From: Prostheceraeus crozeri | Lineage: Eukaryota > Platyhelminthes > Polycladida > Euryleptidae | Length of the DNA stretch: 64,000 nucleotides | Direction of reading: 5' to 3' | Assembly: GCA_907163375.1 (NCBI GenBank) | Contig: CAJQUW010003229.1 | Coordinates: 1 to 64,000 of the forward strand | Shown: positions 1 through 64,000 of the stretch, piece after piece | How positions within the stretch are numbered: the stretch's first letter is position 1 | Layout of the letters: each line of letters starts with the position of its first letter | Made by a program: the position numbers and the translations under genes | The notes under the pieces: generated by a model | The model's database searches: none | Told to the model about the DNA's origin: nothing | Seen by the model: only the letters and a program-made list of their open reading frames with translations

Positions 1-420
1 ATCCAAATCAACATCATCCTTCTTCTTCATTTTCGCTCTCAACTCAACTTCCTCACTCGAACTCCCATCACTCGAAATCACATCACTCGCATTCCTCTCC
101 ACTTTCTCCCCAATCACGTCCTGAATCGTTGCCACCGCCTTTCTCACCTCTTCCCTTTCCAACAACTCTCCCTCAAACCATGCCTTGAACCCCTTCTCTC
201 CGATGTTCCCACTCTCACACTGCAAATGCGCCTTCATAAATTCCTTCTCATCCCCCATCACAGATTTCCGACAAGACACACACAACCTCAACATCACTTT
301 CCTCTCATGGCCCATCGTCCCCTCTTTTTCTTTTAAATGCTTCTTCAGTTCGCTACCTCTGGCAATCTTGCCACAACTACACTTGCCAACCAACATCTTT
401 GCGTTATTCGGTTTTGTCAT
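1..420 (-). CDS. Partial zinc-finger-like protein, runs off the left edge
   Basis: Reading the minus strand from an ATG at 420 gives 140 codons without a stop down to base 1, so the C-terminus lies outside the window. The first 75 residues carry Cys/His spacing suggestive of two small zinc-binding modules: a CSCG start followed by HLKEKEG and GHE, then LCVSC followed by AHLQC (C-x2-C-x13-H-x3-C). The rest is charged, with a Lys/Glu/Asp-rich tail, and looks disordered. The composition is more GC-rich than the surrounding DNA. No family is recognised. It could be a nucleic-acid-binding protein of a mobile element or a host gene exon. The long open frame with codon-like bias is the only support. 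Confidence 0.45.
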   Translation of the reverse strand, partial: MTKPNNAKMLVGKCSCGKIARGSELKKHLKEKEGTMGHERKVMLRLCVSCRKSVMGDEKEFMKAHLQCESGNIGEKGFKAWFEGELLEREEVRKAVATIQDVIGEKVERNASDVISSDGSSSEEVELRAKMKKKDDVDLD

Positions 421-1130
421 GATAATTCTGTAAAGATAGAGTAAAATTTGATAGCAAGTGTTTATAGGATACTACTTGCTGATATGCATTGAAAGACTAA
501 GTCACCAAACATTTGATAGCAAGTCAGCAACCGTTTGGGTGTTAAGCTCTTGAATCCGTTACAGGCATTACTCAGAGGGGATCTTATCCCAGCTCCAAGG
601 CCTCGACCCACAAATCCAACCTCGATCGGACAGAGCGTGCGTCATATCACTGTGCTGGTATCCGGGCCCCAGTTTTGACATGAAAACCGGTGGAGTTATT
701 TACAAGAGGAAACGACCCAAGTCACAGAGACTCATAAACGACTGCTTTTTATTCAAAAACTTTAATTATTATCATTAAATATGAATTTAAATTTTTCAGT
801 ATTTTAGTACTACTCATAAAACGTTTATAAGTAGTCTGTCACCTTCAGCATAGCAAACGCTGTCGAATGTTTTTTGAATCAAGTCTAAAGGACTTGTAGA
901 AGCAAAGTTATAGCCGTTTGAAGATTTCGGCCTACTATCATCAAATGGTCAGTCATGCTATACTGACTAACCTATAAGTCTGACACCTTAGCTGATATCA
1001 GCAATGTAAAGTCAGAAGTCCGATATCGGACCTCAAGAGAAACGACTTACCTGTAGTCAGTTTCTCAACTTAGTGAAATTCCTCTCCCGATCCCGTTCTT
1101 ATATACCCTGTGAATATGCAATCGATAAGA
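421..1130. other. Non-coding stretch, no gene recognised
   Basis: No convincing reading frame or repeat family is visible. The segment just upstream of the left-edge reading frame contains two copies of TTTGATAGCAAGT about 60 bases apart, which could be part of its 5' region or of a repeat. Confidence 0.5.
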
Positions 1131-2570
1131 GGGGGGGGAGGTCAGTGAAATTTGAAAATTTGATGAAAAATGTTTTGGTGACGGTCCCAGGTCGAAATTC
1201 CACACTTTGGAAAATTTTCAAAATTTTACCCATACAAAGCCACTCTGACACTTAGGATTTTTTCAGGTGAGCGAGCTCCGACCTAAAATCTTGTAACCGC
1301 TCTAACTTTTCAACGAAGACAGATAGGAACAAGCCGATTCTTTCACTGAATTTGTCTCACTCTTAGCTTTCAAACGAGCTATGGCACGACAAAATCCGTC
1401 CACTGGAAGCCAAAATCGAAGCAAGCTGTCCAGAGGGGGAGGGGACGTCAGTGAAATTTGAAAATTTGATGAAAAATGTTTTGGTGACGGTCCCAGGTCG
1501 AAATTCCACACTTTGGAAAATTTTCAAAATTTTACCCATACAAAGTCACTCTGACACTTAGGATTTTTTCAGGTGAGCGAGCTCCGACCTAAAATCTTGT
1601 AACCGCTCTAACTTTTGAACGAAGACAGATAGGAACAAGCCGTTTCTTTCAGTGAATTTGTCTCACTCTTAGCTTTCAAACGAGCTATGGCACGACAAAA
1701 TCCGTCCACTGGAAGCCAAAATCGAAGCAAGCTGTCCAGAGGGGGGGGACGTCAGCGAAAATTTTTTCTCTCCGATGGCGTTCAAATTCACCATACCGAT
1801 GCAGAATTTCACGCTGAATCCGAATCTTGCCTCCGTTTTCTCATCCGATGGTTCGTTTGGGCGCTACACACCAAAACGTCCCAAATTCTAACTCTGTCGT
1901 TTTTTCGAAAAATGTTGAAAATTTTTTCTCGCCGATTGACTTGAAACTCACCATACAGATAGAGAATTTCACGCTGATTCCAAATCTGAAATCCGTTTTC
2001 CAATCTGATGCTTCGTTTTGAAGCTACAGCCCAAAACGTCCCAAATTCTAACTCTGTCGTTTTTCGCCAATGTCCCAAAATCTTAAGTGGCGTCTCACAT
2101 CTAAACGAAGACAGATAGGAACAAGCCGATTCTTTCAGTGAATTTGTCTCACTCTTAGCTTTCAAACGAGCTATGGCACGACAAAATCCGTCCACTGGAA
2201 GCCAAAATCGAAGCAAGCTGTCCAGAGGGGGGGGACGTCAGCGAAAATTTTTCTCTCCGATTGACTTGAAACTCACCCTACCGATGCAGAATTTCACGCT
2301 GAATCCGAATCTGGCCTCCGTTTTCACATCCGAGCACTCCTTCCACTCGAAACAACCCATTTTACAACCCAACATTCAGCAGATTGCACGAAAAACATCA
2401 CACACTATAGCCTCAAGACAAAACCTGGCGGTCGCCCAAGACCACCACGACACTCTGTCGTTCCAGAGGGGGGGGGAGTCAGACCCGAAGCACCACGGCG
2501 GCCGACCACGACACTCTGCCGTTCCAGAGGGGGGGCGCCGGTCGAGTGTTCGCCGTTTTCTTACTACTTT
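1131..2570. repeat. Complex tandem repeat with poly-G junctions
   Basis: A block ending in GCAAGCTGTCCAGAGGGG is present three times (near 1,326-1,440, 1,630-1,745 and 2,116-2,230), spaced about 304 and 485 bases. The first two units are nearly identical over 300 bases; later units share other sub-blocks (a CCCAAATTCTAACTCTGTCG block twice, a TTTCTCTCCGAT block). Each unit boundary is a run of 5-10 G followed by a GACGTCAG or GAGGTCAG motif; further runs occur at 2,466 and 2,529. Short open frames inside (for example 1,687-1,944 and 2,173-2,634) share the same repeat-encoded start and are best seen as by-products. Confidence 0.8.
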
Positions 2571-2639
2571 AGTTGTTCTTGCAAATCTTCAGCTGGTTGC
2601 TTCCATGGTATGGCTGTCCGTGATGACTGATTAACATAG

Positions 2640-3988
2640 TACATCATAAGAAGAATCTAAACTTAATTCAAACTTTCATAGTGGCCGGATTTCTGGACAA
2701 TTTTCATAGAACGCTGCATAACACCATGTTTAAATTCTATGGCAAGTCATAGACTTCTTAATAATAGTATCTGGACAGGAAGAAGTCCATGGGCAGGCTT
2801 ACATGACTTACATAACAAACAGTGTCATATCTATTTTCATCCGTGATTTTCTATGATTCATCTAGCATAATTATAATTCATCTATCCATGCTAGTGTCCA
2901 TGCCATAGAAGTAGACAATAGTACACTAGAATGGAAGTTTGATATCTTGACTATATACAATGATGGCACATGGAATTTTTTATGGTTTTGTAGATCAGAT
3001 TCGATCTAAAACAATAGTAAAACTATTTGCCAAGTTGGTTGTGAAAGTATTTGACATCAAATTGCAGGTTTTTCATGAAGAGAATTTTAAGTGAGATGGT
3101 GGCATTGTTTTATGTAAAATAGCCTACTATTCCATGGATCAATATACTGCTTCTATTTGTACCAGTCATTGACAACTATTTTCCAATTTTTCAACACGAA
3201 TACGAATGCGAATTGAAATTTTGTTGACAGAGTCATAATCGAAAGTAGTCGGTGTACTGGTTGTCAGAACATCTGAAGAATTCAAAGATAAAATTCTAAT
3301 TATTGGATATTTTCTCCTTCTAGTGGTTAAGAAACCTAGCGCTTTTCTGGAATAAACACATCGAACGCTTCTTTAGCGACAGTCATTTATCAGATAAATG
3401 AAATGTCGCTGGAACTTTTCAATTATTCACTAAATGACTTATGTAATATAGTGTGATGATATTTTGGAGGCTCATATTCGAAAGCATGCAAAGGTATTGA
3501 AAATTGTTAAAATATATTGAACAGGGGAATCCTTCAAAGTAAAATGAATACTGTAAGATTTCTTGGCCTCTGATTTCAAGCTGGAGCCATGCATGCTCTG
3601 TAAATCGACATTACAAGTTGTACATGTGTCTGATTATACTCTTGATAGATTATAGGAGCGATATTTCAAAGTGATGAACGTACAGAATGTTTTAAAGGAT
3701 TTCCTTCTCTGTCATCCTGTCGCTGCATTATTTTGTAAATTCACTCTTGCTTTTGTGTACATGATCTTTGGACAAGGGGCAACAATCCAGATCACAAATT
3801 GACTTGATAATTGAAAATGACAACCAGAAAACAAGAAAGCCAGCTCGCAAAAGTTGCTTTTTGCCCCAACTAAGTTCCCCCGGTGTGTGCCATAATTTTC
3901 ATGCAATTTCCATTCTAGGACTTTCTATGGTATTGTTAATTTCTATGGTCCATGCTATAGGCTAATAATAATGTTGATCATAGATAGC
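2640..3988. other. Non-coding stretch
   Basis: AT-rich sequence without a recognisable gene or element. The one local structure seen is an imperfect hairpin at about 3,376-3,411 with GCGACA/TGTCGC ends. Confidence 0.5.
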
Positions 3989-4117
3989 GATATATATGAT
4001 AAGAAATGACTCAATTTAGGATTTCCATGCTATACAGAAAGTACTCGGATGCTTCGCATCCTCGTACTTTCTATGCATGGAATTCCTAAATTCAGTCATT
4101 TCTTATACACAGATATC
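3989..4117. repeat. Long palindrome (foldback)
   Basis: Two arms of about 63 bases are inverted copies of each other, meeting at a GGATGC-TTC-GCATCC tip centred near 4,054. The outer parts (GATAAGAAATGACT and its complement) differ at a few positions. Such foldbacks are commonly non-autonomous DNA elements; no target duplication was found. Confidence 0.75.
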
Positions 4118-4600
4118 ATTTCATTCCTATTTCCTAATAAGATTTCAATTCAAAATGAAGTTTGCAAATGCTTTCACGCGAAGTAGAATCTGTTCATCAT
4201 GCGATATTTCCCAGGTGAATTTTTATATAAAGATTGGAAACTTCAATTCAATATTCATTGTTCAGCAAAAAATGCAAGGATTGCAAATCGCAAGATTTAT
4301 AGCTCGTATAGGTGGAAAAAGGAAGTTATTTGAGCTGCTATTTCATTCTTGCATTAGTTTGCATTACAACCAAGCTAGATTCAAGCTTGTTATTCACTTT
4401 TTGCATTGAAACATAGATATCCAAATCGAGATCGACAATTATACAATTTCTTCAATTAACAACATCTTTATTGATTCGTCTTCAAATTCAAAAATAAATA
4501 TCTAATCCGAGATCGGCCGCATAACCTAGCGTTTGTCGTTCATTTTTCACAAAATCGCATCGAGTCCGACTGTTTATGGGAGTGCTCCATAACTTCAACG
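4118..4600. other. Non-coding stretch
   Basis: One open frame (4,077-4,409) has no recognisable features and starts inside the palindrome. Nothing else is supported. Confidence 0.4.
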
Positions 4601-4607
4601 ATTTGAC

Positions 4608-5060
4608 ATGTCTCAACTTTCCGATTTTCAAAAACAAGTAATCGTCTTCTTCAAGACAGGGAACCTGGTGAAAGTAGACAAATTCTACCCGATTTCTTCT
4701 GAAAGATTCGAGAGACAATTCTATGCAGTGACGTCCAAGTTACAGCAAGAGGGCGAGGAGACTACATGCACTCTTAAAGTGGCACAGGCAGCACCAGAAA
4801 AGTACACTTCTACCACTCGTTGAATGGTTATTGACATGGCTGCAACGCCGCCAGGAAGTTCAGTGTCACGAGAAAACATCTAAGCAACGAACTTCAAATT
4901 TCGTTGGAAGCAATGAGGAACATCATAAAGGAGTCCAATCTGAAGTGCTATCGACAAATTAAGACTAGGCCCCAACTGTTCAACACAGACACACCGAGAA
5001 GCACGCGAAGAAAAATGTCATCGAGAACGCTATCAACTTGTGATTTTCAAATTAAGCAAC
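4608..5060 (+). pseudogene. Tc1/mariner-type transposase N-terminal remnant
   Basis: Two segments in shifted frames resemble the paired helix-turn-helix DNA-binding region of Tc1/mariner-superfamily transposases: an early segment with KQVIVFFKTGNLVKVDKF and, after a frame change, LSNELQISLEAMRNIIKES followed by NLKCYRQIK. The order and spacing match the N-terminal part of such transposases. No catalytic domain follows, so this is at most a truncated, decayed copy. The assignment rests on motif resemblance only. Confidence 0.3.
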
Positions 5061-5697
5061 TTTTGGTCTCCGTTCGCCTCTTAATTCTAAGAAAGAGAAT
5101 TTGCAGAGCAGTTGAAGTAAAGACCGAGATATCTGAAGAAGACTTGTTTAATTTAAATGTTCTTGACTACTACATATAGAGAATACTTTTAGATGGCCCA
5201 CAGAGAAATCGTGGAATAATCAGATCAGCAGAGGATCTCACGGACGTTTTGACGACTGCGTGAAATTCCATTTCATAATTCTCATATGATGATGAAAATC
5301 ATCCCAACAGCCATTTATAATATAATATCATTTAATGCTTACTAATTCAAATTATTAATTGAAGCAGTCCTAATGAGGACTGATGGCGTTCTCCAATCCG
5401 CAAGTGTACAGATGCAATGCTACTGTAACCATTGGATTAATCAGTTCTTAAAAGAGCTCAATGGAGATTTCTCGTGGCAACGAATTAAAATTGATCAGCT
5501 TTGGCCTAATATCTGGTAAAAGTGGAAATCTAAAGATTTGTAACACTACTCATTCTTACTGCTAATATACTAATACCATAGATTCCAAACACTGCCGCAT
5601 ACATGTTCAAAACAGACGTCCAATATACCTTACCGACTACAGATGCTGGTAGTGGAAATACAATAGAACAATGGTCATCATAGGTTAAGGAAATACC
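5061..5697. other. Non-coding stretch
   Basis: No gene is recognised between the transposase remnant and the GIY-YIG remnant. The RT region expected upstream of the latter was not seen here. Confidence 0.4.
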
Positions 5698-6240
5698 AAA
5701 AACAGCATGAAACTAAGTTACAGTTGCGTTAACAACATGAAAAATGTAATCAAAAGTCACAACGCTAACATTTTGAGCAAATCTCAACCAACACAAACAG
5801 CTGAAAATGAGAATCAAAACTGTAATTGCAGAAACAAAAGTGAATGCCCATTGAATGGAAGCTGTTTAGAGAAGTGTATAATTTACAAAGCGACAGCATC
5901 ATGTGAATCGGACGAGAAAATATACTACGGCATGTGCGAAGGTGACTTTAAGACGGGATATCGAAATCATAAAAAATCATTCACACATCAAAAATACGTG
6001 AACGAAACATCATTATCAAAGTATTTATGGTCTCTTGGAAAAAAAAACAAAAATTTTGACATCAGATGGAGTATAGTGCAACATACTAAACCATATTCTT
6101 GTGGCAGCAGATTCTGCAATTTTTGTTTGACAGAGAAATTTTATATTATAACATCTAAATCTGAACATCTGATTGACAAAAAGAGTGAAATGATATCACA
6201 ATTTAGACATCGTAGAAAATTTATTTTATCCATCATTTGA
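5698..6240 (+). pseudogene. GIY-YIG endonuclease domain of a retroelement (5'-truncated)
   Basis: The frame encodes about 177 residues with a Cys-rich segment (CNCRNKSECPLNGSC, about residues 37-51) followed by a GIY-YIG-like nuclease core: KIYYGMCEGDFKTGYRNH near residues 73-90 supplies the tyrosine-glycine motif and the arginine and histidine that follow. A second Cys cluster (SCGSRFCNFC) lies near residues 132-141. In Penelope-like and related retroelements a GIY-YIG domain sits at the C-terminus of the reverse transcriptase and nicks the target. No RT sequence is visible upstream, so this is a 5'-truncated 3' end, as typical for retrotransposon insertions. The frame is open to its stop. 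Confidence 0.65.
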
Positions 6241-6499
6241 CCATAGTCTCATAGTCAATGCATGTCCATATGTCGATTTGAATTCAAATGTATATGTATA
6301 GCCTTGATTTTTAATATTGAGATTCTTCCCTTTTATTGCTGTCTGACGATCGGTAATGTTTGTATCTCCGAGAAACTTGCAGTTGCGGCAATAAATCAGT
6401 AATCCAACTCCGCTTGCTCATTTACTATATAACGCTCTGTTTTTTTAGACATTGAGCACTTTGAATGCTTCAGTTGGAAAAACCTCATTGTCAATATAG

Positions 6500-6855
6500 C
6501 CTATATATATATATATATACAATATATGCATGTATATTGACTTTGGCTCTAACAACTTGCATGTGTATGTGGAATTGATAGCTTTCTCAAAACGAAACCG
6601 GTCTTTCAATTGTTTTACAAACTTACCACCTGATACCTGGGTTATAGGGTCGGCGTGAGGATCCTTGGAGTGGATTTATCTGCTCTCAAGATATATATTT
6701 ATATATATGTATGTTGTCGATTATATATATATATATATATATATAGGAATATCATATTATATATTAAATTAATAATTATATATATATATATAGGAATATC
6801 ATATTATATATTAAATTAATAATTATATATTTATATATTAATATATATGTAATAC
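6500..6855. repeat. AT microsatellites and a duplicated AT-rich unit
   Basis: Several (AT)n runs surround a roughly 45-base unit (ATAGGAATATCATATTATAT and following bases) that is present twice in tandem near 6,744-6,830. Confidence 0.8.
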
Positions 6856-6859
6856 ATTA

Positions 6860-7815
6860 CATCTTTAATATGTACGTATTCCAAGAAGACAATACCCCAA
6901 ACCCCAACTCAGCAATGAATGCTTCTGTCACTTGCACGCAGGTAAATCCTGAAACTCAGTATCCATTGTTCTAACAAAAGATTATCAGAAATAAATCTAA
7001 TGCTTTGGTCTATGTTTTGATCTGAAGGCGCCATTGGGTAAAATCAGTCATAAATTACACACCTGATAATAAGAATTATCTGGCTGCACAGGTACCAGTT
7101 TGATATTGATGATATTTGTCGTTTAACGTAACAATTTTAATGATATTTTCCAATGCGATGTAAAAATTGAAACGTCAACTTATTCTCTGAGTTAAACCCT
7201 TGAGGCACTTATTATTTTTACTTTTTCCGTCCCTTGAATGATTCATGAAATTCGTTTGTCTGCGTTCAAGCTCAAGCATTCACAGGAAGAATTTGCGGGG
7301 AAAACAAGGCCGGTTGTCCAAAACCAACTGTCCATGGAAAACGCCAGCCATATAGTTGATAAGTAAGTGACCGTCCATTACCTGAGGGATTTTTTAACCA
7401 TCTGAGGACGTACGAGCGCATGTCCTAAATTATTCAGATAAAAGAGAATAATGATTCAGTCAGTTGATTTTAAGCTCATTCCTGTCACATATCCATAGGC
7501 TACCAAGCATTTAGATTCATTTTCGTTCGGAAACAAAGACATATGACGGTTGAATCTTCTTGCTGCATCTTTTTAGTATCTGAATTTGGATAATTCAGAA
7601 ATTTATATTGTTCTCGATCCTCTCCCTTAAAACTTGCATGTAATGTTGCTGTTATGGAGGCATGAAATCCTCCTTAAGACTTGATTTATCTGTCAAACAT
7701 CTGGATTTCATTCGTAGAGAGCATAAAGTAAAAAAATCGCTTGGGATCGCTGCGTTTGCGGAAATAATAACTTTTCTAAACCGACAAATTATAGCATGAG
7801 TCCACTTGTTATGTG
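6860..7815. other. Non-coding stretch
   Basis: No gene, RNA or repeat recognised. Confidence 0.4.
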
Positions 7816-8970
7816 CAAGGTTGGGCAAAAACTTGATTGGGTATACCTAATGCAAGTTTTGGGCCAAAACTTGGGTCAAAACCGAAATCCCATACCCAAG
7901 TTTCAATAAATGAATAGAATCAAGTAAACGAAATATTTTGTACTGACAAAAAGATTCCTCTATTGGCCAAATTTTTTGTTGGGCCCATGGGAAGTGTGGC
8001 ATTAGAGGGAAATGATTTTTAATTGCAATAACTGTAATTAGTAGCCTAAGTGTAGTTCCGTTAGTTTAACCTTCGCTGATATACCCGGTACTGACTAACT
8101 GAAGATCTTTGATTTAATCATGATTGTGTGGTGATTTTGTATCACATACATTCAATCATGTAAATATTGTATTATTTGAGTTGATGTCCTTCATGCATCT
8201 GTTCTGTGTTTAGTCTATTTCATGTAACTATCTGTGTGTATCAACCTGAGAGTCATTTGTATATATGCCATCACTGTTTTATTGTTATTAGTTGAAGACG
8301 ATTTTGATTTGATGAATGAACTTCGACTTTGTTGTTTGTCTTGTCATAGGTCATGACTGTTGACCAATGGGAAGCCGTTGACTGACTATTAGTTGTCATA
8401 TCGCGATTTTTAAAAAGCACACAAATTTCATGAAACCGATAAATTCTGGTTTTCCCTAAAACTGAATTGGGAATAAATCAGCATATCACCACAATTGAGT
8501 TATAAATTGCTCACAATAGAATTATTATCGTCATTTTATCATTTAGTTTTATCACTTAATTATTATAGCTGTGTAGTGAGTGCGTGAAAGCAAAATTGGA
8601 ATGAATTCATTTTTGGGTAACTGTTGGCTATCGCAGACAATTAAGGGATGCGAAATTTACAAAAATTCAACATTCACAAATGCAACAAAATGCATGAAAT
8701 CTTGTAGAAGATAGGATCCAATATGTACGAACTTCCAATGCGCAGTATGTCAAGCCCAAAATGAAATAACTAATAATTACTTCATTTTTTAAATATTCTG
8801 TGAATTGAATGGAGTTTTGATGAAAAATCAGAACTTCATGCTCTTATCATGTAGTTCTCCTATGATTCAAATCAAAATGTCAAGATTTGGTTTGTGTGAA
8901 GAGTCATGTATCACTTGCCAAAGGTCGACCAAAAACCCAAGTTTGACCCAAAACCCAACGCCCAACCTTG
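7816..8970. mobile_element. Candidate hAT-like non-autonomous DNA transposon
   Basis: CAAGGTTGGGC at 7,816-7,826 is matched by its inverted copy GCCCAACCTTG at 8,960-8,970. Both ends continue into imperfect inverted sequence rich in AAAACTTGGGT-type words. The flanks GTTATGTG and GTTATCAG could be a decayed 8-base target duplication, the size made by hAT elements, but they differ at two positions and their offset is ambiguous. No transposase is seen inside; the 8,805-9,023 open frame runs across the end and is not convincing. Confidence 0.4.
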
Positions 8971-10107
8971 TTATCAGGCCGTGCTTTCGATGTCTGAGAC
9001 TGTTCATCTTATGGTATCTATGAGACTGGTTACCTACAATCAATCATCAGATTTAATGATAACAAATCTTCCTCACATACTATAGACATATACTATAGCA
9101 TCTTCCTCACATACATACTATAGACATACTATAGAGGCACAATACTATAGACATCATCAGTGCACGTGCATTGACTGAAACTCGACTACTTAGTAAGCTT
9201 GAAAATGTGCTCTTCATGAGTTTTTGGCAAGTTTTGCTACCATTATAAAAATTGGTAAATAAAAAAATTATGAAGTGAAGTATATTTCAAAGCTTTGGAA
9301 AGTGGAAGATAATTGGAAGGTGAGTAAATATAAAGGAAGATAATTGGAAGGTATTTATATAATGCATTTAATTTAGAACGCAGTGACTAAATAGGCGGTT
9401 CTAACGCACTAGCCTTCAAGGTGTTTGAACTAGCCTGCAACTGTTTTGCACATTCAAGAAATGCTTGAATGTGCATTTTCAATCTTGAGCAGCACCTAAT
9501 CGATGCTATCCATTCAACAGAAGAAAATTAGAGACTTTTCCAGCATTCAAAATAAAAGCGGGTTTATGCTGCCCTAAATTTCTCATCAGCTTCATTTTTC
9601 TTGAAGGTGATTGAAAAGACTGATGAGTTCACGTCTCTACTGATTAATTGAAATCACTTAATCTACGATCCGCATTGCCATATGTACTTTATTGAAGAAA
9701 CGCATCTTCAACTTACAAGTACAATTTTGCAAACGTCTGTCATTACACAACAGCATCCAGAAGTGAATTGTATTTGAAGTGAATCTGTGAATTGCTGCAA
9801 TACACATCAAATGTCATCCGAATCGATAATTGCTGACGTGCACAATGAATCTCTAAATGATTATGCATCTTCATTGAAAAGTGCATTACAGTCGTAAAGC
9901 AAAGCTGAACTGCAAGCCGACTCAAAGAAGCTGGGTCTTCAGGAGACAAGGCAACTTTGATTGACAGAACCATGCAGGTTCGTCGTCGTGAGTGACTGGA
10001 CTCCAATGAAAGAAATAGTGATATTGGAGAGTTTCACACTAGAAATAGTGCCTAGACCTACTTCAGCTAACAGATGAGCCGGTAATAATTCCCAAGATTC
10101 GACGGAT
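8971..10107. other. Non-coding stretch with a small tandem repeat
   Basis: Near 9,080-9,150 the word ACTATAGACAT recurs four to five times. Otherwise nothing is recognised; two minus-strand open frames at 9,743-10,157 overlap the start of the BEL/Pao gag and have no visible features. Confidence 0.4.
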
Positions 10108-11500
10108 ATGACAGAAATATTATTAGCAATGATGCAACAACAACAGCTTAATGACAAAGAAAGACGAGAAGAACGCTTGAGACAAGAAGAGGAGAGAAGA
10201 GAAGACCAAAAGTGGTTTAACCAAATTCTTTTTGAAATGAAGTCTTCAGAGGAATCTCAAGCCAGATTCTTGCAAGTTCTTGATCCACGTTACAGGACTG
10301 CTTATGTATCGCGATCTGTCGATCAAAATTCTCTTTGTGATTTGGACAATGACATGATCCAAACGCGATTTCATACAATATTGCATGAATTACGTGAACT
10401 AAATGTGCTAGATATTAACAATCAGTCTAATTACTGCGATGTTGAATCTCTTGAAAAGATGTGAAATTTCCATAAACAGCTTGAACAATTTTGTAGAGCA
10501 AAAAGTTCAAGAGAGTTCAAAAGAACTTCAGTGATGCTTGTGGGAGAGATATGGTGGTCGAAAACTTCAGAGAAGTTACTAATGAATATTACTCGGCTTC
10601 TCCTCGTGCAAAAGCTTATCTTGATCGCTTACGGAGGATTGAGGACGAAGAGAAGAATTCTGGACCTTTACCTCCTAGTATTGAATTGCCTCTGATCTAT
10701 GGAAACATTCTATCCTTTCAAACATTTTGGGATTCATTTGAACCAATTGTTGATGGCAATACGAAAGTGTCTCGATTTTACAAATTAAAATATTTGAAAG
10801 ACGCCATGAAAGGTTCTGCACATGGAGTTCTCGACTCATATGAGCTAATTGGCGAGAATAATAATGCTGTTGTTAAGCATATACAGAAAAGATGGGGTAA
10901 ACCAGAAGCAGCAACTCGGAGACTAATAAATTCTTTGCTAGAAGGAAGGTAAATGAAGACTTCAGAGGTCTTCAAAGGCTACTTGGCAATGCAAGAGCCA
11001 AGAAGTCACTTCTTGAAAAAGGTGAGGTCACAATGGACCAAGTCATTCTTCAGATTGTTGAGCGTCAGCTACCGATAAGACTTGAAGAAGAATGGATTGA
11101 GAAGGTAGTCAGCACAGCGATTGAGAGAAATGAGGTTCTTACGACTGAAAATCTTTTCAAATTCATTGAAACAAAATTAAACGCCAAGGAAGTTCTTTTT
11201 TCATCACGCAGAGGTATATCTGAAAGCAAAGAAGGAAGGATCAATTAAAGGAAAGAGAGTAATGGAAATTCCTACAAAGAGCTAAGTGGAAAATGATGAC
11301 TATAGAGAAAATCCTCAGCGCATGCTCTCATTACTAGGCAAAAGAAATCTGTAACCCCAAGCAAAGTTGACTTGCCCCTTTTGTCAAAAAGATCATGCTC
11401 TACCTCAGTGTTCAGACTTTGAATTGCTTTGAATGAGAAAGATCGCTTGTACGTACATTTACCATTCAAAATGAGGCATTCATGCACAAGTGTCTACCAA
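10108..11500 (+). pseudogene. gag: BEL/Pao retrotransposon gag remnant
   Basis: Successive frames read as one decayed Gag. The first part (10,108-10,464) is a Gln/Glu/Arg coiled-coil-like region with QQQQLNDKERREERLRQEEE. The second (10,551-10,952) has the segment ELPLIYGNILSFQTFWDSFE and then KLKYLKDAMKGSAHGVLDSY, the signature of the BEL/Pao Gag domain called DUF1759. It continues after a frame change to 11,248 and ends with a single zinc knuckle CPFCQKDHALPQC at about 11,373-11,411. At least three frameshifts or stops break it. No protease, RT or integrase follows and no LTR was found, so only the gag end survives. In the intact element Gag would form the cytoplasmic particle packaging the RNA. 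Confidence 0.7.
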
Positions 11501-13329
11501 AGTATCAGGATGGTCACCCCAAAACCTCTTACAAATGTAAATACAAATGTTCAATTGAAACTTCCATGGATTTCACTATAAATTATTGCATCGTTAGACA
11601 ACGATTACGTGTTTGAATTTTAAATGAAAATTAGAAAAAATGAGTTCGACTCGTCATTTATATTATATCATATCATATCCATATTCATATCTCATTATTC
11701 AGCAAAAGAATCCATCAAATTCAGCAAATAAGTCTTTGTATCATTCTAAAGTAAGGGCTACACTTGATATTCAATCCTTTAGTTCAATAATTATCACTAC
11801 TAATGATATGCGGTCGTATTTGCAACATCACATTCGATGAGCCCTCAAAAATCAATCATTCTTGTAGTTTTTAAAAATTCACTAGGATAAAACGAAAGCG
11901 CTGTGCTTTCTTTCTCTGAGACTGCCTGCAGTTGATATAAACATTGTGTCCGTCCGCATGAAGAAACTAATTTAATTAATGTAAATATTTCCGCCTCCCA
12001 TTCAGTCGCACCAACATGAAATAAGATTGACAATCTAAATTGAGCAAGAAGGGGATTCCCATTATTACAATTTCCGGAGCGAATCATTAATGACTTAGAT
12101 ACGATCGGTTACAGGTGATCTCGAGGTTAAAATAATTACTTCTCTGCTCAATGAAAAATAACCTGACTAAGTTCAATTATAGTTAATAACTCAGTAGCCT
12201 CATCACTTTGTTCATGGAGATGGTGGAATTTCCAAAATGATCCATTCATTCCTTTACATGACTGATAGTAAATCTGAAACTCCGTGTGTGAAACCTATTT
12301 AAATGAAAATCATCATCCTCTAGGAATTTCAGTTACAACTACATAAAATAAACTAAGATTAAGCCTACTGTGCAAAATATAACTGTAATGAATAAATTTG
12401 TAATGAACTTTGTAGAAAAGAAAAAAGAAAAAAATACATGTGAAACTACAGTATGGGTACTGAACTTGCTAGAATCGACTTACAACGTCTCACCTGGAAC
12501 TGCTCCATGAAGAAAATGAAATAAGGAACTAGACTTGTTATAAATGGACCAATTGGTGTCTAACTATTCATGAAATTTAATCTATCTCTCAAGAGGACCG
12601 GTCTGTGTCCCATCATATCTAGCCTTTTTCCGCAAACAATTATGACAAGCGTAATCTGAATACGACGGAAGATGCCATCAATCACCTATTTCACTGCAGA
12701 TGGGAAAGGAGATAATTATTCACGTTGTTACCTAACTTAATATAGAAAATAGGCTAACAAGGAAATTATCAAAGTGTAGATCGTGCTAACAATTAAAATA
12801 CAGAAAAAAAGGAAAGTGATGGGTAATAAATTCTGAAAGATTAACTGCTGAAATTGATTAGTGAAGTACGACTGTAATGAAATATTGAAATTGTAACAAA
12901 AGAAAAAAAATAATAATAAGGAAAAAATTGAATGAAAGATAAATAAAATTAAAAAAGGAAGGAAATAATCAGCACAAATGAAAATTATTAGGTAAAAATC
13001 AAAATCTGAATAAATAAATAAAATTTATAGTCACAAGAAACTAGTGTAAAATAAATGAGTAGACTCAGCTTCACAAGTATTCTCAAGGACATATTGGATG
13101 GCGTCATGTATTCAGTACTGAAGCCTTCTCGGTGAATTTGAATTGCGGATTGATGCGGTCTGAACCTCATACCTCTGGACCGCTGATGCAAAGGATTTTT
13201 TAAACAAATCAGCACGAAATAATGACTACAGGACATATGCCAGTAAAGAAAACCATTACCATCATAAAACCATCATAAGCGCAAAAACATATAGTGTATA
13301 AAATATAACTCGATTTAATGCTTTTGAAA
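11501..13329. other. Non-coding stretch
   Basis: AT-rich with A-rich tracts near 12,400 and 12,890-13,000. Small open frames at 11,640, 11,845 and 12,988 have no recognisable features. No 3' LTR for the neighbouring Gypsy copy was found here. Confidence 0.4.
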
Positions 13330-14282
13330 TGATTAATGAGTCTTGCTGCCGAGGTTCATGAAAGACGCGGCAAACAATCTGCAATTACATTGTCTTTCCC
13401 TTTAATATGATTGATTACTAAATCATAATCTTGGAGCATCAAACTCCAACGCATAAGACTTCGATTTTTTGTATTTCATTTTCTGCAAGAAAGCTAGAAG
13501 ATTGTAATCACTAAAAACACAAAACGTCAAATAGGACGAATTAACATAAAAAGAGAAGTGCTGTTAAGAAACGATGATCACAAAGCACTCCTTTTCAATT
13601 GTTGAATAATTTTTTTGATGACGATTTAATTTCTTTGAAAAGAAGCAAACAGGATGATCGACACCATCATCACCTTCCTGCAACAAAACGCTACCAATGG
13701 CGATGTCACTTGCATCGACAGCAATCTAGAATGATATCTGAAAATTTGGAGCAGCCAAGATTGGTTCATGGCACAAAATAGTCCTAATTTTCTCGAATGC
13801 CTGAAGATGAAGATGTCCACTCAAATTTTACTTTGTTCGACAAGAGGCGTGTCAAAGGAGCTGAGAAATGCCTGAGAAATTTGGGCAAAATTTTCGGTAA
13901 TAACCCACCATTCCAAGAAATCGCAACAGCTGCTTCTTGTCCATGGGAGTAGGGAAAATCAAAATATTACATCAACCTTAGCATCCACTGGTTTCACTTT
14001 ACGACTTCACCAACGACATGACCCAGATATACTAAAGTTGCACAGGCAAGTTCACTCTTTTTCAAATTAATGGTCAACTTTGCATCTCTCAGTTTCTCAA
14101 ATAACAGCTTTATAGTTTCAACGTGACTTGACCACGATTTATTGTAAATCACAATGTCGTCTATATACGCTTCGCAGTTAGGAATATCGCGAATAATGCC
14201 ATTCATCAAGCGTTGAAAGGTGGCAGGAGAATTCTTCATTCCGAATGGCATGATACTATACTGATATAAACCACTCGAAGTT
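13330..14282 (-). pseudogene. pol: Gypsy-2 reverse transcriptase (C-terminal part) and RNase H
   Basis: The frame at 13,994-14,251 reads MPFGMKNSPATFQRLMNG and contains the catalytic YIDD box in CEAYIDDIVIYNKS, followed by LKKSELACATLVYLGHVVG of the RT thumb. Below it, in broken frames, are RNase H traces: LSMQVTSP-type and AVDAS-like sequence in another frame, KNYSTIEKECF, and a final KSKSYALEFDAP segment around 13,440. The N-terminal half of RT is absent, because the upstream DNA is integrase sequence. RT plus RNase H would copy the element RNA into cDNA. Stops and shifts make it dead. Confidence 0.75.
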
Positions 14283-14891
14283 ACAAAAGTGGATATTTCT
14301 TTAGCGCGTTGCCAGACTTAGTACAAGGAAGAGGTCCGACACAATCAATCAACACGTGACTAAATGCTTCATCTATCACCGGAATTGATTTTACAGGAGC
14401 TTTTGGAATAGTTTGATTCGGCTTACCAACTAGTTGGCAAGTATGACAAGACTTGAAAATTTTGAAATGTCGGTTATCATTCCACTAAAAATGATTTGAA
14501 ATCTTATGATACGTTTTATTTACCCCCAGATGACCAGTCATGAGCCAGTTTCAGAACTTCATGATGATAGCGACTAGGGTGTGACTATTTGGTGTTTTGT
14601 GAAACATTCATTATTAGACGGGACATGTGAAGGTCTCCACTTCCGCATCAAGATACCGTTTCTTAAGTAATAACAAACAGGAAGTTGCGATAACTCATTT
14701 TCGGAAACCACTTGATGCAGTAATTTTTCTGTCTGGATCATTCCGTTGTTCGGTAAATAAATCATTCTCGCCAAGATCGAATTGTCTAAAACAGACAAAT
14801 CAGGTTTTTCCGCAAAGAGAACAGTATCTGTCAAATCAATTTCATCATTAGTATCTAGATTATGCTTCTTGCTCATTGAGTGACTGCACAC
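14283..14891 (-). pseudogene. Gypsy-2 RNase H-integrase linker and integrase start, misplaced
   Basis: The 105-residue frame 14,574-14,891 ends with LPVCYYLRNGILMRKWRPSH, typical of the spacer before the integrase zinc domain of Gypsy elements. In other frames between 14,283 and 14,570 are a partial zinc region and then FSHVLIDCVGPLPCTKSGN, the beginning of the integrase catalytic core with its first aspartate. The sequence then switches within a few bases to RT (SSGLYQYSIMPFG). Integrase thus precedes RT here. A template switch during reverse transcription or a deletion between two copies would explain it. Confidence 0.65.
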
Positions 14892-14910
14892 GATGGAGAT
14901 ACAAACCAGA

Positions 14911-15435
14911 TTAATCTTGAGCCTTTAAATCAGAAGAGATTTCAAGGCATGGTATACTTGAAACAATAGGGTTTTCATTTACATGAACTTTACTACCAAC
15001 AAGGTCATTATCCAACACCAAATGAATATTATCATATGGTAATGATTCTGAACCAACAGTCCCTACAGTAATAATTCTGGTAAGAAGTTGAGATGACAAA
15101 TAAACTTTATGTAAAGGAACTGATGACCAAGCTGGAGCATTGACCCCTTTAATGAAAACTGTTTTACCAGTAAACGTTTTATCAGAAAATGGCAAAGCAT
15201 CATCCAAAAGCAGAGACTGAATTGCGCCACTGTCGCGAAGAAGCTTGATAGAAGTGGAATTTGAACCACTCTCGAAAGAAAATCGCGCATCATGAGTAAA
15301 AGGCTGATACAGCTCACTTACTGATTTTTCATCAGAAAAAATATCATTACATGCTTCGTCAATGATCTCAGAATCTTTGTCAGTAGCACTTAAAATCCGA
15401 TCAGGCAAGATTGCATCAGAAGTACATGACATCAC
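14911..15435 (-). pseudogene. Gypsy-2 aspartic protease region
   Basis: The open frame of 174 residues contains LLRDSGAIQSLLLDDAL, with the DSGA variant of the retroviral-type aspartic protease DT/SG motif, about residue 66-80, and downstream hydrophobic beta-strand-like segments. It overlaps the gag end by 20 bases in another frame. It would mature the Gag-Pol polyprotein. Confidence 0.7.
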
Positions 15436-16562
15436 TGACAGGTTTTGAACTCTTTTTCAGCTTAAAACAATCAGCTATTAAATGGCCTTCACGCTTACAA
15501 TAATTGCACGTTTTTCGAGGAAAAATGTTTCTGTTGCCAATGTTTTTATCATTGGGTTGACTCAATGTCTTATTTTCCGCACTGCTTCGGATAGACTGAG
15601 ACTTAAATTCAAAAGATTTTCCCCTGTGTGGGTATTTGCTTGCGGCATCAGAGATATGAGTAAGGGTATAATCGTCTGCTAAGCGGGCAGCAGACTCCAA
15701 ACAATCGATTCGTTGTTCTTCAATGAAAGTACGCAAGTCACTATTAATATAGTAGTTAAATTCTTCAAGTAGCATCATTTGTCTCAAACTTTCAAAGTCG
15801 CTATCAATTTTCTTAGAGAAAATCCATCTCTGAAAAAGCTGTTCTTTCACTCTAGCAAATTCAACGTACGTTTGCTCATTTCTTTTCTTTAAATTTCTAA
15901 ACTTTTGGCGATATGCCTCTGGAATTAACTTATACACTCTTAAAATCTGTTCTTTCACAAAATCATAATCAGATGCCTGATCAACAGATAATTGAATGTA
16001 TAATTCTCGAGCCTTCCCTGTAAGAGCACTGTGTAAAAGTATAACCCAGTGTTGCTTTGGCCAATGAAAATTTGATGCAATTTTTTCAAAATGTCAACAT
16101 CAAACAGATTCATGAAATGGCGGTACAAATCTTATGAATTTAGTGACATCAAAGCGACTTTCCTGTTCACGTAATTCGCTGTCTTTTGACAAAATTGAGT
16201 TCACTTCTAATTTTTTCATTTCGAGTTCATGGTTTAAACGCATTTTCTCTTGCTGTATTTCCATTTCCTTAAAAGTACGTCGAAGTTTCATCATTTCTAA
16301 ATCATTTTCAGATTCATTTTTAATATCAGAAATTGCATCATCAAAAATGCCATTAGCTACGAGATGCGACCTCAAAAGATTCCTTAACTGAGACTTTCTC
16401 AAATTTTGTTTTGCATTTATATTCAAATGCTTTGCCAAACAAAATAAATATATCTTTTGAACGAAGATTCATTAAAACCTTTTCACTAGGACTAGACATA
16501 TAATATTCTGGATCAAAATCAGACATACTGATAATATAAGTAGGTACAATTTTGCACAGCAA
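15416..16562 (-). pseudogene. gag: Gypsy-2 gag with CCHC zinc knuckle
   Basis: Three frames make up a Gag. The N-terminal part (16,353-16,562 and 16,100-16,438) has KHLNINAKQNLRKSQLRNLL and a Met/Lys/Glu-rich helix. The C-terminal part (15,416-15,958) is helical with RKFRNLKKRNEQTYVEFARV and ends in one zinc knuckle, CNYCKREGHLIADC. The breaks between frames are frameshifts. The gene order next to the primer-binding-like site agrees with an LTR element. Confidence 0.75.
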
Positions 16563-16666
16563 ACACAGAATGTAATGAAACTAGATGTGAATCAAAGTGA
16601 TAGGTAGTGAAAAACCGTAGTAATAAATCTGAAGTTAGATGTAATGTTCTGCGAATAATGATCGAA

Positions 16667-16680
16667 CGGCTGAGCCCCCA
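16667..16680 (-). promoter_or_regulatory. Primer-binding-like site of Gypsy-2
   Basis: TGGGGGCTCAGCCG follows the presumed LTR end (GTAACA) by a few bases. TGG at the start is what pairing with a tRNA CCA end needs. The matching tRNA was not identified. Confidence 0.5.
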
Positions 16681-16685
16681 ATTTA

Positions 16686-16994
16686 TGTTACGTGTAAATA
16701 TGTGTTTAGAAGGAAAAACAAACACACGACAACATAAAGAAATATTTAATTAAGCTACTTAAAAACTCTGCGATCAATTAAGTGTAAAAGTAGACAATAA
16801 AAATGTAATTTACATCATCAAAAACTTCGGATCAGGATTAGAGCAGGAAATACCGACAGAACAGATCTTGACAGCGAGCTTAACCATCTTAAAATTCAAA
16901 TCTCCAAGCCATTACTTGAATAATATAGAATTCATAAGCATAGGTCTACATGTACATCCATTAGTCATCAAGACATGGCAAGCTTAAAATAACA
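16686..16994 (-). repeat. Putative 5' LTR of Gypsy-2
   Basis: On the minus strand the segment begins TGTTAT and ends GTAACA, giving TG...CA ends, and sits directly before the primer-binding-like site. It has no second copy in the window, so the outer limit is tentative. Confidence 0.45.
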
Positions 16995-17021
16995 TACATA
17001 ACATACACGTAGAAGCATAGA

Positions 17022-17651
17022 TTTGAACACGCAATCTCCAGTAAAAAGGGAGGATTCATCTCATTGAGACATAATGAAATCACAGACTTCACTGCTGGGT
17101 TGTTAAGTGAATGCTACAAGTGCTCCAGGGTAGAGCCTTGCTTAACTCCACTAACAGGAGAATCATTCCCGAAAAGCACTGTTATCAGCGATGAAGCTTG
17201 TGTTGACATAGCAGCCAGGGGTGTCTTGATCGAGGGACAAATGGCATATTTCGATGTGAGGGTGCTTAACCCGCTAGGCAAGACTAACCTTGATTTCGAA
17301 CTTTCCCCTGCTCATCGGCAGCATGAAGAATCAAAGAAGCGATCATATAACGAAAGAATATGCTTAGTAGATCAAGGCTCTTTTACTCCGTTGGTCTTTT
17401 CATGTACCGGTGGTATGGCGAAAGAATGTCGCGCATTCTACAAAAGTCTATCCGAAAAATTATCTGAAAAAAGGAATGTCGAGTACAGCAAGACCATCAG
17501 CTGGGTGAGGACTAGACTGTCCTTTCATCTGTTGCGTTCTTGTCTTTTATGTTTACTTGGATCTATGTCACTCTATTTCAACGACGATTCACAAAATGTT
17601 GATATCGAATTTGTGTGTCGGGAAGCCGACTTTAGAAAAATTGATTGTTAG
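17022..17651 (+). pseudogene. Retroelement-associated nuclease-like domain (3' end of an element)
   Basis: An open frame of about 205 residues, extending a little upstream of the first ATG, begins KKGGFISLRHNEITDFTAG and contains DEACVDIAARG then YFDVRVLNP, followed by HRQHEESKKRSYNERI, FTPLVFSCTGGM and a C-terminal VRTRLSFHLLRSCLLCL helix. The order D...(F)DVRV...K is reminiscent of PD-(D/E)XK nucleases. Similar domains occur as C-terminal parts of retroelement polyproteins in many invertebrates, from general knowledge; which element class this one belonged to is not clear. It abuts the Gypsy-2 LTR and is probably a separate, 5'-truncated insertion. The frame itself is undamaged. Confidence 0.5.
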
Positions 17652-17929
17652 GTGTTCTAAAATTTTTGACTCTTAATTGACTTTTCGTAATGGTCTTTAG
17701 CACGTGTCTTATACTACTGATGGATGATATGCATGTATTACTTACTGTACCTTTACTGACACTCTTACTGAAATATAGATACATTCACCTTGTTTAAAAA
17801 AAAGGCATAGAGTTCTTGCACATGACTTACATGCATGCAACAATAATAACAAACTCGTCAAAGAAACATAGTTTGTTAAAAAAAAATCTCATCGGCGTCA
17901 ATCCGATGGAATTCCCTGCACATGGTTAC

Positions 17930-18140
17930 TCTCGCGACTTTATCATCAGCGAACAAAAGGTTGTCTATGTGGTTTCATCTTCAAATCGTCCCGCAACACG
18001 TTCCGAACCGCAGAGAAAGAAGTCTCAGCAATTGCATCTGCTTGCCGGATCGACGTAGAAGGATCTTCTTCGAAGATGTCCTAAATTTTGTCGATCTTGT
18101 CGTCAGAGTGGCGAGGTCTACTACATCGTGGTGCGTCCAA
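17930..18140 (-). pseudogene. Tc1/mariner-like transposase HTH remnant
   Basis: On the minus strand a frame with one stop reads HSDDKIDKI, DIFEEDPSTSIRQADAIAE and NVLRDDLKMKPHRQPFV, which matches the helix-turn-helix region of arthropod-type mariner/Tc transposases (EEDP-S-T-R-x pattern, then L-x-D-L-K-P). The catalytic part is not found on either side. Confidence 0.5.
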
Positions 18141-18147
18141 AACTGAA

Positions 18148-18935
18148 TGAACCAGTCTCTTAGAAATTATGTCACTGAATCAAACCATAAGAAGAACGAC
18201 TCCCCTCCTCCCCTGTGCTAATATGGCCTTCGACAGTCACCATCCTGTTGTGTTTTGACAACAACGGTCTGCATTTTTAAATTGTTAAGTTGACGATGTT
18301 TGAGCTTTCAATCGATAATCAGATTTATGAGTTAAGATATCTATGAGTTCTGTCATTTAGCAATGGTGTGATGTCATACACAATGAAACAAATTATTTAA
18401 ATTCTTTCCAGTGACGCACATCAATTTGAATGTTGAATTCTCATGTTAGAATAGAGTGAAGAAACGTTATACTAGATTTCGTAGTCGAGGTCAAAGAACC
18501 TAATTAATATACTCAATCTGTCATTTTTGATTTGTGACAATAGTCTTCCAATTAACAACGCGTATACATGATAATCAATATACCATATAAAACTTTGGAG
18601 CCTCAGGTACATTTTGGTGTAAAATAATTGGCGATCCGATAAATGTAGCGTCCGTGACAATCAATCATTGGTATGTAATCAATGTACCAGGTAAGGACTT
18701 TAAAATCACCCTGTACATCCATCGTAGCGTGAGAGTGTCCTACAAATTTCCAAAGCGAGCAAGTTATTATGCAGGTTAGCACTGTTCTGGTTGAAATCGG
18801 ATCTGTTTATGGTTATTTTCCATTACGCATTATGAAGCATCAATCATTACTCCTTATGCTTCATGTGTTAGATTGCAGAATAGTGCGTCAAAACACGGGA
18901 TTTGACTAAAAGAAAATTTAACAGACGGAAAATAA
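18148..18935. other. Non-coding stretch
   Basis: Nothing recognised. Confidence 0.4.
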
Positions 18936-19010
18936 ATGTGCGTCAGGGTGGATTTGAACCACCGACGTGTGGCATTGTAAGCCAACGCTCTACAAACTGG
19001 GATATTGATG
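18936..19010 (-). repeat. tRNA-like sequence (pseudo-tRNA or SINE head)
   Basis: The minus strand contains AGTTTGTAGAGCG (A-box/D-arm-like), a TGGC-TTACAAT-GCCA anticodon-arm-like hairpin and GGTGG-TTCAAAT-CCACC, a perfect T-arm with B-box. A matching 5' acceptor half for the 3' TGACGCA is not present, so it is not an intact tRNA gene. Confidence 0.5.
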
Positions 19011-19438
19011 AGCAACAGCGTGACATAAGTCCTCAATTGATGAATCTGCGTAATCTAATCCGATTGCTTCATTCCAAAAGACAACATAGCATTAACCGTC
19101 GAGCCAAACTGCTAATACCAAACTACTAATCACTAATTCAACACCAGCATTATGCTTTGAAATACACCCATGTTTTACATTTTTCCATAATTTTATTTTT
19201 TTTAACTGACATAATTATTTTTTGCTAATTGATATTAAGTATGGGATTTAGAATTCAAGAAAACGAATATCTAGTGGTTCCATGTGCTGCATGATCTGCT
19301 AATCTGAGCGATTTCTTTGTATCAACTATCATTTTACCCAGTGTTGATAAAGAACGAGAATTCGTGTTTGTCAATCTACACAGAAGATAATTATGAGTGC
19401 ATGTAACATTGCAAGGATTGAAATGCCTGCGTACTTAT
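19011..19438. other. Non-coding stretch
   Basis: Nothing recognised; AT-rich tract near 19,190-19,230. Confidence 0.4.
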
Positions 19439-19741
19439 ACAGGGTGCGGTATAAAAAAATGACTAAATTTAGCGTAATTACTTTTTAATTATCCAGCAGA
19501 AATTAACAAATGAAGTCTTATTTTGAAGACAGGACACATCTTCATTACCATAATCAACATTCTAATGGTTGCATTTGAGAATGAGAGTGCAATGTACATG
19601 CAAAGCAGAAGAACTCGAAATGTTGATTAGGATAGTAAAGATGCTTATTGTCTTCAAAATGACATTATTTGTTAAATTCCGTTGGATTATTAAAAGCTAC
19701 TTTAAAATTTAGTTAGTTACGTTCATTATGCCGCACCCTGT
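19439..19741. mobile_element. Foldback MITE with CAGGGTGCGG ends
   Basis: ACAGGGTGCGGTATAA at the left and TTATGCCGCACCCTGT at the right are inverted copies, and the inverted similarity continues for about 130 bases on each side, so almost the whole 300-base unit is an imperfect palindrome with a short central loop. It has no coding capacity. No clear target duplication; a TA at the left edge only. Confidence 0.75.
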
Positions 19742-20985
19742 GATAATGCCTATTTTATAACGCATGACACATGCGTTATACAATTTGCAATAAAGAAGTT
19801 AGAGTGTAAATGCACCATACAATTGACCTTGAAAATGAAAATCATGCTACATTTAGGTAAGACTGATGATGTTCTTAATTTCTTTGCAGACGTACGTTGT
19901 CTGTCGTGCACTCTCTTGCTCTTTTAAGCGTCTTGAATGTTTTTCTTTTTATCTATTTCTGTGGAAACCTGCATTCAAACGACGATGCTGTGAGATACTT
20001 GCTGATAGACTCGCGATCAAATTCATTCCATGTATGTACGGAAGAGCACGTTGCTTATTTTCAATTGCCTACCTCGTGGCTCGTCGAAATATCATCGATT
20101 CCTTGCATTTCAGACATTTTCAGGTTTAGAGATTCCTTATTCCTTAATAAAAAGCTCTTCTTTGATTTCAGGTACAGCCTCTCTAAGTAATTTCTATATC
20201 TCTGTCATTTACAGTAGCAAAATGCACTACGCTGAATCAGCAGCTGTTTGGAAATTTCTAGAAATTCAGCGAATTGGATATGAGGCATGTTTCAAACCTG
20301 ATATGATTCATTTTATGCAGTTGGATATTTCTGTTAGACTCAAAATGAGTTTTTGTTACTCCAAACTAAGTTAGAGAGAAACTTTCTATCGTCACTGATG
20401 TGATTTGAATTTGCTTGGTTCATTTGATTTTTGTAAACCTCATTCTATATTTCACTTCTTATCTGGCTCCGATCAATCTGTGGACAATAAAAATATCAAC
20501 ATCAATGAATTGTCTAGTTATTCAGAAAATTCAGGAAAGATTTTAGACAATTCTGTAAGGAGGGGTTTAGGAAGCATCGCATAATCAAACGGCAATGGAT
20601 TTGGGAAGCTGCTGCCCTACCATGTCCGGGTAACCGATTTTAAACGCTGATGATTTGCGAAAAATTATATGGTCTTGAGAATTTGATTCGATGAGAGAGA
20701 GCTTTGATTGCATTGGGAGGGGTTCGTCGGGTTCTGGGCATGACGATAAACTCCGTCATGTTTTGAGAAGTAGCACCTTACCCCAGCATACGGTCCAGTG
20801 GAAACGAATGTGCCCTTACTGGTAGAAATGTCCTCCAAAAATGTGAAGTCCTGACCTAGTGTGGTCTTAGGTCCTGCCTGTGGTCCTCAGCCTAGCCAGC
20901 ACACAGGAGAATAGAAGGAAAACTGACTTCGAACTACCTACTGCATTGCAGGTCTTGCTTCGCCAAGCAAAAAAGCAATTTTTTG
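19742..20985. other. Non-coding stretch
   Basis: Three overlapping open frames lie at 19,866-20,374 but none has recognisable features and they shadow one another. Nothing is annotated. Confidence 0.4.
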
Positions 20986-21350
20986 GCGACTCTGAATGTC
21001 GACTAAGGCGACTAAATGTCAGGAAAGAGTGGAGAAGTAGTGGACTTTATGAATGCAGAATACAATGTGTGAAAGGGACGAAGTGGAAGGGAGATAGAGC
21101 AAGAATCATAATTGAAAATTATAAGATGCTGCATTCAGGCGGTGATGGGAAGGCAAGTGGAGTAGGTATAGTGATGGAGAGCTAAAGAAGTGATGTGAGT
21201 CGAAAAGGGGATGGAAGAACTTTGATGGTGTGGTAAGTCATTGAAGAGACGAAATTGTGTGTAATGACAATCTACACCCCAGATAATGTGCTTTCTCCAA
21301 TATACGGTACTGCATTTAGTGCATATGAAGTCTCTGCATCGCACAACCAT
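20986..21350 (+). pseudogene. Non-LTR retrotransposon endonuclease fragment
   Basis: The frame contains ECRIQCVKGTKWKGDRA and NYKMLHSGGDGKASGVGIV, which correspond to the TKWKG and G-x-GVGI blocks of the apurinic-like endonuclease domain of LINEs, followed after a stop by VMTIYTPDN, the next conserved strand (YAP/YTP). The catalytic E of the QET-like block is missing (VKGTKW) and stops interrupt it. No RT follows. A short, dead fragment. Confidence 0.55.
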
Positions 21351-21940
21351 ACAATTTTGATCCCATTTTTGGCCGGTTTAGATTTCATATAAACTCCATG
21401 AAACTAGCAACTGTTCATCGATCGAAAGATTCTCATAAAGGACGAAGAATTGCTGGAGCTTTTCAACAAACGTTTTCCATACATCCCGAACACAGAGAGT
21501 CGTTTGAATCGCGTCGGGTTCTGTCATCAAATCTGAAAAATCTCTTTATGAATAAAAACCAATCTCAAGACATTACTGCTCTCAAGACAGGTTGACCGTC
21601 TCTCTCAGACCAGAATGAAAGTGCATTCCGATAATTTGATTTAAGAGTACCACCAATCACTGGAGTCCAATAAAGGCTGTTGTGACTTCACTTATTAACT
21701 TTCTTGCTCACAAACTTTCTTCATTTGATAACACATGATCTCGTTGTTTAAATGTATAAATTAATCAATAATTTTTTAATATCAGCTGTTGCTTAGATGT
21801 TTTGGATTCGAATCTAAATTCCATACTTTTTGATTCCAGATATCTATTTTCGAAAAGTATACAGCTTATGTACAGATAACGGTTGTAAGTGCAATATACT
21901 TGATGGTTTATACAACACGTACATAATTATTTTTTATTAT
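21351..21940. other. Non-coding stretch, probably includes the 5' LTR of Gypsy-1
   Basis: The segment leads up to the primer-binding-like site of Gypsy-1, so an LTR should lie here. Its 3' end (ATATTACA near 21,957) is plausible, its 5' start could not be fixed because no second copy is present. An unassigned open frame lies at 21,398-21,595. Confidence 0.35.
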
Positions 21941-21957
21941 AATATCAAGGATATTAC

Positions 21958-21975
21958 ACTTGGCGACGAGGTGAA
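21958..21975 (+). promoter_or_regulatory. Primer-binding-like site of Gypsy-1
   Basis: TTGGCGACGAGGTG follows a TTACA LTR-like end, the arrangement seen at the start of many Gypsy elements. Confidence 0.5.
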
Positions 21976-22077
21976 ACCGAATCAACTCATTATTTCAAGG
22001 AAACATCAAATTTGAGGAATCTGATTGATAAGTATAACTTTTTACTCTTAAATAATTTCAGAAATTAAACATTTTCT

Positions 22078-22822
22078 ATGGCAGCTCCTGTTCAAAGAAT
22101 TGAGCCTTGATGTAAACAATGCGACTTCAATATTTGGTTTCGTAAATTTGAGATGTTATCAAGAATGGCAAAGATAGAAGAAACTGCTAAGTTGATTTTC
22201 TAATGACCAATTTAGACAAAACGATTTTTCAAGCAGTCATAGGTACATCATGATATAGTAGAATTTTTGCGCGACCGCAACTCATCTCAAGATAAATTTC
22301 TCAGTAGGATTGAATTTTTTACGATTTCACACACCGGTTCATTTGATACGCATCAAAATTACAAATGCTATATGAGAATTTTGATCCTACTAGTATCAGA
22401 GAGGAAACTTTGAATGTCAACTTTCCAAAATCTCTCAGTCCTGAACTGTGCATTCGTCGACCAAAAAGTTTGAGTGAATGCGTTCAGATATGCAATTCCT
22501 TGGTATTAAGTAGTTCATCACTATGCACAGCTGCTATTTCGCAATCTAAGAAGGTTCCTGAGAGTGACAAAACTACTAACAGTCAAAGGAAATGCTTCAG
22601 ATGTGGTTCAAATAGCCATATTGCTTCTGACTCCAAATGTCCGGCTCGAAATGCTACATGCAATTCGTGCAAGAAGACAGGTCACTTTTCGACTGTATGT
22701 AATTCCAAAAATCGTAATCTTAACATCTCCGGTAGGACTAATTTACAAAAGAATTTCACAGTAGACATGAATGACCTGCATAGTGATTCTGGAGCACAAG
22801 TTAACTCAAGTACTCACCAGTG
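22078..22822 (+). pseudogene. gag: Gypsy-1 gag with two CCHC zinc knuckles
   Basis: Decayed frames from MAAPVQRIEP at 22,078 lead to an open frame from 22,365 to 22,822. It has LNVNFPKSLSPELCIRRPKS, then two zinc knuckles: CFRCGSNSHIASDSKC and CNSCKKTGHFSTVC. The N-terminal half has several frameshifts. It would be the RNA-binding structural protein of the element. Confidence 0.75.
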
Positions 22823-23029
22823 AATAAGCCATACATAACCATTGCGATCAGTACTGATTTCGCAAGTGTAAACTTGTCTTTATTCGTAGATACAGGTTCG
22901 GATGTATCGAATCTACCGTTTTCATACTATTCACAGTATTTTAATTCTCCTCTGGAATCATTCAGAAATGCTAGATTAAGAAATTTCAATCAATCTGACA
23001 TTTCGGTAATCGGTGTTCTGACTAATGTC
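22820..23029 (+). pseudogene. Gypsy-1 aspartic protease, 5' part
   Basis: The frame from 22,820 has NLSLFVDTGSDVSNLPFSYY, with the DTGS catalytic box of retroviral-type proteases. It is cut by the Polinton A insertion at 23,029. The second half, with FPICDVDISVIGVDAISKL, continues at 57,158. Confidence 0.8.
23023..23029. repeat. Target site duplication of Polinton A, left copy
   Basis: TAATGTC, repeated at 57,158-57,164. Six bases (AATGTC or TAATGT) are expected; the extra base may be chance or part of the end. Confidence 0.8.
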
Positions 23030-23612
23030 AGTAATGTATGTATGACTCCCCCAGACCACCACCCCCATCAACCAAAATAAATTTTGGGACATACACCCAA
23101 GTTTTTTAAAAAATTATTTAAGAAAAAATATGCACCAAGTTACAAAAAATAATGCAATAAAAAGGAATACTAATATCTAAAAAATAAATTAAAAGTAATA
23201 ATTATGGCGATCTGGGGGAGTCATACATACATTACTTAGGAATGAGAAATGAAAAATAAGAAAATGATACAATTTTGTAAATATTGAAAAATTGAAATAT
23301 TTTTAAAATATAAAATATTTTGTAAATATGAAACGTCAGAATATTTTATTAAAAATGGAAGAAAACGAAAAGTCAATTCTGCCTTCAGCACCTACTGAAA
23401 AGGAATCATTATATCCTTCAATAATTAAGAATGATAATGACTGGACTTTTAAAACACAAAACGAAATTATGACTGAGATAAACCTAGCAAAGCGTAAAGA
23501 TAGAGTACGGTATATGAAAGATAAAGAATCACAATTATTATTAAAATTAGAACATTATGATAAATTAAGAAAAAGATGGGTTAAAGTTAAGAATGTAACA
23601 CAAGGTATAGGA
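23030..23612 (+). repeat. Left terminal inverted repeat of Polinton A
   Basis: Inverted match to 54,079-57,157 (which is interrupted by a LINE). It contains words ACTTGGGTGTATGT and GACTCCCCCAGA and extends into the first 90 codons of the membrane-protein gene. The subsequence ATGTATGTATGACT recurs at 23,219-23,235 inside the repeat. Confidence 0.85.
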
Positions 23613-24018
23613 ATATTTTTTAACAGAAAGTTTAGGAATATTTACAATTATAATAACTTCAGGTGTTTTAGCAATTCCAGTAGTTGCTACAGCTTTAACA
23701 AGTACAGGTCTTTTTGCAACTTCAACTACTACAATTTTAGAAAAATCTTTAGTATCAAAGAAACAGAAATCATTAAAAAGGAAATATCAACATGTTAAAG
23801 AAGTATATGATAAACTTCATTATCATTTTCAAAGATCAATTGGTGATAATATTATTACCTTAGAGGAGATAGAAGCTTTTGATAAAATAGCTCATGAAGT
23901 AAGTAAACAACCTAAAATGATAACACAAGGAGGAAAAGAGGGTAAAGAAGATAATTCAGCTTTTTTAGAAGAAATTAAAACGTTAGTAGAATCTTTAGAA
24001 CAAAATATAAAAAAGTAA
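23345..24018 (+). pseudogene. Polinton A membrane protein (TIR-embedded)
   Basis: The frame begins MEENEKSILPSAPTEKESLY and has a basic helix (RYMKDKESQLLLKLEHYDKL) before a hydrophobic region, then an acidic C-terminal tail ending IKTLVESLEQNIKK. A frameshift near 23,620 breaks it just where two membrane segments start. It matches Polinton B's intact homologue at 40,416-41,075 throughout. The 5' third lies in the terminal repeat, so a second, partial copy exists at the right end. Similar two-helix proteins accompany many Polintons; their job is unknown. Confidence 0.7.
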
Positions 24019-24100
24019 TCAGAAAAAGTAATCATTATACATAACAATGTTTATGTTGTATTCCAATGATAACACAAAATTCAAATATTATATTTTAAAA

Positions 24101-24950
24101 ATGGATAAGATCAAAGCTGATAATGAAAAAAGAATCAAACAATTAGAAGAATTAATAAAAGAGAAAAATATTATGAAAGAAAATCATAGACAAAATAGAA
24201 TGATGAAAGCTGGTGTTCAATCTGAAATGGAAGAAAAAATACAATTAACAAAACAAATAAAAACAGATTTGAAGAATAATGCAAAATCGTTAAAAGAACT
24301 TGGAAAAGAAGTAGTACAGTTAAATATAAAAGAAAAAGAAAAATGGATAATTTGGGATTATTAGAATGAAACATAGATAAAAAATTGCCGAAATCAATGT
24401 TATTTGGTCATTCTATTACATTCATAGATGGAAAAGGACAAACTAGATTCTTTTTAGGTGGTGATGAATTAAAGATAGGTTTCAAAGATGAATTAATTTT
24501 TACAGCTGATGGAGCAACATTTAGGTTAGATAAAAATTTTGTAGATCTTTTAAGAGGTGCAAATTTAAATCATTATGATGTATATGAATTGAGAAATTAT
24601 AAAGCAATATTAGATCAAGTTAAAGCCACAGATTTTAAATTCATATGTAAGACCAGTATCATCAACATCACCAACATCTTCATCTACTCGTAGTTTTAAA
24701 TCATATTCAAGAACAGGAAAAGGCATGTCTTTAAAGAATAATAATAATAAGACAACTGTTTTCCTTCCTGATGATCCACAAGAATTAATAAATAGACTAG
24801 AGATCTTAGTATCAGCAACAAAAGAAGGACATAATTCTAGTTTCAATGAACTTCATGCAATATTGAAAAGACTATTAGAAAAAGGATTAATAAATAAAAA
24901 AGATTGTTCTAGTTTGAGTAAAATTTTTATAAGTGAACAAATTTTTATTT
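24101..24950 (+). pseudogene. Polinton A conserved protein with coiled coil
   Basis: Starts MDKIKADNEKRIKQLEELIK after TTTTAAAAATGG, as in the B homologue (39,470-40,294). It has a coiled coil for about 80 residues, then KSMLFGHSITFIDGKGQTRF, FRLDKNFVDLLRGANL, and a C-terminal helical block FLPDDPQELINRLEILVSA. Three frameshifts split it. The C-terminal part corresponds to a conserved protein of Polintons/adintovirus-like elements (possibly the family listed as DUF8207, from memory and unverified); function unknown. Confidence 0.65.
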
Positions 24951-24962
24951 TTAAAAAAATCA

Positions 24963-25124
24963 ATGAAAAAGAGTTAGAAAAAATTAATAATCATTTAGAA
25001 ATCTAATTGATATTTTAAGTTCATCAAAATTTAGTACGACATCAAAATTTATAGCAACTACTTCATCACATACTTGTAATTTAGATCCTATTATTCATTT
25101 AGAACAAGGTAAACATTATGAAGT
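24963..25124 (+). pseudogene. Polinton A penton-like minor capsid protein, 5' part
   Basis: MNEKELEKINNHLEN start of the minor capsid gene, cut by Polinton B at 25,124 in the middle of a codon run that continues at 41,520. A frameshift lies near 25,005. See the 3' part at 41,520-42,151 and the B homologue at 38,550-39,331. Confidence 0.75.
25119..25124. repeat. Target site duplication of Polinton B, left copy
   Basis: TGAAGT, identical to 41,520-41,525. Six bases is the Polinton size. Confidence 0.95.
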
Positions 25125-25780
25125 AGTAGTATATAGTGTGACATCCGGCGCGACGCTTCGCTTCGCTTTGCTTCGCTTCGCTTGCGCCGGATGTCACACT
25201 TTTGCGGGTTTTTTCAAAAATCAAAATTTCAAAAATTTCAAAAATTTAGGTAGACTTCAAATTTCACGTGGCCGAAGGCCGAAGGGCGAAAATTTAAGCG
25301 TTTTTAAAAATACCCAATTTTCAAATTTTTCAAAATCTCAAAATTTGAGAATTACAATTTTCACCCTTAAAATCATGACCGTTCCAGGACACCGAAAAAT
25401 CATAAAAGTTAAGAATCTCAAAATTTGAGAATTACAATTTTCACCCTTAAAATCATGACCGTTCCAGGACACCGAAAAATCATAAAAGTTAAGAATCTCA
25501 AAATTTGAGAATTACAATTTTCTCGCTTAAATCATGACCGTTCCAGGACACCGAAAATCATAAAAGTTGAGAATTTCAAATTCATGAATTTTATCCATCT
25601 TTCAGGTTTTCAAAATATATCATGTGACTAAAAATATTTCTTTAAAAATGGAAGAAACAAAAGTGGATGAAACAAAAGTGGAAGAAACCGCAAGAATATA
25701 TCCTTCGTTTTCTCAATTAAAAACAAGTGAAATGGTTCTCAATTATTATTAAGATTAGAGCATTATGATAAATTAAGAAG
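25125..25780 (+). repeat. Left terminal inverted repeat of Polinton B
   Basis: Inverted match to about 40,900-41,519. It contains a subterminal hairpin, then two to three tandem copies of a unit of about 80 bases (GACCGTTCCAGGACACCGAA core at 25,379, 25,459 and 25,533), then the start of the membrane-protein gene (METKVDE-type start, repeated VDE/VEE) which is truncated by a deletion and stops. The right copy has two units. Confidence 0.9.
25135..25200. repeat. Subterminal hairpin of Polinton B
   Basis: AGTGTGACATCCGGCGC at the left pairs perfectly with GCGCCGGATGTCACACT at the right around a CTTCG-rich loop of GCTTC repeats. The inverted copy is at 41,446-41,511. Protein-primed replication origins lie at such ends; a role is inferred only. 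Confidence 0.9.
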
Positions 25781-26516
25781 ACGCAATTATTACTTAGACA
25801 TTCTTCGTTTTGTATTCCCAACATTATTTAAAGTACTAATTGTGTGAACTAGAAGATCATTGTAACTCATAAACTCAAAATTATTCAATGAACCCGTACA
25901 CTGGCTGATAATTGAAGAGAGAGAAACATCTAGCAGCTTTCCCCTAAAATTATCGTGCTATCTCTTGTCATTTCAATTTACCCATCGGTAAACTTTTGAC
26001 ATTTCAACTTACGCGTGCGTAAAGTTTTGACATTTCAATTTACCCCTACGTAAATTATTTTCAGAATCTGTTTTCAAAATCTATTTTCAAAGTCTGTTTT
26101 CAAATTCAGTTTTAGAAATCGATTTGCAAAATTCATTTAGCGTTTGCCAAACACATACGGGTAGTAAAGTACTTCCCAATGTGAAGACATGACTAGATTA
26201 AGCACATAAGAGTGCATTGTCAATAAAAGCAAATGACAATAAAATTCTTCTTGTGAACTCAGAACGCATAAACGCCGATATGCGGGTTAGTTGTTATGGC
26301 AATTTTAAACAATCATTTTAACGATAAAACATATTAACAAATGAAGTTCATGAAGAAAATGGAATATGTAAAACAATATAGATTAGAATAATTATAATAT
26401 AATCATTTCAAAATCGAATAAGTAGTAAGGAAAGTCATCATTAGAGAACAGTTTTAAATCAATACCCCCTCCCTTCTGACTTCTAGGGGTCCCTTAAGAA
26501 ATTTTTTTATTATAAA
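25781..26516. other. Gene-free left part of Polinton B with short tandem repeats
   Basis: No gene. At 25,966-26,058 a unit of about 31 bases (TTTTGACATTTCAATTTAC plus a variable GTAAA end) is present three times; at 26,058-26,125 a 15-base TCTGTTTTCAAA-like unit recurs about five times. Confidence 0.6.
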
Positions 26517-26940
26517 ATGAGCAACATAAAGGAGTTTTTTAAATTATATGGAACGCAAACCACGACAAATTTCGACCTAAAGAAAATCGCAAATGAATTG
26601 GGAATAAAGAATTTTCATGTTCTAATGAGAGACCCAATTACAATTCCTAAAAAATAGGCCAACTGTAAATTTCATAACAAATCTTCATACGACAGATGAA
26701 AAAGGTGTACATTGGTCAGCAGGACGAAGAAATATAAACTGTTCTAATTATTATTTTGACTCATACAGACTTCCACCTACAAACGAAGTCAAAAAATTAC
26801 TTGGCAATGGAATTTATAATACATTTCAAATTCAAAAACCAGGAACTACATATTGCGGTCAATTATGTCTTTATGTTTTATTTAAATAACAGGAAGGAGT
26901 ACCATTTCTAGATATTATGTTAGAATTGAACGAACCGTAG
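26517..26940 (+). pseudogene. Polinton B adenain-like cysteine protease
   Basis: Starts ATG at 26,517 after TTATAAA. The catalytic set of an adenovirus-type (C5/Ulp1-like) maturation protease is visible: His in GVHWSAG, Asp in YYFDSYRLPP, and Gln-x-x-Cys in YCGQLCLYVL. It would cleave capsid and core precursors during virion assembly. A single-base frameshift near 26,648 separates the start from the catalytic part, and a TAA near 26,887 precedes the last 16 codons, so it is dead. It is one of two plus-strand genes of B and converges on the integrase with 34 bases between stops. The A homologue is at 52,376-53,060. Confidence 0.8.
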
Positions 26941-26974
26941 GCTCTATGGCTACGCCTAATGAAAATAATGATAA

Positions 26975-28353
26975 TTAAAAATCAGTTCGTTGTAATTCAT
27001 TTTGATAAAATCGGCCACTGATATTTTCATCATCTAAATCTTTGATTTCGTAAGTAATCGGATAAGTTTGATTTATTTTGCAAACTTCAAATATTTCTTT
27101 AGTTCAGTATCCGACGAAGCCTTTTTCAAATTTATTCTTATATTTAAATATTCTAACTCTATCTCCAATTTTAAATTTCGGCTTAAGTTTCTGCAAATTC
27201 GGATTACTCTCATTCAAATTATTATTTTCGTTCGAATAATTATTCTCGAATATTTTCTTTCGGATTAAATCAGGGTCGTCAGAAGCATTCTTTGGAGTTT
27301 CTTCAATACCAGAATGAACTTTATTATTGTACTTTTCTACAATTCCTGGTAATATCTTCAACCATTTCTGATTTCTTTGCTCTTGAATTTCTTGAATAAT
27401 TTATTTTTTAACGTCCGATTGAATCTTTCTATCACTACAGCTTTTCCAGCGTTTTCAGTTGAATAAACAGTTTCAAATAGTGGCTGAACGTTTCGGTTAT
27501 AAAATTCCGACCCTTTATCAACAAACAATTTTTTTGGCTTTCTCTTACTTTCTTTAAAGATTTCTTCAAACGCATATTTAACTGATAGACCACTTTTATT
27601 TTTTAAAGGCTTTACCCAAGCGTATCATGTATATAAATCTATAACGGTCAATGCGTATTTGTAGTCCCTTTCATTCGGCATATGAATAAGATCACCACTC
27701 CAAATATCATCTTTATTAAATACTTTTAATTTCAATAAATATTTAGGCTTTCTATATTCTTTATGAATTTCGGACGCATAGCGTCCTAGGTCATTCGACA
27801 TTTCAGACGCGTAGGTTCGAGCGTTGCTCTCAGACAGCTTTGCTGTCGTTTCATTTAAACCCTGGCCGAATAATATTTTAGCTTGAAAAGCTTTCTTAAC
27901 AAACATTCTTTCAATTTTTTCTCTAAATGTAGGATTCTGAATACTATCTAATTCTTGAATCATCTTCTTATCAGCTGCATGACGAGAACTTAGATCATGA
28001 TTTCGATAAGCTAAATCATGTCTATAAGCGGCGGCATCTACTCTATTTATTGGTTCTTCACCTGGTTTCGGATTATTATTCTCATCTAGTCTTATATCTA
28101 ATCGAGTTCCTGGACCGGTATATGAATGACCAAGAAGATGTTTTTCTTTTGAATATTTACTCCAAATAAATCCAGGAAAGTTTTCTAATGTTTTTTGTAT
28201 GTCACCACCGTAGGTAGTAGCCAAACTTTGTTTGTCGTCGTTACCTTCATAAATTTTACAATTTGAGGTTTTATGTACTTTTAAGAGATAATTCAATAAA
28301 TCTAAATTAGAAATTTTTAATTTAATTAAATTTTCGGAATTTTTAGAATTCAT
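26975..28353 (-). pseudogene. Polinton B phospholipase A2-integrase fusion
   Basis: The probable start is the ATG at 28,353 (MNSKNSENL, preceded by TTTTAAA). Residues about 75-150 form a parvovirus-VP1-like phospholipase A2 domain: calcium-loop YTGPG, then AAAYRHDLAYR with the catalytic His-Asp. From about residue 195 a retroviral-type integrase follows: SEIHKEYRKPKYL, first Asp in IWSGDLIHMP, second Asp in LFVDKGSEF, Glu in ENAGKAVVIERFN, and a C-terminal SH3-like part (KIGDRVRIFKYKN). No HHCC zinc domain lies before the core. Lesions: TGA at 27,622-27,624, a frameshift near 27,385, and TGA at about 27,104 where A has Trp. The joint is collinear with A's copy, so the fusion is not an artefact of one insertion. 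Confidence 0.85.
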
Positions 28354-28467
28354 TTTAAAAGATAAAATAAATGTTTTACCTAATAGAACCAAAGGTTCTG
28401 AGGCTTTAGCCGATCGGACCAAAGGTCCTCAGGTTACTAACCTATAGAACCAAAGGTCCTGAGGTTA

Positions 28468-28950
28468 TTACCGAATCATACTAGGACTTAGATATATTCC
28501 AGAACCATCTTTTGTTTCTTTAATTTCAATTAAATCATCAACATTGTGGAGAATATTTTTGAGAACTCTTTTTTCCTTCATCAACTAAATTTAATTTACT
28601 AATAAAATTCTCTACTATTCCTTCTCCCCTAGCAACTTTCTCTAACTCCCTATTATGACGTTTTGTTCTTCTAATGCTGCTTTCTCTGATTTATTTTTAT
28701 TTACTGCTTGGACAATACCAGCTGTCCCACCTGCAACACTTCCTGCTGCTGCTATGCCTCCTATTATTAGAGGAATTAATGGGAGAATTCCACCATCCTT
28801 TTCATCTTGCAATTTAATATTCTCTATCATTGGTTTATTTATGTAATACTTTTTTTTATTAATAGTAATAGTTTTAGGGGTATTTTTGTCAACAATATTA
28901 CGTAATTTTAATTCAACAGTTTTATTATTATTACTTTTCGCTTGCGACAT
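28468..28950 (-). pseudogene. Polinton B pX-like core protein
   Basis: MSQAKSNNNK start after CTAAAAATG. The middle has a strongly hydrophobic Gly/Ala segment, LPLIPLIIGGIAAAGSVAGG, which resembles the hydrophobic core peptides (pX-like) of adenovirus-related elements. A frameshift near 28,660 and another near 28,570 precede the original end (SMIR at 28,468). The A copy at 50,493-50,974 has the same segment nearly unchanged. The role in packaging the genome or in membrane action is inferred from similarity of position, next to the capsid gene. Confidence 0.65.
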
Positions 28951-29074
28951 TTTTAGTAAAAAAATTTTAATTTATCAAGAATTTTAATCTATTCTAGTTA
29001 TGAAAAATTTTTAGTTAAGAATTTTTTAATCTATTCTAGTTATGAAAAAAATTAAATTAATTTATTCTAGCCAT

Positions 29075-30390
29075 CTACCCATTAAGAACTTCAATAGAAT
29101 ATTTTGCATCTTCTAGCAATAAACCATAAGCCATCAATGAAGTTGTGGAATCTTTCTTTTCAATTTTAATTGTTACATCACAACCATTTTTAATAATATC
29201 TTCTGATTGTGCACTTAAATCGAAACAGAAAACAGGATATAAATGTCTCCAATCTCCAGGAGTTAATTGTGGTTCAACTCCAAATTCTATACAAACATTT
29301 CGATAAGAATCATATCCTTCCATAAATTGATTATTAGTATCATCGAATCTTAATGGATCAATTGGATATCGGGTTTGATTTAATGAAACTTGTAAACTTC
29401 GAATTGTATTAATATGAAAAAGATTGTTGTTCTTATCAAAACTTGGAGAATTATTTCTTTGAAAAGTTAGTAATAAATATCTTGGAGTATTCGCAGTTCT
29501 AGTAAAATGCCAGTTAAATCTTTGTTCGGAAAAAGTTACTGAACTAGCAGTACGCTTTAGAAAATTTACTGGAATTGGTTTGTTAGTATTTAATCTTTTT
29601 GCAAGGCTGTTTAAATCTTTAAACTAGGAGTAATATGCTTAATCCACCATTCAAGTCTATCAATTTTTAAATATGCTTTTTTTCCAGTCTTACCAAAAAA
29701 GATTAATTCATTATTTGCTGTACGATGAATTATTAATTTAAATTTTAATTGATATGATATTTTGTCATAATCTAAATATCCGAATAATGGAGACAATGAC
29801 CAATTTACAGTCTGTTTACTTTTCTTGTTAAATTCACGTCTTTCTTTATATGCACTATTGTTTGTTTTATTTAAATGTTTTGCAATATTTTCTACATCTT
29901 TCGCAATTCCTGCTGCATCTGTTCCAGCGTGAGTTAAATCATCAACAATTATACCATCATTAGTATCAGGAAACCAACCTTCGATTTCATACTTTTTATT
30001 ATTTTCACCAATTGTTACAAATCTAAGCATTGTATCAATTACACCTGGAGAATCACTTATTGTTTCTATATTTTGAGTTGCAACATCTAAACGCATTTGT
30101 GTAAATAATCTTGGAAAAAAATTATTCTCTAGTGCAATATTATCGGTTTCTGGTAATGGTGTTGTAAAATTGGCATCACTATACAAAGAATATTCACAGT
30201 GTAAAAATGAATCAGGTAGATATATATAACTCTGCTGATTATCAACTTCAAAAATTAAATCACCTCCAGTATTTACTCTACTGGAAGATCCGGGATTCAT
30301 AGCAATTCTTATATAGTCATTCTTTTTTTGATTGCAACTGACGAACGGAGGATCGTCTAATCTAAATTTATTTTCGATAAGCGAAGACAT
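29075..30390 (-). pseudogene. MCP: Polinton B major capsid protein (double jelly-roll, hexon-like)
   Basis: About 438 codons in two frames joined by one frameshift near 29,612. N-terminal half: MSSLIENKFRLDDPPF, a strand-rich region with YIYLPDSFLHCEYSLY, NIALENNFFPRLFTQMRLD, and LFGYLDYDKISYQLKFKL. C-terminal half: FNWHFTRTANTPRYLLLTFQ, QFMEGYDSYRNV, and LYPVFCFDLSAQSEDIIKNG before the VTIKIEKK strand. This is the layout of hexon-like double jelly-roll capsid proteins of Polintons/adintoviruses, which form the trimeric capsomer. One indel apart the gene is intact. Confidence 0.8.
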
Positions 30391-30544
30391 TTTTATAAAA
30401 AATAATTTGACTTTTTGTTTTTCTCACACACAGAAAAGATTCTGCTAAAATAATTTTACTAAAAAAATTTTGCTGAGAAAATATTCCTAAAAAAATTTTA
30501 CTAAAAAAATTTTACTAAAAAAAATTTTACTAAAAAACATAATT

Positions 30545-31075
30545 TTAGAATTTTGCTAGACCAGCTACGCTACAGCTTTGCTGGTTAAACCGAAGGTTGC
30601 TGCTCACGCCATTTCCTCTTATTTCTTCAATTGAACGTTTTATGGCTACGCCTGATTTCTTCTTATGTTTACTATCAGACGGAGCTCCGCTCCTCAAGGT
30701 TTCCCCAACAGCTATGTTAGCAATTTTATTTTTTGTTTCCTCTGAAAGTTTTTTTAAATTTTTTAGTTCTTCGGAATCATTCCTAAGTTTACGAATAGCT
30801 TCTAGTTGTTTTAATTCGTTTTGAGACTTGACAGCATTTGATATTGCACTAGCTGTACTACCTATAGCAGCTGCTCCTTTTGCAGCAGATGTAATCAAAT
30901 CTTTATTATTTTTAATTAAGTTAACGATACTTCCAATACCAGAAAAGATGCCAGCTCCTTCCGTGTGAACTGTTTCTCTATTATCATAATGATAAACAGG
31001 ATTCATACGTGGTTCATGAGCAATTCTTTGATTTGAAGCAAATTGTTTAAGATTGTGTTTATAAATTATAGGCAT
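30545..31075 (-). CDS. Polinton B putative virion core protein
   Basis: Intact frame of 176 codons, starting MPIIYKHNLKQF after CCTAAAAAATG. It has a Gly/Ala/Ile helix region AGIFSGIGSIVNLIKNNKD then ITSAAKGAAAIGSTASAIS, a Lys/Glu coiled-coil, and a basic patch SKHKKKSG. Genes of this kind between the capsid and fiber genes in adenovirus-like elements encode core or minor virion proteins. Two hairpins (30,573-30,583; 30,681-30,693) lie inside its frame, adding residues. No A copy remains. Confidence 0.55.
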   Translation of the reverse strand: MPIIYKHNLKQFASNQRIAHEPRMNPVYHYDNRETVHTEGAGIFSGIGSIVNLIKNNKDLITSAAKGAAAIGSTASAISNAVKSQNELKQLEAIRKLRNDSEELKNLKKLSEETKNKIANIAVGETLRSGAPSDSKHKKKSGVAIKRSIEEIRGNGVSSNLRFNQQSCSVAGLAKF

Positions 31076-31237
31076 TTTTTAGGATTAAATTTGTCTTTTG
31101 GGAAAAAATATTTACGATTGGTTAGTAACCTGAGGACCTTTGGTCCGTTTAATATTTGCGCTGAGATTTACGTTTATGATAAGGTAATAACCTCAGGACC
31201 TTCGCTCCGATAGGTTAGAAACCCACGACTTCGTCGA

Positions 31238-32125
31238 TCAAGATTTACGTTTGTGAATGGACAACAACTTCGAGATAACTTTATTAATTGACTGTTGCAC
31301 TTTATCTATTGCGTCAAGCAGCGTGTGATGTACTTTTATTTCTTTTCTATTAACTTGCATTTTCTGCTGATTAATCTTCAATGCCGTTTTAAGTGCATTT
31401 AACTTAATTTTAAGATCATCTAATTGTCTTTTAACAGCATCTAACTGTTCTTTATTTTCTTTAGAGTTTTCTTGTAAATTTTTCTTTAATTCATTTTCTA
31501 AATTGATTTTAAGAGTTTTCATTTTATCAACTCTTTGATTAAGCGAGTTTACTTCATTTATTATTCTATTCATCTTTTTCATTTGTTGAGTAATTTTAGA
31601 ACTTAATTCATCAACACTTTTTTGGAATGTACTTTGTAACTGCTTTAAATTTTTTTTAATTCTTTCAGGTAGTTTTTCTATTTCATCTTCTAATTGTTCT
31701 TTTAACATTTTTATCTGATGTTTATTTTTAATTACAGCAGATTTTAAATTTAAAGAAAGTGATATTAAAATTTTTGATTGTTCAGAAATCTTTTTAAAAA
31801 GTTTTGCTATATCTGCTTCTAGCTCTCTATCCTTTTTATCAAGTTTTAATAATTTTTCGTTTAATGATTTGTCATTAAGTTTAAGCAACTTTAATTCATT
31901 CATCAGTGGAACCAAAACATCGTTTATATATTTTTCTTTTAAGTCATTGATTTGTGTATCAACATATTGTTTATTTGTCAACTCTGTATTTTGTTGCGGA
32001 AGAATAGAAAGATGCAATGGACCAGATAAAACGTCTCCAGTTTTCATAATATAATTTTCTATTCCTACTTCTAATTCACGATTATTCGGGATATATGCAC
32101 CTCCACCAACATTTGGTAACATCAT
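31238..32125 (-). CDS. Polinton B fiber-like coiled-coil protein
   Basis: Intact frame of 295 codons, MMLPNVGGGAYIPNNRELEV start after GTTAAAAAATG. Residues 28-60 have MKTGDVLSGPLHLSILPQQN and then LTNKQYVDTQINDLKEKY, a pattern seen at the head of trimeric fibers and tail-collar proteins of viruses and phages. Residues 60-290 are an almost uninterrupted Leu/Lys/Glu coiled coil, ending in a basic IHKRKS. Likely role is a trimeric stalk on the virion, by analogy. Knob domain is not seen. It lies beside core and capsid genes; A has lost it. Confidence 0.55.
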   Translation of the reverse strand: MMLPNVGGGAYIPNNRELEVGIENYIMKTGDVLSGPLHLSILPQQNTELTNKQYVDTQINDLKEKYINDVLVPLMNELKLLKLNDKSLNEKLLKLDKKDRELEADIAKLFKKISEQSKILISLSLNLKSAVIKNKHQIKMLKEQLEDEIEKLPERIKKNLKQLQSTFQKSVDELSSKITQQMKKMNRIINEVNSLNQRVDKMKTLKINLENELKKNLQENSKENKEQLDAVKRQLDDLKIKLNALKTALKINQQKMQVNRKEIKVHHTLLDAIDKVQQSINKVISKLLSIHKRKS

Positions 32126-32172
32126 TTTTTAACAATAAAAAAATAAATTTTTTTTCTAATAAAAATAAAAAA

Positions 32173-33416
32173 ATGGATAAAGCAAATTTAAAAAATTATA
32201 TTCGTCCGCATCATCCTGTTCTTCTTATTCGACGAGATCAACGGGATTTGAAAATAAATGTTTTGATAATAATAATAATAACAATCCATGTATAGATGTT
32301 AATATTTTATTTCAATTACAAGCCGAAATATTTAGAGAACAAACAAAAGGTTTACCTTCTATAGAAACTAACTATTGTTTATTTCCGGGTGATCCATTTA
32401 TTAAATTTATGGATATAGTAAGTAAATATAATGATGTAGCTTATGTTGAATTAAATAAAGAAAATATGGTTATAATAGGTCATAATAACGTTTATGGTTT
32501 TATTAGAGCAGTGTTACCATTTAGTAATACTGAATGGATAGAAAATAAAATTATTAATTATATCAATATTAAAGAATTAGTTCAAAAATTAAAATCTTTT
32601 TCCAAGGAAAAAATTAGATTATTTGTTGATGAACAAAATCAATATAACATTCATATTGAAAGTAAAAAACATAATGAAGAATGATTATGTAAAGTTTATT
32701 ATAGAGACACAATTTATAAACAAGAAACATTAGAAATGCCCCAAAGATATGATGATGATACGTATATAGGATTATATTCCAACTTAAATATTAATTTATT
32801 AAAATCTTACAAAAATGGTTTAGCTCAACAAGAGAAAATTTATATGTGGACAACACCTTATACTATTAACAATGTCCATAATCATAATCATAATAAACGA
32901 ACTGAAGGTTCTAGGGCTTTGCCCGATCTTAAAGAAACTAATAATAATGATAATAATATAGATGATGATTCTGAAACATCTGAAAAAGGTGTAAATGGTA
33001 ACAAAGATTATAAAAATATCAGTAATTATAAAAATTTAAGTGAAGAAAAATTTATATCTCATACTGATGTACATGATATTAATACTACATATAATCAAAA
33101 TTTATCTAAATTTCATTTTCTTACAACTGAAAATAATAATGATGGTATAGTTGAAGATACTGTTAGACAACTATGTGTCGGGTCTACAAAATTTAAATTA
33201 GGATTTACATCTAATCAGTTTAAAATTTTATCATCTTTAATAAAAACTAAAAGTGATTCAGATTATGGTGGTGTTATTAAATTTTCCAAAAGAGATCAAA
33301 GACCAATATTTTTCTCTATTATATTATTATCAGATAAAAGATGTAATTTAGAGTTAGATATTCCAATAAGAGAATGGTATCCTATCAGGAATGGCATCCT
33401 ATACCAAAAAGTGTAA
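32173..33416 (+). pseudogene. Polinton B unknown protein on the opposite strand
   Basis: Starts MDKANLKNYIRPHH after AATAAAAAAATG. A frameshift near 32,262 (in a GATAATAAT run encoding Asn repeats) and one TGA at 32,682-32,684 break an otherwise long frame. Features: KFMDIVSKYNDVAYVELNKE, a helical KELVQKLKSFSKEKIRLF, a central Asn/His/Asp-rich linker that includes a GGGC-TTT-GCCC hairpin, and a C-terminal strand-rich part with RQLCVGSTKFKLGFTSNQF and ELDIPIREWYP. No family recognised; the two structured halves around a linker could be repeats of one fold, but this was not established. It may have its own promoter, diverging from the fiber gene (47 bases between starts). Confidence 0.55.
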
Positions 33417-33585
33417 TTTATGATGTTGAAGAATCAATTTATGATGATGATTAAGAATCAATTGATGATGATGATGAATAATCAATAGTTAGTGAAAATA
33501 AATTTAAATTATCTTTTGATAAAACATTATATGATGAAACTTAATATGATAAAACTTAATAGAAAATACCAAAATATTCGATAAA

Positions 33586-33775
33586 ATTTTTAGATGTAAT
33601 AAGTTTTTAGATGTAATAAGTTTTTAGATGTAATAAGTTTTTAGATGTAATAAGTTTTCAGATGTAATAAGTTTTTAGATGTAATAAGTTTTTAGATGTA
33701 ATAAATTTTTTAGATGTAATAAGTTTTTAGATGTAATAAATTTTTAGATGTTATAAATTTTTTAGATGTAATAAA
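33586..33775. repeat. 17-base minisatellite in Polinton B
   Basis: About eleven copies of TTTTTAGATGTAATAAG with small variations, directly downstream of the polymerase 3' end and of the unknown plus-strand gene. It lies where both transcription units end. Confidence 0.9.
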
Positions 33776-33783
33776 AAAATTAT

Positions 33784-36700
33784 TATTCCCACGTGTCATC
33801 ATCATCACTTAAATTACTCTCACAGATGATTGTTTGAAATATTTCAGCTTGAATATCTTCTCCGTTATAAGGTAACATAATTTCATTTTCATCAGGTGCT
33901 TGACGTTTAAGAATATTTATTTGAACAGAAAATTTTTTTTTTCAGTATTATTATTTTTATCAGGAATACTAATTCCAGTTTCGAAAGATCTTTTCCATGG
34001 TTTATTAACTGTAGTCGATAATGTTTTCCCCGAATATAATTTTAGAAAATCTTCTACTTTTACTTTATCTTGTGAATATCCTTTGAATGTTTTCTTTTCA
34101 CTAAGTCTCCCTTGTTCATCTACAGTAATACAATATTATATTTGGGAGCAATAAACATTGCAAAAATAATTCCACCATTTCCATAATCATTTTTTCCTTG
34201 ACACAATTCTCCTCCAACATATCCAGCAGCATCTAATTTATTAAAGAGCTCATTGGAAATATATATTGAATCAGTATCTGTATAATGAATGTATTTTTCT
34301 TTGAAACCATTAATTTCTAAAATAAAGTTATTCATGATTCTTCTAGAGTGAGAAAGAATGAAAGAACCTAAGTGTGATGGCATGAATGACGTCTTCCCAT
34401 CTTTTACAATATTAGTTTTGAGAAATTCATCATCTTCCATTTCTACTTTCGCTAAATATTGTTCATCATTTAATTTTTCATAATCTTTTACTTCTTGAGT
34501 GAAATTTTTTCTCAATGTATTCTCATTCCATAAATGATATTTAGTGGTTATATCTTTTTGCACAGTTTTGCCATATAGTGAATTCATCAATAATTTAATT
34601 AACTCATCACCTACAGTATTTCCTTCTGTTTTATATCTTTTTCTCAAATTAAAAAGTTTTTCAATATAATTTCGAAATGGTGAAACTTGATAATTTTTTT
34701 CATAAATTATACCATCAGTAATATGTAAGATTTTTCCCCCACATCTAACAATTTCTTGTATGTCTACAGAAGTTAATACATCATAACATATACCATTTCT
34801 AAACCTGATTACTTTTACATGAGAATTATTATTTTGATTTTTAACTTTATCTTTTATAGGAACTGGTTGGAAAAACATATCATTCGGATATTGAAACACA
34901 ACAGAGAATATTCCAGTTTTAGGTCTAAATGTTTGTGTATTAAATTTATATACTATTTCCCGCTCTTCTTCTTGACGAAATTTTCTAGCTGATTCAGCTT
35001 TAGGGTATTCTGAATTTTCATCATACATAGCTGATGGATATAAAGATGTTGCATCAAAAGCCATTAGAAATTCATTTTTTTGTTCAAGTAGGTGATTTGA
35101 AATTTTCTTACAAATTTCAGTTTTATCTCCTAAATCTCGATACTGCTTCATTAAATCTATTAAATTACTTCCAAGGGACAAAGTCCCCCCAGCGCAGCGA
35201 CCAGGTAAATACTGTTTTAATATTGGTAACAAGATGCTACAAAATGGCGATATGTATTTTCTTATATTTGCTGAAACTCTTCCACCTTTAACAGATTTTC
35301 TAATATAATTTCTAGCCCATAAATCTATATGAGAATGAATAATTATATTGTCATTTTGTACGCTTTTCTATGTTAAAGCAGAGGATGTCAAATTAGTAGT
35401 TATATCTTCACCAACTAAATCTCGCATACATTATTATATTTGCAGATACAAAAAGCTAAAGAAAAAATATCGTTAACTAAATATGGTCTCCATTCATTTT
35501 CTTTTTATTTATAATTTTCATGTGTTATGTCTCCAATTTCATAATTTAATTTACACACATTCGTAGGAATTTTAAAATTCTCACACCATTTAGAAAGACT
35601 TGTTTTTACATGTTGATAACTACATTTCATTATTATAGTTTGAAGTGCTAATTTACCTGAAAGTGAATCTTTTTTCATATTGTTTTTAAATCTAAGAGAT
35701 TTTTGAATATATCTACTAACACATTCAGTTGTATAAGGATTTTGTAATGAAGCAGTCAATATTCCTCTTGAAGTTTTAAGAGGCGGTTTAGATAATTTAA
35801 AATTAGCTTTTATCGGAAAATAGGAATCAAAACCTGATGAATTGTGAGCTATTAAAGTTACTCTAGAATAATTAAATTTTCCAAGAGTTTTAAAAAATTG
35901 ATGGATCGGACATACGTCCTCTGGGTTTCCCCCGATCGAACATTCATCATCCTCAGTTCTCGTAAATATTTTCACACAATTTTGAAGTTTATTAAATTCT
36001 AATTCAGTTAAATTATTATACTCATCAATCTGTTTTTTAAGTTTTTTAATTTCATCTTCATCTTTTGATCGTTTAATTTTAATCATATCACTTAACAAAC
36101 GTGTTTCTAATTCTTTCAATTTTTGTTTCGGTAAACAACATATAAATTTATTAAAATTAATAGCTCCTACAGCGTAAGGAATAGGATGAGCTGTTGAACA
36201 GTTAGGATCGGGAAAAGTTTCGAGATCCCAAATATATGTTAAACCATAGTCAATTTTTTTCTTTGTTATGATTTTATATTGACGCGTTGTTAGATTTTCA
36301 TCAGTAACTGTTTTATATATGGGTTTGAAATTATTTTCAATTTCTCTAATAGCTTTTAATTTATGAGATTTATTAATTAAACAATAGTGACCAATTGTTG
36401 AACCTGCGTGAAAATAATTGTAATAAACATAATTATGAAACGTTTCAATTCCTCTAGGATTTAAATGACGATTGGCAGGACTATAATATTGAACGCATTC
36501 TCCAAAATATTTATTGAATTGAGAAAATTTGCAGTTTGACATTACTCCTGTTCTAGATGTGGCTTTCTCTTTATATAAAAAATTATTAAACATTTCTTTC
36601 ATAATTTCTCCCTGTTCTTCATTAAAACCTCGTAAAACATTATAACATTTAATAAAACAAAAATCTTCAGAAGGAATATAACAATATTCAACGAAATATT

Positions 36701-37271
36701 CTTTGATTCTATATTTCATATTAATCCCTGCCCCTCTATGCGATCTTTGTACTAACTTCATTCCAAAATCTTCATATTTAATGTTACCTGTAAAAATCCA
36801 TTCGTTAGCATCGGATTTCTCATCCAGATTCGAAAACCATATTTCAAATGAATTTTTATTATAGGTTACGTAAAAATTTTGAATTATATTTTCCTGATCT
36901 TTAACAACTTTTCCAAATAAATTAATAATTTTACCATTTGCTAAAAGTTTCCTCATATCATTTACTACATTAATAAAATATACATTTTCATATTTAATTT
37001 CATTTGGATTAAATAAATTACATAAATCATCACCAAGTTCATCCTTAATTCTATCATCAAAAAAGATATCACTAATAGGAGTTTCTAATATTTCTTTTGT
37101 TCCACGTTTCTGTTTTTTAGTATTACGTCTAATACTACGCCTAGTACGTTTCTGTTTTTTAATACGTTTACTACGTTTACTATGTTTAATTTGCGCATCA
37201 AACTCAGCAGTTTGTTTCTTGATTAATTCATCAATCCTAGACGTTTGTCCGAGAGACATTTCACGATTCAT
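33784..37271 (-). pseudogene. polB: Polinton B family B DNA polymerase (protein-primed type)
   Basis: About 1,160 codons. Start MNREMSLGQTSRID, then a very basic stretch (KRSKRIKKQKRTRRS). Exonuclease motifs: IWDLETFPDPN (DxE) and IAHNSSGFDSYF (Nx3-5D). Polymerase motifs: A in FDATSLYPSAMYD, B in LLMNSLYGKTVQKD, C in YTDTDSIYI. The organisation is that of Polinton/adenovirus-type protein-primed polymerases, which copy linear genomes from the terminal repeats. Lesions: TAA at about 35,503, a frameshift near 35,430, TAG near 35,372, frameshifts near 34,137 and 33,937. Hairpin inserts at 35,175-35,187 and 35,908-35,931 lie in the coding frame. A lost this gene and has an unrelated-looking polymerase instead. 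Confidence 0.9.
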
Positions 37272-37320
37272 ATTTTTTAAAAGAAAAAATGAATTTTTAC
37301 ATAGAACCTCGGTTCCGTTT

Positions 37321-37638
37321 TTACATATACACAGGAATATGTAATTGATGTAATGTTTCTAATTCATGTGTTGTTAAATGTTCTTTCTTAACCAACCACC
37401 ATAAATTATTATACGCCAAAAATACTCGGAAACTTCTTAAACAAAGTGGAAAGTCTTTTGTTTTAACACACGGTTTAATACCATGTTTTGTTTTATAATC
37501 TGTAACGAACGCTACGTATTTATCATGATAATAAAATCTAACTTCTTTCTTCGAATTTACAGGATTTGTAGGATGACGATAATCTTTTAAAACTGGTACA
37601 TGCTCTATCTTGTAAGCACTCAACATATTTTTTTTCAT
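37321..37638 (-). CDS. Polinton B small conserved-looking protein, unknown
   Basis: Open frame; the likely start is MKKNMLSAYKIEHV at 37,638, with TAATAAAAATG context. About 106 residues, with aromatic-rich RFYYHDKYVAFVTDYKTKHG and a C-terminal LETLHQLHIPVYM. Undamaged although its neighbours are broken. It is placed between ATPase and polymerase and read in the same direction. Not recognised. Confidence 0.5.
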   Translation of the reverse strand: MKKNMLSAYKIEHVPVLKDYRHPTNPVNSKKEVRFYYHDKYVAFVTDYKTKHGIKPCVKTKDFPLCLRSFRVFLAYNNLWWLVKKEHLTTHELETLHQLHIPVYM

Positions 37639-37696
37639 TTTTATTAACAAAAAATTTATAAGAAAAAATTATTCGTTCACTACGCGAAAATATTTT

Positions 37697-38442
37697 CTAT
37701 AACTCTATCATGAATTTTTTATCAATATTAATTGTGATAAATCCATAATCTTTTGACCAAGCATTGTTACACGATTGTTTAAATTCATCTTTATTTCTTA
37801 CGCATAAATCTCTTAACAAATCACTTAAGTTTCTTGCATTTATTTCAAATAGTATAAATATATTTGCATTCTTTCTAATAACACTTCCGTCTAATGAATA
37901 CATACTTTGTGTTAAATAAAATACACTACAGTTGTTATGTCTACCTCTTGTGAAATAATTTCTCTGAACTGACTGATTTCTATCATTAACGCAATCATCA
38001 AAAATTACATAATGTTTCATTGTTTTATCTAGTTTACTAGGATCTTGCATATTACCACTATCATCTATTAATTGTATCTTTATATGCTTATTTTTATTAG
38101 ATTCAACTAACTGATTATTTTTTGCTGCTTCTTCACACCACGAACTTATTTCTTCTTCATCTTCAGATTTTTCATATTCTTTGAATAATGAAGCAATTGC
38201 TGTTTTTTAAGATTATTTTCAAATCCATATTTTAAAAATTGATAGACGGGTTGTTCTGCTGTTGTTGTATAAATTATAAGATTGTTATAATCCAAAAAAT
38301 TTGGAGTCGTTAAAATTTTAAATAATAGATATGTTTTTCCACATCCTGATCTTCCACAAATAACTGACAAAACTTTATTAGATAAATTTGGATGATGATT
38401 AAATTTAAGTTTCTTTTTATTTAATGGGGGTAGTTCACTCAT
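37697..38442 (-). pseudogene. Polinton B DNA-packaging ATPase (FtsK/HerA, A32-like)
   Basis: Start MSELPPLNKKK after ATTAAAAAATG. Walker A is ICGRSGCGKTYLL (residues about 29-41), Walker B is HYVIFDDCVND, and the downstream TRGRHNNCSVFYLTQS is the sensor-like motif of this family. It would pump the genome into the capsid. One frameshift near 38,207, in a run of A, is the only lesion. The A homologue (42,214-44,360) is split by a Harbinger transposon. Confidence 0.85.
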
Positions 38443-38522
38443 TTTTTAATAAAAAAAATTATTTTTATTTTATTTTTATTTTTAAAGAAGAAGAAGAAAA
38501 TTAAACTTCTCTAGCTTCGCGT

Positions 38523-38562
38523 GGGAGTTTATACCTCCCGAACGGGAGTTTATACCTCCCGA
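38523..38562. repeat. Tandem GGGAGTTTATACCTCCC hairpins
   Basis: Two copies of GGGAGTTTATACCTCCCGAAC in tandem between ATPase and penton genes; each can fold. The second extends into the gene end. Confidence 0.8.
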
Positions 38563-39331
38563 ACCAAAAGATCTATCATAATATCTTCACCTCCAAAATT
38601 TATTTCTTGTCCTTTCTCATCAGTGATTCTAATGTTAATGTTGTTAATAGTTTTTCTTGTAATAGGGAAATATATTAATGTTTGTGGAATTACATTTAAT
38701 CTATAACCAATGGGTACAGTAAAAGCTGGAAAACTGAATATTAAATTTGACAATTTACCATTTATATATCCTCCTTCAATAATGTCACAATGTACAACAA
38801 TTGAATTTATTTCAGTTATTTTTGGAATCTTCTCACCTAAATGATAACCTTGACTATAGGTTTGTTTATTAAATCCTAATAGCTTTGACAATGATCTATC
38901 ATGATTAAAATCAACTTGATGATTTTCGTTTAAAGTAAGAGAAAATTTATTAACTGCCGGTTCAACTGCGAAATGTAATTGTTTCTTATCTTTAAATGGT
39001 ATACCTAAATGTCTCTTAATTTCATTTGATATTGATTCAACTTCGTAAGAACCAGGAAGAAAAGTTTGTATTTTCCATGTTTTGCCTTTATCAGTAGAAT
39101 ATCTAAATTGATCATTCACATCTTTGATAACGTTTTGAATAGTGTTAAATGTAGAGAAACTAGTCACTGCTAATTTTTATTTTGTTCCAAATGTAGAATG
39201 GGTTCTAAATTACAAGTGTGTGATGAAGTAGTTGTTATAATTTTTAACGTCGTACTAAATTTTGATGAACCCAAAATCTCTGTTAGATTTTCTAAATGAT
39301 TATTAATTTTGTCTAAATCTGCTGAACACAT
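38550..39331 (-). pseudogene. Polinton B penton-like minor capsid protein
   Basis: The A copy shows that the start is the ATG at 39,331 (MCSADLDKINNHLEN, after CTAAAAAATG). The main frame runs 38,550-39,167 with SFSTFNTIQNVIKDVNDQF, SYEVESISNEIKRHLGI, DRSLSKLLGFN, ITEINSIVVHCDIIEGGYIN and RITDEKGQEINFGGED. It is strand-rich, as expected for the single jelly-roll vertex protein of Polintons. A small deletion near 39,170, compared with A, puts the N-terminus out of frame. Confidence 0.75.
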
Positions 39332-39350
39332 TTTTTAGTTAAAATTTTGA

Positions 39351-39440
39351 ATAAATATTATAGATAAAAATCGTAGATAAAAATCATAGATAAAAATCAT
39401 AGATAAAAATCATAAATAAAAATCATAGATAAAAATTAGA
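39351..39440. repeat. 14-base tandem repeat
   Basis: About six copies of ATAGATAAAAATC in the intergenic gap between penton-like and coiled-coil genes of Polinton B. Confidence 0.85.
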
Positions 39441-39469
39441 AACAACATATTTCAGCTACGGGGGAAGCC

Positions 39470-40294
39470 CTAGAACATTCGGTTCGTTATACTTTTATAA
39501 TCCTTTTCATTTAGAATCTTCTTTTCTAACAGTCTTTTCAATATAGCATGAATTTCATTGAAACTAGAATTATGTCCTTCTTTTATTGCAGATATTAAAA
39601 TATTTAATCTATTTAGTAATTGTTGTGGATCATCTGGTAAAAATATGGTTGTTTCTGTTTTCTGTTTTTCGGATAAACCTTTTCCTACTTTAACTCCCGT
39701 TGATAATAAATTTTCTAATTGTTTATAACGTCTAAGAGAATTTACTGCACCAACTCTATCTAACATAGCTTTATATTTTATGAGATCTTCTACAGCATAA
39801 TTATTTAAATCTGCTCCTCTTAAAAGATCAACAAAATTTCTATCTAAACTAAAAGGAGATTTATCTGGTGAAAAAATTAAACCTCGAAAAGGTTGTGGAA
39901 ATATTTCTTTTTGTCCGAGATAAAATCTAGGTATTGTTTTTCCATCTATAAATGAAATAGAATGTTCAAATTGCATAGATTTTGGTAATTTCTTATTAAT
40001 GTTTGATTCTAGTAATCCATAGTCATCTAATATAGTTTTGTGCTCTGGATCTGTTATATCAATTTGTTTATCATTATTTGTACTTTCTTTTTCAAGAGTT
40101 TTAAATGGTTTCATAGTTTTCTCAAAATCAGTTTTTACTTGCTCGGTTTGCTGCATTTTTTCAAACATATCAGATTGAATACCAGCTTTTATCATTCTAT
40201 GTTGAAGATGATTTTCTTTCATAATATTTCTTTGTTTTATTAACTCTTCTAATTGTTTTATTCTTTTAAAATTATCAGCTCTAATTTTATCCAT
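39470..40294 (-). CDS. Polinton B conserved protein with coiled coil
   Basis: Intact frame; likely start MDKIRADNFKRIKQL at 40,294 (TTTTAAAAATGG), although the frame opens to 40,360. N-terminal 90 residues form a coiled coil; then DYGLLESNINKKLPKSMQFE, SFIDGKTIPRFYLGQKE, SLDRNFVDLLRGADLNNYAV, and a C-terminal FLPDDPQQLLNRLNILISA, EGHNSSFNEIHAILKRLLEK block. The last block is shared by many Polinton-encoded proteins. Function unknown; position next to the capsid genes suggests a virion or assembly role. Confidence 0.65.
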   Translation of the reverse strand: MDKIRADNFKRIKQLEELIKQRNIMKENHLQHRMIKAGIQSDMFEKMQQTEQVKTDFEKTMKPFKTLEKESTNNDKQIDITDPEHKTILDDYGLLESNINKKLPKSMQFEHSISFIDGKTIPRFYLGQKEIFPQPFRGLIFSPDKSPFSLDRNFVDLLRGADLNNYAVEDLIKYKAMLDRVGAVNSLRRYKQLENLLSTGVKVGKGLSEKQKTETTIFLPDDPQQLLNRLNILISAIKEGHNSSFNEIHAILKRLLEKKILNEKDYKSITNRMF

Positions 40295-40415
40295 TTTTAA
40301 AATATAATATTTGAATTTTGTGGTAACATTGGAATACAGCAAAAACATTTTACTGAACAAATTATTTTTTTATTGCTTTGTTGTTTGACATCTTTTCGTT
40401 TAAAGTTTTCTCGTT

Positions 40416-41075
40416 TTAAGTTTTGTTTAATAAAGTTTTGCTTAAATTTTCGCTTAAAGTTTTTAGCTCTTCTAAAAAAATTTTGTCATTTTCTTCATTA
40501 GAAATTTTACCATCACTGGAAATTTTGCCATCCTGTCTATTCTTATCATCAACTTTTTCGGACTGTAATTGAAAGGTTTGATTTACTTCATTAGCTATTT
40601 GATCAAATTTTTCAATCTCATCTAACGTAATAACATTATCATCACATACTCTTTGAAAGTAGTAATGTAGTTTATCATAGACTTCTTTAATATGTAAATG
40701 CTTAGTTTTTAATGATTTTCGTTTCTTAGTTATTAAAGATTTATCTAACATTGTAACAAGTGAAGTTGCAAAAACACCCGTACCTGTTAAAGATGTAGCA
40801 ACTACTGGAATTACTAAAACACCTGAAGTTATTATAATTGTGAATACCCCTAAACTTACTGTTATAAAGATTCCAATTCCTGGTGTTACATTCTTAACTT
40901 TAGTCCATCTGTTTCTTAATTTTCTATAATGTTCTAATCTTAATAATAATTGAGATTCCTTATCTTTCATATAACGTACTCTATCTTTGTGTTTTTCTTT
41001 ATTCAATTCACTTATTTTTAACTGTGATAACGAAGGATATAGTCTTGTGGTTTCATCCACTTTTGTTTCTTCCAT
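40416..41075 (-). CDS. Polinton B membrane protein (TIR-embedded)
   Basis: Intact frame; start MEETKVDETTRLYP at 41,075 (CTTTAAAAATGG). A basic helix RYMKDKESQLLLRLEHYRKL is followed by two hydrophobic segments, GIGIFITVSLGVFTIIITSG and VLVIPVVATSLTGTGVFATS, then KKRKSLK and an acidic tail ending SENLSKTLLNKT. The 5' part lies in the right terminal repeat, so its promoter is copied at both ends of the element. Likely a membrane-inserted protein; role unknown. Confidence 0.7.
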   Translation of the reverse strand: MEETKVDETTRLYPSLSQLKISELNKEKHKDRVRYMKDKESQLLLRLEHYRKLRNRWTKVKNVTPGIGIFITVSLGVFTIIITSGVLVIPVVATSLTGTGVFATSLVTMLDKSLITKKRKSLKTKHLHIKEVYDKLHYYFQRVCDDNVITLDEIEKFDQIANEVNQTFQLQSEKVDDKNRQDGKISSDGKISNEENDKIFLEELKTLSENLSKTLLNKT

Positions 41076-41519
41076 TTTTAAAGAAATATTTTTAGTCACA
41101 TGATATATTTTAAAAACCTGAAAGATGGATAAAATTCATGAATTTGAAAATCTTAACTTTTATGATTTTCGGTGTCCTGGAACGGTCATGATTTTGGGAG
41201 TAAAAATTGTAATTCTCAACTTTTGAGATTCTTAACTTTTATGATTTTTCGGTGTCCTGGAACGGTCATGATTTTAAGGGTGAAAATTGTAATTCTCAAA
41301 TTTTGAGATTTTGAAAAATTTGAAAATTGGGTATTTTTAAAAACGCTTAAATTTTCGCCCTTCGGCCTTCGGCCACGTGAAATTTGAAGTCTACCTAAAT
41401 TTTTGAAATTTTTGAAATTTTGATTTTTGAAAAAACCCGCAAAAGTGTGACATCCGGCGCAAGCGAAGCGAAGCAAAGCGAAGCGAAGCGTCGCGCCGGA
41501 TGTCACACTATATACTACT
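40900..41519 (-). repeat. Right terminal inverted repeat of Polinton B
   Basis: Inverted copy of 25,125-25,780, with the hairpin at 41,446-41,511 and the GACCGTTCCAGGACACCGAA unit twice. The inner limit is approximate because the left copy has a deletion. Confidence 0.9.
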
Positions 41520-41525
41520 TGAAGT
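41520..41525. repeat. Target site duplication of Polinton B, right copy
   Basis: TGAAGT, same as 25,119-25,124. Confidence 0.95.
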
Positions 41526-42151
41526 AGCACTAACTAGTTTTTCAACATTTAATACGATACAGAATATTATCAAAAATGTAAATGACCAGTTTAAATATTC
41601 TATTGACAAAGGCAAAACTTGGAAAATACTGACTTTTCCTCCCGGTTCTTATGAAGTTGAATCAATTTCAAATGAAATAAAGAGACATTTAGGCATTCAA
41701 TTTAAAGACAAAAAACAATTACATTTCGCAGTTGAATCAACAGTTGATAAATTTTCTCCTACTTTAGATGAAAATCATCAAGTTGATTTTAACATTAATA
41801 GGTCCTTATCAAGATTATTAGGATTTAAAAAGAAAGTCTTTAATAAAGGTTTTCACATAAGTGAAAATATACCTAAAATAACTGAAATAAATTCAATCAA
41901 CGTTCAGTGTGATATTATAGAAGGTGGTTATGTAAATGGATAACTAACAAGTAATATCTTCAGTTATCCAGCATTTACAGCTCCGATTGGCTACAGTTTG
42001 AATTAATCCCAAAATCATTCATATATTTTCCAGTTACAAGAAAAACGATTAATTCAATTACCATCAAAATAACAGATAAGAAAGGAAAGGAAATAAATTT
42101 TGGAGGTGAAGAGATTATGATAGATCTATTATTACGTGAAGTTTCACTAAT
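41520..42151 (+). pseudogene. Polinton A penton-like minor capsid protein, 3' part
   Basis: Continues the gene begun at 24,963. It has SFSTFNTIQNIIKNVNDQF, NRSLSRLLGFKKKVF, ITEINSINVQCDIIEGGY and, after a stop at 41,941-41,943 and a frameshift near 42,005, KGKEINFGGEEIMIDLLL. The order and residues follow Polinton B's 38,550-39,331 closely. The gene is on the plus strand while the next gene (ATPase) is on the minus strand, unlike in B where both are the same way round. Confidence 0.8.
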
Positions 42152-42729
42152 GTTAAATATTTTTTTCTCATTCAAACAAATTTTCCAACAGACGGAGTCT
42201 GTGAACAAATCTTTTATAACTCTATCATTTACTTTTTGTCAATATTAATAGTAATAAATCCATAATCTTTTGACCAAGCATTACTACATGATTGTTTAAA
42301 TTCATCTCTATTTTTTATACATAAATCTCTTAGCAAATCACTTTAGTTTCTTGAATTAATTTCAAGTAACATAAATATATTCGCATTCTTTCTAATAACA
42401 CCTCCGTCTAATGAATACATAATTTGTGTTAAATAGAAAACGCTACAATTATTATGTCTTCCTCTTGTAAAATAATTTCTCTGAATTGATTGATCTTTAT
42501 TATTTACACAATCATCAAAAACTATAAAGGGCCGTATGCACCAACAATAGCTTTGCCACAGATTTAACCTGTGGTTTGTTAACCAGATGGCTATATTTAA
42601 AACGCAGGCGATATGCACCAAGTTTAATCCTCGATGGATAGTAAACCATCGATGGTTAATTTATCCATCATGAAGTGTGACGTTTTAGCGTAATAGTTCT
42701 ATTTATAGTAATTACGCTATCATTCTACG

Positions 42730-43556
42730 TCAGCTCAGAGGATAAAAAGTGAAGTCTCCCTCAGAAAGACAATAGGACAGCATGACTCGACAACGGGCGA
42801 GGAACTTCACTCCGGCTGAGGCAGTACATTGATCGAAAAATAGTCTTTTCTGCTGCGATAAAGCTCCGATGCAGATGTTGTCTATTTTCACATGAGTGTC
42901 ATCCACAACTCCGACAACTCCAGGAAATCTGTGTTTTTGGAAAAATCGGCGGCAATTTCTTGGCGCTCTTGTACAGATGGGAGTTGAATAAGGCACTACT
43001 GAAAGTGCACCCTCTATGAAAGAGACGGAAACGTGCCTACTGCAGTTTAGTGCACCCTAAAACAACGGCGCATTCTCCCGCAAACGATGACTACGCACAT
43101 TACACCGAAGCGCGCGCTCGGTGTAATGTGCGAAGACGAAAACGAAGACACACGAAGACACAAAGACACTCATTTATAACTATAGGGAAGAACGAACGGC
43201 ATTCATTCTGTTGATTAAATCATGTTGATCTCACATGCATTTTAGGGTGCACTAAACTGCAGTAGGGGTAAAAGAGGGTGCACTAAACTGCAGTAGTGCC
43301 GTTGAATAAACCGACGAGCAGCAAGAGCAATAACATTAGACACACGAACTATTCTGCAAGCTGTATTGAAATAGTTGAACCAGATAACAAAAAGTCCCTT
43401 TAGTAAAACGAAATCGTTGTCTAAATTCCTCTTCGCCAGACGAATCCAATATTCTATCGGGACGAGTTTTGCAATTGTTCTCTTTGAGCGCGTTCCAATT
43501 TGTGAAAGCTGGTTAAGATAATCATAATGCTCAAATGGATCTATTTTCATTTGCAT
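42730..43556 (-). pseudogene. Harbinger transposase remnant
   Basis: The 5' part (43,310-43,556) has DYLNQLSQIGTRSKRTIAK and VSNVIALAARRFIQ. The MITE interrupts it. The 3' part has the catalytic block FPGVVGVVDDTHVKID with the first DDE-type aspartate, and KFLARCRVMLSYC follows. One frameshift lies near 42,930. Truncated: the later catalytic D and E are not visible. The accessory Myb-like gene is not seen. Confidence 0.75.
42992..43300. mobile_element. 309-bp MITE inside the Harbinger transposase
   Basis: Flanked by a perfect 9-base duplication GTTGAATAA (42,983-42,991 and 43,301-43,309). Ends GGCACTACTG and CAGTAGTGCC are inverted. CTGCAGTTTAGTGCACCCT is present once at the left and twice inverted at the right. 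A central hairpin CGCACATTACACCGA / TCGGTGTAATGTGCG lies at 43,092-43,130. Nine-base duplications fit Mutator-like elements. Confidence 0.9.
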
Positions 43557-44397
43557 GCATATAATGGTGAGTCTATAGCTTTATCGGTGAATGATCGAAA
43601 CACTGCTGTCTGACTGAAGTTCTAAGGATTTTTCGTTCCTTTCATGTCAACGTCAGACAATTATCATATTCTACTTCAGTGATTGGTCGATACAAACAAT
43701 GTTCGTCTTATCCACAGCTTTAACCCACCCCCTCAGCGTGGTTATATTTCGGTGGTTAAGTTTGCAGTTAACTGCGCGGTTATCCTGATGGATAAGTTGG
43801 TGCATACGAAACATTAACCTGAAGGATGAAGTCAGAGTTAACCATAGTTATTTATTGGTGCATACCACCGTTGGTTAGATTAAAAGTTAACCGTGCGATT
43901 AGCGTATTAACCGCGCGGTTAACTGTTGGTGCATACGGCCCACAGTGTTTCTTTGTTTTTGCTAATTTACTCGGATCAGACATGTTACCTAGATCATTTA
44001 TTAATTGAACTGTAATATGTTTTTCTGTATCTCTTTCTGCTAAATGTCTATTTTTAGCTGCTTCTTCACACCATGAAATTATATCCTCATCATAATCTGA
44101 TTTTTTATATTCTTCGAATAAGGAAGCAATTCCGGTTTTTGAAAGATTATTTTCAAATCCATATTTTAAGAATTGATAAATAGGTTGTTCAGCTGTTGTT
44201 GTGTAAATTATAAGATTATTATAATCCAAAAAGTTTGGTGTCGTGAGAATTTTAAATAATAGATAAGTTTTTCCACATCCTGATTTTCCACAAATAACTG
44301 ATAAAACTTTATTTGACAAGTTATGATGATGATTAAATTTAACTTTTTGTTTAAAGACATTTTATATATATTGATTTAATAAAATAATATTTCAATA

Positions 44398-47300
44398 TTA
44401 ACAGTATGGTAAAGTAGTTATTCCATCTGATAAAATCCTTCTTTTGTCATCAAATGGATCTAATGCTAATTTATATTCTTCTTTAAAAAATATTTCATGT
44501 TTACAAGAACCAAGTCCATAGTTAGTAACATTTTTATTTGATTTTTAAATAATGCATTTTTATAGTCCTTTAATGTTATTTGTTTATTCAGTGATGCATT
44601 CGAAATTCCTTTTAATGATTTATTTTCTTTACTTAATGTATTATAACCATAACATTTCGCTTTTAAAAATACAGCCTCTGTTATAAATTCTTCATTCTCG
44701 TCTAATTCATCTTTTACTTTACATAAATCAGAAGGATGTATGATATCTTTTATTTTATCTATTTCTTCATCAAGTGAAGAATTGTGTGGAATTATTGATT
44801 CTAAGAAAACACTATCCGTATCACTAAAGTGTAACTTAAAGTTTTCACCATAATCAGGTGCTAAATAATCATATATAAATCTATACATAAATAGCTTAGC
44901 TAATTCCAAAGTAGTAAATCCGATATAATTAAACTTATCATGTTTTACAGTGCTTCGTCGTAAATGTACAGCACATAAATCATCTTTAAATACAGTAGTT
45001 CTTTTATATGTAGGTTTCTTTGTCAAAGTTTGAAATCGATCACTGTTATAAACTATTTCAATATTTTGTCTATTGCGTACATTTTCTAAAGTTTTGCCAT
45101 AGAACGCATTATTCATAAGTTTAAAGAATACGCTTCCAAAATTATCTTTGTTTCTTTTAGCTATTTTACGTTTTCAATATTGAATTCTATGTAATTTTTT
45201 AACCACTTTGATTTTTGATATACTAGTTTTCGATGTATTTTCATAAGTTTCATTCCATGATCTAAATATCAATCTAACATTCTACCTTCAACAACATATT
45301 TATATTTATTGCTTTGTGTTAACATGAGTTTCTTTGTTGGTTTGTATTTTTTAGGCATTATAGACTTTTGGTAATCCGTAAAATCTTCTGCATTAAGTAT
45401 TTTATTTTCAGGACAGAAAGGATAATATTTTGTTGCATCTTTTATTTTATCAAGATATTCTAAATCAACTTCATATACATAACCAAAACTATTTTCATTT
45501 GTTTTTTCATATTCAAGATAAACACCCCATTCCATTTCGCCTGTTGGTAATTCTTGCATCATACAAGAAGAATATAAGCTATTATAATCATAATATAACA
45601 AATAGTTTTCTCTCATAAATTCATCAATTGGTTTTTCACGTTCAGGTCCTTCACGTTTGGTTCAAAAATTTTCTAATATCGCTTCTTTTTCTTTTGGTGA
45701 TAAAGGTTTAATTATTCCATGAGCATTGGGATTTACTTTCTTATTATAACATTTAATATATCTATTTCCTAAAACTGATGAAACACCACCTCTAATTCCA
45801 GATTCAAAGAATAATAATTTATCATAAGTGTTTTCTTGAAAATGCTTAAGTCGGACGGATTTTGTCCTAGACCCATCGGCTTTTACATTTGTATGTTTTA
45901 ATTCTGCCAACCATGTTAAACCTGGTGTAGAATAACAATAACATGGATCTATTCCGCAATATTCTAGACACATTTCTCTAAAGCTTTCAAAAAGATCAAG
46001 TATCAATACATCTATCTGAAGATAACTCATGGCCTAATCAAGCATTGTTCTACAATTTAATTCTTTCCAATTATTTTTTGCAATTTCATAATCTTCTTCA
46101 GACAGTTCAGATTATTTTAATGTTGTTCTAAATTTTTCACGTGGAGGAGGTTATTGTTCTTGGATGATTTTATTCACTCTATTGATATCGCCTGTTATAT
46201 ATTCATAAGGATATATTCCTTTTAAAGGTTTTAAATTATATTCACTCAATATTTTGCATTGATCAGGTTTTAATGTTTTTCCCATAGCCTCTAATGATGA
46301 ATATGGTCTGAAAAATCTCATTGCATCTAATATTCTAATACATTCAAATTGCATTGAAAAATATTCTTCTTGTGTTTTACATAGAATATTCGTTCTTAAG
46401 TTTTTTCATTTTTTCTGATGAGAATAATTCTTCTATAATTAAATGGAAATCATATTTTGAACCATTGAAGAAATTTAAAGGAACAAAGTTATATCTATAT
46501 TTATTTGCATCAAGATTACAAGAATTATGTGCTGCACCTCTATATGCTCCATTTAGATGATCATGATCTCTTACTCTATCTCTGCCTAATTCTTTATTAT
46601 AATAATAACAATTTGTTTCTTCTTCAAATTTTATTTCTTGTTTATCTGTTGAACGAACCATTGGAATATTTATTTCCAGTAATTGTGAAAAAATATTTTG
46701 TAAGACTTCTATTATTCTTGTAAACATTTCTGAACTATTTTCACCATAATAATCAATTTATCTTGACGGAAATAAGTTAGGATAATTTGAATGAATATAC
46801 ATTCACCAACAAAATGGTTTTTGATTATAAATAATTTTACTTTTATCTTTATTTTTATCATCAATATCAACAAAATCATTATTTTTATCATCCACTTTAA
46901 TATTAAATGCCTCAATATCACAATACATTGAAAAAGGTACTTTATTTTTAAAAATACCATTTATCATATTCTAAATACTCTTCTTAAGGAAAAGTATTTC
47001 TAAGTGCTTCATTTTCTGGACAATTTTCTAAATGTTTATTCAATGCTTGTTCAGTTCTAAAACTAGTCATGCATTGAAGACAGGGAAAATTAACATTATG
47101 TGATGATTTTGTAATTACAGAAACATCTTTACATAAGACATAATGCCCATCATGATATATTATGTTTGCTTGAGCTGGTTGCTCTGCATCAATATTTCCT
47201 TTATAATTATTATGATTAACCATTATAGTCGTTAATGTTTTTATGATCTCATGTTTATCAATACATATAATATTTCCTTTGCAAAAAATATTATGATGCA

Positions 47301-48401
47301 TGTAATTATTACGATCATCATATTTTATTTCTGTTTGACATAAGTTTTTATTATTTAAATAAAAGTTTATCCATTCATTATTTTGCATATTTGTGTTAAT
47401 ATCATTTTCACAAATAATGATTTGATTTTCACCATTTACCGTTTGAAAAAATATGTTTTTACAATTACCAGCTGAAATATATTTAACAGTTAATTCAAAT
47501 ACATTAACTTCTATAAGATTTTTATTCTTTGTATAGAATTTTAAAAGTTTATTATGATCATATGGAAATTCATTTGAACCATTAGAGAGATCAAATTCAT
47601 TTATGTATTCTTGTTTATTGTAACTACTCAATCTTTCTTTATGATTCTTTGCTGGATGTAAATGTGCTATACACTCCACAGAAAACAGCAGTTATCTCTA
47701 TTTTGTATGTTGATTATTTGTGAAGAGCTAAAAGGTAAAGGAACATAACTACCACCTAAAGTATTTTTATATTTGCAAATTACTAATTTCTTTGAAATTA
47801 TTTTAACAAATTTCCATCCAGATTCACATAGCTCAGCTTCTAATATAGAATCAGATAATTTGCTTTTCATTATTTCTAATGTGGGTTGTATATTTTCTAC
47901 ATTATGAATTTCATGTGATTTAGCAAAATGTCCTTGTATTGTTTCTTCATCGTTCTTCTTATAAAGTACTTCTTCTTAACATTTAAAGATAACATTTAAA
48001 AGATTTTCTATATATATTAAAAAAATTGTTTAACACGTCAGCTGAAATAATTTCGAATTCATAATCATTTTCATTATCATAATCATCTTCAGCATAAAAT
48101 AAATTTTTAATATCTTCTATTGGTTCATAATCATCATTTTCATTAAAACTTGCAATTTATATTCAGAATATGAATAGTCATCAAAAACTCTTTGAACTCC
48201 TAAATTAGAAAATTTATTATTCAAATCATTTAAATATTTAATATATGTTTCTTTCTTTTCTAAATTTTCTTTTGCATATTTCATTAGATTTTCTTTATGA
48301 GATTTACTTCGTTTATGTGAAAGAAAACCTGCTTGTGCTGAAAAAAATCTTTCACTTGCATTACAATGAAATAGATCTGAGACTTTATTTGTTTTATTCA
48401 T
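44398..48401 (-). pseudogene. polB: Polinton A DNA polymerase B, second type, with zinc fingers and HNH-like module
   Basis: About 1,330 codons broken into eight or more frames. From the start: a C2H2-like finger (FHC, FFSAQAGFLSHKRSKSH), an acidic linker, NIQNRDNCCFLWSV, a second finger (FPCLQCMTSFRTEQALNKHL), the HNH-like DRVRDHDHLNGAYRGAAHN, the exonuclease-like NFFNGSKYDFHLIIEEL, then LQIDVLILDLFESFREMC, palm motif A in YYDYNSLYSSCMMQ, motif B in MNNAFYGKTLENVRN and motif C in FSDTDSVFL, ending DGITTLPYC. This is a different branch of protein-primed-like PolB from Polinton B's enzyme. Stop and frame changes occur at most ORF joints, so it is dead. It lies directly upstream of ATPase I on the same strand. 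Confidence 0.85.
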
Positions 48402-48481
48402 GTTTAAAGAAAAAAATAATTTCTATATTTTTAATTTAGAATATTTTGAATATCTATTGAAAAAAATTTTTTTTAAAAAAA

Positions 48482-48949
48482 ATGAATAATTATCCTTATC
48501 AAAATATGCAAAATATGCAAAATATGAATAATATGGAAAATAATTATCAAAATATGCAAAATATGAATAATAATTATCCTATGAATAATACGCAAAATAT
48601 GAAACCTGTTAGAACAAATTTAAATAATTTTGATAGAACACAAATATATACTAATCCTATTAGAACAAATTTAAATAATTTTAATAGAGCAAATTTAAAT
48701 AATACATTTGCAAATCAGCCAACTGATATTCAGTCAATTAATAATCAACCAACTAATACTTCATCAAGAGGTATTTATGGAAAAAATAAAAAAGTACATT
48801 TTAATTTAATTTACTCTATTAAGAAGGAACAGAAGAACAAAATTGATTATTGTACTAATTGTAAAAATATAACACCTAACTATATTGAAATCATTATCTT
48901 CAAAATACAAAGAGGATACAGATTTAGTCTATGTGCTGCTTGCAAATAA
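48482..48949 (+). CDS. Asn/Met/Gln-rich protein with C-terminal zinc ribbon-like motif
   Basis: Open frame of 155 codons starting after a run of T and A. The first 90 residues are low complexity, with repeated NMQNM and TNLNNF units; the C-terminus has DYCTNCKNITPNY and RFSLCAACK, a C-x2-C...C-x2-C pair. It diverges from the polymerase gene (80 bases between starts). Unrecognised; a disordered nucleic-acid-binding protein is one possibility. The frame is intact, in contrast with its neighbours. Confidence 0.5.
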   Translation: MNNYPYQNMQNMQNMNNMENNYQNMQNMNNNYPMNNTQNMKPVRTNLNNFDRTQIYTNPIRTNLNNFNRANLNNTFANQPTDIQSINNQPTNTSSRGIYGKNKKVHFNLIYSIKKEQKNKIDYCTNCKNITPNYIEIIIFKIQRGYRFSLCAACK

Positions 48950-48973
48950 GAAAGATATTATCCACAGAATTTA

Positions 48974-49369
48974 TTAGCAGTTACTACAAATCATATTACA
49001 GAAAGTTTTCTGCAAACTATTAGCAGCAGTATGTAATTCTACAGCTATATCTTGCACTGGCTTAACTACTTCATACACATTTCTAAAATTCTCGACATCA
49101 GATTTTAAAGTTTTTATTGAATCTGTTTCATCTATTCTCATGGGCACTGGTAGTTTTAATACATGTTTAATATAGTAATCGAAATAAAAAGAAAATGTTT
49201 CAGGAATTATAGCAATTGGTTCAAGAGATTCACGTTCTAAAAATACTATTATTTCTCGAATATTAGTTTCACTTATAGTTGAGAGTTCCTTTATATGCGC
49301 AAATTTTCTAATATCAAAATCGTTTAAAATATTACATTGAAGAAATTTACTGTCAGATATAACATTCAT
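48974..49369 (-). CDS. Unknown protein of the alternative block in Polinton A
   Basis: Open frame of 131 codons from a start MNVISDSKFLQCNIL. It contains TFSFYFDYYIKHVLKLPVP and a helical C-terminus ending CNMICSNC. It lies downstream of ATPase II on the same strand and converges with the Asn-rich gene (24 bases apart). No family recognised. Upstream codons to 49,436 may also belong to it. Confidence 0.4.
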   Translation of the reverse strand: MNVISDSKFLQCNILNDFDIRKFAHIKELSTISETNIREIIVFLERESLEPIAIIPETFSFYFDYYIKHVLKLPVPMRIDETDSIKTLKSDVENFRNVYEVVKPVQDIAVELHTAANSLQKTFCNMICSNC

Positions 49370-49438
49370 GTTATTATCATGAACTATAAATTCATCTGTT
49401 ATTGTATTTGCTCTAATTATGGCAGATTCAATATGTAT

Positions 49439-49930
49439 CTAAATATTAAATTTAGACTTAAGTGAATAATTTTTAGAAAGTTCATCAAAAAATAAAGAAT
49501 TATCTATATTACCTCTTATCTTATTATCCACATCACATGCTTTATGTGCTAGAACAACTATTTGGATATTATAATGTCTTCCTTTTGTAAATATTTCTGA
49601 TGTACATTTTTGATCTAATAAATTACTCATGTCGTCTAATATTATTAAACTTCTTTCTGATTGTGTTCCACGAAAATTTCCCATATTTTGTAACAGTGAT
49701 AAATTTTCACTACCAAATACATTTTGAAAATCATTCCATTCACTTTTTTGCTTACAGAAAATATATACTTGTTCTTGTTTATAATTTGCATACATATATC
49801 TACGAATAAAGACAGTTTTACCACTTCCTGTTTTACCGCAAACCATAAAATGTAGTTTTCATTTAATATTTTCTTGAATAGCCTGATTGACTTGATTAAC
49901 TTGTTTTAGTGGAGCAGGATTTTAAAGCCT
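49439..49930 (-). pseudogene. Polinton A packaging ATPase II (second FtsK/HerA-like)
   Basis: Walker A is CGKTGSGKTVFIRR, Walker B is SLIILDDMSNLLD, and EIFTKGRHYNIQIVVLAH is the motif that follows in packaging ATPases. The sequence between motifs differs clearly from ATPase I. A TGA near 49,862 separates a plausible upstream part (PLKQVNQVNQAIQEN). Two packaging ATPases in one Polinton would be redundant, so this and the second-type polymerase probably came together from another element. Confidence 0.8.
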
Positions 49931-50062
49931 TTAAATGTTTTTGCTTTTTTCATACATTCATATACTACTCTCTGATGTGCTGTTAGTATAACATTAAAAT
50001 AATGTAAAACAAATAAAACAAATAAAATGAAATATTTTTATACAATGATGTTTTAAAAAACG

Positions 50063-50389
50063 AGTTCATCGCTCCATATACTAACTGACTATTGAGATTT
50101 GATATTACTAACAATCAATTTATGGAAGGATATAATCCTTATAGAAATTTATGTTATGAATTTGGAGTTGAAGCACAATTTAACACCTTTAGACTGGAAG
50201 AATCTATACCCAATTTTTTGTTTTGATTTAAGTGCTCAATCTGAAGAAATTAAAAAGAATGGATGTGATGTGACAATTAATATTGAAAAGAATAATTCCA
50301 CGTTGTCATTAATGGCTTATGGTTTACTTTTAGGAGATGCAGAATACTCTATTGAACTTATTAATGGAAGAATGGATAGGATCAGTTAA
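50063..50389 (+). pseudogene. MCP: Polinton A major capsid protein, C-terminal remnant
   Basis: Homology to Polinton B's capsid starts abruptly near 50,063, with a stop near 50,085 and a frameshift near 50,180. The part PIFCFDLSAQSEEIKKNG and SLMAYGLLLGDAEYSIELIN is unmistakable. The N-terminal three quarters are missing; the DNA to the left belongs to the ATPase II block. This marks one junction of the chimera. Confidence 0.8.
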
Positions 50390-50470
50390 AGCCCAATACT
50401 TCGTCGTTCGGTTAATAACCGCGTTTACGATCGGTTAAAGCCCAAGACTTCGTCGATCGGTTAAAATATT
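50390..50470. repeat. Short repeats with CTTCGTCG cores
   Basis: TTAAAGCCCAAGACTTCGTC and a close copy occur within 60 bases, each with a CGAC-TTC-GTCG-like hairpin core also found at 31,226-31,236 in Polinton B. Confidence 0.6.
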
Positions 50471-50492
50471 TTTTTATATTTTATTTTAAAAA

Positions 50493-50974
50493 ATGAATGA
50501 AAAAGACATAAAAGATAAAAAAACTTGAATTAAAATTACGTATTATAATTGATTCTAATACACCAAAATATGTTACTATTGATAAAAATAAATATCATAT
50601 TAGCAGACCAATATTAGATAATAAAAAAATGAAAGAAGAAAAGAATGGTGGAATTCTTCCATTAATTCCTCTAATAATAGGAGGTATAGCAGCAGCAGGA
50701 AGTGTAGCAGGTGGTACAGCTGGCATTGTTCAAGCAGTAAATAGAAATAAATCAGAGAAGGCAGCATTAGAAGAACAAAAACGACATGATAAAGAGTTGG
50801 AGAAAGCAGCAAGAGGAAATGGTGTAATAGATAAATTTATTAGTAAATTAAATTTAGTTGATGAAGGAAAAAAGAGTTCTTAAAAATGCACTACATAATA
50901 TTGATGATTTAATTTAAATAAAAGAAACAAAAGATGGTTCTGGAATATATCTAAATCCTAGTATGGTACGCTAA
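50493..50974 (+). pseudogene. Polinton A pX-like core protein
   Basis: Start MNEKDIKDKK after TTTTAAAAAATG; a frameshift near 50,523. It retains the hydrophobic LPLIPLIIGGIAAAGSVAGG segment and EKAALEEQKRHDKELEKAA, then a TAA at 50,881-50,883 and, in another frame, the original tail to 50,974. Adjacent to the capsid remnant and upstream of the PLA2-integrase gene, as in B. Confidence 0.7.
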
Positions 50975-51019
50975 AACTTTATTAATTTCATCAAATATTT
51001 TAATTTTATTAAATCTTTA

Positions 51020-52373
51020 AAAAAGAATTTAAATAACTTAAAAATTTCAAATCTAGAACTATTGGAATTTCTTTATGGTAGATGTTATGAAGGTAGCGAT
51101 TCAACCTCAAGTTGTCAGCGTTACGAAGGTAATGATTTAACCTCAAGTTGTCAGCATGCCGGAGGTGATATACAAAAAACATTATCAAATCTTCCGGGTT
51201 TTATTTGGGCAAAATATAAAGGCGAAAAACATCTTCCTGGTCATTAAACATATAAAAAACATTAAAAACATGCACCGGTCCAGGAACTCGATTAGATATA
51301 AGAGTAGATGAGAATGATAATCCAAAACCAGGTGAAGAACCAAAAAATAGAATAGATGCAGCAGCTTATAGACATGATTTAGCATACAGATTGCATGATG
51401 ATATAGCTTCTAGACGTGTAGCTGATAAGACAATGATACAAGAATTAGATAATATTGAAATTCCTACCTTTAGAGAGAAAAGTCAAAGAATGTTTGTTAA
51501 GAAAGCACTAAAAGGAAAAATAATGTTAGGCCAGGGTTTAAGTGAAACTTATGCCTCTGAAATGACGAATGACCCAGGACGCTACGCGTACGAAATTCAT
51601 AAAGAATATAGAAAACCAAAATATCTATTGAAAGTAAAGGTGTTTAATAAAGATGATATTTGGAGCGCTGATCTTATTCATATGCCGAATGAAAAGGATT
51701 ATAAGTATGCTTTAACAGTCATTGATTTATATACTAGATATGCTTGGGTGAAACCATTAAAAAATAAAAGTGGTTTAACAGCTAAATATGCATTTGAAGA
51801 AATCTTTAAGGAAAGTGAAAGAAAACCGAAAAAAATGTTTGTTGATAAAGGATCTGAATTTTACAATAAAAATGTTAAACCATTATTTGAGACAGTTTAT
51901 TCCACTGAAAATGCTGGAACAGCCGCAGTAATTGAAAGGTTGAATAGGACATTAAAAATTAATTATTTAAGAAATTCACTGAACAAGGTAATCAGAAATG
52001 GTTGAAGATATTACCAGGAATTGTTGAGGATTATAACAATAAGATTCATTCAAGTATTGAAGAAAGTCCAAAAATTGCTTCAGAAAATCCACATTTGATA
52101 AGAAAGAAAACATTTGAAAATAATTATGAAAATGAGAATGATTCTACTTTACAGAAACGTAAGCCGAAATTTAAGATTGGAAATAGGGTAGTACGAATAT
52201 TTAAGTATAAGAATAAATTTGAAAAAGGTTTTGTTGGTTATTGGACTAAAGAGATATTTGAAGTTTCTAAAATAAATAAAACCTATCCGATAACTTATGA
52301 AATTAAAGATTTAGATAATGAAGAAATAAAAGGAAGATTTTATGAAAATGAATTACGAAAGACAGAACTTTAA
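51020..52373 (+). pseudogene. Polinton A phospholipase A2-integrase fusion
   Basis: The N-terminal part has GGDIQKTLSNLPGFIWAKY, a small insertion near 51,245 and then the PLA2 domain: TGPGTRLDIRVDEND and AAAYRHDLAYRLHDD. The integrase core follows in the same frame: IWSADLIHMP (Asp 1), MFVDKGSEFY (Asp 2), ENAGTAAVIERLN (Glu), and the C-terminal FKIGNRVVRIFKYKNKFEK. A frameshift near 51,955 splits core and C-terminal part. The intact frame 51,391-52,005 crosses the PLA2-integrase joint. A tandem duplication (CAACCTCAAGTTGTCAGC-type) is at about 51,106-51,155. Confidence 0.85.
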
Positions 52374-52375
52374 TT

Positions 52376-53060
52376 ACAAGTGTCCTTTAGCTCTAACATA
52401 ATATCAAGAAGTGGCACTCCTTTTTGCAAGTTGTATAAAACGTAAATACACAACTGTCTGCAGTAAGTAGCTCCAGGTTTTTGAATTTGAAAAGTATTAT
52501 ACATTCAATTTCCAAGTAATTCTTTTACTTCTTTTGTTGGAGGAAGATCATATGAATCAAAATAAAAATTCTGTTTATAATTTTTTACACCTGCAGACCA
52601 ATGTACTCTTTTTTGATCTGATGTATGGAGATTTGTTATGAAGTTTATGACTTCAGGTTTATTTTTTAGGAATTGTAATTCATCTCTCATTAAATTTTTT
52701 ATTCCTAATTGATTTGCGATTTTCTTTAGATCGAAATTTGTAGTTGTTTGTTTGCCGTATAATTTTTAAAAACTCAGTCATCTTATTAACCTGAGAACAT
52801 ATGTCGCTTATATTACTCAGTAGAACTGTCGGATTTTCATCATTCATTTTAAATTAAATAAATTCTATCATTAAATTTACCTCAGGCTTATGATCTTTAA
52901 GTTCGCACAATTCACCTCTCATAAATACATGAAAGTTTTTATATTCCTAATTATTTAGCTATTTTCTTGAGATCGAAGTTTGTAGTTGCTTGTTCATCGT
53001 ATTGTTTTTGGAAGTCGTTTATGTTAAATTTTTTTTGTTTTTCATTTATATTTGTCATTT
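52376..53060 (-). pseudogene. Polinton A adenain-like protease, with duplicated N-terminal part
   Basis: Catalytic features in 52,376-52,700: RVHWSAGV (His), FYFDSYDLPPTKE (Asp), TYCRQLCIYVL (Gln-x-Cys). A TGA at 52,505-52,507 interrupts between Asp and Gln. The N-terminal NFDLKKIA segment occurs twice, near 52,700-52,750 and 52,930-53,050, so part of the gene was duplicated. Convergent with integrase, as in B. Confidence 0.75.
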
Positions 53061-53253
53061 TCTTTGTTATTTAATTACGTGAAGATTGAAAAGTGACAAC
53101 GACGTTGACAGTTGATAAACCTTTATTCATCAGAACAAAAAGGAATACGTTAGCCTGCAGGACAAAAGAATAAAGAATCGCAGATTCCCACGAAGCGTCA
53201 AACTTCAATCTAGACGTTACAACTATTGGTGTTGTCGATTATCTTCTTATCTT

Positions 53254-53620
53254 TGAGCATGCTGTTGCCATTGTTGCTCTTCTATTCGCATGTGTTCTTG
53301 TACGTGTTCATATGTTGGTGGGTTTGATTCTTCAATATTAATAGGTTGACTTGTTTCCTGTATAATATTCTCTTCCTCCACTTCTGATAATTGTCTATTT
53401 ATATCATAAAATAATTTCTGTCTCTGTTCAATAAGGTGTAGTATTTTTTGCCAATTCTAAAATTGACTCTTCTTTCACCAAGATTTTGAAACAATGCACC
53501 AATGTTATGATCACGAAATATATTGCTCCTCGATTGAAGCTGTATGATTTGTCTTGTTAGTCCTTCTATTATCTGACGTTTTACTTGAAGACGAAGTCGG
53601 CGTTCAATAGATCCAACCAT
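53254..53620 (-). pseudogene. Small protein with PPxY-type motif, right part of Polinton A
   Basis: MVGSIERRLRLQVKRQIIEG starts a basic/amphipathic protein; a frameshift near 53,455 leads to a C-terminal part with EQRQKLFYDINRQLSEVEEE, then ESNPPTYEHVQEH. PPTY is a PPxY motif as used by viral late domains. No counterpart is seen in Polinton B. Virion release role is a guess from the motif alone. Confidence 0.45.
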
Positions 53621-53640
53621 GATATTGTGATAAAGTCAAC

Positions 53641-53909
53641 GCTTTACGCAAGTACTCTCTTTCAAAACGAACTGAGGTAAGTTAAAAATTCATTAAATGA
53701 GATACATTTTATAAGCATCAATGAAATTGCTATGACAACGTTGATGTGACAATTTTAACTTTCTAAAACAATAGAGTTCAAGTAAACCAATGAATCGCTG
53801 ACATTTGCTCAGCAGTTTTGGATTCAAAAGCGGCTTTGGTCCTGGATTTGGTCGGAGAACTGGCAGCGCATTTGGCAATTGTATAAGTGCGGGTAACAGC
53901 TGCTTCTTC
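53641..53909. other. Non-coding stretch of Polinton A
   Basis: No gene recognised; a minus-strand open frame at 53,693-53,878 has no visible features. Confidence 0.4.
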
Positions 53910-54025
53910 TGAAAAGCATTGTTTCATGAATGCGAGAAGCAACTGCATTGTTTCATGAATGCGGGAAGCAACTGCATCGTTTCATGAATACAATGTTTCA
54001 TGAATGCGGGAAGCAACTGTTCCCT
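53910..54025. repeat. 29-base tandem repeat in Polinton A
   Basis: About four copies of a unit with TTTCATGAATGCGGGAAGCA, just inside the right terminal repeat. Confidence 0.85.
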
Positions 54026-54180
54026 ACAATTGGGCGATCATCAGAGTGCAAAGCTGTAGCAACAACAAGGAATTGTACTCCTATACCTTGTGTTATATTT
54101 TTTGCTTTAACCCATCTTTTTCTTAATTTATCATAATGTTCTAATTTTAACAATAATTGTGATTCTTTATCTTTCATATA

Positions 54181-56584
54181 TGATAATAATAATGCTTTAT
54201 TCAATCGTCATACAAAAGCGGTATGAGAGGATACCTGCGTACACATATCGAACAAATTTACAATCATGTAATACTGGCATATTTAACGAACGATTTGTTA
54301 TACAATGCAGAAGTTCTCGCGTTCGATTGAAGCACTTGGGGATGTCTAATATGAGAAACATTTTCTCTTAGGATGAAAAATTCGGAGAGAGGATGTCTGT
54401 CTTTAAAATATGCAATATTTGTCACAAGTTTGACACATATTCTGTCAAGTAAAACATGTAGATGGGGTCTATTGGTGGCTGCAGACCATTTAATAGCAAC
54501 ACGATGTAGACGTTCCAGTTTTTTGAGGTGTACCTTCTTCATATCACCTATCACTGGCCAGCAGAAAGACATATGACAAAAGACAAAGCTCATATAAGCT
54601 TCCCAGATAATACTGCTGTCGCTACAGTTGTTTCTTAATCTTTTTACGATAGACATAGCGCGACAACACTTGCTTTACATGTATTTAAAATTGGTGTCCC
54701 ATTTCAGATCACAAGAAAAATGTACTCCAAGCAGTCGGACAGAATCCTCCTGTACAATTTGAGTACCATTAATGCAAACTTTAAGGTTTGGACACACTCC
54801 ATTACGAGAAAACAACAAGCACTTGGTTTTCTTGGTGTTGACTTTTAAACCTTTACCGTCAACCCAATTACAAAAGGACTCAACAACATTTTGAATATCA
54901 TCATGTTCATTGTCGTCGTGAGAGAAGTGAATTAATGAAATATCATCTGCGCATGCCACAGCTTTGGTATTGGGAAAAGTCGGAAGGTTGTCGATAAACA
55001 AAATAAACAGAATCGGACCCAGGATTGATCCCTGGGGCACACCACTGGAAATATCAGTCCAATCGGTAAAAGTTGCATCACTTGCACGCACTCGCTGAAA
55101 TCGATTGCACAAAAACTGACGTACGAAATGAACAGTTTGAGAGTTGCAGTTAAAATAGTTTGCATGTGTGTTCAACAGTTTACAATGGCTTATGGAGTCG
55201 AAAGCCTTACAAAAATCAATGGCTAACAAGGCTGCAGAATTCTTAGAAACAGCCGTAAGGTGCTGTAATACAGAAAGTCTGACAGACAGTAGTGCATTCG
55301 TGCAATCACCAAACCTGTTGATGTAGCCAAATTGACGGTGGTGAAGGTCATGAGAAAGGGAAGGAATCAGAATCAAGTCTCTGAACAGCTTTTCGAGGAA
55401 TTTTGCTGCAAAACGGAAGGATAGAAATTGGTCTGAATTCGGGACTATCTTTCTTTACAATAGGGATGATGTTCGCGTACTTCCAAGCTTGAGGGAAGAA
55501 TGACGAGTTAAGACAGCGAGAATAGATAACAGATAGAGGAAAGGCTAGAAAATCAGCAAGAGCACGGAAGAAAAACCCAGGAATTCCATCCGGACCAGGT
55601 GAATTCGACTTACATTTTCTAATCATATGCAGAACTTGAGACTCCCTGACGGTAGAGACGGTAGACGAGATAGGGTCAATCGAGGGACTTTTGTAGGAGA
55701 AATGGTGAATGTCTGATGAGGAGAAAACGGAGCGAAACTTATCATTCAAATTGTTAGCTTTTGTAATGTCAATCGAAAGAGAAGAATTAGGCCTACTACC
55801 TTTGACTTGAGAATTTATCGATTTCCAGGAGTCAGAACACGAAGGAGAGTTGTAATACCTGTGATTAGCTTCAGAGAGTTTCATCAAGAATTCTTCTCTC
55901 AAACACAAAAATTCACCGTAATTTCCCTTCGTCAAGGCTTTATCACGAGCTTCGGAAAGGACTTAAGAGTTGTAATACCTGTGTTTAGCTTCAGAGAGTT
56001 TCATCAAGAATTCTTCTCTCAAACACAAAAATTCACCGTAATTTCCCTTCGACAAGGCTTTATCACGAGCTTCGGAAAGGACTTTAAGAGCTGGAGTGAG
56101 CCAAGGAGGGTCAATATTACGCATGCGTATTGTTTTTTCGGGACAAAAAGTGACAAACAGATAGTATATAAAGGACTGAAAACAGTTGACTGCAACATCG
56201 ATATCATCGGCTGACAAGCATAAACTAAACCAGTCAACATGAGCTAAAACTTGACAACATTGTGCGAATAATGTAGATGAAAAAGAACGCACCTTGATTT
56301 TTGTTACAATTGGTTTCGTAACCTTAGCGGGACAGATAAAAATACCACAATGATCTGAACGACCTAAAGGACTAATACAGTTTGATGGAAGAAATTTTTG
56401 ACATTGATTTGAAGCTATGATATCTAAAGTATTCTTGCCTCTGGTAGGCTGACTAACAAGTTGCTTAAGGCCATTTAACTCAAAGAAGTCAGTAATGTGA
56501 TGTCTGAGATCGTTGACATCGCCTACAATAATGGTATGAGTAGCGGGACAGTCATCAACATGTTCTTGTAGTAAGGAGATTAGA
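54181..56584 (-). mobile_element. Jockey/CR1-like LINE inserted in the Polinton A terminal repeat
   Basis: The 3' end (left) is a short ATTATTATTATCA tail. Coding order on the minus strand is the end of an endonuclease, a linker, and reverse transcriptase. It is 5'-truncated in the endonuclease. It splits the TIR copy of the membrane-protein gene. No target duplication is clear; about two bases of target seem lost. Confidence 0.85.
54264..56580 (-). pseudogene. LINE endonuclease-reverse transcriptase
   Basis: Endonuclease C-terminus at 56,300-56,580 in broken frames (GDVNDLRHHITDFFELNG, PLGRSDHCGIF with the SDH box). RT: NSPGPDGIPGFFFRALADF, LLAIDFCKAFDSISH, SSGVPQGSILGPILFILFID, then AVACADDISLIHF (catalytic ADD), TKKTKCLLFSRN and VRLLGVHFSCDLKWD. 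Frameshifts lie near 55,360 and 54,670. A 120-base tandem duplication (55,849-55,968 and 55,969-56,088) repeats forty codons of the linker region. Dead copy. Confidence 0.85.
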
Positions 56585-57157
56585 GTACTCTATCTTTATG
56601 CTTTGCTAGGTTTATCTCAGTCATAATTTCGTTTTGTGTTTTAAAAGTCCAGTCATTATCATTCTTAATTATTGAAGGATATAATGATTCCTTTTCAGTA
56701 GGTGCTGAAGGCAGAATTGACTTTTCGTTTTCTTCCACTTTTAATAAAATATTTTGACGTTTCACATTTACAAAATATTTCATATTTTAAAAATATTTCA
56801 ATTTTTCAATATTTACAAAATGTTTCATATTTACAAAATTGTATTTTTTTCTTATTTTTCATTTCTCATTCCTAAGTAATGTATGCATGACTCCCCCAGA
56901 TCGCCATAATTATTACTTTTAATTTATTTTGTAGATATTAGTATTCCTTTTTATTGTATTATTTTTTGTAACTTGGTGCATATTTTTTCTTAAATATTTT
57001 TTTAAAAAACTTGGTGCATATGTTTTCTTAAATAATTTTTAAAAAAACTTGGGTGTATGTTTTTTAAATTTATTTTAGAAAACAACTTGGGTGTATGTCC
57101 CAAAATTTATTTTGGTTGACGAGGGTGGAGGTCTGGGGAAGTCATACATACATTACT

Positions 57158-57164
57158 TAATGTC
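57158..57164. repeat. Target site duplication of Polinton A, right copy
   Basis: TAATGTC, same as 23,023-23,029. Confidence 0.8.
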
Positions 57165-58600
57165 AACTGCAACTTCAATGGTCGGAGTGCACACATTAAT
57201 TTCCCTATTTGTGACGTTGACATTTCTGTGATAGGAGTAGATGCCATATCGAAACTTGAAATCACAATTAGTGGGAGCGCTAGACCACTTGAACTTCATT
57301 CGCTCTCTGTCGACCACGTCATAAGGAATTCTCCTCAACGTTCCCAAACCTCGCTGCCGAACGATCCTACGAATCCCGTTGGGAACGTTCGTTCCCAAAC
57401 GTTGCCGAAACTTATCGGTTATACATTTTTCATCAAGCTAAAGGCAGATGCTCCAGCTTCAATAACTCAGAAACAACGTCGGATTCCTTTCGCATTACAA
57501 GGCGCAGTTGAGTCAGAGATCAGGAAACTTCTAATGAATGACATTATTGAAGAGATCGATTCTTCCGCTTGCATTTCTCCGATCGTTGTCGTTCCAAAAA
57601 CTGATGGCGAAATCAGCTTGTGCGTTGACTACAAAATAATCAATCAACATATTGTTGTGGATCAGCCAGCACCCGCTTCCTACGGCCGAAGAGATTTTTG
57701 CCAAATTAACTGGTGTCAAAGTCTTTTCAAAGGTGGATCTGCGTTCGGTGTACCATCAGTTGAAGATTCGTGCCGATTCTCGTGACCTCACTGTATTGAC
57801 TTCCCATTCGGACTCTTCAGGTGTAAACGCCTTCCGTTTGGTCTTGCGAACGCTCCAAGCGCGTATATGAATGTAATCGACATCCTTCGTGACTGCCAAA
57901 ACACCGTTGTCAATATTAAATTACCGTGCTACCTAGATGATATTCTAGTATTCGGAAAGACTATTCAGGAGCATGACCAATGTTTGCACATTACTTTGGA
58001 TCGTTTGTCTTCCCATGGCATGACTTTGAATGAGAAGAAATGCGTGTACAGACAAAGATCAGTTCAATTTCTCGGGAGAATGATTGGCCCGGACGGAATT
58101 TCTCCACTTCCTACAATTCTGGAAGCCATTGTCAACGCCCCTGTGCCTCATGACAAACAATCGCTGAGATCATTTCTTGGGTTAGCCAATTTTTATCGTA
58201 CATTCATTCCCGATGCCGCTCCCTACGAACTCCTGAAAGATAATATTCGATTCCAATGGTCTGGCAGACAACAAAGTGATTTCGAGACACTGAAAACTTC
58301 CCTCGCCAATTTCGTTCCCCTGGAGTTTTTCAATCCTGATCTGAACAGACCTACCTTCATCATTGCTGATGCTTCTGGCTACTGAATTTCAGTCATCCTT
58401 TCACAAGAAGATAGTGAAGCGGGAGAAGAACGTCCAGTTTACTTCCTCAGCAGAAAACTTCCGGGCATGGAGCGAAACTACTCAGTCTCAGAGAAAGAGT
58501 TCCTTGCTGACCTCTGTGGTATTGAAAGACTATCAATTTCTGTACGGGCGTCATTTTACCGTGCGCACCGTAGATTCACAAATACATGTACACTGAACAG
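57158..58600 (+). pseudogene. pol: Gypsy-1 protease end, reverse transcriptase and RNase H
   Basis: Continues the protease of 22,820-23,029. RT: GYTFFIKLKADAPASITQKQ, IEEIDSSACISPIVVVPKTD, a VDLRSVYHQL motif in another frame, LPCYLDDILVFGKT with the YLDD box, CVYRQRSVQFLGRMIGPDG; then the connection LGLANFYRTFIP, ETLKTSLANFVPLEFFNPD and RNase H with DASGY and KEFLADLCGIERL. Frameshifts near 57,670, 57,820 and stops near 58,383 disable it. It ends about 58,600, before integrase. Confidence 0.85.
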
Positions 58601-58659
58601 CGATTTCTGTACCGCTACTTTTGAAAAATCTAAGTTGAATATACCGTATTCTCTGTAAG

Positions 58660-59454
58660 TGAAGCCCACTCTCCAATAGAGGCACACTCCTAGAATCATC
58701 CATATAGAATTTTTATATATTTGAATTATGGTGGATATAGAATTTTTTTGATTTGTCCATGGATATGGTGGAGACATTTTTGAATGAATATTTCCACAAA
58801 TGCTGCTGCAATTATTTCAGATGTACTACTAAGAAAACACGTTTTCGCAAATAGTGGTTGATAATAAAGTGAAAAATCACAAAACCTGAAGTGAACTCGG
58901 AATGAAAATGTGCTTCGAGGAATGGTCTCATCGAGCATGTGAAGCAACTTGAAATGAAGCTGAATGTCTACTGAGGTGACACATTCGTACTTGCTATCTA
59001 GCTGATGGCTAGGTGATTGCTCGATTGCTAAGATACATAGTCTGTTGCGCCGTTTCCTTTGGCAAGCAAAAGTTGAAACTGGCGAAAAATGATTTGGGTG
59101 AATGGTGCGAATAATAAAACTGTTTTCTGAGTGCTATTCAAGATTCTCATAAAGATACCGTTTAACGATGTTTTTAATGCTGATTTGTTGAATCACTATC
59201 TGTCGCCGGTCTCAAGGTAGGTCCCACTCTCAAATGAAAGCCCACCAAAATTATTGCAAAATAAATGGAAGCCCTGGATTTTAATTAGAGAATGCGATAA
59301 CCAAAATGATTTTAGAAAAAAATTGAGACAGCGAGTATCGTTTTGAGAGCATGATAGTTCTAATTTGATAATTGAGTTATCAAATGAGGAACTTAATTTC
59401 TTATATCAGTTTAACTTTGTTTCTAACAACAGTTAAATCCTAGCACTGAGTGGA

Positions 59455-59456
<2 letters not shown>
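58660..59456. other. Non-coding stretch
   Basis: No gene recognised. The short words AAGCCCACTCTCCAAT and GTCCCACTCTCAAATG near 58,662 and 59,221 resemble each other in the same orientation and may be a decayed direct repeat. Confidence 0.4.

Positions 59457-59509
<53 letters not shown>
59457..59509. repeat. (TA)n microsatellite
   Basis: About 26 TA units next to the Penelope-like element arm. Confidence 0.95.
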
Positions 59510-59511
<2 letters not shown>

Positions 59512-59513
<2 letters not shown>

Positions 59514-60555
59514 TAAAGTAATACGACACCCAAAAGATAAAAGAAAAACAAGCCAGATAACTGAAACAGCTCGACCGGTTTCTGCCTGTTGCAGGCTTCT
59601 CAAGGGCATAAATGATTTATTCACAGAATCTAATATCTTTCATATACATCCAACTAATGTAAACAAAATACAAAATAATATTGTATTATTATTGTATTAT
59701 ATATTTGTATTATTCTTATGTAAAGACCTACAACCCAAATAACCCCAACGTATATCATGAAATAATCAAACCCTCTTTTTCAAGTTTAAAACTTACTCCT
59801 ATATTTAAGAACTACACTTTACGAAATAGTTACAAACAACCCAAATCATTATTGAACATTTTAGCAAGAAGAAATCGCATTCCGTTAACTGGAGTGAAGA
59901 AATGTAGTAACAAGAGGTGTGAATGTTGCAAATCATTAATTGTTGGAACATCCTTTCCCTATGAAATAATGGGGGAAACAAAAACTTTTAACGTTAAACA
60001 TAACATGAACTGCGAAACAAAAGACGTAATTTATGCATTGCAATGTCAGGGATGTGAAGGTACATACATCGGTCAAACTGGTGACTCATTACGAGCAAGA
60101 GTGCGGGTGCATCGGCAGCAGATTCGCGACGACAATTACCGATCTCTTTACGTTAGTAATCACATTTTTAATTGCGCTCATGATTCAGAGTTGAAGTTCC
60201 GTGTTATGCCAATTCTCAAATTGCCACATAACTGTGCAAGAGCATACCGTGAAGAGAAAGAGAAATTATGTATAAAAATCATAAAACCATCGCTAAATCG
60301 AGATATGTGAAATGCCATCTATTGAAATTTATCTCTGCCTACATAGATATTAATTTGAGATTTTGTTGACATCTTATTACTTCACCTTTTCTTATATATC
60401 TAAGTTACATTAGTTGGATGTATATGAAAGATATTAGATTCTGTGAATAAATCATTTATGCCCTTGAGAAGCCTGCAACAGGCAGAAACCGGTCCGGCTG
60501 TTTCAGTTATCTGGCTTGTTTTTCTTTTATCTTTTGGGTGTCGTATAACTTTACA
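59512..60555. mobile_element. Penelope-like element remnant with 151-bp inverted arms
   Basis: 59,512-59,662 and 60,405-60,555 are nearly perfect inverted copies (ends TGTAAAGT... and ...ACTTTACA). Between them is only a GIY-YIG reading frame, no RT. Penelope-like elements carry such flanking repeats, sometimes inverted, with hammerhead-like motifs. In each arm GCCTGCAACAGGCAGAAAC resembles the stem II-GAAA part of a hammerhead, but the CTGANGA core is replaced by TTGAGAAG. Confidence 0.75.
59681..60310 (+). CDS. GIY-YIG endonuclease domain of a Penelope-like element
   Basis: Open frame of 209 codons. The first third is linker-like (PKSLLNILARRNRIPLTGV); then a Cys-rich finger CSNKRCECC, then the nuclease: DVIYALQCQGCEGTYIGQTG with the GIY-YIG-equivalent VIYALQ and TYIGQT, RARVRVHRQQI with the catalytic-type arginine, and SNHIFNC and EEKEKLCIKIIKPSLN with a glutamate and final Asn. 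The nuclease would nick target DNA for priming. The RT half upstream is missing. The frame is intact, which suggests a fairly recent insertion. Confidence 0.8.
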   Translation: MYYYCIIYLYYSYVKTYNPNNPNVYHEIIKPSFSSLKLTPIFKNYTLRNSYKQPKSLLNILARRNRIPLTGVKKCSNKRCECCKSLIVGTSFPYEIMGETKTFNVKHNMNCETKDVIYALQCQGCEGTYIGQTGDSLRARVRVHRQQIRDDNYRSLYVSNHIFNCAHDSELKFRVMPILKLPHNCARAYREEKEKLCIKIIKPSLNRDM

Positions 60556-60628
60556 TTATTGAATACCATTTTTGATTTAAACCTTTTGGTATATATATAT
60601 ATTTATCAAATCTCAACAGATGTAACCA

Positions 60629-60670
60629 CCACGAGACATGTTTCGGCCTGTTGGGCCTCATCAGTCGTGG
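60629..60670 (-). ncRNA. Hammerhead ribozyme (minimal type I)
   Basis: The minus strand reads, 5' to 3': CCACGA, core CTGATGA, stem II GGCC-CAACA-GGCC, core GAAA, a tiny stem III (C-AU-G), cleavage triplet GUC, and TCGTGG, which pairs perfectly with CCACGA as stem I. All conserved core nucleotides are present. Very short stem III is characteristic of hammerheads from Penelope-like and other retroelements. It should self-cleave after GUC, in RNA from the minus strand. Confidence 0.85.
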
Positions 60671-60742
60671 GTAGGTTTGAACCAGCGACGTTGGAGCTAG
60701 AGGACGTGCAAGCATACCCTCTAACCACAAGGCCACCGGACC
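60669..60742 (-). repeat. tRNA-derived head of the hammerhead unit
   Basis: TGGCCTTGTGGTTAGAGGG is an A-box and D-arm, CGCTGGTTCAAACCTACCC carries a B-box and partial T-arm, and the ends GGTCCGG/CTACCC do not form a normal acceptor stem. Its role would be an internal RNA polymerase III promoter. It directly adjoins the ribozyme. Confidence 0.7.
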
Positions 60743-60849
60743 ATCTGTTGAGAGCGCGAATTAGCCAGGAAGGCACTGCTTTAACGCAGGCACACTGCTT
60801 TAACGCATATATATATATTATAATTTTTGAATTTTATATGTGACGGAAT

Positions 60850-63510
60850 CTGAAAGACCAAATAGGGGCACATTAATAAATACGCATCAATAAATTGGTA
60901 AATGGTAGCTGAACGACAATGACATCAATCGTAAACAGCGGTAGGGAATCACGCATTATATTCGTTAGTTCTGTAGCCGCATTTAATCGCTGCGCGTCAA
61001 CAATGCAAGTCGGTAATTCACAAATTTTTATGTCAGCAGTTCTAGTGCAGACCAGCTCCAACATCAAGACCCAAAACGAAGTGGAGGCTGTTTCTTTTTG
61101 CCGAGAAATTTCAGGGAAAAGTATTGATAACTGCTTTTTAATTACAATATGCTTATTCACATTCACAAAATCTGTCTTTCCTTAGTTATACAATATTCTG
61201 CGCGTCAATTGCTTTCCTTAGTGGTATCTTAATCTCTCACCAATGGAGGAAGTTCGCTTATTTACCTACGATGAAACAGAACGATGAAGTCAGGAAATAT
61301 AATCATGACAGTCGAACTTAGATTATTGGCATCTCTGTTCATTCTTCCATCCGTGATTCATTCTAAAGCGAAGCCTTCAATTCGAGTGCTCATGTCTGCT
61401 CGAGCTAATCAAACTTCCTCAATCTTGCATCAACCAAATAGATGCAACTAAATAGTATCACTTCATTGTGTTTCATTCGGTATGGAGAGCAGAACCGATA
61501 TTTGATCTGGAGGACATTTCACCCACATTTCACATTTCACTGTCGTTCACTATCCTGGACATCTTTTTCAAGTATAACATTTTTTGTTCAGGCTTAATTG
61601 AACTCATTTTCTATCGATTTTTAGAGACATTCAGTCATTGAATAGTGATCTTGATCTATAATTATGTAATAGAGTGTAACGGACAGCTTTGTTCCATACC
61701 ATAAGAATTTTGTGACCAAATGTGTGAGCTACGTGAAACGAAGATGTAATAACTAAGAAAGTGAAAGCTATACTTCAGAAAAATTACTGAAATTACTGAT
61801 TGATGCAGTTGATTACAATGCACACGTCGGCGTGCTGAATATATAAAGTAATTTGAATTTCACATGAATAATTCATTGAATCAATAATAGACTTCGCTAA
61901 AACAATGTTTTTAGTTGAAAAAAAATGAGAAATTGTGCCTTTTGAGACAAAAATGCAAATACTGTTGTTTGTCCAAAAATAAATGATGTTAGAGAAGCCA
62001 ATGACTTATTTTTAACTCCATTACAAGCTCTATCAAGCTCTTTGGTTTAAGATGAACCCAGGTGCGGTGTAGGTCAAGGTCCGCCAATTTTTAAGATATC
62101 TTTGACGTTTTATACTTGACATTTCTGTTAAACTGCGTTGATGCACAATCGAGTTTAACTTATTCAGATCGCAATCATGTCGATCATGACAAACTCAATC
62201 ATTAGACGTTGATAGTTTGGATATGAATATGGATCCATAACACTTCCCATAACAGAAACCCATAACATTGTCCTTTAGAATGATTCTATCAGTGGATCTA
62301 CAGAGTGACGTGTTCTTCACAGAGCGAGTCATGAAAAGCGATTCATAGGAGGATGAGTTAATTTTTTCGCTTTTCTGTTGGCGGGGTAAGTCAATAACAA
62401 CATGGCAGTTTTCTTTGCGGGCGCGAGTCTTAACTTATTATTGCTGCTTTAAACGCGTGTTTGCGAATAGTTGCGTACGCATTAAGTTAGGGGCAATGTA
62501 TATAATCTCATGAGAACTATTAAATAGGATAAACATCTTCGTGAATCTTAAAGCATGAACTGATTGCTCAATCATAATTTGCTACTGAATTCAGTTAATT
62601 CAGTTGTTCGACCATCTCCAGAAGTGGTGCCTTCGGAAAAGATCTCGGCGTAGGTCCAAAGCCGCTCAGCTTGACCATGCCATGACATGACTTGCTCCAC
62701 GACTCAGAGAAAGAACCATTTCAGCATTAACAAACAGTGCGTCCTAACTTCGTATTGCCGAAGCCGTTCGGATCGCCCGTTTTGTGTGCACACATGGGCG
62801 ACGCATCAAGGGGGCAGGGTGACATTGTCCCCCTCACTACTTGAGTTGGAGGTGATTGGCCCTCTCTCGAAGGCATTATTTCTGTCTTTCTGAGCATTAC
62901 CACTGCTCGCTTTCAAGACTGTCATTTGAGAAGCGAATGAATAGAAAGCTTGGCTAATTTTCTTGGCTTTTTACGAATATATGATCATCATTGTTATATC
63001 ACCTGCCTCTGAATCATCCCATCATTTATCGCTTTGTTAGACCGAATCAGTTCATTTACTTCCACGCCTTCGACACCGCACGTTCGACCCTCTCATTATG
63101 TGAGTGCTTTTATGCTGTTTCGTCAAATCGATCAATCAAAACTCATCAGGAGGATCAGGCATCGCTTTAATTCCTCTGAGACTCAAATCAACAACAATCT
63201 CCGAAGTGAGTTGAGACCCTAAATCATAGGTCTATACAAAACGGTTTCCAGTGCATGCTAAAATGTCATTTTCGAACGCCTTATATAAATTGAATAAACA
63301 AAATGAAAATGGCTTCTATGAATATATAAAATTAGCATGTACGGTTGTGGCACACGATCCTTTGATCAACCAGTGATAATTAATTCACTACATAGTTGGC
63401 GCATGGCTTGGGAATGTACCAAGTATAAAATATTGCAAATTGACTAGTCTAATATGCTCGCGGCCGAAAAGAACGAGGACACCAAAAGAAATCATGCTTA
63501 TTTTCGAATT
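60850..63510. other. Non-coding stretch
   Basis: No gene or element recognised. Open frames near 60,873-61,185, 62,687 and 63,034 have no visible features and occur on both strands over each other. Confidence 0.45.
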
Positions 63511-63516
63511 AAAGGC

Positions 63517-64000
63517 TTAATAATATGTGTGGCCACCACACTTCTGGATGCATTGTTGCAACCGGTTCAGGAGACTGTTCAGGAGGTCTTGGATGACAGG
63601 TTGAGGTATCATGCTCCACTCATCTAGTAGTCGCTGCGCAAGTGTTCTCAAATCTGTCGGAGGATTTGGCTGATTTTCGTAATAGAGTCGGCACACATCT
63701 CCCATTACGTCCCACAGGTGTTCAATTGGAGACAAGACTGGACTGGACTGCATGCAGGCCATTACAACACTTCAACAGACGATTGCTCCAACGTCTCCGT
63801 AACGATGCGTGAAACGTGAGGTCGAGTGTCATCCTGCTGGAGATCATGCTCGTGGATGGTAGGAATGACTACGGGACTGATTATCTGAGACACATGTCAC
63901 AGCGACTGTTCTCCCGTTCCTCCATATTCCACCCCAAATCATCACAGACTCGCCATGATGCCTATCGTGCTAACAAACGCCGAGCTCATTGCCATTCGCC
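63517..64000 (-). pseudogene. Tc1-like transposase, runs off the right edge
   Basis: The frame 63,517-63,762 reads SPVLSPIEHLWDVMGDVCRL, with the C-terminal signature SPIEHLWD of Tc1 transposases including the catalytic final acidic residue, and ends CIQKCGGHTYY. Upstream, in shifted frames to the window edge, are LQQDDTRPHVSRIVTETL (second catalytic Asp in QQDDTRPH) and MIWGGIW-like sequence near 63,930. At least three frameshifts. The rest of the element is outside the window. Confidence 0.8.

Follow-up and report, generated by a model that had tools for sequence, protein, structure and literature searches.

The short GC-rich hairpins scattered through a Polinton of the flatworm Prostheceraeus crozeri are probably the visible halves of very short double-hairpin DNA elements, which we infer to be mobile and which would be harboured by this genome's Polintons and pass from one Polinton to another. 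The units have a double-hairpin anatomy, occur in many copies, are present in some Polintons and absent from others, form tandem arrays and lie in both orientations; one element occupies two unrelated places, units inside genes keep the reading frame, and all examined copies are located in Polintons. The starting point was a 64,000-nt stretch of contig CAJQUW010003229.1 (positions 1 to 64,000, hereafter the window), in which the first-pass annotation had given the hairpin-bearing element an extent of 26935-38562. This is too short, as judged from the ends and the target duplication of the element:

25125..41519: Polinton B, 16.4 kb, both ends present, terminal inverted repeats starting with AGTAGTATATAGTGTGACATCCGG

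Polinton B is surrounded by the 6-bp target duplication TGAAGT (25119-25124 and 41520-41525) and is inserted in another Polinton, A, while the flanks of the window encode reverse transcriptases. All twelve palindromes listed at first pass were recovered at exactly the positions claimed for them, with perfect 4-6 bp stems and 3-nt loops, and the hairpin observation is thus confirmed. In B, 14 triloop hairpins with a stem of at least 4 bp and at least 3 G/C in the stem were found, against a mean of 1.66 and a maximum of 7 in 100 dinucleotide shuffles, and six with a stem of at least 5 bp and at least 4 G/C, compared with 0.11 in shuffles. No excess was seen in B for loop lengths 4, 5 and 6, and a weak one for length 7 (4 vs 1.0). 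B therefore clearly exceeds its shuffled controls, and the hairpins are not fixed at identical sites in all relatives; shuffle-level counts and such fixed sites were the two results named in advance as speaking against the hairpins being small insertions.

Regarding the surrounding DNA, Polinton A has no triloop hairpin in its left part and 4 in its right part (1.4 in shuffles). Strong triloop hairpins number 2 in the left host flank (0.55 expected) and 3 in the right (0.42 expected, with the observed number reached by one shuffle in 100), and the excess on the right weakens a clean contrast between B and host DNA. The host-flank stems and loops differ from those of B, and a C:G-closed stem with a GNA-type loop was detected in only one of nine host hairpins (stem of at least 5 bp, at least 3 G/C), at 4047.

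Most of the B hairpins, although this was overlooked at first pass, are halves of units of about 22-34 nt, composed of a hairpin with a 3-6 bp stem and a 3-nt loop mostly closed by C:G, a linker of 2-4 nt, and a second small hairpin. DNA folding gave two separate hairpins in all eight chosen units, the unit ends not pairing with each other in any of them. Units of this kind were also considered as MITEs of a cut-and-paste transposon of the terminal-inverted-repeat type, a candidate rejected because the unit ends are unpaired and the length of the target duplication is not constant. The claim that stem sequences differ while geometry is kept holds, both through compensated stem changes and through unrelated stems at different sites. 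Doubly changed stem cells number 17 against 5.5 in shuffles (0 of 500 shuffles), an excess that comes from two of the five stem pairs of the spacer family, whose members are kin; two of the five covariation measures are at shuffle level (both-side-changed pairs, 2 vs 1.8; further pair types, 6 vs 5.8).

Pooled copies contain 131 hairpins with a loop of 3, against 10.2 in shuffles, with C:G closure in 125 of them, and loops of 4-5 show hardly any increase (1.3-fold and 1.6-fold). An increase is also seen for loops of 6-9 nt; those of 6-8 mostly go back to a small set of conserved palindromes in genes, present in many copies, and to hairpin two of the orf176 insert described below. Counted by class, GNA is found in 13 of 37 loops (chance 1/8) and C:G closure in 26 of 37; the commonest loops, AAA/TTT, are not GNA. 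In A-like stretches, 4 of 10 triloop hairpins have G:C closure. GNA mini-hairpins are described as hyperstable in DNA in the consulted part of PMC4686876, and the favoured loop, of three bases, C:G-closed and often GNA, is this known hyperstable type of DNA mini-hairpin. No match in B was obtained with Rfam at gathering scores.

Three gene spacers hold 0-6 tandem units across Polinton copies:

28386..28472, plus strand: spacer 1 (PLA2-integrase / orfX), units 28386-28411, 28416-28442 and 28447-28472, separators GATC / TATA
28951..29084: spacer 2 (orfX / capsid-side gene), without units in B, 1-4 units in other, filled copies
31120..31236, minus strand: spacer 3 (orf176 / orf295), reversed units 31120-31146, 31183-31208 and 31213-31236

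Elsewhere spacer 1 has 0-5 units per copy (none at loci L032 and L037) and spacer 3 has 0-6, and Polinton A carries same-family units (50394-50458) at the place homologous to spacer 2. Identical units recur in several spacers, framed by NATC/NAT, and unit 31120-31146 of spacer 3 is the exact reverse complement of 28416-28442 of spacer 1; the genes flanking spacer 3 are all on the minus strand, yet the units there have the opposite orientation. Among hairpin-selected copies, 3 of 29 were empty in spacer 1, 9-10 of 31 in spacer 2 (figures without the set of copies collected with the MCP probe) and 7 of 27 in spacer 3, where loci without an anchor are omitted from a site's n and regular expressions miss mutated units, so that L023 (spacer 2), L065 (spacer 1) and, in the PLA2-integrase linker, L073 were scored empty and hold degenerate units.

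Double-hairpin units are also inserted in frame in five genes. The coding sites, including the frame end at 26932, are as follows:

26932..26956, plus strand: double hairpin GAACC-GTA-GG(T/C)TC / TAT / GGC-TAC-GCC, in which a plus-strand frame (..PFLDIMLELN) ends
27772..27786: GGACGC-ATA-GCGTCC hairpin of the PLA2-integrase linker, with a counterpart at the equivalent position of A, missing from shorter linker alleles
27815..27847, minus strand: PLA2-integrase linker segment, 33 nt in frame, with hairpins 27819-27829 and 27833-27847
30573..30598: double hairpin CAGC-TTT-GCTG / GTTA / AACC-GAA-GGTT close to the orf176 C-terminus
30681..30693: hairpin GGAGC-TCC-GCTCC in orf176, the pattern found in 36 of 43 scored copies (19/24 + 17/19), mutated copies counting as misses
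30940..30985, minus strand: empty orf176 site of B, filled in 28 of 47 scored copies by a 36-nt in-frame double hairpin
32899..32924, plus strand: double hairpin GAAC...GTTC / TA / GGGC-TTT-GCCC in orf226, followed by GATC, missing in 1 of 6 scored copies
35175..35187: hairpin GGGAC-AAA-GTCCC in the PolB frame
35908..35931: double hairpin GGAC-ATAC-GTCC / TCT / GGG-TTT-CCC in the PolB frame, kept in 4 of 4 scored copies

The first-pass annotation had noticed about a dozen extra codons with two hairpins in the PLA2-integrase gene of B that A lacks, which correspond to the 33 nt, or 11 codons, of the linker segment; the hairpin at 27772-27786 is present in A and therefore lies outside this insertion. 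In other copies the number of related modules, of 27 or 33 nt, varies, giving length alleles of 36-117 nt, and 126 homologues were obtained by protein search, of which 38 were aligned, showing that PLA2-integrase linker length varies in relatives. The plus-strand frame at 26932 converges on the PLA2-integrase gene, and the double hairpin sits past the PLA2-integrase stop and itself provides the stop at which the plus-strand frame ends (..LELNEP stop). Of 20 loci examined for its 25-mer, 16 have it at this frame end and 4 in orf176, and the copies at both places are each preceded by AATTGAAC or a variant with one or two changed bases. The 36-nt orf176 insert is GGCACC-TGC-GGTGCC / TA / GGAAC-6nt-GTTCC, carried by 8 of 20 MCP-probe copies, and 3 of 5 scored copies have the 30-nt hairpin module at the PolB 35175 site twice, in frame. 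The orfX frame of B is interrupted by a stop close to the orfX site, where the frame is open in 42 of 50 sequences, including all three with an insert. Insertion sizes divisible by three had been anticipated for coding sites, and 107 of 112 length differences of at least 9 nt are so divisible there (the site at 26932 excluded), against 35 of 92 in spacers.

The assembly comprises 2.05 Gb and contains very many B-like Polintons. Exact whole-genome copies number 3473+3430 for GGACCAAAGGTCC (reversed-pattern control 11+8), 765+676 for GGAGCGAAGCTCCTCGAGGCTTTAGCC and 829+928 for GAACCGTAGGTTCTATGGCTACGCC (reversed-pattern control 0 for both). B-family Polinton DNA was found at all 80 loci examined for these three unit sequences (40/40, 20/20 and 20/20), and in the first locus set 47 of 47 matches (38 non-redundant loci) lay inside or at most 250 nt from a B-like segment. 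A single genome supplies all these data, and a hairpin sequence served to select the first 40 loci. L006 and L014, which repeat the matches of L005 and L013, were removed before counting; several of the other loci share a Polinton. The MCP-probe set, stretches from 20 of the best 40 of 517 candidates, is a non-random sample of B's close relatives. No relative was found in viral contigs scanned with B PolB, the capsid-like protein, a PLA2-integrase alignment and a 21-nt unit pattern.

Filled and empty sites coexist, one filled/empty pair sharing 210 identical flanking bases. The interpretation that the hairpins behave as small insertions is supported by this presence and absence among many copies in the same genome and by the keeping of frame at coding sites only. 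Apparent target duplications vary, with 2, 3 and 5 nt and, at the orf176 C site, 11 nt, and are not clear-cut in spacers; at one site, 3-nt duplications fit two backgrounds (GTC/GTC in L027, ATC/ATC in L015). A number of elements are found repeatedly at identical sites, present in some copies and absent from others, which partly reflects descent, exchange and loss and not fresh insertion.

Regarding the mode of spread, the units would be selfish passengers in which the replicating unit is the DNA structure itself, and copying on single-stranded DNA of Polinton replication is the mechanism we favour. Protein-primed polymerases such as that of Polintons replicate by strand displacement. The displaced strands could fold into hyperstable mini-hairpins, and the polymerase or repair machinery may then switch templates and so copy a unit to a site nearby or to one with microhomology, which would leave 2-5-nt duplications and tandem arrays. 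Recombination among Polinton copies may spread, swap and delete units; spacers and flexible protein segments would tolerate them, and selection would purge them elsewhere. Tentatively, and with rather less confidence than for this reading as a whole, the units may be a structure-only mobile element, whose sole conserved property is a double mini-hairpin of about 22-34 nt with C:G-closed 3-base loops (often GNA). Such an element would need no protein of its own, would spread on the single-stranded intermediates that arise when a nuclear virus-like transposon replicates, and would remodel the transposon's genes by in-frame insertion. Variable duplications, recurrent sites, the non-GNA AAA/TTT loops and the kinship behind the covariation count against reading the units as mobile elements.

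It is unlikely, although several features suit it, that a single-strand transposase (HUH/Y1, RAYT-like) moves the units in trans, cutting beside a tag such as NATC. Spacer units are framed by NATC/NAT, and exact 36-nt presence or absence would fit an enzyme; however, Y1 insertion is not known to make a target duplication, whereas small duplications are seen here, no such gene was found in 11 of B's ORFs (Pfam scan, 9 + 2), and every examined copy lies in a Polinton. The precedent would be bacterial REPs, tagged palindromes of 20-40 bp, some inside genes, for which RAYT mobilisation is hypothesised in the consulted part of PMC3733652. An ordinary minisatellite, in which 21-36-nt tandem repeats grow and shrink by slippage and unequal exchange and palindromy is incidental, has slightly poorer prospects. 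The array periods (30/31 nt for spacers, 27 nt for the PLA2 linker, 21 nt for orf176, 30 nt for PolB) accord with it, but two-hairpin geometry, 3-nt loops and C:G closure are common to unrelated repeats at different sites, stem changes are compensated, loops of 4-5 nt are hardly raised, and identical units are shared between spacers and also between two coding ends that are unrelated. It is improbable that the units are selected RNA or DNA signals in gene spacers (3'-end processing hairpins, terminators or operator sites). Giant viruses use 3'-end processing hairpins, three arrays are located in gene spacers and compensated stem changes are as expected of such signals; against this, some copies have empty spacers, like units lie within reading frames, spacer 3 is reversed despite its minus-strand flanking genes, B is without an Rfam match and the loop preference suits DNA, not RNA. 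Chance palindromes of AT-rich DNA over-read by eye, for which the small size of each hairpin and the slight excess in the right host flank might speak, are excluded for practical purposes by the excess over shuffles in B and in pooled copies and by the whole-genome exact counts with reversed controls.

Among known systems, the bacterial palindromic elements invoked at first pass are a fair analogy, although not the closest in anatomy. Rickettsia palindromic elements are likewise palindromic and occur both in spacers and as in-frame fusions to proteins, but are bacterial, of 105-146 bp, with a long stem-loop and terminal inverted repeats (PMC2229807, consulted part), where the units here have two short stems. 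Bacterial REPs share the palindromic form, the 20-40 bp size and a short unpaired tag, and differ as single tagged palindromes with a transposase hypothesis (PMC3733652, same part). The short palindromic repeats of Volvox organelles have mostly 3-5-nt loops, fill non-coding DNA and have nuclear copies, but these are judged inert organelle transfers, and the repeats, with a mean length of 50 nt, are reported for non-coding DNA in the portion of PMC2670323 consulted.

Closer in anatomy are mitochondrial double-hairpin elements (DHE) and GC clusters, with two hairpins, tandem arrays and a length of some tens of nt. Fungal mitochondrial DHE were reportedly first described in Allomyces, by Paquin, Laforest and Lang in 2000. 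Like the units here, elements that are DHE by description have two adjacent small hairpins, dispersed copies, insertions differing between close relatives and low-constraint sites (PMC2800124, as far as consulted); unlike DHE, whose location is mitochondrial DNA, the examined units sit in Polintons on long contigs of a nuclear genome, with several in-frame protein-coding insertions and small flanking duplications, which Allomyces DHE lack according to the same portion of PMC2800124. Sponge mitochondrial RHE also comprise hairpins, with double and tandem hairpins in spacers and few in genes, but are organellar, with conserved stems and variable loops (PMC2800124), whereas here stems change too, in compensated pairs. 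Yeast mitochondrial GC clusters are GC-rich and optional in a reading frame, including var1 (PMC2800124), and resemble in this the orf176 insert; they differ in compartment and host, the units here being two-hairpin, with C:G-closed triloops and examined copies in one transposon group only. Mobility, target sites and tandem arrays of GC clusters are named in titles cited by PMC2800124, and movement of DHE and GC clusters is unsettled, with opposite views for yeast and Allomyces (PMC2800124), in part, we think, because there are few copies per mitochondrial genome. No description of such elements in a nuclear DNA transposon or virus lineage was found in a full-text literature search; if our reading is true, they are active in one, and single-stranded DNA structure is the thing under selection. 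One genome supplies many copies of the host element, in which a site may be filled or empty on backgrounds that hardly differ, so that insertion junctions, the choice of target, the growth of tandem arrays and the loss of units are directly readable, and the Polinton units, set beside their mitochondrial counterparts, offer a rich natural record of how hairpin elements spread.

Investigation of Polinton B and of related copies elsewhere in the Prostheceraeus crozeri genome revealed short double-hairpin elements (units of ~22-34 nt: a hairpin, a linker and a second hairpin), which occur in many copies, are present or absent at fixed points, form tandem arrays and are retained in frame within genes, one unit being found at unrelated sites in both orientations. 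Polinton B sits within an older element, Polinton A, pieces of which lie on either side of it.

25125-41519: Polinton B, starting with AGTAGTATATAG and terminating with its inverse, with the 6-bp repeat TGAAGT on both flanks

The nested Polintons span 23500-54200, B having entered A with a 6-bp duplication, and A's own terminal repeats are apparent at ~23511-23615 and 54076-54180. One ORF of B has a PLA2 domain and another PolB. Identification of the capsid gene is weak, the double jelly roll match scoring 20.9 bits, which is below the curated cut-off; the integrase part of the PLA2-integrase ORF was assigned because it resembles that of A, where the ORF has an rve match. At 26700-28353 a phospholipase A2-like domain runs on into the integrase, and this PF08398-PF00665 fusion is also present in many metagenomic relatives. 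The window flanks have reverse transcriptases as well as one ORF that matches SCAN and, weakly, zinc knuckles.

All twelve short palindromes located in B by the first-pass annotation were confirmed in place (12/12), with perfect stems of 4-6 bp and loops of 3 nt. Such hairpins far exceed shuffled controls, B containing 14 GC-rich triloop hairpins vs 1.66 in shuffled sequence (maximum 7 in 100 shuffles). Loops of 4-6 nt in B were at chance level. Triloop hairpins are few in Polinton A (0 in one part, 4 vs 1.4 shuffled in the other), and the right host flank also has a small excess (3 strong hairpins vs 0.42 shuffled). Other repeats of B include GGCC-GAA-GGCC in the terminal inverted repeats (25270-25280 and 41364-41374), a further C(GAA)G mini-hairpin; a 17-nt AT-rich repeat in about ten tandem copies downstream of orf226 (33586-33763); and twin GGGAG-TTTATAC-CTCCC palindromes with 7-nt loops, a different hairpin type, in another part of B (38523-38561).

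Spacer 1, between the PLA2-integrase gene and orfX (28386-28472), contains three successive units, of which that at 28416-28442 reappears as its exact reverse complement at 31120-31146, in spacer 3 (orf176/orf295). When folded as single-stranded DNA, eight of eight units chosen from spacers and genes form a pair of hairpins 2-4 nt apart, but because their folding energies are only modestly better than those of shuffles of such short strings (z -0.99 to -4.83), the case for the double hairpin was built on comparison. First and second hairpins are reassorted among units: GGACC- and GGAGC-type first hairpins each pair with three kinds of second hairpin, and some combinations were found only once among the spacer units.

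Genome-wide (2.05 Gb assembly), GGACCAAAGGTCC has 3473 + 3430 copies (reversed-pattern control 11 + 8), the 27-mer GGAGCGAAGCTCCTCGAGGCTTTAGCC 765 + 676 (control 0) and the 25-mer GAACCGTAGGTTCTATGGCTACGCC 829 + 928 (control 0). B-family Polinton DNA was present at 40/40, 20/20 and 20/20 inspected loci, respectively, these being a non-random set, first in contig order or picked from that listing, with several in one Polinton; with two repeat loci set aside, 47/47 matches in the GGACCAAAGGTCC set lay inside a B-like segment or no more than 250 nt from one. The 25-mer occupies two kinds of place. At 16 of 20 sampled places it forms the end of a plus-strand frame converging on the PLA2-integrase gene (in B at 26932-26956, where it provides the stop codon), and at the remaining 4/20 it lies in orf176; AATTGAAC, or a variant with one or two bases changed, precedes it at both.

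Arrays in three spacers range from 0 to 6 units, and the 125 spacers read, B's three included, yielded 180 units with 66 distinct sequences. With mutated units scored as empty, filled spacers at 38 loci selected by GGACCAAAGGTCC numbered 26/29 for spacer 1, 21/31 for spacer 2 (orfX/capsid-side gene) and 20/27 for spacer 3, and among the copies found with a capsid-gene probe (best 40 of 517 candidates scored) 18/19 for spacer 1 and 11/16 for spacer 3. Filled and empty spacers coexist among copies, and the hairpins are not fixed at identical places in all relatives. B's spacer 2 is empty; Polinton A holds units of the same family there.

Regarding insertions inside genes, the extra in-frame segment which had been noticed in the PLA2-integrase linker is 33 nt in B and absent from A; this linker falls into twelve length classes (36 to 117 nt) among 45 copies, and its length is also variable in relatives from other sources. 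In orf176, a 36-nt double hairpin was detected in 20/27 hairpin-selected and 8/20 capsid-probe copies, and in one filled/empty pair of loci (L054/L047) the 210 flanking nt are identical, with one mismatch within the 46-nt site itself. A 27-nt double hairpin in the integrase part is present in two loci, L027 and L015 (2/27 hairpin-selected copies, 0/3 others), flanked by GTC/GTC and ATC/ATC, respectively, each as in its own background. The orfX insert of 42 or 57 nt occurs in 3/49 copies, in each of which the frame is open, and B's own orfX frame has a stop near the insert site. A 30-nt hairpin module of PolB is present once or twice (five Polinton copies, one with an out-of-frame partial copy). 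Length differences at coding sites are mostly divisible by three: counting copies and not events, 107/112 length differences of at least 9 nt at eight coding sites are multiples of three, in contrast to 35/92 in spacers 1 and 3. Several A-like stretches (L087, L088, L091, L082, L086) have triloop hairpins of their own, CAGTC-TTC-GACTG overlapping CTGTG-AAC-CACAG and also GACATC-TCC-GATGTC; ACATCTCCGATGT, among these hairpins, recurs within the orfX insert of B-like copies.

The suggestion that stem sequence varies with geometry kept is borne out by compensated changes in the spacer units. Across 42 distinct units, 95.7% of first-stem cells are paired vs 86.9% shuffled, doubly changed cells number 17 vs 5.5 (0/500 shuffles as high) and the covariation score is 0.268 vs 0.127; the compensated changes affect two of the five pairs, GC becoming AU and CG becoming GC, and neither pairs with double changes (2) nor further pair types (6) were above shuffles in these 42 units. 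In 141 kb of stretches around B-like Polintons (~83% B-like), 3-nt loops on stems of at least 5 bp number 131 vs 10.2 shuffled, 125/131 of them closed by 5'-C...G-3'. Loops of 6-9 nt are elevated as well (20-66 vs 7.5-8.6), those of 6-8 nt mainly reflecting repeat copies of a small number of conserved palindromes and of the orf176 insert's second hairpin. With one count per stem/loop class, C:G closure was found in 26/37 (p 9e-9 vs 1/4) and a GNA loop on one strand in 13/37 (p 3e-4 vs 1/8; 6 further AAA/TTT), the classes behind both p values not being fully independent. G-C-closed GNA loops are known hyperstable DNA mini-hairpins, and GCGAAGC melts at 78 C (PMC4686876). Unit GGAGCGAAGCTCC includes this exact heptamer. 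These loop and closure types point to structure that matters at the level of single-stranded DNA rather than RNA.

The units very probably constitute a dispersing family of double-hairpin inserts. Since none of the examined copies lay elsewhere, the units would be copied on Polinton DNA, most likely on single strands displaced during protein-primed replication, where the hairpins may provoke template switching by which a unit is copied, and exchange among Polinton copies would accompany this switching. We propose this mechanism tentatively, giving it slightly less than an even chance; family and mechanism as a whole are, on balance, the favored explanation. Some Polintons are mosaic: at 5-7 kb from a capsid gene of the B type, 10/16 stretches (L080-L095) match A's polymerase side and not B's, which suggests that the A and B families frequently exchange sequence.

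Among the papers listed in full-text literature searches, judged by titles and abstract openings and mostly covering literature outside subscription, none described double-hairpin elements in a Polinton/Maverick. Comparable elements are known from other systems: mitochondrial double-hairpin elements and GC clusters, along with further hairpin repeats (PMC2800124), hairpin repeats of organelles including plastids (PMC2670323), palindromic elements inserted in frame in Rickettsia (PMC2229807), and REPs, which are 20-40-bp palindromes with a tag and for which a transposase has been proposed (PMC3733652).
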